38,240 nucleotides of DNA from a virus. Below, piece by piece: positions 1 through 38,240 of this stretch. The translations under genes and the position numbers were made by a program. Numbering within the stretch: the first letter of the stretch is position 1; the number at the start of each line of letters is the position of its first letter. The stretch covers positions 1 to 38,240 of IMG/VR virus record IMGVR_UViG_3300046468_000037; one strand, 5' to 3'. The notes beneath the pieces were generated by a model that saw nothing but the letters and a program-made list of their open reading frames with translations, searched no databases and had not been told where the DNA came from.

Positions 1-2597
1 GTTCCTGTCTTGCCCCTGTAAAGTGGCAATAGTCATGCGTTGGGTAGACGAAAACATAAAGCTCTTAAACTGCCCGATTGTCTTGCCTAACTCGCTGGAC
101 ATAAACAACGGCCTTTCTTGGCCCGGCTCTACAATTACTCGCCGTGACTCTTTGGCAATCATTGCGCCCCATTTTCTTTCAAGAGCAGGGTTATCCCAGT
201 TGCGGGCATTAGACAGCCACAAGCCCTCGCCTTTATCTGCGTGCTTCTTTAGCTGTTCCATCATTAATGTAGCATCAGTGTCGGTTATGCCTAGCCTCTT
301 TAAGCGCGGATCAATAATGCCTTTAAGCAAGTCATCAATAATGCTGTTTTGCATAGTTACTGCATGAAGCTGTTTGACGCTAGTTGTCCAGTAGTCCATT
401 AAGTTAATTCGACCAAACTTGTCAGTCATGCTTTGGACGCCACGCTCAAACCTTGTGGTTGGGGTTACATAGTCATCAACATCGGAGATAAGTTTAGATC
501 GCCCTTGCAACAACAGCTCCGCGCCAACTCCATATTGACGGGCTTCTTTGGCCGACATCTTGAACGCCCGCAAGTTGCTCACTAACGGAACCAAACCTTT
601 ACTAAACGTGCGACCAAATCCTTCGGCCATGAAAATACGAGCAACATCAGGAATAGAAGACGCAACCACGCCGCCCATAAAGCGCATATAGTTTAGATTG
701 CGCGCCACACGGCCAGCTCGCACCCAAGGGTTATCAGGATCAGGTATGTTGTAAACGCCACGTATGCGGTCATACATAGCTTGAAGCCTGTCTTGATCGC
801 GTTTTGATTGCTTGCCAAGCTTTATCCGCTCCGCCTCATCTTTGGCTTTTACTTGCAAAGCGGTGTAGTCGTTAGCAATTTCAGTTTTGAATCCGTCAAG
901 CGATGTTGTTTGATAGCGCCTCATCATTTCAATATCAATTGCTGTTGATCGCGCATACGAATTAGCAAGCATCTCTATGTCGTTTTCTAGGAACTCCTCA
1001 ACAAGATTGTCGGGGATGTTAAAGACGCGCTCTTTAAAGACGCCAGCCTTTTCGACGCCGTTGACCTTTCCGCCAGTCGATCCTTCGCCAATTTTCCAGT
1101 CATACGGTAAAGAGTGGTTTACTGATATCCGCTGGCTGATACGGTCGGCAATGTCTTGATAGTAGTCATCATCGGCTAGACCTGTTTCGCTGTCATATCG
1201 CGGGTCAGCTTTCTTTGTCTCATCCATCCGCAAGGCTTTTTCCCCAGCCTCACGCTGAGCTTTTGACATCGGCCCCTCAAAGCTTCGGAAGGCATCCGCT
1301 TCTGCGCGAAAACGTATATCTTCGCTTTTTAACCAGCCGCTAACCTTTGAGATAAATTGCGGCAAGTTTGCGTTAATGGCATCTTTATTCCACCGGCGAT
1401 TCAAATAAGAAACTGCGGTTGATACATCAACGTCTTCGGGAAGCAATCCAACTTCAATTGCATTCTTTTTTATGGGCTCATAAAGCTCATGGCGAAAGGC
1501 TTTTGCAGACTGGGCCGCCTCCGGAATATCAGAAACGTCACCGTTACGTAGCGCCCGAGAAACTGTTTGATTGAACTCATAAGGGCGAAGCTTGCCACCG
1601 CCATTCTTGTATTGTCGATACAACTTGTTGTGCTTTTCCAGAGCGTTAGCCAACAAACCGCGCGACAATGTAGCCTCGGATTCAACGGCGTTTGTGACGC
1701 CACCGTCCACGGCATAAGGGTTTTCAAACAAACTAGCAGTTGCTTTACGCATAGACCTTGACGCGCTTAACAGTCCCTGAGTAAGAGGGTCCCATGCGAA
1801 TGCCTTTGCTAGTATTCGCGCCGCTTTGCCGCTGATCTTAACGTCACCTAATTCTTCCATCGCACCAGCAGAAAGATCTTCTCCCGGAAGCAATTCGGGA
1901 CTAAGAACGGTATCCTTTCCTTCAGCAAGCTTTGGCTCAACATCTGTTGAATAACGAACTTGGTCAAGCTGTTCGGGTGTCTGCCTTGCTAGCGCCTTGA
2001 AAGAACTTCCTAGCGCCCCGCCTAATAACATCGAAGCGCCTACATTTATAGCTGATTCACCAAGCTCTCGCGTCATCTGGTTTCTGTGTAACGCCGCCTC
2101 AGTCACTGCGGCCTCTGCACCTGCAACACTGCCCGTGATCATGCCCGCCTTCAGTAGTCCATTGCCCGCTTTGTACGTTCCTGCAACAGCTCCGCCAATT
2201 GGGATCAACGTGAGATCGGCCATCATAATGGGAAGTCCAACAGCCGCACCCATGAAGCCAGCTTTTTCAATGGTTTCACGGTCGTTGGTTTCTTGTTGGA
2301 ATTGTGCGCGCACGGCGTTGATTTCGTCTTCGTTATCAGCGTATGCGGCATGACTAATAAACTTTTCGTTGCGCTTTTCTTCTGCCGTAAAGTAGTCATA
2401 GGGGTTGAATGATTGATCATTAACGCCATTCGGCAATCCGGGCTTGCGGCTCACAAAAGAACCAATGATATTTTCTTGTCTAAAGTAAGCCCCCGCCGTT
2501 TCAATTACCGACGGCTCATCCTCAATCTGCTCACGCGTTACAGCGTTTGACAGCTTGTTAAAAAATATAATGTCTTCATCGTAGTCTTCAAAAGGCA
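1..2597 (-). CDS. gp16-like ejection (internal virion) protein, haplotype A, C-terminus off window
   Basis: The frame is open from the ATG at 2597 to base 1 (865 codons, no stop), so the C-terminus is missing. The start MPFEDYDEDI lies immediately after the 789-aa gp15-like gene. Residues about 75-150 are rich in Gly/Ala/hydrophobic residues (GAAVGLPIMMADLTLIPIG and following), as in membrane-penetrating ejection proteins of T7-like phages. Near the visible end are LMDYWTTSVKQL and GKTIGQFKSFMF. These correspond in order and character to EAWTNAGRKAF and TIMQLKSFPITI in the 774-aa protein at 31464, while the N-terminal hydrophobic block corresponds to one in the 510-aa protein at 33775. This single chain therefore appears to cover what two genes cover at the other end of the window. 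Expected role: virion protein injected with the DNA to form a channel across the host envelope. The family call rests on position and architecture; no catalytic motif was recognised. Confidence 0.75.
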
Positions 2598-4967
2598 TTA
2601 TTGTCCTGCCTTATCTTCTTCAACCTGATCAATTAGGGCCGATTGCCGCAACGCTTCTCGCCTACCTTCACCACTCTCATAGAGTGCAGTGCCAAGATCC
2701 GCCAAGCTTTCTTGGATTACTTCCGCACCAGCACGTCTTATTCGGCTTGGCGCTTGGATTACTTTCGCCGCCGTCGATCCAACGCCTCGCAAATACTCAC
2801 TTAATATGGTTCCTTCGGGGCCATAAATATCCGTCGCAGTTGGCGTCTCACGTCCTCGCTCTTGCTGTTCCTCAAAGCGCTTAACTCTCTCAGGATACGA
2901 AGCCTCTATATCTTCTTCACGCAATTCTTTGGTAGATATTGCGCCGCCTAGCGCCTCATCAGCCACGCGCCGTGCATAAGCTTCACTAGCGTTGTAATAA
3001 CCGGAGCGAACTATTAGCTCGCCATTTTCATCTTTAACCATGACCCGATATCGCGGATTTGCTTTTGAAGCTGTGCGTCGGGTGTATTCATCGGTCAACA
3101 AGAAAATATTGTCGTTATCAAAGTTTATATCTGGGTTTTCTTGCCTGATCTCGTAACCAATCTCAGCACGTAAATATTCAACACTTCCGTTTGCATCCCC
3201 GTAATATTGCTCGGGCGCAAACATCATTCGTCCAAATGTGCTTTCGGTAAAATTGCTTTGCATAACGTCATCAGCAAATCTTTTCGCGGCGTCAACCGAA
3301 GAACCGTCAAGGTACTGAGATCTAAATAACGCACCCCATTCTCGTTGGGCGTCAGCAAAACCACGGTCACCTTCTTGTAAGCCGGTTGCACTGGTTGTCC
3401 ATTCAGCAATTTCTTTTTCGTATTCTTTTTTGATTTGATTAGTGCGAACAGAAATGCGCTCTGCGGAAGCTGGCTCTAATAACTGCTGGCTTCGCTTGTA
3501 TGCGTCAGCAGGCTCCAACCCAGCATTCATTAGCGTGATCATTTCTTGTGCGAATGCCCGCGTCGGTCCGTCAACTACTGACTCAAACTTGCCGGGCTGT
3601 TGGTCAACCATATCGACAAACTGAACTGCGGAAATAATTTGCTCGGGCTGTCCGCTCGTAATCATGCCATTTACCGAAATCTTCAATGCGTCGGGAACAC
3701 GATTAATTTTTTGAATGTACACCGCACCAGCGAGCAATTGCTGATCAACCGTACCCTCACTAAATTGTGGAGCGTAAGAATCTCGGTAATTCTCATTTAC
3801 CTCTGATTGAGTTGGGGCAAACATTGGATTGCCTTCACCCTTCAGCTTTGCCGCAAACTGTCGATTAACTTGATCGGCCTCAACCTCTGACGCAACACGC
3901 GCCCTGCTCGCCTTCCGCATCGAAGTCATTTTTGCTTCGCTTATATTGCCAAGCTCAAACTGCTCCCTTGTGAACGCATCGGTCTCTTCGGGGCTATACT
4001 TACCTTCGCCAATACCCACCTCGAAGTCCGAAACCATGATTGCGCTCGCGGTGTCTTCTTTGGTCAGTGCCTTGCTGTATCGGGTTATTTCTTGAGCAAT
4101 TTCGCCTTCAAGCTGTCTTTTCTGCTCGGGAGTCAAGCCGTCGATTGAATCTTTGACGACCATGTTGCTTAAAAACTGTTCAGCGGCTCGAACCTGTTCG
4201 CGCAAGGTTCCTGCAGTTTTAAAGAATCTTGATACCTGCCCTAGATTGCTTTGAACAATTAATCGATCTTCTAACTCATCGCGAATTTTTTGCGCTTCAT
4301 CAAGAGAAATAAATTTAACATTATCAGCTAAAACATTTTCTATTTTTGTGCGGATCGTTTCTGCTCGTGTGTCATCGGCCTCATAAACGGCTTGAGCAAG
4401 ATCATCTTTTAACATATCGAGATCTTCAGTAACCGTCGCCAAGTTGGTGTCGAAGTCTAACGCCCGCCGAGCATCCGCAATTCTTCCTCCAAGACGCATG
4501 CCCTCATCTTCAAGGCTAAGGCGTAGGTTCGCCGCCATCTCTGGTGGTAAGCCCTTGGTGACGCCACCAATATAGCCTTCCCATAGCTTATTAAACTGCT
4601 CTGGATCAGGCTCATCTGCAAACTGCTCTTCAAGCTCCATGAGCCTCTTGCGACCATCAACACGAACGCCCGAGCTATAAGCATTCAGCGCCGCTTCGTT
4701 GTATGCCTGATCGTAGATAGAGATTTGAGATAGAAAGCCCTCTCTAAGTTCTGGGGCTTCTGGCGATTCGCTATCCTTTGCGGCCTCCATACCAGACGCA
4801 ATGCCAGCCTCTTGACCGCGCTTTGTTTGAATCTTAGCGCCAACCTCAAACGCAATGTCCCCGACCTGTTCAGCCAAGCCAGAGAGAGCCTGCAAGCGTT
4901 TAGCCTGAGACGTATCTACACCTGTTGGCGTAAACCTGCCGTAGTAATCAATGCGCTTCTGAGCCAT
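2598..4967 (-). CDS. gp15-like internal virion protein, haplotype A (789 aa)
   Basis: A long, soluble, mostly helical and acidic protein placed between the gp14-like and gp16-like genes, the position of the T7 gp15-type ejection protein. It starts MAQKRIDYYGRFTPTGVDTS with a good ribosome site (AAAGGAAA). The first 43 residues are identical to those of the 678-aa protein at 35310; beyond AFEVG the two diverge strongly but keep scattered motifs such as the SIYDQ-(A/S)-(Y/F)-N stretch. It lies 11 bp downstream of the gp14-like gene and its stop abuts the next start. Likely role: part of the ejected periplasmic tube. The call rests on gene order and family architecture; no enzymatic domain was recognised. 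Confidence 0.75.
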   Translation of the reverse strand: MAQKRIDYYGRFTPTGVDTSQAKRLQALSGLAEQVGDIAFEVGAKIQTKRGQEAGIASGMEAAKDSESPEAPELREGFLSQISIYDQAYNEAALNAYSSGVRVDGRKRLMELEEQFADEPDPEQFNKLWEGYIGGVTKGLPPEMAANLRLSLEDEGMRLGGRIADARRALDFDTNLATVTEDLDMLKDDLAQAVYEADDTRAETIRTKIENVLADNVKFISLDEAQKIRDELEDRLIVQSNLGQVSRFFKTAGTLREQVRAAEQFLSNMVVKDSIDGLTPEQKRQLEGEIAQEITRYSKALTKEDTASAIMVSDFEVGIGEGKYSPEETDAFTREQFELGNISEAKMTSMRKASRARVASEVEADQVNRQFAAKLKGEGNPMFAPTQSEVNENYRDSYAPQFSEGTVDQQLLAGAVYIQKINRVPDALKISVNGMITSGQPEQIISAVQFVDMVDQQPGKFESVVDGPTRAFAQEMITLMNAGLEPADAYKRSQQLLEPASAERISVRTNQIKKEYEKEIAEWTTSATGLQEGDRGFADAQREWGALFRSQYLDGSSVDAAKRFADDVMQSNFTESTFGRMMFAPEQYYGDANGSVEYLRAEIGYEIRQENPDINFDNDNIFLLTDEYTRRTASKANPRYRVMVKDENGELIVRSGYYNASEAYARRVADEALGGAISTKELREEDIEASYPERVKRFEEQQERGRETPTATDIYGPEGTILSEYLRGVGSTAAKVIQAPSRIRRAGAEVIQESLADLGTALYESGEGRREALRQSALIDQVEEDKAGQ
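4840..4967. repeat. direct repeat, left copy (gp15-like N-terminus)
   Basis: 128 bp with about two mismatches to 37219-37346. Identity stops abruptly upstream of base 4840, marking a mosaic junction inside the gp15-like gene. Confidence 0.85.
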
Positions 4968-4978
4968 TTTATTTCCTT

Positions 4979-5431
4979 TTACTTCGGCAATAACTGCAAT
5001 GCTTTTACTGCGCCGCCTAGCAATGAGCCAGCGGCCCCAAGGTCTGTTGCCCCTGATTTTGCTTGTCGTTCTAGTGCCGATCTCCGCAAGCGTTCTGATA
5101 GGTCAATAGTCATTTCGCTAAGACCTGCTTGTCGTGCGCTTTCCAATGCCAGACTTGCTGGCGTACCTTCCCCACTAATTCCTGCGGTCGAGAGTGCCGC
5201 GACGTTAGCCGCCAATGCCCGGTTCAGCTCTTGGCGACGTTGTAGCTCTTGGCTTTGCGCCGCTAGTTCTTCCTGCTTGGCTTGCTCTTTGAGTGCTATC
5301 TCTTGAGCTTTACCAGCTTGCACCTGACCATAAGCTGATACCGCCGTTCCTGTTGCGGACAGGATTGTTGGAAGATAAGGAACTACTGCCTTACCTGCGG
5401 AAGCTAATATTGCAAATATTGGGAGAGGCAT
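4979..5431 (-). CDS. gp14-like internal virion protein, haplotype A (150 aa)
   Basis: A small Ala/Gln-rich protein with a hydrophobic N-terminus (MPLPIFAILASAGKAVVPYL), followed by a helical segment with many KxxEL/QxxEL repeats and the stretch ALSTAGISGEGTPASLALES. This layout is typical of T7 gp14-type ejection proteins of podoviruses. The ATG follows directly on the stop codon of the tail tubular B gene (TAG-ATG), so translation is probably coupled. The 140-aa protein at 37349 is its allele: the central region is nearly identical, but the N-terminal hydrophobic segment (about 10 residues longer here) and the C-terminal tail differ. Expected role: forms the outer-membrane part of the DNA-ejection channel. 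Confidence 0.8.
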   Translation of the reverse strand: MPLPIFAILASAGKAVVPYLPTILSATGTAVSAYGQVQAGKAQEIALKEQAKQEELAAQSQELQRRQELNRALAANVAALSTAGISGEGTPASLALESARQAGLSEMTIDLSERLRRSALERQAKSGATDLGAAGSLLGGAVKALQLLPK

Positions 5432-5901
5432 CTAGTTACCCTCGATCTCGTATTCAATCATCTGTATGTGCATGGGAGTAGGATCTGGACACGTAATCGT
5501 CGGCACAATATCTCTACCCCATCCGTTAATATCGTAAACATCGTCTATTATGCCACTAATAGGGACAATAGAATTGCCTGTGAGCGGAGACGTATCGCCC
5601 GATGCACCAAAAGCACGTATAGGCACAGCAAGCCCGTCAATTTCTATGCCATAAGACTCGTTTACACGCAGATTCATGCGGACAATCTTCTTGAGTCTCA
5701 TCTGATTCTGGCCAGAACCTATATTGGTGTTCAGCGGCATAGGCTTAATAGTAGGTACAAAGTTTAAGCCGACCTCATAAGTAGTTAGTGAATACACCTC
5801 ACTAGGATCTAGCGTGATTTCTCCGCCGGATACAATGTACGAAGACAAGGTATAGTTCTCATTGAAGTCGCCAAACCCTTCACGAGTAATGGCTTTGACC
5901 G
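5432..5901. repeat. direct repeat, left copy (tail tubular B 3' end)
   Basis: About 99% identical to 37771-38240 with no indels, offset 32339 bp. This sets the probable genome period if the sequence is a circular or terminally redundant assembly. Confidence 0.9.
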
Positions 5902-7987
5902 TTTCACCTTCAAAATGGTCCAGTCCGTCGATAACGCCAGCCACTTGAACACTTTTGATGGAGCAATCCATGCGGTAATCAAAGTCCCAACGCTCGATAA
6001 AGAGTCGATTCACGCTATTAACGTTACGTTCTACAGTCATAAAGAGCTGATCATCGACAACACAAACGCTTTTGATTTCTCCGCCGGTTGTCCACCGCGT
6101 AAACCCGTTGATATCTTGGCTTCTCAGGGTGTTAAGAACCGTTCCTGTACCGTCCTCATTGACAATAAATAGCCAGTTAGCGTCGTCACTTGCAGTACCC
6201 GCTAGGAGCGCCATATCAACCGGCTGCTTGATTAAATGAGAGGCCAGTACCGACCTATCGTCCGTGGTGTAAGCGTCCTCGTTGAACGAATACAGGAAGC
6301 CCAGAAGAGACTTGCCGTGCCGGTCCACAAAAATGGTAGATCCGTCGACATCTTGGACCTCAATATTCCTTGCGCCGTGCGATGTCTGTGGCTGGATGTT
6401 GATCGAGCTAGGAGTGACCGGCTTACTCGTTACAGCAAACTCTGCGCCAGAGGTAAATATCTGCAAGTTTCTGCCGGGATAAACGTCAACAATGTCATTC
6501 AGCTTGCGCGCTGAGATGGTTGCAAAGATTGCCTCGTCGTCATCCCCGTCATCTATGTCGAAGTCAAAGAATGCGCCGGTCTTAGACATGAAAACTGATT
6601 GCGGTTTGGATCGAGTGCCGCCAAGTACCAATCGGCCTTCGTAAAAACACGCGCTCTTTGGATATCCACGGGTTGCAGACCAAACATCTTCTTTACGCGG
6701 AGAGCCTGATTGCGTCTTGGCAAACTCAACAGTATTAGTTGCAGTACCTTCTGTTACGAATGCAGAAAACAATTCAAACGCCTTTGCTGATTCGCCAGAT
6801 ATAGTGATCGTATATTGTCTATCGCCAAGAGCGCCAGCCGTCACAGATACGCCCGTTTCACCAAAAACAGGCATCTCTTGCAGGTTCTTCTGGATGTTAA
6901 ATACCGTAGCACTTTGCTCATCCGCAGTGCCATCACCGGCAAAAGTAATCTGCTTTGATATAACAGACTCAACATCAATCTCAAAACGGTCGCCGACCTC
7001 CCAGTCATGGCCTGATCCATGTTGTAAAGTCATTATCTGGATTTCATCTTGCGGCGTAGGGCTTAGTGCATCGTCAAAGTCATATTGAGGTATGTTGGTG
7101 AATGGGATGTTATCCAAAAACCAATCATCATCGGTGCCAAGGTTTACAAGACGCATTGGCTCAAAGTTACCGAAGATCAAGATTACATTCTCAATCGGAG
7201 CAACACGTATGCTCTCAATGTCGGACGATGAAAGGCCGGTATATGTAGGCTTGATGTCCGCAACTCTTGTGGTCTGTATGTTCAAACCAACAAGTTGAGA
7301 ACGGAAGATCGCTATGTTGTCCCGTGTAAACTCGATAAGGTAGTGCCGGTCGTCCTCAACACTCATATCCACTAGGCGAGGAGTGCTTAAGATTGCTGAT
7401 TCTTGATACAAAGACAGCCCAGCGATTGTGACTGTGGCCGATCCCAAGTCAGTAGAGCCAACGCGAGCAAGACGCCAATAACGCGCTGTCTGATCAACCA
7501 ATAAGCGGAAGTTTTGCGGGTTAGTTCCGATCAAAGCAACGTCTTCTGCGTCGGTGTAGGTTACATCGTCGGTAGAATATTGAACCTTAAACTCTGTGCT
7601 GGTGCCGCTAGACAGGCTGATCTGCCGAATGTCTATAAACTTGATCGCCTGATCGGATGACAAGTCCATCTTCGCCACAACATACGGATCATTCGTACCG
7701 ATTGCTGTAGTTGTCGAGGTTGTCGTGGTGTCATCGTCGTCATTGAGTACAGAAGCCGTACCGCCATTGGGCATGGTGTACGTGGGAGACATCTTTGTAA
7801 GGCCCTTAACGCACTCAGTAATGAACTCAGTGCCGGGTCTGCGTCTCAAGCCGCCCTGCGGGACAATTACGACGTTATCAGCCGTCTCAACAGCTTGATA
7901 ATACTGATTGATATCAATACGGCCTTTCAGTAACGGAGAGACTTCTCCGCTAACGAAGCTCGATTGAATGAATCGAGTCTTGGCCAT
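5432..7987 (-). CDS. tail tubular protein B / tail nozzle (851 aa)
   Basis: The N-terminus (IQSSFVSGEVSPLLKGRID, then NVVIVPQGGLRRRPGTEFI) is the hallmark start of the podovirus tail nozzle protein (T7 gp12-like). The protein builds the distal tail tube below the gp11-like ring. After the start there is an Asp/Thr-rich linker (NDDDDTTTTSTTT, about residues 83-95), followed by about 100 residues ending near YWRLARVGSTDLGSATV that look like an inserted beta-sandwich (discoidin/F5-8 type). The start overlaps the stop of the tail tubular A gene by one base (TAATG), with GAGGT as ribosome site. Its C-terminal 156 codons are repeated almost exactly at the right end of the window. Confidence 0.88.
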   Translation of the reverse strand: MAKTRFIQSSFVSGEVSPLLKGRIDINQYYQAVETADNVVIVPQGGLRRRPGTEFITECVKGLTKMSPTYTMPNGGTASVLNDDDDTTTTSTTTAIGTNDPYVVAKMDLSSDQAIKFIDIRQISLSSGTSTEFKVQYSTDDVTYTDAEDVALIGTNPQNFRLLVDQTARYWRLARVGSTDLGSATVTIAGLSLYQESAILSTPRLVDMSVEDDRHYLIEFTRDNIAIFRSQLVGLNIQTTRVADIKPTYTGLSSSDIESIRVAPIENVILIFGNFEPMRLVNLGTDDDWFLDNIPFTNIPQYDFDDALSPTPQDEIQIMTLQHGSGHDWEVGDRFEIDVESVISKQITFAGDGTADEQSATVFNIQKNLQEMPVFGETGVSVTAGALGDRQYTITISGESAKAFELFSAFVTEGTATNTVEFAKTQSGSPRKEDVWSATRGYPKSACFYEGRLVLGGTRSKPQSVFMSKTGAFFDFDIDDGDDDEAIFATISARKLNDIVDVYPGRNLQIFTSGAEFAVTSKPVTPSSINIQPQTSHGARNIEVQDVDGSTIFVDRHGKSLLGFLYSFNEDAYTTDDRSVLASHLIKQPVDMALLAGTASDDANWLFIVNEDGTGTVLNTLRSQDINGFTRWTTGGEIKSVCVVDDQLFMTVERNVNSVNRLFIERWDFDYRMDCSIKSVQVAGVIDGLDHFEGETVKAITREGFGDFNENYTLSSYIVSGGEITLDPSEVYSLTTYEVGLNFVPTIKPMPLNTNIGSGQNQMRLKKIVRMNLRVNESYGIEIDGLAVPIRAFGASGDTSPLTGNSIVPISGIIDDVYDINGWGRDIVPTITCPDPTPMHIQMIEYEIEGN

Positions 7988-8547
7988 TAGTACCTCACAT
8001 TAGCAAATGGGTTGCTCTTAATAGGCTGCTGAGGATGCTGCTGAGAGTCCGTGTAACGCGCCATACGGGACGCATTTACGTACGCTCCGGCCATCTCTTG
8101 CCTAGCTGTAGAGCTGTCTCTGATGCTTGCAGCGAAGTCCATAGCCAATGCGTACTCAATCATCTTGGCAAAGTATGGAGGCCACTCATCTTCTGGTGCT
8201 TTGTGCGTGTAATCAGCATACAGAGCGCCACTAGAGTTGCTGTACAGCTTATCGCCATACACTTTGTAGTGGTTGTCAGGAGAAACAGTGATAAGAAAGA
8301 TCAAATCGGTTGGGAGCTGGTACATGCTTGCCCATTGATTTGTATCTACAGGCGGGTCAGCCAGCTTTGAGAGCTGTATTAACTTGCGTGAAAAGCCCCA
8401 TCGGTACTTTGACAGCTCGTTTTCTACGATACCGTCATACAAGTTGTTAGCAACTGTCTCTCGCCGTGATCCACCAGTAAGTGAATTAATCGGAGTATCC
8501 CCGATCAGAATAAGCGCGTTGCTAATTAAGTCGATCTTGCTCGCCAT
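7987..8547 (-). CDS. tail tubular protein A (186 aa)
   Basis: The N-terminal ISNALILIGDTPINSL and the central LYDGIVENELSKYRWGFSRK are typical of T7 gp11-like tail tubular A proteins, which form the adaptor ring between portal and nozzle. The length (186 aa) fits the family. The gene follows the capsid after a hairpin terminator and is coupled by a one-base overlap to tail tubular B. The start is the ATG at 8547, preceded by CCGGGTGGGTT. Nothing unusual was seen. Confidence 0.88.
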   Translation of the reverse strand: MASKIDLISNALILIGDTPINSLTGGSRRETVANNLYDGIVENELSKYRWGFSRKLIQLSKLADPPVDTNQWASMYQLPTDLIFLITVSPDNHYKVYGDKLYSNSSGALYADYTHKAPEDEWPPYFAKMIEYALAMDFAASIRDSSTARQEMAGAYVNASRMARYTDSQQHPQQPIKSNPFANVRY

Positions 8548-8567
8548 AACCCACCCGGAAATAGAAT

Positions 8568-8583
8568 GGCCCCCGAAGGGGCC
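8568..8583 (-). terminator. hairpin with UUCG loop just after the capsid gene
   Basis: On the minus strand GGCCCC-TTCG-GGGGCC forms a perfect 6-bp GC stem with a UUCG tetraloop, 10 bases after the capsid stop codon. It is followed by ATTCTATTTCC, a weak T-rich tail, so termination would be partial. The placement matches the partial terminator that follows the major capsid gene in T7, which raises capsid mRNA above that of tail genes. The structure is seen in the sequence; the function is inferred. Confidence 0.6.
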
Positions 8584-8592
8584 GGATAAGAC

Positions 8593-9426
8593 TTATGCAG
8601 TCTTGTCGTACTGGACTTTAACCAAGCCACCTTCGTCACGTACAACAGAACCAGCCTTGAGCATACCGTTAGTAAGCCAAGAAGTTTTCTGTGGTACATA
8701 GTTGATCTCAGTCTTCATGTCGATACCGATGGCAAGGCCAACAGAAGGACGCTGGAAGAACCAAGAATCAACGACGTTAGAAGCCTCAGTAAGGCCGCCT
8801 TCCGCACGAGTCTCAAGGATGATGAACTGGAAGCCAACAAGAGTGTTGATCTCACCAGATACAAGAGCCTTGACTGCCTGATAGTCGCCTGAAGTTGCTT
8901 TCTCGTCGCTCAAAAGACCGCCAAGACCGCCAGCTTCAATAACAGCGAACAGCTCAGTGTTAGGTACGCCCTGATCACGAAGCTCAACTTGCGCTGAGTT
9001 TACCTTAGCGATAGTTAAGTTAGTGCCACCTGCTGCAACAGCAGTTGTCAGGGGAGTACATGCGTCCATCGCGTCGATGACAAGCTGGTCACAACGACGA
9101 CCCAAGGCACCAGCAATTGTAGTTGCCAGCTCTTGCTTCTCGTCAAAGTTTACGTCTTGTGCGTCGAAGATGTCGGTGTACTCAGGAGCGTTCCAGTTTG
9201 CGAGAGTCGCAGTCTTGAACGCGTGTCCTACGTCCATTGGATCAACATCAGCCGAGCTAGTCTTTTGATTAGCAAGGCCTTTGCCCATACGACGGAACTT
9301 GTAGGTGTCACCTACTACGTTGTTTCGGAGTGTGACAGCGTTTTTGAGCAAGCCAGCGTTCGCATAAGCGTGCTTCACCATGCTGTCAAATTCAGTTACC
9401 GCTACTGCGGAGAGATTAATTGACAT
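8593..9426 (-). CDS. major capsid protein, HK97-fold (277 aa)
   Basis: A 277-aa protein starting MSINLSAVAVTEFDSMVKHA, with a strong ribosome site (GAGGAGACTGAATC before the ATG). Internal stretches such as YKFRRMGKG, NWNAPEYTDIFDAQDVN and RPSVGLAIGIDMKTEINYVP match the N4gp56/P22-gp5-like capsid type found in many podoviruses. It sits directly after the scaffold gene and before tail tubular A, as expected. It has its own candidate promoter (9552-9579), a long structured leader and a downstream terminator, so it is probably the most highly expressed gene. There is no protease or propeptide signature. Confidence 0.88.
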   Translation of the reverse strand: MSINLSAVAVTEFDSMVKHAYANAGLLKNAVTLRNNVVGDTYKFRRMGKGLANQKTSSADVDPMDVGHAFKTATLANWNAPEYTDIFDAQDVNFDEKQELATTIAGALGRRCDQLVIDAMDACTPLTTAVAAGGTNLTIAKVNSAQVELRDQGVPNTELFAVIEAGGLGGLLSDEKATSGDYQAVKALVSGEINTLVGFQFIILETRAEGGLTEASNVVDSWFFQRPSVGLAIGIDMKTEINYVPQKTSWLTNGMLKAGSVVRDEGGLVKVQYDKTA

Positions 9427-9571
9427 GATTCAGTCTCCTCTATGTCAAATGTATAACAATGATTAAGAGGTTTTGGACTGAGTACCCGGCAGTCGGTCAG
9501 TCGTTCAACCTAAAACTACCGGGCCTTGTGAAAGGGGTATCCGATCTCGCTATGATACCACAAGTTGTGTG
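9427..9571 (-). other. capsid 5' leader, highly structured
   Basis: This is a 145-bp gap between scaffold and capsid with no credible ORF. On the minus strand it holds CCCGGTAG pairing with CTGCCGGG (one G-U) and, mutually exclusive with it, GACTGA pairing with TCAGTC in the overlapping region 9470-9502. Neither stem is followed by a T-run, so they look like mRNA leader structures (stability or translation control) rather than a terminator. Confidence 0.45.
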
Positions 9572-9579
9572 TTAGCCAA
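9552..9579 (-). promoter_or_regulatory. candidate capsid promoter with internal palindrome
   Basis: On the minus strand TTGGCT (9574-9579) is followed after 16 bp by TATCAT (9552-9557). Inside the spacer, one base before TATCAT, lies the palindrome CACAAGTTGTG (9559-9569). The -35-like box overlaps the scaffold stop codon. The same arrangement occurs at 15313-15339, so this is not likely to be chance. It may be a sigma-70 promoter with an activator or repressor site, or a phage-specific promoter. Confidence 0.5.
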
Positions 9580-10306
9580 TAATACGCTCGTATGGCTTAT
9601 CACCACCAAAATCACGCATCATCTTCTGAATCTTACGCTCGTGATTAGGATCGACTGAGCGGAGCATCTGGCCGCTCTCGTGCTTCTTAAACATCTCTGC
9701 TTCGATGTCCTGCCACGTAATGCCACCCGGTTCAACATAGCCATCAATCGGTAACTTGGCCGGGGCAGTAGACTTGACCAGCGCCTCGACCAATTCAACG
9801 GTCTCAGCACTGTTGACGGCATAGCGGAGACGTTCGTATGTGTCGCCATCGAGACTGTTCTTCATAAACTGTTCGACAACCTTGATACGCTCCACAGCGT
9901 TATCACCTAGCTTTTGCATCTCCATCTCTACAGAGACTTCTTCAACAGCCTGCTCTTGCGCTGAAAGGATATCCCACGCATCATTTAGGGCTGATTGAGA
10001 CATATTGGTGCGCTCACCAAACGAAACAAGCTCCTGCCACAAAGCATCTTCTGCTTCGATGCCCTCTACCGGTGCATATCCATCTTTTGGTGCGCCAGTG
10101 AATCCACCAAACTTCTTTTCTAGCTCGGTGTATGCCTTGGCTTGCTCTGCAATTGACTTGTATTTGTCGGCTTTGTACCAATCTGGTTGGTCACCAACGC
10201 CCTTGATTCCTTCACTCAGAAAGTATTCGCCTTCACTTAACGTGGGTTCTGCGGCATCTACTAATGATGTCAGGGTATCGTTGCTTTCTACGGCCTGTTC
10301 TTCCAT
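9572..10306 (-). CDS. scaffolding / capsid assembly protein (244 aa)
   Basis: An acidic, helix-rich protein between the portal and capsid genes, the usual place of a podovirus scaffold (T7 gp9-like). Supporting stretches are EGDGDQPDWYKADKYKS-like text near residue 35 (read as GVGDQPDWYKADKYKSIAEQ), GAPKDGYAP, and a basic C-terminal helix NHERKIQKMMRDFGG of the type that contacts capsid. The ATG at 10306 is preferred because GGAG lies 7 bases upstream; an in-frame ATG four codons earlier (10318) has no ribosome site. It is co-transcribed with the small Bbp19-like gene upstream. Confidence 0.78.
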   Translation of the reverse strand: MEEQAVESNDTLTSLVDAAEPTLSEGEYFLSEGIKGVGDQPDWYKADKYKSIAEQAKAYTELEKKFGGFTGAPKDGYAPVEGIEAEDALWQELVSFGERTNMSQSALNDAWDILSAQEQAVEEVSVEMEMQKLGDNAVERIKVVEQFMKNSLDGDTYERLRYAVNSAETVELVEALVKSTAPAKLPIDGYVEPGGITWQDIEAEMFKKHESGQMLRSVDPNHERKIQKMMRDFGGDKPYERIIG

Positions 10307-10335
10307 GGTTTTCTCCATTGAGTTAAAAATCGTGC

Positions 10336-10611
10336 TTACTGTCGCTCTGCTTGTTGGATGTAGTGGATAATCATGCGGATAACACCCGCCTCGCCATTGT
10401 GATACGCCGATTCATAGGCGACATTCTGGCTGGATAGGGATGTTGCATTATCGAATAAGAAACGCCGAGTAAGATCCTCCAATACCTTCTGCCCGTCTTC
10501 AGTGTTGAAGCAACGGGCATAGGCTTTGGTGAGTTGGATTATCTGCTCTTGTGCTTTGGCTTTTTGTTTCTTGGTTTCTGGGCTTATGCCGTCAATATTT
10601 TCCCAAGTCAT
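10336..10611 (-). CDS. small Bbp19-like phage protein (91 aa)
   Basis: A short helical protein with AYARCFNTEDGQKVLEDL near residue 31 and EAGVIRMIIHYIQQA at the C-terminus. This pattern is seen in small proteins encoded next to the portal in many podoviruses (Bbp19-like). The ATG overlaps the portal stop codon (ATGA), so it is translationally coupled. The function is unknown; its place between portal and scaffold suggests a virion assembly role. Confidence 0.65.
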   Translation of the reverse strand: MTWENIDGISPETKKQKAKAQEQIIQLTKAYARCFNTEDGQKVLEDLTRRFLFDNATSLSSQNVAYESAYHNGEAGVIRMIIHYIQQAERQ

Positions 10612-12173
10612 TCAGCTTCCATCGGTTGTGGTTGTTCTTGCATCATCTGTGCTTGTGCGCCCGCTTGGATGATCTGTTGCTTTTCTACCTCAGATCGCAC
10701 TAAATCAGCAGGCATTCCCGTCTTCTCTGCTGCCCATGTGCCGAAGTCCTCGGTCTTATAGGCCATTAGTACCTGTTCCGGTCCAGACGTGCTCAGTACG
10801 AACTGTACGGCCTGCTGAACAGCTAACAGATCCTCTGCATCCTGTGCTCGTGCCAGTGGGGAAGTAAACTTAACTTTGACATCACGCCCATCTAGCTCGA
10901 TAGGAACGATCAAGCCGCGTCGAGTCAGTATGGCAACGACACGCTTGAGTATTGGTATGAGTACCTCGGTCTGAAGTCGCCCAAATGCCGACCCGATCCG
11001 TTTTGCAAGCTCTCGGGATTCAATAGCAACCTCAGTGGCGCTACGAATAGGACCAGCAGGATCACGCAAATCGTTGAACAACGCCAGCTTGATAGCCGTT
11101 TGAAGCTCAACAATTTCAAATTGTGCCAGTGCAAGGTTCGATCCTGTGTCGAGACGTTGAATAGAAGGGTTGTTGGTGTTGTTTGACCCGACAGGAATCA
11201 CAACGCCGGGAGCAATGACCATATTGTACGGGTTTGTCACACCGTCGTCAGTAGCTGTATACATGCCTGCAAGGTCGATTGCGGCCTTCTGCAATACAAA
11301 CTCTTTGGCTTTGTTCAGTGAGCGCACATCGGGCAGTGCTTGCATTGCTGGACCACGACCACGAACCTCACCAGCCACCTTCGTATAGCGACCAGTCACC
11401 CAAGGGCTAGACTCTCCGAAGTCTTCGGTCCATGAGAATCTCTCTTCATCCGCAACCCACAGACAACCATAATAACGCTTGGTCTTAGGATCAAAGACAA
11501 CGCCTTCGCTGACCATAACCTCGCTGTTTGGGCTGTTCTCGATCATGTTCTGGATCTTCTGAGAAGGCTTGAAGCCCTGCCACATGCGCTCTAGCAACCG
11601 GACCTTTACCTCAAACTTGCGCCAGTGCGTCTCAACAGTGCCGTATGGGCCCTCTTCGAACGCGATGCCCTTCTGCGGGATGGTGCTGAAGCAGATCGGG
11701 TTGGTCTCGTCGTCTGTTTCCTCGATCTTCATGGTGGCAGTGCCTACCAATAGATCAAGTGCGGCCTCATAGAACTGCGTGTGGAAGTTGGATCGGTTGA
11801 TGTAGTCGAATACCAACTCGCATTGCTGATCTAAGTTAGCCCGGATGTCCTCTTCGGACACGTCGAACTGACCTGATTCAACTAAGCGGATGATCTCTTC
11901 TGTTGGCTGGAAGCTTGCCCAGCGTGACCAGATCGGAGCGATGTTTTCTTGCAGCTTGCTCGCACCCTGTTGGATGGATGTGAGAGCCGTCGAGTCGAAG
12001 ATCTTGTCCATCTTCTTCTGGCCCCGGTCCTCTGTGTTGAACAGATTACGCTGAGGCAAGAAATACTCATAAACATCCTGCAATTGGTCGTGCCACATTG
12101 ACTGATTACTGAACGCTTTGGCTTCTCGTTCCTTTAGGTCTTGGATCGAGCCAAGATGCGGGGGCAAGCTCAT
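10608..12173 (-). CDS. portal / head-tail connector (521 aa)
   Basis: A T7 gp8-like connector that forms the dodecameric DNA entry vertex. Supporting features are the N-terminal LKEREAKAFSNQSMWHDQLQ, the LLVGTATMKIEE strand, RGRGPAMQALPDVRSLNKAKE, and the long C-terminal helix region SATEVAIESRELAKRIGSAF. The length is typical for the family. The C-terminus is Gln/Met rich. The gene follows a small Gly/Ala-rich protein gene and is coupled to the Bbp19-like gene downstream. Confidence 0.9.
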   Translation of the reverse strand: MSLPPHLGSIQDLKEREAKAFSNQSMWHDQLQDVYEYFLPQRNLFNTEDRGQKKMDKIFDSTALTSIQQGASKLQENIAPIWSRWASFQPTEEIIRLVESGQFDVSEEDIRANLDQQCELVFDYINRSNFHTQFYEAALDLLVGTATMKIEETDDETNPICFSTIPQKGIAFEEGPYGTVETHWRKFEVKVRLLERMWQGFKPSQKIQNMIENSPNSEVMVSEGVVFDPKTKRYYGCLWVADEERFSWTEDFGESSPWVTGRYTKVAGEVRGRGPAMQALPDVRSLNKAKEFVLQKAAIDLAGMYTATDDGVTNPYNMVIAPGVVIPVGSNNTNNPSIQRLDTGSNLALAQFEIVELQTAIKLALFNDLRDPAGPIRSATEVAIESRELAKRIGSAFGRLQTEVLIPILKRVVAILTRRGLIVPIELDGRDVKVKFTSPLARAQDAEDLLAVQQAVQFVLSTSGPEQVLMAYKTEDFGTWAAEKTGMPADLVRSEVEKQQIIQAGAQAQMMQEQPQPMEAE

Positions 12174-12181
12174 AAGGTCAC

Positions 12182-12493
12182 CTACTTAAGTTGGGGCATA
12201 GTGCCATTATATGGGCCGGTTCGTGGAGATCCGCCAGTGCGTCGCGTAGCTGCTCCGCCCATTCCGCCCATGCCTAACATGGTACGAGCCGGAGCCGCCC
12301 CAGCACGACCGCCAGCCGCTTCAGCACGACTACGAGGTACGCCGCCTAACAGTGACTTGGTTCCTAGTTTGCCGCGAGCTGCTGCACGGAATCGCTCTTC
12401 CTGCTCTTCAATCTCTTTATCGAGTGCAATAGCTTGACGACGCTCTACAGCGATTTGCTGTGCTGTGGGCTTAGGTGCTTTCGGTGATTTCAT
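12182..12493 (-). CDS. small basic, Gly/Ala-rich protein upstream of portal (103 aa)
   Basis: The N-terminal helix (VERRQAIALDKEIEEQEERF) is followed by ARGKLGTKSLLGG and a low-complexity C-terminal tail rich in Gly, Ala and Arg (for example RTMLGMGGMGGAA). Small proteins of this form are often found just upstream of podovirus portals; their function is unknown. The gene overlaps the end of the 116-aa gene by 23 bp and ends 8 bp before the portal start. It is likely real because of this packing. Confidence 0.65.
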   Translation of the reverse strand: MKSPKAPKPTAQQIAVERRQAIALDKEIEEQEERFRAAARGKLGTKSLLGGVPRSRAEAAGGRAGAAPARTMLGMGGMGGAATRRTGGSPRTGPYNGTMPQLK

Positions 12494-12821
12494 TTTTCAG
12501 ATACCTATACAGTTGGTAGGGAGTCAATATAAACGGATTGTTTATCCCTAACACTTGTTTCGTATACCCAACGCAAGTGTTCAACATGAACAGCCAACGC
12601 CGGGCGTCTCTAATTACAGCCTTGACGATGATATCATTTTCGATTACGTCGGTCACATCATCCGTTGTGTAGATTTCCACGCCATTTGTAGTCTTCGCAT
12701 ATACGATCCACTTGCCATTCTCAGGCTTGACCACGTAGCAGTGCCGGATGGTCGGATGGAGGATCGGACTCCACCAATGTTTGCTGTCATCACAGAACAC
12801 CACATAGCAATCAGAAGACAT
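12471..12821 (-). CDS. conserved protein between terminase and portal, possible permuted NlpC/P60 fold (116 aa)
   Basis: Early in the chain is HPTIRHCYVVKPENGKWIVY (His followed by beta strands). Later comes FMLNTCVGYTKQVLGI, a Cys at the start of a hydrophobic helix, and near the end NPFILTPYQLYRYL. A His-then-Cys order with a helix beginning at the Cys is the pattern of circularly permuted papain-like (NlpC/P60, LRAT-type) folds; this is inference from motif order only. The start overlaps the end of terL by 11 bp. Similar small proteins are common at this site in podoviruses without an assigned function. Confidence 0.65.
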   Translation of the reverse strand: MSSDCYVVFCDDSKHWWSPILHPTIRHCYVVKPENGKWIVYAKTTNGVEIYTTDDVTDVIENDIIVKAVIRDARRWLFMLNTCVGYTKQVLGINNPFILTPYQLYRYLKNEITEST

Positions 12822-14274
12822 TAATCTTCATCTCTGCCCGGCGCACTTGCCTGCTTTGTGTATGCAGGTTGGTTAGTGCCTGTCTGCCTTCACCTTCTCC
12901 CTGCAATGCGTACTCTAATGCCTCGACCGGGTGCGAATATTCGTTCTTGTCTGGCTCATCTGTGTACTTCTCGCCTGATACCTGTATCCGTCGGTAACAG
13001 AAGCCGCCTTGTAAGCCCTTGCGGATCATCTTCGCTTTCGGGCTGATTAGGAATCTAGGCTTGCCATCCATGCACAGCTCTTTCATGGGCATTTCTAGCG
13101 CGGCACGTCGTAGCGAAGGATCGTTCGACAGTGTTGGCGTGCAAGGTATCCCGGCAGCTCGCATGATCTTGAACGGCGTATCGGCATTCGCTTGGTTCTT
13201 GTTATCGCCAGATGGATCGCCCCAGCCACGAAACTTGCATTGCGGATAGTTCGCATCAATGTACCGCTTGAGGCTAGGCGCAAAGTCCACCGCCCCCGAG
13301 TCAGTCATGCAGAATTCATCAAAGCAAATCCAACGACCCAACGTGTCACGCTGTAGGAAAGCGCAAGCGGGAGTGCGACCGAAATCGAAACCAAGTACAA
13401 CAGGGGCATCAATACTAGGAGTATAAGCGTCCCCAAGGCAGTGTATAGAATCAGTGTAAAGAGGATGCACCGGCTTACCACTGGAGACAAAGCCATATTC
13501 GTTAGCCAAGTTAACCTTGATCCAGTCGTCCGTTTTGCCTTGCAGTCCTCGCCGGTAGTAATCCTCGGGTAAGTTGTTGAGGTTCTCGGCTTTGGCGTTG
13601 AGATACCAACCATCTCCCTCCCGATAGACTCCACCGGGCTGGCGATGAAACTTCCAATCTTCTGGGCGATCTTCTTCAGCAAGTCGGTAATACCAGTGAT
13701 CTTCGTCTGGGGCATTGGAGTCACCTATCATTCCGTAATGAGTAGGGCGTACGCCTTCCTTCATCGACGGGTAACGACCACAACGCAGGTCAAGCATGTC
13801 CACAACGCTCTTGGAATGCTCTTTGGCCTCGTTTAGCCACACCCATGTAGTCTGGATACCCCTAGCCTTCTTGACGTGATCAGGGCGATCAAAGGCGATG
13901 AAGATGACTTCACTGCGCACAGTCGTGCCATCCTCTAGCTTAAATTGTATCTTGTGTGTTGGTGGTTCCTTGTTGCCTTGCTTGAACTCACCCAGCTCGC
14001 CATGGACTTCGAGCCAGTCTTTGATGGTGGTCGAGAATAGTTCGCTATAGGTATTACGTGCGGCAATGATCCGACTGAGCCGAACACCGTAGTTGGGATG
14101 CGTCTCCCGCTTTACCGGTGCCTGCTCGCACATTAGCTCGAGTAGCTTGAGGATTACTTGGACTGTCTTGCCGGAGCCTAGCGGCCCCATGATGAAAGAG
14201 TTACGCGCCCGACAATCGGCGAACTCTTCGAGAACTTTACCGGGTGGCTTGGTTACATATTCAATCTTGGCCAT
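12811..14274 (-). CDS. terL: terminase large subunit (487 aa)
   Basis: This is the ATPase-nuclease motor that packages DNA into the prohead. The Walker A motif GPLGSGKT is at residues 30-37, the Walker B-like TWVWLNEA at 143-150 (acidic E149), and the RNase-H-type nuclease has D297 in GFDFGR, E320 in FDEF and D353 in WGDPSGD. The C-terminal HPVEALEYALQGEGEG is typical. The length is normal. The start overlaps the small-subunit gene by 14 bp. No truncation was seen. Confidence 0.93.
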   Translation of the reverse strand: MAKIEYVTKPPGKVLEEFADCRARNSFIMGPLGSGKTVQVILKLLELMCEQAPVKRETHPNYGVRLSRIIAARNTYSELFSTTIKDWLEVHGELGEFKQGNKEPPTHKIQFKLEDGTTVRSEVIFIAFDRPDHVKKARGIQTTWVWLNEAKEHSKSVVDMLDLRCGRYPSMKEGVRPTHYGMIGDSNAPDEDHWYYRLAEEDRPEDWKFHRQPGGVYREGDGWYLNAKAENLNNLPEDYYRRGLQGKTDDWIKVNLANEYGFVSSGKPVHPLYTDSIHCLGDAYTPSIDAPVVLGFDFGRTPACAFLQRDTLGRWICFDEFCMTDSGAVDFAPSLKRYIDANYPQCKFRGWGDPSGDNKNQANADTPFKIMRAAGIPCTPTLSNDPSLRRAALEMPMKELCMDGKPRFLISPKAKMIRKGLQGGFCYRRIQVSGEKYTDEPDKNEYSHPVEALEYALQGEGEGRQALTNLHTQSRQVRRAEMKINVF

Positions 14275-14632
14275 CGAATCGCTTACGCTGCACGGCTATG
14301 ACTAAATCACCGCCATCTGGACCAGTGATCTCTTGTGATTTTAGGTCTGGAATGTACTTACTCATCATCTTGTAGGACAGATCACCGCCAGCTTTTAGCC
14401 TTGCAATATCTGCTCCATCTAACTCTAGCTCTGGATCAAGCAATTTTTTAACGACATCAAGCACATGGGTATGATAGCCCTGTGCCTGTATTTGCTCTCT
14501 CATTGCCTCTTGGCGAGTAGCTCTATTTAGTTGCGCTCTTGTCTTTGGCACCGAAGATCCTATCCCAGTTATCAGAGTAAGCTTGTCTACTACTCTTGGT
14601 TGATTTACGTGGTAACGATCCTTTCCCGCCAT
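14261..14632 (-). CDS. terminase small subunit-like (123 aa)
   Basis: A 123-aa, helix-rich protein directly upstream of and overlapping terL, the normal position of the DNA-recognition subunit. It contains TRAQLNRATRQEAMREQIQA and the later KAGGDLSYKMMSKYIPDL. No clear HTH signature is visible, so the call leans on position and size. The N-terminal 110 bases also encode the end of a small overlapping ORF (14523-14693) in another frame. Confidence 0.68.
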   Translation of the reverse strand: MAGKDRYHVNQPRVVDKLTLITGIGSSVPKTRAQLNRATRQEAMREQIQAQGYHTHVLDVVKKLLDPELELDGADIARLKAGGDLSYKMMSKYIPDLKSQEITGPDGGDLVIAVQRKRFDGQD

Positions 14633-14693
14633 TCAGCTCGGGGAAGTGTCTATCCCGCGTTTCCTTGTCTAGCTTACCACGATGATCAGCCAT
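14523..14693 (-). CDS. small protein overlapping the terminase small subunit (56 aa)
   Basis: The ATG at 14693 opens a 56-codon ORF that overlaps the stop of the upstream 53-aa gene and extends 110 bases into the terminase small-subunit gene in a different frame. The sequence starts MADHRGKLDKETRDRHFPEL and contains AYSDNWDRIFGAK. Small proteins ending in a YSDNxDRIFG-type motif are common just before terS in podoviruses, which is the main reason to call it real. Function unknown. Confidence 0.6.
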   Translation of the reverse strand: MADHRGKLDKETRDRHFPELNGGKGSLPRKSTKSSRQAYSDNWDRIFGAKDKSATK

Positions 14694-14847
14694 AAAACTC
14701 GCCTCGTACTATTTCCAATACGGTGCCCTCTGCCTCATCTAGTCTTACGATCTTCAGGTTGGATAGGATTGCTACGTCTGCCTTCCATGTTTTAGCCATT
14801 GTGTCTGCCGCCCGGACTGCCATTATGTAGTCAGTTAGATCATTCAC
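14686..14847 (-). CDS. small protein, GTG start (53 aa)
   Basis: GTG at 14847, with GAGGT seven bases upstream, begins MNDLTDYIMAVRAADTMAKT. The ORF has 53 codons and ends in a TGA that overlaps the next ATG. Its start overlaps the stop region of the 68-aa membrane protein gene by 8 bp. The tight packing, ribosome site and lack of gaps argue that it is expressed. Function unknown; an in-frame ATG eight codons later is an alternative start. Confidence 0.5.
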   Translation of the reverse strand: MNDLTDYIMAVRAADTMAKTWKADVAILSNLKIVRLDEAEGTVLEIVRGEFYG

Positions 14848-15046
14848 AATCTACACCTCGGAAGTTTGGGTGACCGTTCTCACCATTGGAGTCGATCCAC
14901 ATGGCGACGTTCTCACAATAGAACTCGTACTGGCTGATCTCTTCTTCCATGTCGGCATTACCTACGATGCCCAACACAGTGATAAATAAGATAACCGCGC
15001 CGATTACAAAGCCCGGATTCCTGTTAAACATTTCTTGCTCGTACAT
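14840..15046 (-). CDS. small single-pass membrane protein (68 aa)
   Basis: One hydrophobic segment (FVIGAVILFITVLGIVG, about residues 13-29) is followed by a conserved-looking soluble tail YCENVAMWIDSNGENGHPNF. Proteins carrying a YC-x2-V-x2-W-x4-G-x2-G-(W/H)-P pattern are frequent in podovirus late or early-late regions; no function is assigned. The ribosome site AAGGGAATGGG lies before the ATG. A perfect GC hairpin sits just upstream (15066-15080). Confidence 0.7.
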   Translation of the reverse strand: MYEQEMFNRNPGFVIGAVILFITVLGIVGNADMEEEISQYEFYCENVAMWIDSNGENGHPNFRGVDCE

Positions 15047-15065
15047 GACCCATTCCCTTTTTTGA

Positions 15066-15080
15066 GGGGCAAAAAGCCCC
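15066..15080 (-). other. GC hairpin in 5' leader
   Basis: GGGGC-TTTTT-GCCCC on the minus strand is a perfect 5-bp stem, 19 bases before the start of the 68-aa gene. It is followed by TCAAAAAA and not by a T-run, so it is not a standard terminator on either strand. It may stabilise or process the late mRNA. Confidence 0.4.
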
Positions 15081-15111
15081 GTGACCTTTCCGGCCTGTTG
15101 TTACCCTTAAC

Positions 15112-15282
15112 TCAGTGAGTCGGGTAGTATTTCGCCATACCTAGCGCTCGTGCATTCTCTAGCTTACTGACAGCACAAAGATCGAGATACTCGGACTCTG
15201 TAAGTCCTTTCAAACGCCCGATGAGTACACATACCTTATCGAGGTTCTCAATGTGCTTTTCGCCGTTACGAGTGCAAAACAT
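15112..15282 (-). CDS. first gene of the late operon, unknown (56 aa)
   Basis: The frame is open further upstream, but the candidate late promoter (TATCAT at 15313-15318) would start transcription near 15305, so the ATG at 15282 (MFCTRNGEKHIENLDKVCVL) is the likely start; GTG at 15294 is an alternative. The protein ends LENARALGMAKYYPTH. It has two internal cysteines and no recognised domain. It is the first gene of the minus-strand late transcript that leads into terminase and virion genes. Confidence 0.5.
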   Translation of the reverse strand: MFCTRNGEKHIENLDKVCVLIGRLKGLTESEYLDLCAVSKLENARALGMAKYYPTH

Positions 15283-15312
15283 GGCTCGCTTCACTGTAGT
15301 ACACATGCGGCA

Positions 15313-15339
15313 ATGATAACACATTTTGTGGCTTTGCAA
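15313..15339 (-). promoter_or_regulatory. candidate late promoter
   Basis: On the minus strand TTGCAA (15334-15339) is followed after 15 bp by TATCAT (15313-15318), with the palindrome CACAAAATGTG (15320-15330) placed one base before TATCAT. The layout matches the candidate capsid promoter at 9552-9579. TTGCAA is its own reverse complement and so could serve divergent promoters. The spacing is short for sigma-70, which hints at an activator or a dedicated factor. Confidence 0.5.
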
Positions 15340-15356
15340 CCACCCCACCCAAAAAA

Positions 15357-15375
15357 GATAACATTTTATGTTGTT
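15357..15375. promoter_or_regulatory. candidate operator in divergent control region
   Basis: GATAACATTTTATGTT starts at 15357; its core AACAT-TTT-ATGTT (15360-15372) is a 5-bp inverted repeat. It matches 14 of 16 positions of the palindrome at 21698 in the early promoter, and the two differences are a symmetric C/T pair. A further GATAACA lies at 15315, inside the late promoter. It sits between the minus-strand late genes and the plus-strand cassette. Confidence 0.55.
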
Positions 15376-15445
15376 TTTTATTTTTAGATGTGTTTTCATG
15401 GCTTCATCGGCTGGGGACACAGCCACTAACCAAGGGACTAGAGAC

Positions 15446-15706
15446 ATGACTAACAATACTTTCAACGGCTACGAATCTTACAACCACTGGAACACTGCTC
15501 TTTGGCTCAACAATGATGAGAGCTTTTACAACCTACTCAAGAACAAAGTCGAGCTGGTTGTCTACATGGCCTGCACAAAGTCTCAAGCTGTATGCGAAAT
15601 CCTTCGCGAGCTACCAGAAGAGACGCCAGACGGCGCAACGTGGGAAGCTGACACAATCCTCGATCTCGTAACCGAGCAGTATGACGAGCAACTTCAGTAC
15701 AGCTAA
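15446..15706 (+). CDS. small phage protein, DUF7249-like (86 aa)
   Basis: The ATG at 15446 follows the leader ACTAACCAAGGGA. The same frame opens earlier (15368), but without a ribosome site. The N-terminus NGYESYNHWNTALWLNNDES is a pattern (NGY-x2-Y-x2-WN-x-ALW-x-ND) seen in small proteins of many phages and archaeal viruses (I believe Pfam DUF7249), of unknown function. It is acidic at the C-terminus. It is the first gene of the only plus-strand cassette in the window. Confidence 0.75.
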   Translation: MTNNTFNGYESYNHWNTALWLNNDESFYNLLKNKVELVVYMACTKSQAVCEILRELPEETPDGATWEADTILDLVTEQYDEQLQYS

Positions 15707-15727
15707 TCAAACCAAGGGAGAAGCAAC

Positions 15728-15874
15728 ATGAAAAACAATCAAGTAACCTTCAAAGCAAAAGGCGGCAACCTGCGAATTAAAGCAACGCTCATCAAGCAGG
15801 TCGATGGTGGTGCGATTGTGGAAGTGGCTGGAAAGCAATTCTTCATCGAGTCAAACAGATACGAGGTCGCGTAA
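15728..15874 (+). CDS. small basic protein, unknown (48 aa)
   Basis: The ATG at 15728 is preceded by AACCAAGGGAGAAGCAAC. The 48-aa product (MKNNQVTFKAKGGNLRIKAT, then IVEVAGKQFFIES) looks like a small all-beta fold. It lies 21 bp after the 86-aa gene and 25 bp before the next gene, each with the same type of leader, which supports expression. No family recognised. Confidence 0.65.
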   Translation: MKNNQVTFKAKGGNLRIKATLIKQVDGGAIVEVAGKQFFIESNRYEVA

Positions 15875-15899
15875 GCGGCCTTTACCAAGGGAGATAGAC

Positions 15900-16166
15900 A
15901 TGGACACAGGTTATATTCTTAAGTGCGTAGATGGAGAGGCAGAAGGTCAGTGCTTGCCCATCCCTCAAGATCAAATGAAGTTGGTTTGTTCTTTCCTAAA
16001 AGCACAGCTTGCGTTTCAGATAGCAAGCGCAACCGACGCAATCACTTATGAGCAAGATCAGCCAGTGATGGTTAACTACTGGAACGCGCAAGATGCGTTG
16101 CTTCAGTCGAATTTTTTCCCAAGCAAGTGGTTTGCTCGCAGCTTTTGGGTTTTGGTAGAACAATGA
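15900..16166 (+). CDS. hypothetical protein (88 aa)
   Basis: The ATG at 15900 is preceded by TTTACCAAGGGAGATAGAC. The product begins MDTGYILKCVDGEAEGQCLP and has a Trp/Phe-rich C-terminus (FPSKWFARSFWVL). The stop overlaps the next ATG (ATGA), so the sigma-like gene downstream is translationally coupled. An upstream in-frame start (15804) lies inside the previous gene and is unlikely. No domain recognised. Confidence 0.65.
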   Translation: MDTGYILKCVDGEAEGQCLPIPQDQMKLVCSFLKAQLAFQIASATDAITYEQDQPVMVNYWNAQDALLQSNFFPSKWFARSFWVLVEQ

Positions 16167-16366
16167 CAAGGGCAATCAACGACGACTACCTAATGACTCA
16201 TCAAGAGATTGCCGATGAGCTAGGTATTACCCGGAGTAGAGTAGCTCAGTTAGAAAAGAGCGCCCTGACCAAGCTTCGGGATCGTTTCATTCTTCGGCAG
16301 TATTATCTGGACTATGTTAGTTCCAGCTCTGAATCTCGTAATCTGGATCAAGTTCCTTACGCCTGA
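16163..16366 (+). CDS. sigma-70 region 4-like HTH protein (67 aa)
   Basis: MTHQEIADELGITRSRVAQL followed by EKSALTKLRDRF is a near-textbook sigma-70 region 4.2 helix-turn-helix, the part that recognises the -35 element. Nothing of regions 2 or 3 is present, so this is a stand-alone DNA-binding domain and not a full sigma factor. It ends the plus-strand cassette, starts by ATGA overlap and runs 50 bp into the convergent HNH gene. Its place next to the late promoter region makes it a candidate late-transcription regulator (inference). Confidence 0.75.
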   Translation: MTRAINDDYLMTHQEIADELGITRSRVAQLEKSALTKLRDRFILRQYYLDYVSSSSESRNLDQVPYA

Positions 16367-16712
16367 CTTCATCGCGGTAATGCGCCGCGATATCCTTCCT
16401 CAGTAGTTTATTAGTCTTGTATATCTCGTTACTGACTAACCGCAAATGATCCATGTGATCATCGCCAAACATCTCACGCAACCAGTCATGGAATGCTATC
16501 GGCTGTTCAGTGAACCATCGGTGACAGTAGTGGCAAAGGCTTACTGCATTACCCGGACCCGGCCCCATGCTCCAGCGTAGTCGCTTGTTACGCCTACCAA
16601 AAATATGAGCGCACTCAAGTCGATCAGTCTTGTGGCAGTGCAAGCACTTCTGATCTCGTAGCCTTACCGCCTTACTAAACCAAATGTCTGCTTGGTCTCT
16701 CTTCACTGCCAT
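16317..16712 (-). CDS. HNH endonuclease-like / NinG-like zinc protein (131 aa)
   Basis: From the ATG at 16712 (MAVKRDQADIWFSKAVRLRD), the chain carries CLHC (23-26), ECAHIFGRRN (33-42), N55 in PGNAVSLC and C60-x2-CH (60-64). This is a zinc-bound beta-beta-alpha nuclease layout, as in HNH and NinG/Rap recombination endonucleases. GAGGG lies upstream of the ATG; a longer start at 16772 would deepen the overlap with the previous gene. The 3' end overlaps the plus-strand sigma-like gene. A role in recombination or branch processing fits the neighbours. Confidence 0.72.
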   Translation of the reverse strand: MAVKRDQADIWFSKAVRLRDQKCLHCHKTDRLECAHIFGRRNKRLRWSMGPGPGNAVSLCHYCHRWFTEQPIAFHDWLREMFGDDHMDHLRLVSNEIYKTNKLLRKDIAAHYRDEVRRKELDPDYEIQSWN

Positions 16713-16851
16713 CGTCTGCCCTCGTGTATTGACGTTCTCGAAGTATTGCCTTCTCGCTGTTCCCGCAGTCACATGACCAGCCTTCCAGCTTGTGAGGGTA
16801 TTCGCTCTTAAACTGGGGGACCATGATCTTGAAGCACTCAGTGCATTTCAT
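16675..16851 (-). CDS. zinc-ribbon small protein (58 aa)
   Basis: Two Cys pairs, CTEC near the N-terminus and CDCG mid-chain, with KLEGWSCDCGNSEKAI between and after, form a small zinc ribbon. The ATG at 16851 overlaps the stop of the upstream 81-aa gene by 14 bp; longer starts up to 16887 are possible. The end overlaps the HNH gene. Function unknown; possibly nucleic-acid binding. Confidence 0.55.
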   Translation of the reverse strand: MKCTECFKIMVPQFKSEYPHKLEGWSCDCGNSEKAILRERQYTRADDGSEERPSRHLV

Positions 16852-17083
16852 CTGGGGTAAATACGATTTCATACTCCGGCGCTCCATCGTCTATCAATGC
16901 TGATACCCATATCTCTGCGAAGTCATCCAAACTTAAATCGACTGTGATCCCGTTAGCTGCCCAGCCTAGAATATAAACATCGCACTCTTTTGGATTCTTG
17001 CCACTGGTTGCGCCGCCGATGTCTTGCGTCTTGATAAGCGCTTGACCGCCACCCGGTAATGGACAGCTAATAATCGGGATCAT
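16838..17083 (-). CDS. hypothetical protein (81 aa)
   Basis: The product begins MIPIISCPLPGGGQALIKTQ and ends EYEIVFTPDEMH. It is acidic and probably mainly beta. It starts by ATGA overlap with the metallophosphoesterase gene and overlaps the zinc-ribbon gene. No family recognised; the operon packing supports it. Confidence 0.6.
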   Translation of the reverse strand: MIPIISCPLPGGGQALIKTQDIGGATSGKNPKECDVYILGWAANGITVDLSLDDFAEIWVSALIDDGAPEYEIVFTPDEMH

Positions 17084-18246
17084 GCTTTAACCTCATCAAT
17101 GCCGACCTTGAATCGACTGTGCTCGCCATAGTTCTTATCGAGTATAACGCAGGACATGGACCTTGCAGAGCCATAGCCCGAAGCTGAGTGGAAGCTGTCG
17201 GGTGGGCAGAGGACCCCAAAACTCTCCAGATGCAACCCGCCCAGCTCCGTCACAGTCCGGTGATGGATATGCCCGTGGTAAAGATATCGGTGAGTCGTTC
17301 GACCCCATTCCTCTGCGTAGTCTCTTGTAACAGCTTCATAAAGCGCCTGAGTCTTTACCCGGTCTCCGTGGTGCATAACAACGAGAGTCTTGCCCCATTC
17401 AAAATGTATCCACTTGGAGAAGTTGTCGAACACTTTCACCCGTGGTTCATTATGGAAGTACAGGCGCATCATTTCATTTAGCCAGAGGCTCGCATCGGGA
17501 TCATGGTTACCCCTTACGTTGATCAACCAAACTTCCTTGTGCGTCTCCAGCATCCGGGTAATTAGGACTTTGAAGAGGTTGCCGACAATACGAATGACCC
17601 GGCCCAGCCTTCCATCGACATCGACCGGGGTTCCTTTGGCTGTCTTGTTGTCACCTGAGTTAGCGTGAAGGAAGTCACCCAAGTTAATCAGAGCGCCTAC
17701 TTCCGAGTCACCTGCCGCAGAGACCAGCTTATCGACGGCCCTGATCAGTACGTCTTGGGCAATGTTTGTATCCCAGTCATCGCCACCCGTCTCAGGAGAC
17801 CAGCAGAGGGCGTTGAGGTGATGATCTCCTATGAGGTAGGCCGATAGCCTATCTTCATTCTTCGTTGATTCTGGAGCCTTTACGGGCTTGTAGAGGCCAT
17901 CTATCTCTTCGAGGAATCCAGCCTTGAATGCCTCAAGTGAAGCCTCAAGCATTGCCTCTTTGTCTGCCATGGATTTAACCCACTGGCCGACCGGCTTGCC
18001 ATCTTCATTGTAGTACGTAGAGACGCCCCGGACCTTGAAGACATCCGGAACGGTGCGAGTCATATCATGCTCGGGTGAATAGCCTTGGGCAGCGGCCCTA
18101 GATTTTATGGCTTGAAGAGAATCTCTAACAGAAAATCGGGTAATGCCTATCTGCTGGCTGATCTTTGTGTAGCCCAAGCCCTGCTCGTGAAGCTCTACAA
18201 TTTGTCGCTGTCTGTCGGTATTGCAATACTCAAGTAATGACATCAT
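17080..18246 (-). CDS. HTH plus calcineurin-like metallophosphoesterase (388 aa)
   Basis: Residues about 8-50 hold a resolvase-type HTH (RQRQIVELHEQGLGYTKISQ, then IGITRFSVRDSL). Residues 135-390 carry the metallophosphoesterase signature in order: GDHH (140-143), LGD (189-191), RGNHD (245-249), HHGD (292-295) and GHIHH (325-329). These two-metal enzymes cleave phosphodiester bonds; in phages they occur near replication and recombination genes as DNA nucleases or phosphatases. The fused HTH suggests DNA targeting. The ribosome site GGGGGGAG abuts the ATGATG pair, so the second ATG (18243) is equally possible. All metal ligands appear present. Confidence 0.82.
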   Translation of the reverse strand: MMSLLEYCNTDRQRQIVELHEQGLGYTKISQQIGITRFSVRDSLQAIKSRAAAQGYSPEHDMTRTVPDVFKVRGVSTYYNEDGKPVGQWVKSMADKEAMLEASLEAFKAGFLEEIDGLYKPVKAPESTKNEDRLSAYLIGDHHLNALCWSPETGGDDWDTNIAQDVLIRAVDKLVSAAGDSEVGALINLGDFLHANSGDNKTAKGTPVDVDGRLGRVIRIVGNLFKVLITRMLETHKEVWLINVRGNHDPDASLWLNEMMRLYFHNEPRVKVFDNFSKWIHFEWGKTLVVMHHGDRVKTQALYEAVTRDYAEEWGRTTHRYLYHGHIHHRTVTELGGLHLESFGVLCPPDSFHSASGYGSARSMSCVILDKNYGEHSRFKVGIDEVKA

Positions 18247-18263
18247 CTCCCCCCGGATAGATG

Positions 18264-18659
18264 TTAAGTGCGCCTCCCGAATGGCACGTTAATCGAGTAT
18301 TTTTCGACTAGCAGCCTACTCAAGACCTCGTAAATTTCGTTGACCTCCACGGGATTAATCTTTCTGGTGGACTCAACGCCTGTTACAGCCTTTTGAATTG
18401 GACGCCACATATAATCCTTAATCAGGTACATAGTGGGATCAATGGGGACGCCTTCCTTGATAACGGTCTTCATGTCCATACCATGCGCCGCCATAACACT
18501 AGCGACTTCTCGGCAATAAGCATGGATCGCATCGTTTTGTTTTCCGGTTCGGGTGAGAGGAATGATCTCGTAGATATTCCCCTTATCTTGGTTAGCCCGG
18601 ATGTATTCACAAAACTGATCGGCTTGGAATTTGTTGTTTACAAACCACCGCTCGCTCAT
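18264..18659 (-). CDS. NinB-like recombination protein (131 aa)
   Basis: The central RTGKQNDAIHAYCREVASVM followed by a basic KDYMWRPIQKAVTGVESTRK and the C-terminal VEKYSINVPFGRR follow the pattern of phage NinB/Orf-type recombination mediators (RT-x2-QN-x3-H early in the chain, then W and ST motifs). Such proteins help load annealing or recombinase proteins on ssDNA. The start overlaps the upstream stop (ATGA). The family call is moderate; the neighbours (annealing protein, HNH, metallophosphoesterase) agree with it. Confidence 0.6.
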   Translation of the reverse strand: MSERWFVNNKFQADQFCEYIRANQDKGNIYEIIPLTRTGKQNDAIHAYCREVASVMAAHGMDMKTVIKEGVPIDPTMYLIKDYMWRPIQKAVTGVESTRKINPVEVNEIYEVLSRLLVEKYSINVPFGRRT

Positions 18660-19033
18660 GCAGTTACCCTTTCGCCTTCAAAGGTAACGTACTGCCCATA
18701 CTTCTCGAGACAGTATGCTCGAAACTTTTCCGACTTGAGGTAATCATGGGTGCAATCGTCTAAGAAGCTCCAACTCTTCAAGCCGATTTTACCAGAAGTT
18801 GACTGCATTTTCTCGGCAAATGGGGACACCCCTCGCTCTTGTTGAGATGCCCGGCTTAACCAACTAGCCGCAAAGCGCTTGCCATCCTTCTTACGTTTCT
18901 TTGGATTAGCGTCACACCATGCCGCCATAGCACTCAGCTCGGCAAAGATATCGACCTTTGGGAAAGCGTTCTGCCAGTAGATAATCTGTTCATCGTCGGG
19001 TTCGTAGTAAGTGCCGTCATTAAGAATGATCAC
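18656..19033 (-). CDS. possible replisome organiser / helicase-loader-like protein, GTG start (125 aa)
   Basis: The GTG at 19033 has a strong GGAGG six bases upstream, giving MIILNDGTYYEPDDEQIIYW; longer starts in the same frame run into the upstream gene. The stretch YWQNAFPKVDIFAELSAMAA followed by WCDANPKKRKKDGKRFAASW resembles the C-terminal ssDNA/helicase-binding region of phage DnaT- or replisome-organiser-like proteins. No other replication initiator was recognised, so this is the best candidate link to host replication. Function is inferred. Confidence 0.55.
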   Translation of the reverse strand: MIILNDGTYYEPDDEQIIYWQNAFPKVDIFAELSAMAAWCDANPKKRKKDGKRFAASWLSRASQQERGVSPFAEKMQSTSGKIGLKSWSFLDDCTHDYLKSEKFRAYCLEKYGQYVTFEGERVTA

Positions 19034-19244
19034 GAGGAACCTCCACAAATTCGATTGCCGTAGGGCCATCTCTACCCATATCTTCACAAGCATCGCTATA
19101 AAGCTCGCCTAAGTGAAGAATCCAATCTTTAAGAATGTCAGCCCTCCATAACGCGCCGTTTTCTTCCCAGCTATCACATATAAGGATGTCGCCTTCGCCA
19201 GCCCATGCGTCTAGCCTTAATCTTATTTCACTAGTTAATTTCAT
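19020..19244 (-). CDS. hypothetical acidic protein (74 aa)
   Basis: The ATG at 19244 has AAGGGAA as ribosome site; a GTG two codons earlier is possible. The product begins MKLTSEIRLRLDAWAGEGDI and is acidic with several Trp residues. It is the first gene of the 19.24-16.32 kb operon, after a non-coding island of over 300 bp. The stop overlaps the next gene by 14 bp. No family recognised. Confidence 0.6.
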   Translation of the reverse strand: MKLTSEIRLRLDAWAGEGDILICDSWEENGALWRADILKDWILHLGELYSDACEDMGRDGPTAIEFVEVPRDHS

Positions 19245-19250
19245 CCACAC

Positions 19251-19574
19251 TTCCCTTTTAATGCCGGAGCAAGCTCCGACAAATCAGTTAATTAGTAATG
19301 ACGAGCTTTGATTACTGTATCGAATCTTGACATCTATTCCCTTTACCAGCTCTCGGCACAGGGAGGCGCATCATAGAGAGGGTCAACTCTGTCTCCGACG
19401 TTCTTAAGTTCGTCGGCCTAACGCCCAGTAATCTCTGACAAAAAAGTAGATGAGGGAGGATACGGAATGGTTTTGTAGTGTATAATCCATACATCTTCTT
19501 ACTTGACCCTTCGAAGATATCACGTAGTCCCTCCCTTGGACAAGTGACATGGCCCCAGCGATGGGGCCTTTTTT
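19251..19574. other. non-coding island with hairpins, palindrome and plus-strand transcription signals
   Basis: About 324 bp without a convincing gene. It contains a hairpin CGGAGC-AA-GCTCCG (19265-19278) in the leader of the next gene, a stem CCGACG/CGTCGG (19395-19416), the palindrome TGTAT-AATCC-ATACA (19479-19493) overlapping a perfect plus-strand TATAAT (19481-19486), and a plus-strand terminator (19551 on). A minus-strand 39-codon ORF (19404-19523, GTG start behind CCAAGGGAG) is weakly possible. It could be a control region, small RNA locus or replication origin. Confidence 0.45.
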
Positions 19575-19575
19575 T
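19487..19575 (+). ncRNA. candidate small RNA, antisense to all flanking genes
   Basis: A perfect -10 hexamer TATAAT (19481-19486) is followed about 65 bp later by a strong intrinsic terminator on the same strand. No ORF fits between. Since every neighbouring gene is on the minus strand, the terminator has no obvious protein-coding client. The -35 region is poor, which lowers confidence. Confidence 0.3.
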
Positions 19576-19576
19576 T
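19551..19576 (+). terminator. intrinsic terminator (plus strand)
   Basis: GGCCCC-AGCGAT-GGGGCC followed by eight T residues on the plus strand. On the minus strand the stem is not followed by T, so it acts in the plus direction only. It ends next to the stop codon of the minus-strand 67-aa HTH gene. Confidence 0.8.
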
Positions 19577-19778
19577 AGATAAACCACTCAGCAATCCGCA
19601 CCTGATCACCATAACGGTTGAACACTAGCTTCATCGCTGTCTGAATGTCGTGACCTTCATGCCGCAGCTCTGAGATACGAGCCGGGGCTTCGATCACCCC
19701 CAGCTCATCCCATGCGTTTAGTCTGGTCAACACCTTGCCTTGCTTGAGGTACTGAAGTACCCGATCTTTCTGACTCAT
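19575..19778 (-). CDS. small HTH protein, HTH_39-like (67 aa)
   Basis: The product begins MSQKDRVLQYLKQGKVLTRL and continues NAWDELGVIEAPARISELRH, then EGHDIQT. This is the winged-HTH pattern of a small domain (Pfam HTH_39 type) common in phage early regions. It starts by ATGA overlap with the Cro-like gene and is the last gene of the first early operon. Likely DNA binding; target unknown. Confidence 0.72.
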   Translation of the reverse strand: MSQKDRVLQYLKQGKVLTRLNAWDELGVIEAPARISELRHEGHDIQTAMKLVFNRYGDQVRIAEWFI

Positions 19779-19996
19779 GCTTCCTCCCTGTATGGCAGAT
19801 CAAGAAACGATTCAAAGTCCATATTAAATCGCTCTGCCAAATCCACTGTGCGGCTAAGGGTTGCGTCCTTGCTCTTGCGCCATCTGTGGATTGTCATTTC
19901 AGTTACATCAAAGTCCCGTGCCAGTTGTTTATTGCTGACACGAAACTCTTTCTGCGCTGTTCTCAGCGACAGCCCAATATCAAAATGGAATGTCAT
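19775..19996 (-). CDS. Cro/CI-like (XRE family) regulator (73 aa)
   Basis: A compact HTH: VSNKQLARDFDVTEMTIHRW followed by RKSKDATLSRTVDLAERFNM, the classic XRE spacing with Trp in the recognition helix region. The size suits a Cro-like repressor without a cleavable C-terminal domain. Its first 17 bases overlap the 3' end of the SSB-like gene. It probably controls the early promoter at 21.7 kb, whose palindromes make natural operators (inference). No integrase or second repressor was seen. Confidence 0.78.
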   Translation of the reverse strand: MTFHFDIGLSLRTAQKEFRVSNKQLARDFDVTEMTIHRWRKSKDATLSRTVDLAERFNMDFESFLDLPYREEA

Positions 19997-20297
19997 CTGA
20001 AAACGATTCCGCTGCTGGTTGAGGTGCTGTTGTTTCCTCGGTTACTGCCGCTTTGGCTTGGTCTAACCCTTCGTTTCGAACACGCTCTTGATATGCGCGT
20101 TCTTCACTATCAACCTTGGTGTATAGGTTCCCAGTGCTTTTGGCGATTAGAGTTTCTATATGGATAGTGTTCTCGGGTTGTTCTTGTAACCACGGGATAA
20201 ACTTGTCCCTGTCAATGGTCTGTTTCAGCACCGCCCAATCTGGCGCACCTTCTTTACGTTTCGGCTTCATGCCATTTACAAAAGTAATGTCACTCAC
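19980..20297 (-). CDS. SSB-like protein with DDIPF tail (105 aa)
   Basis: A GTG start with AGGAG seven bases upstream. A small beta-rich N-terminal region (DITFVNGMKPKRKEGAPDWA, ENTIHIETLIAKS) is followed by an acidic, Ala/Glu/Pro-rich linker and ends exactly in DDIPF. This is the C-terminal tip by which bacterial SSB proteins bind host replication and repair enzymes. Role inferred: phage ssDNA-binding protein recruiting host factors. It is downstream of the annealing protein gene, overlapping it by 8 bp. The OB-fold itself cannot be proven by eye. Confidence 0.65.
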   Translation of the reverse strand: MSDITFVNGMKPKRKEGAPDWAVLKQTIDRDKFIPWLQEQPENTIHIETLIAKSTGNLYTKVDSEERAYQERVRNEGLDQAKAAVTEETTAPQPAAESFSDDIPF

Positions 20298-20886
20298 TGG
20301 TCTCTCCTAAGATTAGCTTTCTAGCTTCGTTAAACTCGTTGGACTTCAGATCACTACGCTCGGCAGTTGTAAAGATCCCGCCCTTACTAGGCGCAACCCA
20401 CAAAGCTTTCTTGTCGTCGTTGGTGATCTCGCCCCATGCTTCTGCTACAGCCTCCCATGCCTTCAATGCGAGGTGTTCTTTAATGAAGTACACAGACGCG
20501 TAGTTGCGCTGTAGTGCTTCGTTGTGAGCCATGATTGGCCCGGTGTCTTGTTGCTGTTGGATAGCGTTCGCAACCTCATCGGCAGACGCGTACTCTGTAC
20601 CGCCAAACCCTAGGGCACTCAAGCATCTACCGATTGCTGAGGTCTCGGCGTTTTCGAGTGCGCTAGTTGCGTTGATCTTACTGGATGCACGTACCTCTTC
20701 TGAGTAGCCAGTAGCCAACAGGCGACCATCGTTATCTAAGATGCTGGCCTTCATAATGACCAGCACATCATTGGCCTCGACCAGATCGGTTGAGATCGTG
20801 TAGTCGGGATGGGCCGCTCTAAACTCTGCGACCCGAAGTGCCACGGTCTTGTATTCCTTCCCGTGGATTTTAACTATTCCATTCAT
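20290..20886 (-). CDS. single-strand annealing protein-like (ERF/Rad52-type) (198 aa)
   Basis: The key motif is SALENAETSAIGRCLSALGF (75-94), preceded by ALRVAEFRAAHPDYTISTDL and the strand ASILDNDGRLLATGYSEEV. This combination is typical of phage ERF/Sak-like annealing proteins and relatives (I rely on memory of the motif). The C-terminal half is helical and probably variable. It sits in an operon with an SSB-like and, further on, a NinB-like and an HNH protein, together forming a recombination set. Confidence 0.62.
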   Translation of the reverse strand: MNGIVKIHGKEYKTVALRVAEFRAAHPDYTISTDLVEANDVLVIMKASILDNDGRLLATGYSEEVRASSKINATSALENAETSAIGRCLSALGFGGTEYASADEVANAIQQQQDTGPIMAHNEALQRNYASVYFIKEHLALKAWEAVAEAWGEITNDDKKALWVAPSKGGIFTTAERSDLKSNEFNEARKLILGETSE

Positions 20887-21104
20887 TATTTAACCCTCCA
20901 TACTCGAACGCCCGCATCCATAGTTCGCGCCGACATTTTAAAACCGATCGTTCTTCCAGCTTGTCGAATTGCATGAACACTATTATCTGCCGTGTCTTTG
21001 CAGTTTAGTAATACGCTGTCACCGACCTCCATCAATCTAAGAGCTTTGATGTATTTCCCTTGGCGTTTTGACAATGGAATTGGTATTCCTTTTTCTATTT
21101 TCAC
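20886..21104 (-). CDS. small conserved early protein (72 aa)
   Basis: A GTG start (21104), overlapping the previous stop. The product has KIEKGIPIPLSKRQGKYIKA, then LMEVGDSVLLNC and ends AGVRVWRVK. The pattern (GIPIP, GDS, C-terminal RVWRV) is common in small early proteins of many phages (DUF7303-like, from memory); function unknown. The base composition is like its neighbours. Confidence 0.68.
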   Translation of the reverse strand: MKIEKGIPIPLSKRQGKYIKALRLMEVGDSVLLNCKDTADNSVHAIRQAGRTIGFKMSARTMDAGVRVWRVK

Positions 21105-21319
21105 AATGTTTCTCCTGCGACACTTGCCGCGTCCATCATTTGAATTAACTCATAACCACGGGCAAAACCTGCCCGATAGTTCTGATCTGGTATATGGCGC
21201 TTACCCCAATCGTGGGCCATGCCATCTTCAAAGCCGCACCTGTACGCCCTAATCTTAGGGTCCATGTGCTCTCGTAAGCCTTTGCTCAACACCTCTTCAA
21301 CATCAAAAGTCACTGTCAC
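21101..21319 (-). CDS. hypothetical early protein (72 aa)
   Basis: The likely start is GTG at 21319 (or 21313, which sits better behind GGGGG). The frame upstream lies entirely inside the preceding gene. The product includes IRAYRCGFEDGMAHDWGKRH and YRAGFARGYEL, two GF-x-x-G repeats typical of small phage early proteins. The stop overlaps the next GTG start. Function unknown. Confidence 0.55.
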   Translation of the reverse strand: MTVTFDVEEVLSKGLREHMDPKIRAYRCGFEDGMAHDWGKRHIPDQNYRAGFARGYELIQMMDAASVAGETL

Positions 21320-21662
21320 GCACCCCCAAATCAAGTGCCGTCTCAGGCTTGATATCCATTTCATAGGCATACTTTGATTGCTCATCCGCAATGGCCTCAA
21401 TGGTCATTGGCTTGGCATAGTTCCAAAGCATGGTGCGGAGTTTGTTGACGACATCAGACGGTTCCATCTGGTCGTTAAAAATCATGTCAACGAATTCCAG
21501 CTCGGAGCCAGTCTGGTGTGCGGCGGTAGGCGCAAGCTCGGATGAGTCGCGTTCGACTTGACGCATTAAGTCACGGCGGATATCCATGTCCTCAATGCAA
21601 TCAACATTATCTTCCCAGTTAGGGAAGTTTGTAGCGATTTCATAGAAATCAAATTCTGACAT
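21303..21662 (-). CDS. first early gene, unknown acidic protein (119 aa)
   Basis: The ATG at 21662 (MSEFDFYEIATNFPNWEDNV) follows the leader ACTAACCAAGGGAGAAG, the same leader found before the plus-strand cassette genes. The protein is strongly acidic. Residues about 28-60 include DIRRDLMRQVERDSSELAPT. It is the first gene after the operator-rich early promoter region, a typical place for host-takeover proteins, but no family was recognised. Confidence 0.62.
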   Translation of the reverse strand: MSEFDFYEIATNFPNWEDNVDCIEDMDIRRDLMRQVERDSSELAPTAAHQTGSELEFVDMIFNDQMEPSDVVNKLRTMLWNYAKPMTIEAIADEQSKYAYEMDIKPETALDLGVRDSDF

Positions 21663-21682
21663 TTGTCCTTCTCCCTTGGTTA

Positions 21683-21696
21683 GTTCCACATGGAAC
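21683..21696. promoter_or_regulatory. 14-bp inverted repeat in early leader
   Basis: GTTCCACATGGAAC has 6-bp arms around a 2-bp centre and lies between the early operator and the ribosome site of the first early gene. It could be a second operator or a small RNA hairpin in the early mRNA. Confidence 0.4.
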
Positions 21697-21697
21697 A

Positions 21698-21716
21698 GAT
21701 AACACTTTACGTTATC
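21698..21716. promoter_or_regulatory. candidate early operator
   Basis: GATAACACTTTACGTTATC is an inverted repeat with 6-bp arms (GATAAC/GTTATC). It overlaps a possible -10 (TAAAGT) 17 bp after a possible -35 (TTGCAT) on the minus strand. A related site is at 15357-15375. It is a likely target of the Cro-like protein made by this operon. Confidence 0.58.
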
Positions 21717-21730
21717 TTTAAGGGGAATGC

Positions 21731-21743
21731 AACATTATTTGTT
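21731..21743. promoter_or_regulatory. second candidate early operator
   Basis: AACATTATTTGTT (arms AACA/TGTT) is centred 30 bp, close to three helical turns, from the centre of the 21698 palindrome. It shares the AAC-N7-GTT frame. It overlaps the area of the -35 box of the early promoter. Confidence 0.42.
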
Positions 21744-21745
21744 AT

Positions 21746-22099
21746 TTAAGAATAGGTCCACATAACCGGGGTGGTCTTCCGGTCGTCAACGTGTACGAAT
21801 GTCCTAGCAACACCGATAGAGAACCCCATCTTGATTGCTTCATGCACGATGTTCATACGCTCGAAGCCGTTAGACACAGCTATGTCAGCCGCGAGACCTT
21901 GGCAATGATAGCCGGTGCCGGGTTCAGACTTGCGCGCCTCGGCAGGATGGGTTGCATCCCTGTAGCCCGAAGTGATTACGAAAGGAAAGCCCACACGTTC
22001 GCGCAGCTCATCGAGCTTTACGAGAAACTCATGGTCCATCTCGTTCTTGTTAGTGTGGGTACAGTTGAACTCTTCGAGTCTAAAGAACTTGTAGGTCAT
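21746..22099 (-). CDS. endolysin, peptidase M15-type (117 aa)
   Basis: A zinc L-alanyl-D-glutamate or D-Ala-D-Ala peptidase fold. SGYRD is at 44-48, the zinc ligands are H65 and D72 in GYHCQGLAADIAV, and H103 in FVHVDD. It would cleave peptidoglycan cross-links at lysis. There is no signal peptide, so it depends on the holin encoded immediately upstream, with which it overlaps by 4 bp. It is the last gene of the late transcript before the early control region. Confidence 0.88.
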   Translation of the reverse strand: MTYKFFRLEEFNCTHTNKNEMDHEFLVKLDELRERVGFPFVITSGYRDATHPAEARKSEPGTGYHCQGLAADIAVSNGFERMNIVHEAIKMGFSIGVARTFVHVDDRKTTPVMWTYS

Positions 22100-22494
22100 T
22101 GACGTGCTACGTTCTTGGTCTTTTCTACAGTACGCATACCGCCCAATCCCAGCATACCCAGTAGTACAGGCATCATTTCGCTAACGTCCAGTGACGGGAT
22201 TAATAGAGGGTTCTGAGTCCATGCAGTTAGGTAAATGTTTACAATTGGAACAATAAGAAAATTAACGCTGAAACCAAGAACACATACCCAACCACACGCC
22301 GGTCGCCAGCCAGAGACAAAAACCGATTTGTGCTTGGCCTCATTCTGGTTGACATTGATTTGAGCTTTTGCAATTTCATGGGTCTGTCTCTCCGCTAGTG
22401 TTGCGATCTCGTGGGCTAACCGGCTGCGCTCATCCGCATCAGGTATAACCTTGTCCAACAGCTTGGCAATCGGGGTGACCAGTAGCTCAAGCAT
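22096..22494 (-). CDS. holin, 3-TM family (132 aa)
   Basis: The N-terminal MLELLVTPIAKLLDKVIPDA, then EAKHKSVFVSGWRPACGWVC, and the C-terminal LGMLGLGGMRTVEK match the 'Holin of 3TMs' family, first described for gene-transfer-agent release. There are two or three hydrophobic segments. The ATG at 22494 overlaps the stop of the coiled-coil gene. A lysis timing role follows from the neighbouring endolysin. Confidence 0.85.
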   Translation of the reverse strand: MLELLVTPIAKLLDKVIPDADERSRLAHEIATLAERQTHEIAKAQINVNQNEAKHKSVFVSGWRPACGWVCVLGFSVNFLIVPIVNIYLTAWTQNPLLIPSLDVSEMMPVLLGMLGLGGMRTVEKTKNVARQ

Positions 22495-22826
22495 TAGATG
22501 CCGCCCTTGATCCACACGCCAATAACAGCCATGACACCGGCCATAATGATGCGTTCAATCCATTGGTTCTTGGCTATGCTAATCTCGATAGCTTGGATGC
22601 GCTTCTCGTGGTTCTTTACTTCATCTTTCACGATAGCTTGGATCTCATCAATGCGCTTGTGGGCGCGCGTTACAGTCTCGGTCAAGTGAACCTGCCTCTG
22701 CTCCATGCTTGATAAGTCTTGAAGAGTTTGGGCAATACTTGTGAGAGCGGACTTCATCTCGCTAACGTCTTGCGCCATCGCTTCCTGCTGGGCTTCGAGC
22801 TTCGCTACTGACCGCTCTATACTCAT
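22494..22826 (-). CDS. coiled-coil, tail-anchored membrane protein in lysis cassette (110 aa)
   Basis: Residues 1-85 form a long heptad-rich coiled coil (starting IERSVAKLEAQQEAMAQDVS). One C-terminal membrane helix (IIMAGVMAVIGVWI) ends the chain. This resembles XhlA/haemolysin-type lysis accessory proteins, and it precedes the holin. No separate Rz/Rz1 spanin pair was found. Role inferred from context. Confidence 0.65.
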   Translation of the reverse strand: MSIERSVAKLEAQQEAMAQDVSEMKSALTSIAQTLQDLSSMEQRQVHLTETVTRAHKRIDEIQAIVKDEVKNHEKRIQAIEISIAKNQWIERIIMAGVMAVIGVWIKGGI

Positions 22827-22828
22827 GG

Positions 22829-22984
22829 TTACTTCTTCTTAGCCGTCTTGGCTGCATCTTTAAATGCCTGAGAAGTAGGCGCACCGGCAGTGCCTGGCTT
22901 ACGCATGCGCTCACCAGAGCCTCCAGCAATGCGCTTACGCTTTGCAGCTATGTTTGCATACAAACCTTTCTTTGGCTTTCTCAT
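22829..22984 (-). CDS. small basic phage protein (51 aa)
   Basis: MRKPKKGLYANIAAKRKRIA followed by GGSGERMRKPGTAGAPTSQA and a Lys-rich end. This very conserved 'GLYANI-x-AKRKRIA-x-GSGE-(R/K)-MR-(K/P)PG' small protein occurs near tail or lysis genes in many environmental podoviruses (from memory); function unknown, possibly DNA-associated. Its ATG shares one base with the stop of the preceding gene (TGATG). Confidence 0.72.
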   Translation of the reverse strand: MRKPKKGLYANIAAKRKRIAGGSGERMRKPGTAGAPTSQAFKDAAKTAKKK

Positions 22985-23262
22985 CACCATTTTGTCCTAT
23001 TAGACCAAAAAGCCGCAGACATCTTGCCCTTGGCTATGTTACGCGCATGACGCGCCTTGAATGACTTCCTACGATTACGAGCTGAGTCAGATTCACCTGA
23101 ACTAGCAGGAGAGCCAGAGACTCCCTGCTGTCCAAAGCGAATAGTCCTTACCTGATCGCCTTCCTTAGCCACAACAACGTGCGACTTCTTAGGATGTTTA
23201 GGAGTTCTCTTGGGTTTGTTGTACCCAGAAACTCCAATGCGATCTAAAAGGCTCTGACTCAT
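22984..23262 (-). CDS. small basic conserved phage protein (92 aa)
   Basis: It contains NKPKRTPKHPKKSHVVVAKE, TIRFGQQGVSGSP, RNRRKSFKARHARNIAKGKM and ends SAAFWSNRTKW. This is a widely shared highly basic small protein of podoviruses and cyanophages (possibly the DUF6321 family), function unknown. The start overlaps the previous gene by 4 bp. Good packing and conservation support it. Confidence 0.75.
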   Translation of the reverse strand: MSQSLLDRIGVSGYNKPKRTPKHPKKSHVVVAKEGDQVRTIRFGQQGVSGSPASSGESDSARNRRKSFKARHARNIAKGKMSAAFWSNRTKW

Positions 23263-23471
23263 TCTTCGTCTTCCGACTCCAAAGACTGTGACAACATGCT
23301 TACGAATGCGTCACGTCCTACCGCTAATTGATCTACATTGAATCTGGCACTAGCCAGCTTGCGATCGAGATCGTTAATATGATTAACCATGGCTTTCTGT
23401 TGGTCAGTCATATCCTCAAGGATGTATTCCTTTTCATTTACTGTGATGGGGGTCTGTTCATTTTTTCCCAT
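23259..23471 (-). CDS. small coiled-coil protein, DUF6447-like (70 aa)
   Basis: An N-terminal beta motif (ITVNEKEYILEDMTDQQ) and a helix (QKAMVNHINDLDRKLASARF) ending in an acidic tail. This matches a small protein type common in environmental phages after tail genes; function unknown. It is coupled by overlap to the basic protein downstream. Confidence 0.65.
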   Translation of the reverse strand: MGKNEQTPITVNEKEYILEDMTDQQKAMVNHINDLDRKLASARFNVDQLAVGRDAFVSMLSQSLESEDEE

Positions 23472-23491
23472 GTCAGTCTCCTAGTTGTGGT

Positions 23492-23803
23492 TTAAGATTC
23501 CCAAGGCACTCCGTCAGCAGTTGTTGGGTTGATTTGGCCTTCAATATTAGCAGTTAATGCTGCCTCAGTCTCTTCTTGACTTACTTGTTCCCACACCCAG
23601 CCCATTACTGTGCTTTCTGTGAGTTGGTCGTAAGGTACGAAGTCGGGTGAAGATGCGTCGTAAGTGAAACTGCAAGTGCCATACGATGATGCACTGTACG
23701 TTTCCTCTTCGACGGTCTGCGATTCTGTGCAACGCCAATGAGCGATCATCACGCCGCCGTCAGACAGCTCTCTCTCAAGTGTTGCAATAGTCCATGTAGC
23801 CAT
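23492..23803 (-). CDS. tail-associated protein, MATWTI-type (103 aa)
   Basis: It begins MATWTIATLERELSDGGVMI, then AHWRCTES, and has YGTCSFTYDASSPDFVPYDQ. This protein type is regularly encoded just after tail fibre genes in environmental podoviruses (DUF7936-like, from memory); probably a fibre or tail accessory. The ATG overlaps the stop of the giant fibre gene (TAATG), so the two are translationally coupled. Confidence 0.7.
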   Translation of the reverse strand: MATWTIATLERELSDGGVMIAHWRCTESQTVEEETYSASSYGTCSFTYDASSPDFVPYDQLTESTVMGWVWEQVSQEETEAALTANIEGQINPTTADGVPWES

Positions 23804-26800
23804 TAGTTTTCTCCTTCGAGTTGTGCCACTCTGGCACGTAGTGATTGAATTTCTTTTAACATCATAGGTACTAGCTTTGAGTAGTCTACGCCCATCATGT
23901 CGTCTGAGTCAGCGTCTCCACTGACTGCCTCTGGTGCAACGTTCTGTAGTTCCTGAGCAACCATGCCGTACTTCTGGTGTGAACCGTCAGCCTTCCAGTC
24001 GAACGAACGTACTTGGATAGCGTCTATGTCGTCAGAAGCAGAAGGTGCGTCTACAATGTTGTCTTTGAGGCGTTGGTCTGAAGAGGTATTGTAGGCTGTG
24101 GCAGAGGCGTTTGTAGTAATGCTACCTACTGAACCATTTGGGTTAACAATATTTACAATTGTTCGGCTTGCAACATTATCAGCTCCAAAACAGGCCGCAC
24201 TTTTAGAGCCATTATTTAACGCAACTACAAAACCCTCTATGGTTGTGTATGGTGAGCTATCTGTAGTACCAACCAGCAAGTTGCCAGAGCTATCTATTCT
24301 TGCTCTTTCATTCAGAGTTGTAGTGTTGTTAGCCGTGGTATTAAAAGTTAAATAACCGCCAGAAGCAGTAGACGTATGATTTTGTGAAGACAGTGCAACA
24401 ATAGATGCAGAGTTATTTACAGTAGTTCCGCCATCTTCAGAGCCGCCGAAGACTATCTGGCCTAAGCTATTGTTAATGTTAATTGTTGAATCATAACGCT
24501 TCATCTGAATACTGCCAGACGAGCTATGAATCATCTCTACATTGCCTGACAGGTGGAGGTCTTTGAAGCGTGAATCTGACTTGCCTAAGTCAACGATGTT
24601 GTCACGCAAAGCGGCAGAGCCATTACAGGGTCGGATATAACTTCCAATGTCATCGAAAAATAATCCAGTGTTTCCGCTAGTTATAAACAGCTCACCATCA
24701 CTTGTGCCGCCATCAGATAGCTTGGTGCCAACGCTTCCTACGTTTGTGCCGTCTTTGCGGAACTCAACAATAGAACCGTCTGACGTGCCTCTATCAAAGT
24801 ATCCAGAAACGCCTCCTGCTCTATTGCTGTAAACATAGCCGCCATTGTTTAGAGTGACAGCGTCTATACCATTTGCTGATGTAGTGCCAACCAGCAAGCG
24901 ACCGCTCGAATCAAACCTAGCCATCTCCCCTGCGTTGTTATTGAAGCGCAAGGCACCGCCGTTTGTAGCGTCTCTGTAGTGGATCTTGGCACCACTGTCA
25001 TCGGCAGTCAGAGCAAGGCGAGTGTTGTTAGTACCGTCAAACTTATAGACACGTAGTTGAACGTCTGCGGCAGTGTCAACGATGTCGACCTTAACGTCTG
25101 GTGAGGTTGTTCCCACGCCCAAGGCATTAGTATAAGCAGTGCCTGACAGGTAGAGGTGTTTGAAGCGTCCCGCCGATGTGCCTAAATCAATCGTGGCATC
25201 AGTGCCTGCATTTGTAGTTGTATTGTGTGGAGTAACAGCAGGGCCAGCATCATAGAAGCGTAAACCTGCTGCGCCCGTGCCAACATAAGAATCGCCTAGG
25301 TAAGCACCAATACTACCGACTGTGGAGCCATCTTTAGCTATTTCAATGACGCTTCCATCACTAGTCAGCTTATTGATATACAAAGGTCGTGCTTCGTTTG
25401 TTAATGCAATAACGCCTGCGCCTGTTCCGCCATAAGCAACAACACCTGCCAAGCCAAGTGGAGTGGTAGTTTTCCCAACCAGAAGATTGCCGCTAGCATC
25501 AATGCGCATGCGTTCTGAGCCGCCAGCAGATATTCTTATATTTCTAGCACTACTCAAAAGCATGTCGTGTGAAGCACTTGTGCCTGATATGTTGATGTCA
25601 GCAGTGCTAGTTGTCATTTGGCTCGCGTTTACTACGCCTGACAGGTGAAGGTCTTTGTACCTAACAGTCGAATGCCCCAAGTCAATGGCGGCGTCTCGAC
25701 CTGCGCTGGTTGTGACATTGAAGGGGATATACGCGCTGACATTGTCATCGAAGCGCAAACCGACGTTCCCAGTGCCTATAAGTAAATCACCAGAACGAGC
25801 GGAAATGCTTCCTACGGTGGTGCCGTCTTGAATAAATCGCTGTAGCTCACCATCCGAATTTAGACGATTGATTTGAAGCGCTCTATCGCCATCTGCTGTA
25901 AATACAGCTATTGATGGCCTAAGCTCCATTCCAGCAACACCTGTATTGCTTGCAGTCTTGCCAACCAGAAAGTTGCCGCTCGCATCTATGTCTACAGCAC
26001 GGGTGCTACCGCCATTGACATAAAATCTTAGGTCGTTACGCGAGCGTATCTGGGCCGAACCTGTTGTATCAACTAAATCAATTCGAGCCTCAGTGTCAGT
26101 AGAGGTAAACGTGGCAACTGTGTTACTTGAACCTGAGTTTATGTCTATTGCGTTGTTGTTTGTTTTTATACCGCTTGACAGGTAAAGGTCTTTGAAGCGG
26201 GCCGTAGAAGCGCCTAGATCTAATGCGTTGTCTAAGTTGTCACCGCTTGCGTCACAAGGTCTGATAGCCTGATTGTTTACAAACCTTAAGCCTGCGTGGG
26301 TTCCTCCGCTTGCTCCACCAGCTATGTAATAAAAACTGTTATAACCAATACTACCGACTGCGCTAGTGCCTTTATAAAAGTTCAGGATATTCCCATCGTC
26401 TGTCAAATTGACAAGAGTTAACGGACTAGAAGAACGCTGTATTTGAACTTTGCCTGCTGTACCACCTTGAGCTAACTCAACGCCTGCTGTAGTAAAACTT
26501 GATGAAGACTTACCAACCAGAAGATTGCCGCTAGAGTCGATGCGCATGCTCTCAGAGCCGTTATTAGAAAAAGCAATAGTTCCCTGCGTACTTGGGTTGA
26601 ACATCCCAGTATCTAAGTCACCATTGAATGAGTAACCGGGATTACCTGCAACACGACCTGAGTTTGTAAACTGAATCGTAGGCTCAAAAGTATTGCCAAC
26701 ACCTACTCTCAAGTTGCCGCTCGCATCGATACGTGCAACTTCGCTATCAGCCATATCAAAAATAGTAGCTGTTTGGCTGTTAAGTCTAAGATTCCCATTT

Positions 26801-28836
26801 GAACCTGTAATATCAGCAGACGCTCCAAATCCTGTATCTGTCAGGGTTATTTTTGGGTCATTAGATGTGCTTAAATGTAAAACAGAAGACGGACTGCTAG
26901 TGCCAATACCTACCCGCGTGGTATCAGCAGGAATCCGCATGACCTCGCCAAGGTTGTTGTTAAACCTTAGTGCGCCTGCGTTGTCTGCATCTCGGTAGTG
27001 GATCTTAGCGCCGCTGTCGTCAGCCGTTACCGTAATCCGTGTGTTCTTAGTGCCGTCGTTCTTGTAGACGCGCATCTGTACGTCAGAGGCTGTATCGACG
27101 ATATCTAACTTGGCCGCTGGCGAGCCAGTACCCAGACCCGCAAACCCTGACGAATTAATGCGGAGGCGTTCTGTGCCAGCAGTTGCAAAAGCCAAAGAAT
27201 CAGACGAATGTGTGTAAGTAATCTGACCTTGCTTCTGTGCTGTTGTAGCATCACCAAAATAAATATTACCTGTTGTTGACGAGCTAACTGTCAAACCAAC
27301 ATCAGCGCCTCTAATAATCAAGTCATCAGCATTAGCATCAGCCCACGCAGAAGAACTTGTGTTTATCTTCAGTGATGTAGTCTGCGAAGCACCATCAACA
27401 GTCAAACCGTCGCTAACGACACTTCCAGTTACGTTGATGCCTGTGGAGGTTGTTTCGAGCTTTTTGTTTCCGTTATGCCATAAGTTTACTTCAGCGCCAG
27501 AGTTTCCTTGCAGATAACGAACGCCAGCAGTATTTGTTAAACGCAAAGCATTGCCTTGCAAAACAAGGTTTCCTGCCCCGCTTTCCGTAATTATGCTGTC
27601 GTTTGTTGTGCTGTCATGGTAAATCTGTAGGTCAGAGCCAGCACCGAAGATAGCCTTACCGTTATCGCCAAACGTAGCGTTACCTGTAACGTCGATACCC
27701 GTGCTACTGGTCGCAAGTTTTTCGCTACCATTGTGGAATAACTCTACAGCACCGTCTGTTCTTGCATATAGCATTGCGGTGTTGTCGCTGTACTTTTGTA
27801 CAAACAAACCGTAATCTGCTCTAAGAATTAAAGCTCCTGTTCCTGCGTCATCTATACGGCTATGCGTCCCATCATGGTAGATCTGTAGGTCGCTACCCCC
27901 GCCGAAAATAGCCTTGCCGTTATCAGCAAACGTGGCGTCTCCAGTGACCGCTATGCCTGTGCTTGTAGTCGCAAGCTTGGCCGACCCTGCTCTCTGTATT
28001 GTTAGCTCACCAGAAGCGACGTTAATGACACCGCCGTCACCCTCTGCTATTAGACGTAGATCGTAGTCGTCAGAGAATGGGCGCTTGATGTCAATGAAGC
28101 CGCCAGATACGCCGCCTACCTCGATAGAACCATACGTATTAGAGTTTTGAATGCTGAGGTTGTTGTCGCCAAATATAGTGCCTGTAACGTCTATGGCGTG
28201 GCTGAAATCAAACGTGTCGGTGCTGCCGTCCCATAGGATAGTTGCATCAGTACCCGCGCCTACAGCGTCCTCGATTGTAATCCCGGCACCGTCGGCTGAG
28301 GTTGTATCGCCGCCATAGTTCAGCGTGATGTTCTTGTCTTTGACATCAAGCGTCTCAGTGTTGATCGTCGTAGTCGTGCCGTTTACAGTCAAATCGCCCG
28401 TAATAACTGCGTTAGTGCTAACGGTTAAATCACCAGAAATAGTGGCGTCATTGCTTACTGTTAAGTCATTAGTGATAGTCGCATCGGTGCTGACAGTTAG
28501 ACTGCCAGTAACAGTAGCGTCCGTTGTAACGCTTAGAGAGCCGCCAACCGTTAAGTCGCCAGAGGTAGACACGCCAGCAACATTGATGTCGCCAGAAAGA
28601 TAAAGATCGCGGAACTTGTTGGTGGCCGTACCGATATCATAAGTTGCGCCAGTAGCCACTGTAATGTGGCCATCAACACCTAACGCACCAGTAGCGTCGA
28701 GCGTAATCCCGGAAGTATCAAATGGCGTAGAGATTCCAACCAGCAAATCTCCATCCGCATTGATGCGGATCTTCTCATTTGTAGCTGAGGTCAGAAATGT
28801 AAACTGCGCCGTACTTCTGTGATCAATAAAATCCAT
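23803..28836 (-). CDS. giant repetitive tail fibre with S74 intramolecular chaperone (1677 aa)
   Basis: The C-terminal 93 residues are an S74 chaperone: SDQRLKDNI (S1586 and K1591 are the expected catalytic pair), GMVAQELQNVAPEAV, then a coiled coil. It folds the trimeric fibre and cuts itself off. The rest is built from recurring units: D-LG-x-S-x2-RFKDLYLSG at least five times, SGNLLVG at least six times, a GS-(I/V)-G...TGN-x-GLRFDD unit about four times, and a 65-residue duplicated block (VDIVDTA...DDSGAKIHYRDA). Near the N-terminus five 12-residue repeats of the form STDATITGDLTV occur. It is the host-binding fibre or a distal part of it. The start has AAGGTAACGAT before ATG. Confidence 0.85.
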   Translation of the reverse strand: MDFIDHRSTAQFTFLTSATNEKIRINADGDLLVGISTPFDTSGITLDATGALGVDGHITVATGATYDIGTATNKFRDLYLSGDINVAGVSTSGDLTVGGSLSVTTDATVTGSLTVSTDATITNDLTVSNDATISGDLTVSTNAVITGDLTVNGTTTTINTETLDVKDKNITLNYGGDTTSADGAGITIEDAVGAGTDATILWDGSTDTFDFSHAIDVTGTIFGDNNLSIQNSNTYGSIEVGGVSGGFIDIKRPFSDDYDLRLIAEGDGGVINVASGELTIQRAGSAKLATTSTGIAVTGDATFADNGKAIFGGGSDLQIYHDGTHSRIDDAGTGALILRADYGLFVQKYSDNTAMLYARTDGAVELFHNGSEKLATSSTGIDVTGNATFGDNGKAIFGAGSDLQIYHDSTTNDSIITESGAGNLVLQGNALRLTNTAGVRYLQGNSGAEVNLWHNGNKKLETTSTGINVTGSVVSDGLTVDGASQTTSLKINTSSSAWADANADDLIIRGADVGLTVSSSTTGNIYFGDATTAQKQGQITYTHSSDSLAFATAGTERLRINSSGFAGLGTGSPAAKLDIVDTASDVQMRVYKNDGTKNTRITVTADDSGAKIHYRDADNAGALRFNNNLGEVMRIPADTTRVGIGTSSPSSVLHLSTSNDPKITLTDTGFGASADITGSNGNLRLNSQTATIFDMADSEVARIDASGNLRVGVGNTFEPTIQFTNSGRVAGNPGYSFNGDLDTGMFNPSTQGTIAFSNNGSESMRIDSSGNLLVGKSSSSFTTAGVELAQGGTAGKVQIQRSSSPLTLVNLTDDGNILNFYKGTSAVGSIGYNSFYYIAGGASGGTHAGLRFVNNQAIRPCDASGDNLDNALDLGASTARFKDLYLSSGIKTNNNAIDINSGSSNTVATFTSTDTEARIDLVDTTGSAQIRSRNDLRFYVNGGSTRAVDIDASGNFLVGKTASNTGVAGMELRPSIAVFTADGDRALQINRLNSDGELQRFIQDGTTVGSISARSGDLLIGTGNVGLRFDDNVSAYIPFNVTTSAGRDAAIDLGHSTVRYKDLHLSGVVNASQMTTSTADINISGTSASHDMLLSSARNIRISAGGSERMRIDASGNLLVGKTTTPLGLAGVVAYGGTGAGVIALTNEARPLYINKLTSDGSVIEIAKDGSTVGSIGAYLGDSYVGTGAAGLRFYDAGPAVTPHNTTTNAGTDATIDLGTSAGRFKHLYLSGTAYTNALGVGTTSPDVKVDIVDTAADVQLRVYKFDGTNNTRLALTADDSGAKIHYRDATNGGALRFNNNAGEMARFDSSGRLLVGTTSANGIDAVTLNNGGYVYSNRAGGVSGYFDRGTSDGSIVEFRKDGTNVGSVGTKLSDGGTSDGELFITSGNTGLFFDDIGSYIRPCNGSAALRDNIVDLGKSDSRFKDLHLSGNVEMIHSSSGSIQMKRYDSTININNSLGQIVFGGSEDGGTTVNNSASIVALSSQNHTSTASGGYLTFNTTANNTTTLNERARIDSSGNLLVGTTDSSPYTTIEGFVVALNNGSKSAACFGADNVASRTIVNIVNPNGSVGSITTNASATAYNTSSDQRLKDNIVDAPSASDDIDAIQVRSFDWKADGSHQKYGMVAQELQNVAPEAVSGDADSDDMMGVDYSKLVPMMLKEIQSLRARVAQLEGEN
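28375..28554 (-). repeat. five tandem 36-bp repeats inside the fibre gene
   Basis: Units of 36 bp at 28375, 28411, 28447, 28483 and 28519 encode 12-residue beta repeats (consensus S-x-DATI-x-GDLTV). They are diverged at DNA level, so they are old, not a recent expansion; frame is preserved. Confidence 0.7.
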
Positions 28837-28845
28837 ATCGTTACC

Positions 28846-31467
28846 TTATGACCAATTGACTGTTAGCTTGCTGTTTAAGCCTTCCATTACGTTTGTAACG
28901 CCACTAGCCAATGTTACGTAAGTGCCGCCGCTTGTGCCTGTCTTTATCAAGCAACTGTTACCAGTAATAACGCCAGAAAGAATATTGCTTGTTGTATCTG
29001 GGTTTACCCAAATGCACGGCTCCCCAGTGTCGGTTTTTGCTGTGTTACCGACAATTTGAAAGTGCTGTACGTCTTCGACAGCAATACGGCGTTCGGTGTT
29101 ATTACCATTAATGATTACGTTGTTAGTACCGTCTACCCTAGTGACGCCTTCAATTAAGGCGTTGCCTTGTATTTTGACAGAAGATGGTCCTGTTACATTA
29201 GCATTAGCAAAAGCAACTACCCCGCCGATATGTGCATTGTCACTAACTACAATCTTAGCTGTAGCTCCTTGAGACAAAGAGGTTACGTAGTCTATGTACT
29301 TGTTGCCCACTACATTGAAGCTTTCTGTAAGCGTAGTAGTGTTTGTTATGTTTCCACCAATGTATGAGTTAACAATATTAACGTTGTGTGTTTCATCAGG
29401 AATAAACAATCTAGCAGTACCTGTTCCTGTACCTGCGCCAGTTGCGATAAAGACTGTTCCAACATTACTATCGGCCGCACCAATAGCCGTAAAGTCTGTA
29501 GTACCTGTGGTAACTATCTTATAAGTATTGGTAGCACGTATATTTTCTGCGGTTCTAATTTCACCTTGTGCGTTGGCTGCTCTAAAAGGAAGAACATCAC
29601 CAGTTAAGTACACATCATCAATTGTTAAGTTATGCGGATTGTCAACCTTAATGCCACCACTAGCTAAGAAACCATGAGCTAAACGCACGTCTTGTTGTAT
29701 TTGAGAGCCGGGTATTAATAAAAAGCTAATTGCGTCTGCAAGGTTTCGACAAGTACCTTCTACATGAAAGTTTGTAATAGAACATAGCGTGTCGTGCTTA
29801 CAAGAGCCTCGTATAAACTTATTTACATAGGCAGTGGAAGCGTCTGACTTTAGGAACACATTGTTGAAAAAGGCTTTGTTACCGTCTCTGAGGTAAATTT
29901 GAACAAGACAGTTATCGAGACCTCTTGGAGGAGTATCAAGTGTGTCTTCAAGTGTGTCTCTGGCTGCCCTAGCAATAATGTCTACAGTCAAATTGTTTAC
30001 GTTAGATTGTTCGCAAGCCTCTATCCAGAACGCGCCTGAAGGGTTGTTAGAAAACGATCTATCAGAATCGTTAATAATGTTAATGTTGCTTGCAATGAAT
30101 TTCTGATTGCGATCGCCAAGCACCCCGGTTGACGCATAGTTTTTTACGGAAGCGTTGTTAATGCTGTAGTTAGCGCCGATGGCTGCAAAGTTGTATGAGG
30201 TATGCGGAGCGTAGTCAGTGTTAGAGAAATTCTTAGTCACACCATCTACAAGGAACGTATCCGGCAACAAGCCAATGTCTTCTGCGTATACGTCTGATAC
30301 AAGGGTGGTTCCCTCTTGATATGTAATAACATCATTCTCATCAAAGTATGCTTGATACGTGATAAAGCTTTGGAAAGACATATTCCTAAAGACACAGCCC
30401 TCAATGACTGTTGTCCCAAAGCTATTGACGCGAACGCCAGCAATGCCATGATAGTTTTCAAAAAGGCAGTTAGTCACATGCACGGTTGTGTCTGAGTTAT
30501 ACGATTCGACTTTTAAAAACGCGCCAAGTGTTGGCGCAATACTGTCATAGCCAAACAATGGGTAGTCTATGTCTGTCCACGGCTCACTGCCTGTTTTGTA
30601 TGTTCCTCTGCCACCATCAACAAAAACATTCTCGAATGCCACAGTCATTTTGTTTGTGTTAGTTGCTCGCTTACACTCAAACCGCCCTGTGCTTGAGTAG
30701 GTTGTTTGTATAACAAACTTAAAGTTTTTTAAGCGTAGAAACTCACCTGTCGCATTAATTGTGCCAGTAATCTTGTAAGTCTTGTTTCCGCCGTCTAGCC
30801 ATGCGCCTGTAGTAGTGACGTAATTAACGGCGTTCCGTAGCTTTACAGTGTCGTCCGCATCTCCATCGCCAACCGTACCAAAGTCATCTGCGCTAATAGT
30901 CTCGCGGAGCTTATCCTCTACGGTCGTGTCTACTGCGCCAGTGCCGCCGGGCGTATAGGTAACTAGAGCGGCATCTGTAATGCCGGGAGGTACAGTCGTT
31001 GTTGCTGTTACTGCGCCGGTAGGGCTGAATGATAGGTACTTGTTTGCTCTCGTAGCAGCATCAGGCAGCTCCATTGAGATTGTTGTGGAGTCTGTAATCG
31101 GTCTACGAACAGACTGGTCAAACGACCGATTGGTCTGCTCACCTGCCAGCCAAAGGTTATCAAAGTCAGAGTTAACATCGGATGCTAGAAAGTCACCTGA
31201 GTTGGTGTAGTTTTGGTTACGCTCATACGGCATGTCCCTGTAGAGGGTCATAATATCGTTCAGGGTCGCGCCTGCGGTTAAAGTGATAGTACCGCCGTTC
31301 TCATCGCCAACGCCCGCCACAGAGTAATCTGTGCCCTCTGAGAGGGTAGTGCCGTTTTGCAATACAACGAGATCGTCTTTGTCTACTATCTCAAACGTAT
31401 AGGAGAAGATCGTCTGACCAGCAGTCGCGCTATATTGGTTACGGCTTGTGTTGTCTGCTACAGTCAC
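28846..31467 (-). CDS. tailspike: T7 fibre N-terminus plus right-handed beta-helix (873 aa)
   Basis: Residues about 5-125 match the T7 tail-fibre N-terminal (tail-attachment) domain: NQYSATAGQTIFSYTFEIVD, TLYRDMPYERNQNYTNSGDF and the NLWLAGEQ-x-NRSFDQSVR stretch. From about 190, SADDFGTVGDGDADDTVKLR is the opening motif of pectate-lyase-like beta-helix tailspikes. Long runs of N/T/V repeats follow (for example NNVIINGNN). It probably binds or cuts surface polysaccharide. The start is GTG, with GGAGG seven bases upstream, overlapping the end of the ejection gene. It is likely the tail-anchored fibre to which the giant fibre attaches (inference). Confidence 0.8.
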   Translation of the reverse strand: MTVADNTSRNQYSATAGQTIFSYTFEIVDKDDLVVLQNGTTLSEGTDYSVAGVGDENGGTITLTAGATLNDIMTLYRDMPYERNQNYTNSGDFLASDVNSDFDNLWLAGEQTNRSFDQSVRRPITDSTTISMELPDAATRANKYLSFSPTGAVTATTTVPPGITDAALVTYTPGGTGAVDTTVEDKLRETISADDFGTVGDGDADDTVKLRNAVNYVTTTGAWLDGGNKTYKITGTINATGEFLRLKNFKFVIQTTYSSTGRFECKRATNTNKMTVAFENVFVDGGRGTYKTGSEPWTDIDYPLFGYDSIAPTLGAFLKVESYNSDTTVHVTNCLFENYHGIAGVRVNSFGTTVIEGCVFRNMSFQSFITYQAYFDENDVITYQEGTTLVSDVYAEDIGLLPDTFLVDGVTKNFSNTDYAPHTSYNFAAIGANYSINNASVKNYASTGVLGDRNQKFIASNINIINDSDRSFSNNPSGAFWIEACEQSNVNNLTVDIIARAARDTLEDTLDTPPRGLDNCLVQIYLRDGNKAFFNNVFLKSDASTAYVNKFIRGSCKHDTLCSITNFHVEGTCRNLADAISFLLIPGSQIQQDVRLAHGFLASGGIKVDNPHNLTIDDVYLTGDVLPFRAANAQGEIRTAENIRATNTYKIVTTGTTDFTAIGAADSNVGTVFIATGAGTGTGTARLFIPDETHNVNIVNSYIGGNITNTTTLTESFNVVGNKYIDYVTSLSQGATAKIVVSDNAHIGGVVAFANANVTGPSSVKIQGNALIEGVTRVDGTNNVIINGNNTERRIAVEDVQHFQIVGNTAKTDTGEPCIWVNPDTTSNILSGVITGNSCLIKTGTSGGTYVTLASGVTNVMEGLNSKLTVNWS

Positions 31468-33788
31468 TTAAATGCCTCCGGTAATGGCTCACCGGGTTCC
31501 CACCAGTAGCCTTGATCGTAATCCCTCATTCGATTACGCATAATACGATTATACTTTCTCTGGGCGTCTGGGTCAGCCATAAGCTCTAGTTGATCAAACA
31601 TTGCGTTCTTTAGTGTTTGAATCTGCCAAATATCGGGCGAGTAACGCTCTGCAAAATCTATGGCTTCACCTAAAACGTGGGTTTCTTCGCGCTTCGATGC
31701 TTGTTGAATATTGCCAACGCCAAATTTCCATGTGCGATCTACAAACTCACCTGTTGGCCCAAACGCTGTGGCTAATGGTCCAGATCCAAAACGGTTTGCG
31801 TCTGAAAAAATAAAGTCGCCAAAAATTCCCATTCCACCACCTTGCAACATTGCCGCGCCTATAAACTTTTCTGGACTGCCTTCAGAGTCTAGGATTGGTC
31901 TTGGCTCTCTTCCTGCCGCAAGATCCTTAGCCTGAATCGCAATGCCTCCAAGGAGTGTTGTAGTAGCCATAAGGCCGCCAAAATACTGCAACTTCTTACC
32001 GTTAGTATCTTGATAGGCCATCCTCATCATATGTCCCATAAGGATCGTTATAGGAAATGATTTAAGTTGCATAATTGTGCGAATACCCATGCCAGATACA
32101 GTAGCGCGTGACGTTCCCATAGTGGTCACAGCTCGGACTCTCGCATCTGGCGTAGGCACGGCGAAGTCCGTCTCAGATAAAACCATCTGGTGAAACTTAA
32201 CGCCTCCCTCTTGGGTCATGTCTGCATAAGGCGCACCGCGTAACATCAATGGCGGTTGCTTTCTAAACACATCCCAATCTTGCTCAGTAATCCCATATCT
32301 GCCAAATGCGTCTTGTATTCCCATTTCAAGATCGGCAAATGATTTGTTAAAGTTGTCAGCGAGTAGGGCAGAGAACTCCATGCCAAATGCTTTGCGCCCA
32401 GCATTAGTCCACGCCTCTAAGCCCGATGCCCTTAATATGCCTTCAGCTAATTTTGCGGTTCTACCTGTGCCATAGGTATCAGAAAATCTGTTGGCCGCCG
32501 TTTGCCTTGAGGCATTTTCAGCAGTTAAACCAAGGCGGGTTCCAAATATTCGGTCGGCCTCATTGTCTGGGCGCATCAGTGCTAGTTGTTGTTGAATGGC
32601 TTTCCACGGAGAAATATTGTTCATTCTTGAGGTTATAAACATAAACCCCACATCACTAATAGCTGATAAAAAAGCTCCGCCAAGCGTGACCGATGTTATG
32701 ACATTTCTTGTCGCTTCAAAGGCATCTGCCGCAGTCACAAGATCACCGCCATTGACTTGACCTGCCGCAACCTTATAAACGGCATTGTTAAACGATGCGT
32801 TTGCTCCTGATATGTCTTCTTCTAGCTTTGCTCTGTTTAGCAAAAAATCAAAAGTGTTTTGAGGCGAAGGCCCAAGTAGTTCAATAACCGCAATGTCATT
32901 AGACATCATATTTAGATGATCGGTAATTGCATCAAAAAGATTCCCGCGCCCAAAACGGTTTTGATACTTCATCCACGAATCAAAATCTTTAAAATACAAA
33001 AATCGTTTTTCGCCACCCTTGCGAGATAATTTTCTACCTAGTCGTGGGACGCTTAAGCCTTTTGCTTTGTTTAACCCGCCAGTGCTTATGGTCTCATACG
33101 ACGCCGCCAAACCAATTTCAAACTGCTCGTCGCTTAACGGGCGTCCTGCCTCATCGACCATATATCTTCTATCAAGAAGGTCTCGGACAAATTCAGTCCA
33201 TTCTTCTTCGCCAGCATCTTTTACGGTTTTTTGATCATGGCGCTGTGGCAACAAATAACGCTCATTTTTAGAAATAGATCCGCCGCGTCGATTAAACAAT
33301 ACTCTCGTTTGTTCAATAGTCTCATGGTAGGCATCTGCCATTCTCTTAAATGCAGGGTCATCTACTTCTTCCCCATAAATAGCTTTGCCAAATTTAACAA
33401 GCTCTTCCTGATCCTGATCCATGCCAAACATACGAGAGCGGAATCGCGCTAACGCCTCAGCGTTTATTGAGTGAAACTTGCCTTCGTAATATTCGGCTAA
33501 ATACTCGACGTTCTTATACTTGGCATTTCCGCGAGGGTCTTTGGTCATCAAGGCTGTAATACCCGCCGACATGCCCTGTGGGTGCGACTTAACAGAGTCG
33601 TATGCCTGAGATATGCGTACAGCTTGTATAGCTGTCTCACGCTTCTGGCGCGTTAGATTGCCAAGCACATCATCAATGGCTTGATTCGGGTCGTCAGAAT
33701 CAAGGATTGCTTGCGCCACGTCCTTAGATAGACGGTTCTGTGCAAGCGCCTCGTTGACACATCTTTCAAATCCGTTAGCCAAGGGCAC
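31464..33788 (-). CDS. gp16-like ejection protein, C-terminal part, haplotype B (774 aa)
   Basis: A large virion protein with RFRSRMFGMDQDQEELVKFG, a hydrophobic block SVTLGGAFLSAISDVGFMFI, EAWTNAGRKAFGMEF, MQLKSFPITILMGHMMRM and a second hydrophobic block TTTLLGGIAIQA. Order and character match the second half of the single gene at 1-2597. The start overlaps the 510-aa gene. GTG at 33788 has its GAGGT directly adjacent, so TTG at 33782 (MANGFERCV, seven-base spacing) may be the true start. It is followed directly by the tailspike gene. Expected role: inner-membrane part of the ejection channel. Confidence 0.72.
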   Translation of the reverse strand: MPLANGFERCVNEALAQNRLSKDVAQAILDSDDPNQAIDDVLGNLTRQKRETAIQAVRISQAYDSVKSHPQGMSAGITALMTKDPRGNAKYKNVEYLAEYYEGKFHSINAEALARFRSRMFGMDQDQEELVKFGKAIYGEEVDDPAFKRMADAYHETIEQTRVLFNRRGGSISKNERYLLPQRHDQKTVKDAGEEEWTEFVRDLLDRRYMVDEAGRPLSDEQFEIGLAASYETISTGGLNKAKGLSVPRLGRKLSRKGGEKRFLYFKDFDSWMKYQNRFGRGNLFDAITDHLNMMSNDIAVIELLGPSPQNTFDFLLNRAKLEEDISGANASFNNAVYKVAAGQVNGGDLVTAADAFEATRNVITSVTLGGAFLSAISDVGFMFITSRMNNISPWKAIQQQLALMRPDNEADRIFGTRLGLTAENASRQTAANRFSDTYGTGRTAKLAEGILRASGLEAWTNAGRKAFGMEFSALLADNFNKSFADLEMGIQDAFGRYGITEQDWDVFRKQPPLMLRGAPYADMTQEGGVKFHQMVLSETDFAVPTPDARVRAVTTMGTSRATVSGMGIRTIMQLKSFPITILMGHMMRMAYQDTNGKKLQYFGGLMATTTLLGGIAIQAKDLAAGREPRPILDSEGSPEKFIGAAMLQGGGMGIFGDFIFSDANRFGSGPLATAFGPTGEFVDRTWKFGVGNIQQASKREETHVLGEAIDFAERYSPDIWQIQTLKNAMFDQLELMADPDAQRKYNRIMRNRMRDYDQGYWWEPGEPLPEAFK

Positions 33789-35307
33789 ACCTCAATACGT
33801 TTTCAATGTTCTCAATTTCATCGTCAATCGGCTTCATCGCATCACTAGCCGAAACAATGTCATCATCTACAAAGACAATTGCATCCTCTAAGTTATTGAA
33901 CGCCTCCATGTCAGCATCGAAGTCTTCTGCAATGCCATTCCTTGTAAGGATGTCGCGCTGTCGTTCTGTAGTCGTTTGTGGTGCGGCCTTCTGTGGCTGT
34001 GGCTCTTCGTATTTAGCCGGGATCTTTGAAGGCTGGTCATACATCTCGCTTCGGGTTTCTCGCTCCGAAAGGAACTGTATGTCTTGGTTGATTTCTTGCT
34101 CAATCAAAATCTCATTGAGACGGCGCTCATACAGGGGCGGAATAACTCCCTGCTTGATTCGATCTAAGTCGCCAAACGCCTCTCGCGCCACATCGTCTTG
34201 GCGCAACATCTCTTGGATGCGAGTAACACGGTCTGACAGTCCTGCTCGTTGTTCTAACGCAAGCTCTTCACCGCGCTCAATAGAACGTCTTTTTGCTACT
34301 CGGGCCGGTACTCCGCGCTCCTTGATAACCTCTTCGGGAACGCCTGAGATTCTTTCCAGCCTAAACTCAAGGTCTTTTAACTCAGATTTAAGCGCCTTAC
34401 GTTCGCCAGCTTCTAATCGGTTGCCAGCAGTAGCAGTTAGCTCCTCAGTAACTTCTCGTAAAAACTCAGCTTGGATGACATCTCGGTCAATAGCCGGAAT
34501 GTCGCCACGCGCTTTAGCAATCTCTAGGTCTTCGATGAGTCGCTCATTTGCTTCTCGAACCATTGCCTCGGGTGTATCAGGCTGTACAGCGCCAAGCTCA
34601 TCGGCCTTGCTGTTGACTGCCCGGAGGTATCCAGATAAACCACCCGCTATACCCCCTAGCACAGCGCCTCCTACTGCCGCTGTAGCGATGTTCGCAAGCG
34701 CCTCTTGTGCTGAGTAGGGTGATTCGATATCGAGCTTGTGAGTGTATACAAGTGGCTGTATGGCTAGTTCTGTTGCCGCCGCAATACCGGCCTCGGCCTT
34801 AGCAACACGCATTGCATTCGCAGTAATGCCTAAACCTCGGGCAGTGGTTAAGGATGCGCCAATGCCCATTGTGGCAATGCTGATAGGATCAAGCATAAAC
34901 GCAGTCATAGAGCCCGTGAACTGAGCCATGCCGCTACCACGGGCAATAACGTCTTCTGCGTACTCCCTGCGCTTTCTTAGCTTCTCGTTACGTCTAGTGC
35001 GTAATTCATCATCAGTCGCAAGTAAGCCAGTGTCTTTGGCTATGCGGTCATAATCTATGCGGCCACGACGGTCGGTATATGGATCTCTGTCAAACCCGTC
35101 GTCGACCATGCCACGCAATGTGGCCTGACGCTCGCGGTACATTTCGTTATTTAAGGCACTAGAGATTGACAGCTCTTCGTCAACCACAAGGCCAAGAGAC
35201 GCGCCAAAGACCTCGCCAAATGATGACTCAATAACTAAGTCGTCTGGCGTAAACAGTCTGTATGACTGATCAAAGGTACGCTTATCTCTGTCAGAAACAA
35301 AAGGCAT
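33775..35307 (-). CDS. gp16-like ejection protein, N-terminal part, haplotype B (510 aa)
   Basis: It begins MPFVSDRDKRTFDQSYRLFT; residues about 145-230 are hydrophobic and Gly/Ala-rich (ATAAVGGAVLGGIAGGLSGY), the same kind of block as near the N-terminus of the left single gene. The C-terminal half is charged and helical (LKSELKDLEFRLERISG). It ends by a short overlap with the 774-aa gene. No slippery sequence is seen at the junction, so the two are separate, coupled genes, not a frameshift product. It lies just after the gp15-like gene. Confidence 0.72.
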   Translation of the reverse strand: MPFVSDRDKRTFDQSYRLFTPDDLVIESSFGEVFGASLGLVVDEELSISSALNNEMYRERQATLRGMVDDGFDRDPYTDRRGRIDYDRIAKDTGLLATDDELRTRRNEKLRKRREYAEDVIARGSGMAQFTGSMTAFMLDPISIATMGIGASLTTARGLGITANAMRVAKAEAGIAAATELAIQPLVYTHKLDIESPYSAQEALANIATAAVGGAVLGGIAGGLSGYLRAVNSKADELGAVQPDTPEAMVREANERLIEDLEIAKARGDIPAIDRDVIQAEFLREVTEELTATAGNRLEAGERKALKSELKDLEFRLERISGVPEEVIKERGVPARVAKRRSIERGEELALEQRAGLSDRVTRIQEMLRQDDVAREAFGDLDRIKQGVIPPLYERRLNEILIEQEINQDIQFLSERETRSEMYDQPSKIPAKYEEPQPQKAAPQTTTERQRDILTRNGIAEDFDADMEAFNNLEDAIVFVDDDIVSASDAMKPIDDEIENIENVLRCALG

Positions 35308-35309
35308 TG

Positions 35310-37346
35310 TTATCGCCCAGTGTTACGCCGCGACCTTCGCGGTGCCATTTCGCTTACAACTGATTCATCGTACTTAAAAGTAAATGCGTTACCGTTCTTA
35401 TTGACCATTAAAACACCGTCGCCAGTAACCAAGTTATATTCGCTCTTGTTGTTTGGGACACTGACAACGCGAGCATTTTTAACCTGTTTGATTGCCTGAT
35501 TGACCGTCATCATTCCGATGCCGCCATACGTCTCAAGCCAATCCTCATTGACTCTATCAAGCATTCTCTCAAACTGACTTTCTGTTACGTCCCTTGGCAA
35601 TTGGTACTTGCCTTTGTTGAACGTGCCAATACCGCCAGTAATAGAAGCTAAAGAATCCTCAAATGCACCGCCATCAAATATGCTTGGGTCTGGGTTGCTT
35701 TTGGCATAGTGATTAAGAGCGGCTTGAATGACTAAACCGCGATTTTCAGTCTGGTAAACCTCACCGGCTGGCCCTAAGTAATCATCAGCGACGCCTATGT
35801 AGTTCTGAAATGACGGTAACTTGGCTTGACCTTGCGCTACCATCTCTTGGCCCTTCAGCGCAGTCTTTTGCACTGTCATGTCATTGGTTGCGCCAATCAT
35901 TGCGAACAGCGGGTCGCCAACCTTACTAATCGTATTCCATACAGCAGGATCTTGATTAAGGCTTTGAGCCATGCTCATCTTTTCGGCAACAGTCATTTCT
36001 TCAAGACTATCGCTAAACGCATCAGCTTCCGCGTCAGTCATTGCCGGTATGTCGCGACCATAGTGAATAGATGCCTTCTTGGCCTCAGATACTCTATCAA
36101 TCCATGACTGAGGGTTGCTCATATCAAGCGGCGCGTCAGACACTATGCCCTGCTTAATAGCAAAGCCCATTGGATCTTTATTAAGCTGAGTGTTAATCCC
36201 GCTCTGTGTCTTAATAAGTATTTCCGCTCTTTCAACTTCATCAAGACCAACAGCCTCAACTTGGGTTAGTACAGCGGATCGCTGTGAGGCAGACATTAGG
36301 GCAAAACTTCCAGCCTCTTCGACTAGCTGAAACTCATCATCGTACTCAGTGCCAGCAACAGCAGCAGCAAGCTCTTTCATCTCGCCGGGGTCAACTTGTA
36401 TGCCAAGTGAAACTGCTGTCGCCGCTTGGCCTACTTGTTCTTTTAGTGCGTCATCTGCGGCTTTTGTTGATGCGTCAAATATCGACTTCTGACGTGATAC
36501 TGTTTGTGCTGTAGCAGCCTTCCAAGCATCCCACTCGCTGGCCTCAAATTGATCGGGTCTCTCAGCGCCAGCAATTAAACCGTATGCCGTACCAAAGTCA
36601 TTAGCATCCATAGACTGCCGGACTTCGCGCATAATTGCGCCCGTAGCTAGGCTTTGCTCTACGCTCTTTTTTACACCTTCAACATAGCTAGGCTTTACGT
36701 CACCAGCGTCAGCCAGTGCTTGAGCGGAACTAACAACCTCAATGCCAAGCTGTTCAGCGTAAGCAACTTCGCCTTCTTGGGATTCAGTGGATATCTGTAA
36801 TAACTTGTTATCAATGCCAGAAGTAGTGGTATCAACCGCAACAGCCCTTGCTCGCTTGCGGCCTAGCTCTGCAACTCTTACGCCATTACGCTCAAACGCC
36901 TCATCGTAAACAGAGCGAAGCATTGGTTGGAATCGCTCATCGACGTTCTGCGATAAGCCTTGAAAGTATTTGTTGGCATTCTGCGAAAACTGCTCAAAGT
37001 CACCATCTGACTCTACATTCATGCGATCAACAGCCGATCGTATGTCTGAGGTAACTTCGTTGATATATGCGTTTTCTACGGTCTGGTTGAACGACTGGTC
37101 ATATATACTGATAGCACTTAGCAAGCCCTCTTTGATCTCGGGTGATCGGCCCTCTTCTGCCGCCGCCAGCGCTTCAGCCGATGCATCTTCAATAGCCTTT
37201 TTTTTCTGTATCCGGCCACCAACCTCAAACGCAATGTCCCCAACCTGTTCAGCCAAGCCAGAGAGAGCCTGCAAGCGTTTAGCCTGAGACGTATCTACAC
37301 CTGTTGGTGTAAACCTGCCGTAGTAATCAATGCGCTTCTGAGCCAT
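35310..37346 (-). CDS. gp15-like internal virion protein, haplotype B (678 aa)
   Basis: The first 43 residues are identical to those of the 789-aa protein at 2598. After AFEVG the sequence changes sharply (GGRIQKKKAIEDASAEALAA), and this protein is 111 residues shorter. It shares the SIYDQ-(S/A)-(F/Y)-N motif near residue 78. It is acidic and helical throughout, with a basic C-terminus (APRRSRRNTGR). It sits between the gp14-like and gp16-like genes as expected of a gp15-type ejection protein. Confidence 0.74.
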   Translation of the reverse strand: MAQKRIDYYGRFTPTGVDTSQAKRLQALSGLAEQVGDIAFEVGGRIQKKKAIEDASAEALAAAEEGRSPEIKEGLLSAISIYDQSFNQTVENAYINEVTSDIRSAVDRMNVESDGDFEQFSQNANKYFQGLSQNVDERFQPMLRSVYDEAFERNGVRVAELGRKRARAVAVDTTTSGIDNKLLQISTESQEGEVAYAEQLGIEVVSSAQALADAGDVKPSYVEGVKKSVEQSLATGAIMREVRQSMDANDFGTAYGLIAGAERPDQFEASEWDAWKAATAQTVSRQKSIFDASTKAADDALKEQVGQAATAVSLGIQVDPGEMKELAAAVAGTEYDDEFQLVEEAGSFALMSASQRSAVLTQVEAVGLDEVERAEILIKTQSGINTQLNKDPMGFAIKQGIVSDAPLDMSNPQSWIDRVSEAKKASIHYGRDIPAMTDAEADAFSDSLEEMTVAEKMSMAQSLNQDPAVWNTISKVGDPLFAMIGATNDMTVQKTALKGQEMVAQGQAKLPSFQNYIGVADDYLGPAGEVYQTENRGLVIQAALNHYAKSNPDPSIFDGGAFEDSLASITGGIGTFNKGKYQLPRDVTESQFERMLDRVNEDWLETYGGIGMMTVNQAIKQVKNARVVSVPNNKSEYNLVTGDGVLMVNKNGNAFTFKYDESVVSEMAPRRSRRNTGR
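37219..37346. repeat. direct repeat, right copy (gp15-like N-terminus)
   Basis: Partner of 4840-4967. Flanking gp14-like genes also align, at lower identity and with small indels that shift the offset from 32379 to 32339. Confidence 0.85.
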
Positions 37347-37348
37347 TC

Positions 37349-37771
37349 TTAATCGCCTTCTTCACCCATTAATTGTTGGGCCTTTATGGAGCCGCCTATC
37401 AATGTGCTTACTGCCGCTAATCCTGCCGTTTGTGTTGCTTGCTTGGCTTGACGTTGTAATGACGCCCTTCGTAAGCGTTCTGATAGGTCAATAGTCATTT
37501 CACTAAGCCCTGCTTGACGTGCGCTTTCCAATGCCAGACTTGCTGGCGTACCTTCCCCAGATATTCCTGCCGTCGAGAGTGCCGCGACGTTAGCCGCCAG
37601 TGCCCGGTTAAGCTCTTGACGTCGTGCTAGTTCTTGGCTTTCTGCCGCTAGTTCTTCCTGCTTGGCTTGCTCTTTCAATGCCGCTTTCTGAGCTTTGCCA
37701 GCTTGCACCTGACCGTAGGCCGACACTGCCGCACTTGTTGCCGCTAATATTGCAAATATAGGGAGAGCCAT
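37349..37771 (-). CDS. gp14-like internal virion protein, haplotype B (140 aa)
   Basis: An allele of the 150-aa protein at 4979. The core AANVAALSTAGISGEGTPAS through SARQAGLSEMTIDLSERLRR is identical, but the N-terminal hydrophobic segment is about 10 residues shorter (MALPIFAILAATSAAVSAYG) and the C-terminus ends KAQQLMGEEGD where the other ends KALQLLPK. It starts at the stop of the tail tubular B fragment. Confidence 0.8.
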   Translation of the reverse strand: MALPIFAILAATSAAVSAYGQVQAGKAQKAALKEQAKQEELAAESQELARRQELNRALAANVAALSTAGISGEGTPASLALESARQAGLSEMTIDLSERLRRASLQRQAKQATQTAGLAAVSTLIGGSIKAQQLMGEEGD

Positions 37772-38240
37772 CAGTTACCTTCGACCTCGTATTCAATCAT
37801 CTGTATGTGCATGGGAGTAGGATCTGGGCACGTAATCGTCGGCACAATATCTCTACCCCATCCGTTAATATCGTAAACATCGTCTATTATGCCACTAATA
37901 GGGACAATAGAATTGCCTGTGAGCGGAGACGTATCGCCCGATGCACCAAAAGCACGTATAGGCACAGCAAGCCCGTCAATTTCTATGCCATAAGACTCGT
38001 TTACACGCAGATTCATGCGGACAATCTTCTTGAGTCTCATCTGATTCTGGCCAGAACCTATATTGGTGTTCAGCGGCATAGGCTTAATAGTAGGTACAAA
38101 GTTTAAGCCGACCTCATAAGTAGTTAGTGAATACACCTCACTAGGATCTAGCGTGATTTCTCCGCCGGATACAGTGTACGAAGACAAGGTATAGTTCTCA
38201 TTGAAGTCGCCAAACCCTTCACGAGTAATGGCTTTGACCG
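37771..38240 (-). CDS. tail tubular protein B, C-terminal fragment (second copy, truncated by window end)
   Basis: The frame is open to base 38240. It encodes the last 156 residues of a protein nearly identical to the C-terminus of the 851-aa nozzle at 5432: only about four base differences in 470, with I-to-T and I-to-V changes (SYTVSGG for SYIVSGG, EYEVEGN for EYEIEGN). It is cut by the end of the sequence and not by a stop or frameshift, so it is partial and not a pseudogene. Confidence 0.85.
   Translation of the reverse strand, partial: VKAITREGFGDFNENYTLSSYTVSGGEITLDPSEVYSLTTYEVGLNFVPTIKPMPLNTNIGSGQNQMRLKKIVRMNLRVNESYGIEIDGLAVPIRAFGASGDTSPLTGNSIVPISGIIDDVYDINGWGRDIVPTITCPDPTPMHIQMIEYEVEGN
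37771..38240. repeat. direct repeat, right copy (tail tubular B 3' end)
   Basis: Matches 5432-5901 up to the last base of the window, so the true length of the repeat is unknown. Confidence 0.9.

Follow-up and report, generated by a model that had tools for sequence, protein, structure and literature searches.

A constant N-terminus joined to a swapped C-terminus is familiar among phage proteins from tail fibers. Replacement of the tail-fiber C-terminus is stated in the accessible text of PMC10386132. A 2014 study of phage boundary homology (PMC3945230) describes, in the portion available, exchanged fragments bordered by similar segments, as they are here, and reports a contribution of orf and rap of lambda to the formation of mosaics. 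For the podovirus ejection proteins (gp14, gp15 and gp16 in T7; gp7, gp20 and gp16 in P22), extracts of PMC8954989 and PMC10883804 give the gene order and inferred roles that recur in the DNA considered here, and they report a modular, mosaic organization and P22 hybrids with foreign ejection proteins. The locus compared here with these systems lies in a linear IMG/VR virus record, IMGVR_UViG_3300046468_000037, whose whole length of 38,240 bp was analyzed (the window).

Profile matches place a T7-like virion module on the minus strand of the window, with genes for portal (phrog_332), capsid (phrog_3437), tail tubular A (ttA; phrog_394) and tail tubular B (ttB, the nozzle; phrog_376), and the module continues on the same strand with gp14-, gp15- and gp16-like proteins and a fiber. 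A complete ttB copy (5432–7987) is followed by a gp14-like gene (allele 1, 4979–5431), a gp15-like gene of type 1 (789 aa, 2598–4967) and a gp16-like gene (1–2598; phrog_342 and phrog_684). At the opposite contig end, the C-terminus of a second ttB copy (37771–38240) is followed by gp14-like allele 2 (37349–37771), a gp15-like gene of type 2 (678 aa, 35310–37346), a gp16-like first part (510 aa, 33775–35307; phrog_342) and second part (774 aa, 31464–33788; phrog_684), and a tail fiber or spike (28846–31467), all likewise on the minus strand. A gene is truncated at each end of the contig, gp16 type 1 at position 1 and ttB at 38240. The type 1 cassette encodes a single large gp16-like protein, whereas the type 2 cassette has it split between two overlapping genes. 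Elsewhere in the window, a holin matching the GTA_holin_3TM family adjoins an M15 peptidase endolysin (22096–22515 and 21746–22099).

The gp15-like genes sit between gp14- and gp16-like genes and after the nozzle gene, which is the position of the T7 gp15 gene; for gp14, this order is supported by a weak phrog_418 match in copy 2 only. Neither gp15 matched PHROGs or Pfam at E ≤ 0.001, a sequence search of solved structures returned matches at chance level only, and a phage collection searched for cultured relatives gave no match to the first 100 gp15 residues at E ≤ 0.01. Structure models of the two types reached pLDDT values of 67.6 and 67.9. Foldseek with the type 2 model gave no match at E ≤ 0.001, and T7 ejectosome or core chains (7k5c, 6yt5, 7eyb and 9jyy) aligned with Z scores of 6.0–7.1 over 240–471 residues, scores that unrelated helical chains equal. 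By gene order, the two genes probably encode gp15-like ejection proteins, and the roles assigned to them here are putative.

The sequence-only reading had described gp15 alleles identical at residues 1–43, nearly identical there in DNA and changing abruptly afterwards. The two copies indeed match through the motif AFEVG, and their constant patches (4839–4967 and 37218–37346, minus strand) differ at two positions in nt 1–128 (window 4863 and 4929). The abrupt change held for the DNA, which is 57.6% identical at nt 130–700, but was not complete in the protein: residues ~61–106 of the two proteins are still ~48% identical (tblastx row 4787–4650). Upstream, the two gp14 regions are 77.5% identical. 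The constant core and variable ends ascribed to the gp14-like genes were likewise seen in 39 gp14 sequences out of 41 records examined, with a mean majority fraction of 0.97–1.00 in columns 71–100 compared to 0.55–0.74 near the ends. The gp15 patch was present at 95–98% identity in all nine relatives first compared and also in 47 non-redundant IMG/VR relatives, as ~130 bp that begin exactly at the ATG and lie between two exchanged segments; upstream of the ATG, conservation falls immediately, to a majority fraction of 0.36–0.56 (37 records). Judged from these sequences, the recurrence of the patch among relatives is not chance.

To place the junctions, gp14, patch and body regions were compared across 46 usable non-redundant gp15 starts (1035 pairs). 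Nine pairs were informative, having gp14 at least 95% identical and a gp15 body below 80%. The changepoints fell at nt 104, 107, 107, 122, 122, 137, 137 and 171, so that seven of the nine pairs have their junction at nt 104–137 (codons 35–46, around AFEVG) and the placed joints span nt 104–171 rather than a single point; the ninth pair (L055/L040) could not be placed in an ungapped comparison, probably owing to an upstream indel. Because only four genomes account for six of these nine pairs, at least six exchanges are implied, not nine. These four (L003, L045, L122 and the window's second copy, WIN2) have gp14 genes 99.3–100% identical and patches 98–100% identical (103–105 of the first 105 gp15 nt), yet carry four different bodies (55–66% identical). 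Repeated breakpoints near AFEVG, which the earlier reading had named as the check to make in related genomes, were thus found, and gradual divergence with no common breakpoint was not observed among them. The crossover interval is probably the invariant core at codons 20–35 (nt 58–105; 4863–4910 in copy 1 and 37242–37289 in copy 2, minus strand). Some joints lie elsewhere: L070, L063 and L075 diverge at codon 19, and L047 and L049, with identical capsid proteins, carry a different gp15 N-terminus.

Both modules around the patch were found in mixed combinations. All four combinations of gp14 and body occur, in the window's two copies (WIN1 and WIN2), in L003 (gp14 99.3% identical to WIN2, body 93.5% to WIN1) and in L009 (gp14 90.9% to WIN1, body 87% to WIN2). 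Among 49 gp15 starts, comprising the 47 from related non-redundant IMG/VR records and the window's two, there were 32 distinct gp14 tails (16 nt), and all seven tails recurring in two or more starts were joined to multiple bodies, an outcome favored by collapsing identical copies before the count. The far edge of the swapped gp15–gp16 cassette is also sharp and lies at the fiber start codon. The fiber is 96–98% identical to that of the window in L003, L012, L045, L122 and L130 (L130 over 490 nt), and every fiber BLAST match in these five records begins at the second base of the start codon; upstream of it, L003 inspected base by base is unrelated, with 5, 3, 3, 3 and 3 matches per 20 nt. In the middle of the nozzle gene (5762–7829), L003 is only ~72% identical (6090–7192) or unaligned between flanks at 96–97%, which suggests another exchanged block. 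Long and short gp15 bodies also occur under a distant MAKEI-type N-terminus (L115 compared to L113 and L089), and body types may cross N-terminal clades because L115 resembles the window's type 2 body in the alignment.

Linkage across the core was assessed with the 47 gp15 starts that searches with capsid, ttA or ttB had found; the window's own two were not among them. Records without TSQAK in the N-terminus (for example, L070, L063 and L075) were excluded from the codon, linkage and silent-site counts, and two bodies classed as 'other' formed their own classes in the linkage test and were merged into the nearest class for the gp14-tail and silent-site analyses. The haplotype at codons 18–19 carried no more information on the body motif after codon 37 than permutations did (mutual information of 0.065 compared to 0.062, p = 0.37, n = 47). 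The r2 inside the 5′ part was 0.43–0.48. Across the core it was 0.043 for the 32 starts with capsid, as low as which were none of 708 capsid windows of the same geometry, and 0.036 for the 40 with ttA, matched by 18 of 409 ttA windows. The outcome varied with the sample (46, 24 or 47 records): in an earlier 46-record set (32 with capsid, 38 with ttA), none of 709 capsid and none of 433 ttA windows had a value as low, and a 24-record capsid-only subset showed a weak haplotype–body association (p = 0.05) and linkage across the core within the ordinary range, with values as low in 96 of 569 capsid and 169 of 381 ttA windows. Background linkage was low as well. Exchange across the core is clear from these alignments, and it is likely, though not certain, that it proceeds above the background rate.

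A short conserved segment lies between segments that vary among genomes, different modules are joined at the same place, and nearly all records examined have a single locus with alternative alleles. The proposal that constant patches serve as recombination anchors gains support from the clustered junctions, the mixed gp14 and body combinations and the unlinked flanks, and we consider it probable that the first ~43 gp15 codons have served repeatedly as a recombination joint, with an exchangeable ejection module on either side. One module would be gp14 upstream and the other the gp15 body with gp16 downstream, up to the fiber start codon. Crossovers would take place in co-infected cells by homologous recombination through the shared core, perhaps assisted by the Orf- and Rap-like proteins of the phage. 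Candidates for these are a NinG/Rap-like DNA junction endonuclease (16317–16772, minus strand; phrog_5034, E = 2.6e-15) and, more weakly, a NinB/Orf-like recombination mediator (18264–18659, minus strand; PF05772, 22.0 bits compared to a cut-off of 23.8); no Red-beta-, RecT- or Erf-like annealing protein was found in the subset of ORFs scanned. A protein encoded between the NinG- and NinB-like genes (17080–18246) has metallophosphatase and helix-turn-helix matches (phrog_704, DNA repair exonuclease). Joining in frame may work because every body needs the constant N-terminus, likely for assembly with gp14 or the portal. Exposure of the ejection proteins to exclusion by the host or a prophage might be what drives the exchange of bodies: P22 escape from SieA exclusion involves ejection proteins and maps to them, according to an extract of PMC10883804, and this is a possible reason for the swapping.

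The core also has the lowest silent diversity, at 0.079–0.080 for codons 20–35 compared to mean values of 0.311 for capsid and 0.287 for ttA, or about a quarter. None of 197 capsid and 121 ttA windows was as low. The margin was thin in a 22-record set, where the core stood at 0.082 and the lowest background window at 0.089, and 1 of 304 windows was as low as codons 2–35. Silent identity of the patch stays flat at ~0.79 across capsid silent identities of 0.5–0.9 and climbs only for pairs above 0.9. Recombination alone is insufficient to account for this, and the silent-site conservation of the core is not fully explained. Tentatively, the silent identity of the 48-bp core could be maintained for its use as a recombination anchor, with drifted lineages losing access to a shared pool of ejection modules; if true, a virion gene would contain an exchange site in which the identity of the DNA is itself under selection.

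Silent diversity below that of every window compared is also what would be seen if the core were conserved as a cis-acting element, whether through structure in the gp15 mRNA at its 5′ end or as some other DNA signal, and the joint were incidental. In nine main-clade sequences, the predicted fold of gp15 nt 1–129 is more stable than those of codon-preserving shuffles (z of −1.4 to −2.7; two intended sequences were absent from this set), and copy 1 of the window reaches z = −2.84 against dinucleotide shuffles. However, 13 sequences with other N-terminal types (z of 0.66 to −1.83) lack the same structure by inspection, and three of the nine main-clade sequences also fold differently. Across 42 unique sequences there are no compensatory pairs, and pairing survives in only 16 of 36 variant states; there is no Rfam match at a useful score and no sigma-70-like promoter. 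A cis-acting element as the main cause is thus unlikely. An antisense or overlapping gene was rejected as a further candidate: one antisense frame runs through the patch without a stop in 39 of 42 unique sequences, but over 486 nt the best antisense frame is stop-free in only 2 of 46 records, and the other four alternative frames over the patch are open in none of the 42. A host-derived or att-like sequence was likewise rejected, as the core pattern occurs in 56 viral-contig stretches and a slightly relaxed pattern in only 2 of genome contigs.

Because all records are metagenome-derived contigs, the conserved patch could itself seed chimeric joins, and the reshuffled gp14 and gp15 combinations could largely be assembly artefacts in which strains were joined at the patch. 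Strain mixing does occur here, since the window and one relative (G010) look composite, and starts of the same haplotype with different bodies share exact runs of up to 128 nt (median 56; 434 pairs). Proximity of the core to a contig end was seen in 3 of the 35 contigs represented in full among the core-pattern matches, compared to 1.43 expected, a slight excess that is not significant (p = 0.17); the count omits L026 and L012, in which the patch is likewise close to an end of the contig. When two starts differ on each side of the core, however, their longest exact shared run has a median of 38 nt and a maximum of 73 nt (345 pairs). Shared runs of 38–73 nt are short for usual k-mers and reads. 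Combinations also recur across IMG data sets, identical for up to 200 nt upstream and 400 nt downstream (L122/L130, L055/L014 and L010/L011). We therefore regard a largely artefactual origin as decidedly improbable, and genuine exchange at the joint as the better account.

Protein constraint was weighed as a third explanation, in which strong selection acts on an N-terminal docking tag and the flanking parts simply diverge rapidly. Ten of 14 invariant columns among ten diverse gp15 proteins fall in residues 4–30, and this protein-level conservation extends across N-terminal types that do not have the DNA patch. In the structure models, residues 1–44 (type 2) and 1–40 (type 1) have pLDDT below 50, and a long helix is modeled from about residue 20 onwards. 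In T7, gp14 together with gp6.7 bridges the portal and gp15 (PMC11784390, in the part available), and gp14 is proposed, in an extract of PMC8954989, to stabilize the flexible gp15 N-terminal domain, so that a docking role would suit this segment. A docking tag for gp14 or the portal, as the sequence-only reading had offered beside the anchor, is accordingly plausible here, and the two readings are not exclusive and can both hold. Constraint on the protein does not, however, predict silent-site conservation or near-identical gp14 genes joined to four different bodies; as the only cause it is very improbable, being contradicted by these results, while it likely remains a contributor.

The two gp15 genes of the window are most likely alternative alleles of different strains and not two genes of one phage. 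A block from the ttB end through gp14 to the gp15 start is present twice, at both contig ends, 32.34 kb apart and with 87% identity across 1070 columns. Read most simply, the assembled sequence would be a unit genome of ~32.3 kb followed by a second pass over the locus in another strain, where the assembly would have run round a circular graph and joined both alleles. The nine relatives found by gp15 search (two with type 1, seven with type 2) each have a single patch copy, and one gp15 start was found in 20 of 21 records of 20–32 kb, many of which are fragments and three of which are among those nine. L003 is 96% identical to window positions 1–5761 and carries gp15 type 1, then an open gp16 frame of 1012 codons, then the fiber that follows the type 2 cassette in the window; since its type 1 cassette meets the same fiber, both cassettes fill one slot, from gp14 to the fiber. 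G010 (32,046 bp) has two different gp15 genes near opposite ends, 29.9 kb apart, with end regions 79% identical over 962 columns. The window (1–5901 and 37219–38240) and G010 (L118 and L119) appear to be unit genomes extended into the allele of a second strain. That one phage truly carries two complete ejection cassettes, by duplication or as a switching system, would explain two different gp15 genes on one contig in the window and G010 but is scarcely credible, given copies near opposite contig ends, a single ttA in G010, the single copies in nearly all other records, the shared fiber slot shown by L003 and the lack in the window of any inverted repeat of at least 40 bp, a lack that, with the single copies, also speaks against phase variation by cassette switching. 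No reverse transcriptase of a diversity-generating retroelement was found in the subset of ORFs scanned.

Two alleles on one viral contig can therefore signify a strain composite, and over-long linear records of the window and G010 type could be mistaken for long genomes with duplicated genes. The relatives of this phage are frequent in IMG/VR, where at least 598 stretches encode a relative of the window's capsid, and the proposed joint would offer, for this uncultured group, a concrete and measurable site for the mosaic exchange of DNA-ejection machinery, as well as a clean case for testing if phages preserve DNA in order to remain recombinable. We noticed no description of this constant gp15 joint in the literature surveyed, which is not proof of absence. 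Compared to the boundary homology described in the accessible part of PMC3945230, the joint here lies inside coding sequence, serves many bodies and is known from sequence alone, in uncultured phages. A constant N-terminal joint with silent-site-conserved DNA is unmentioned for the T7 and P22 ejection proteins in the extracts of PMC8954989 and PMC10883804. With tail fibers, the locus shares a constant attachment part and a variable working part; unlike them, it concerns an internal ejection protein that is swapped together with gp16. Mosaic exchange of ejection proteins is already known, and the new detail is the mapped in-gene junction.
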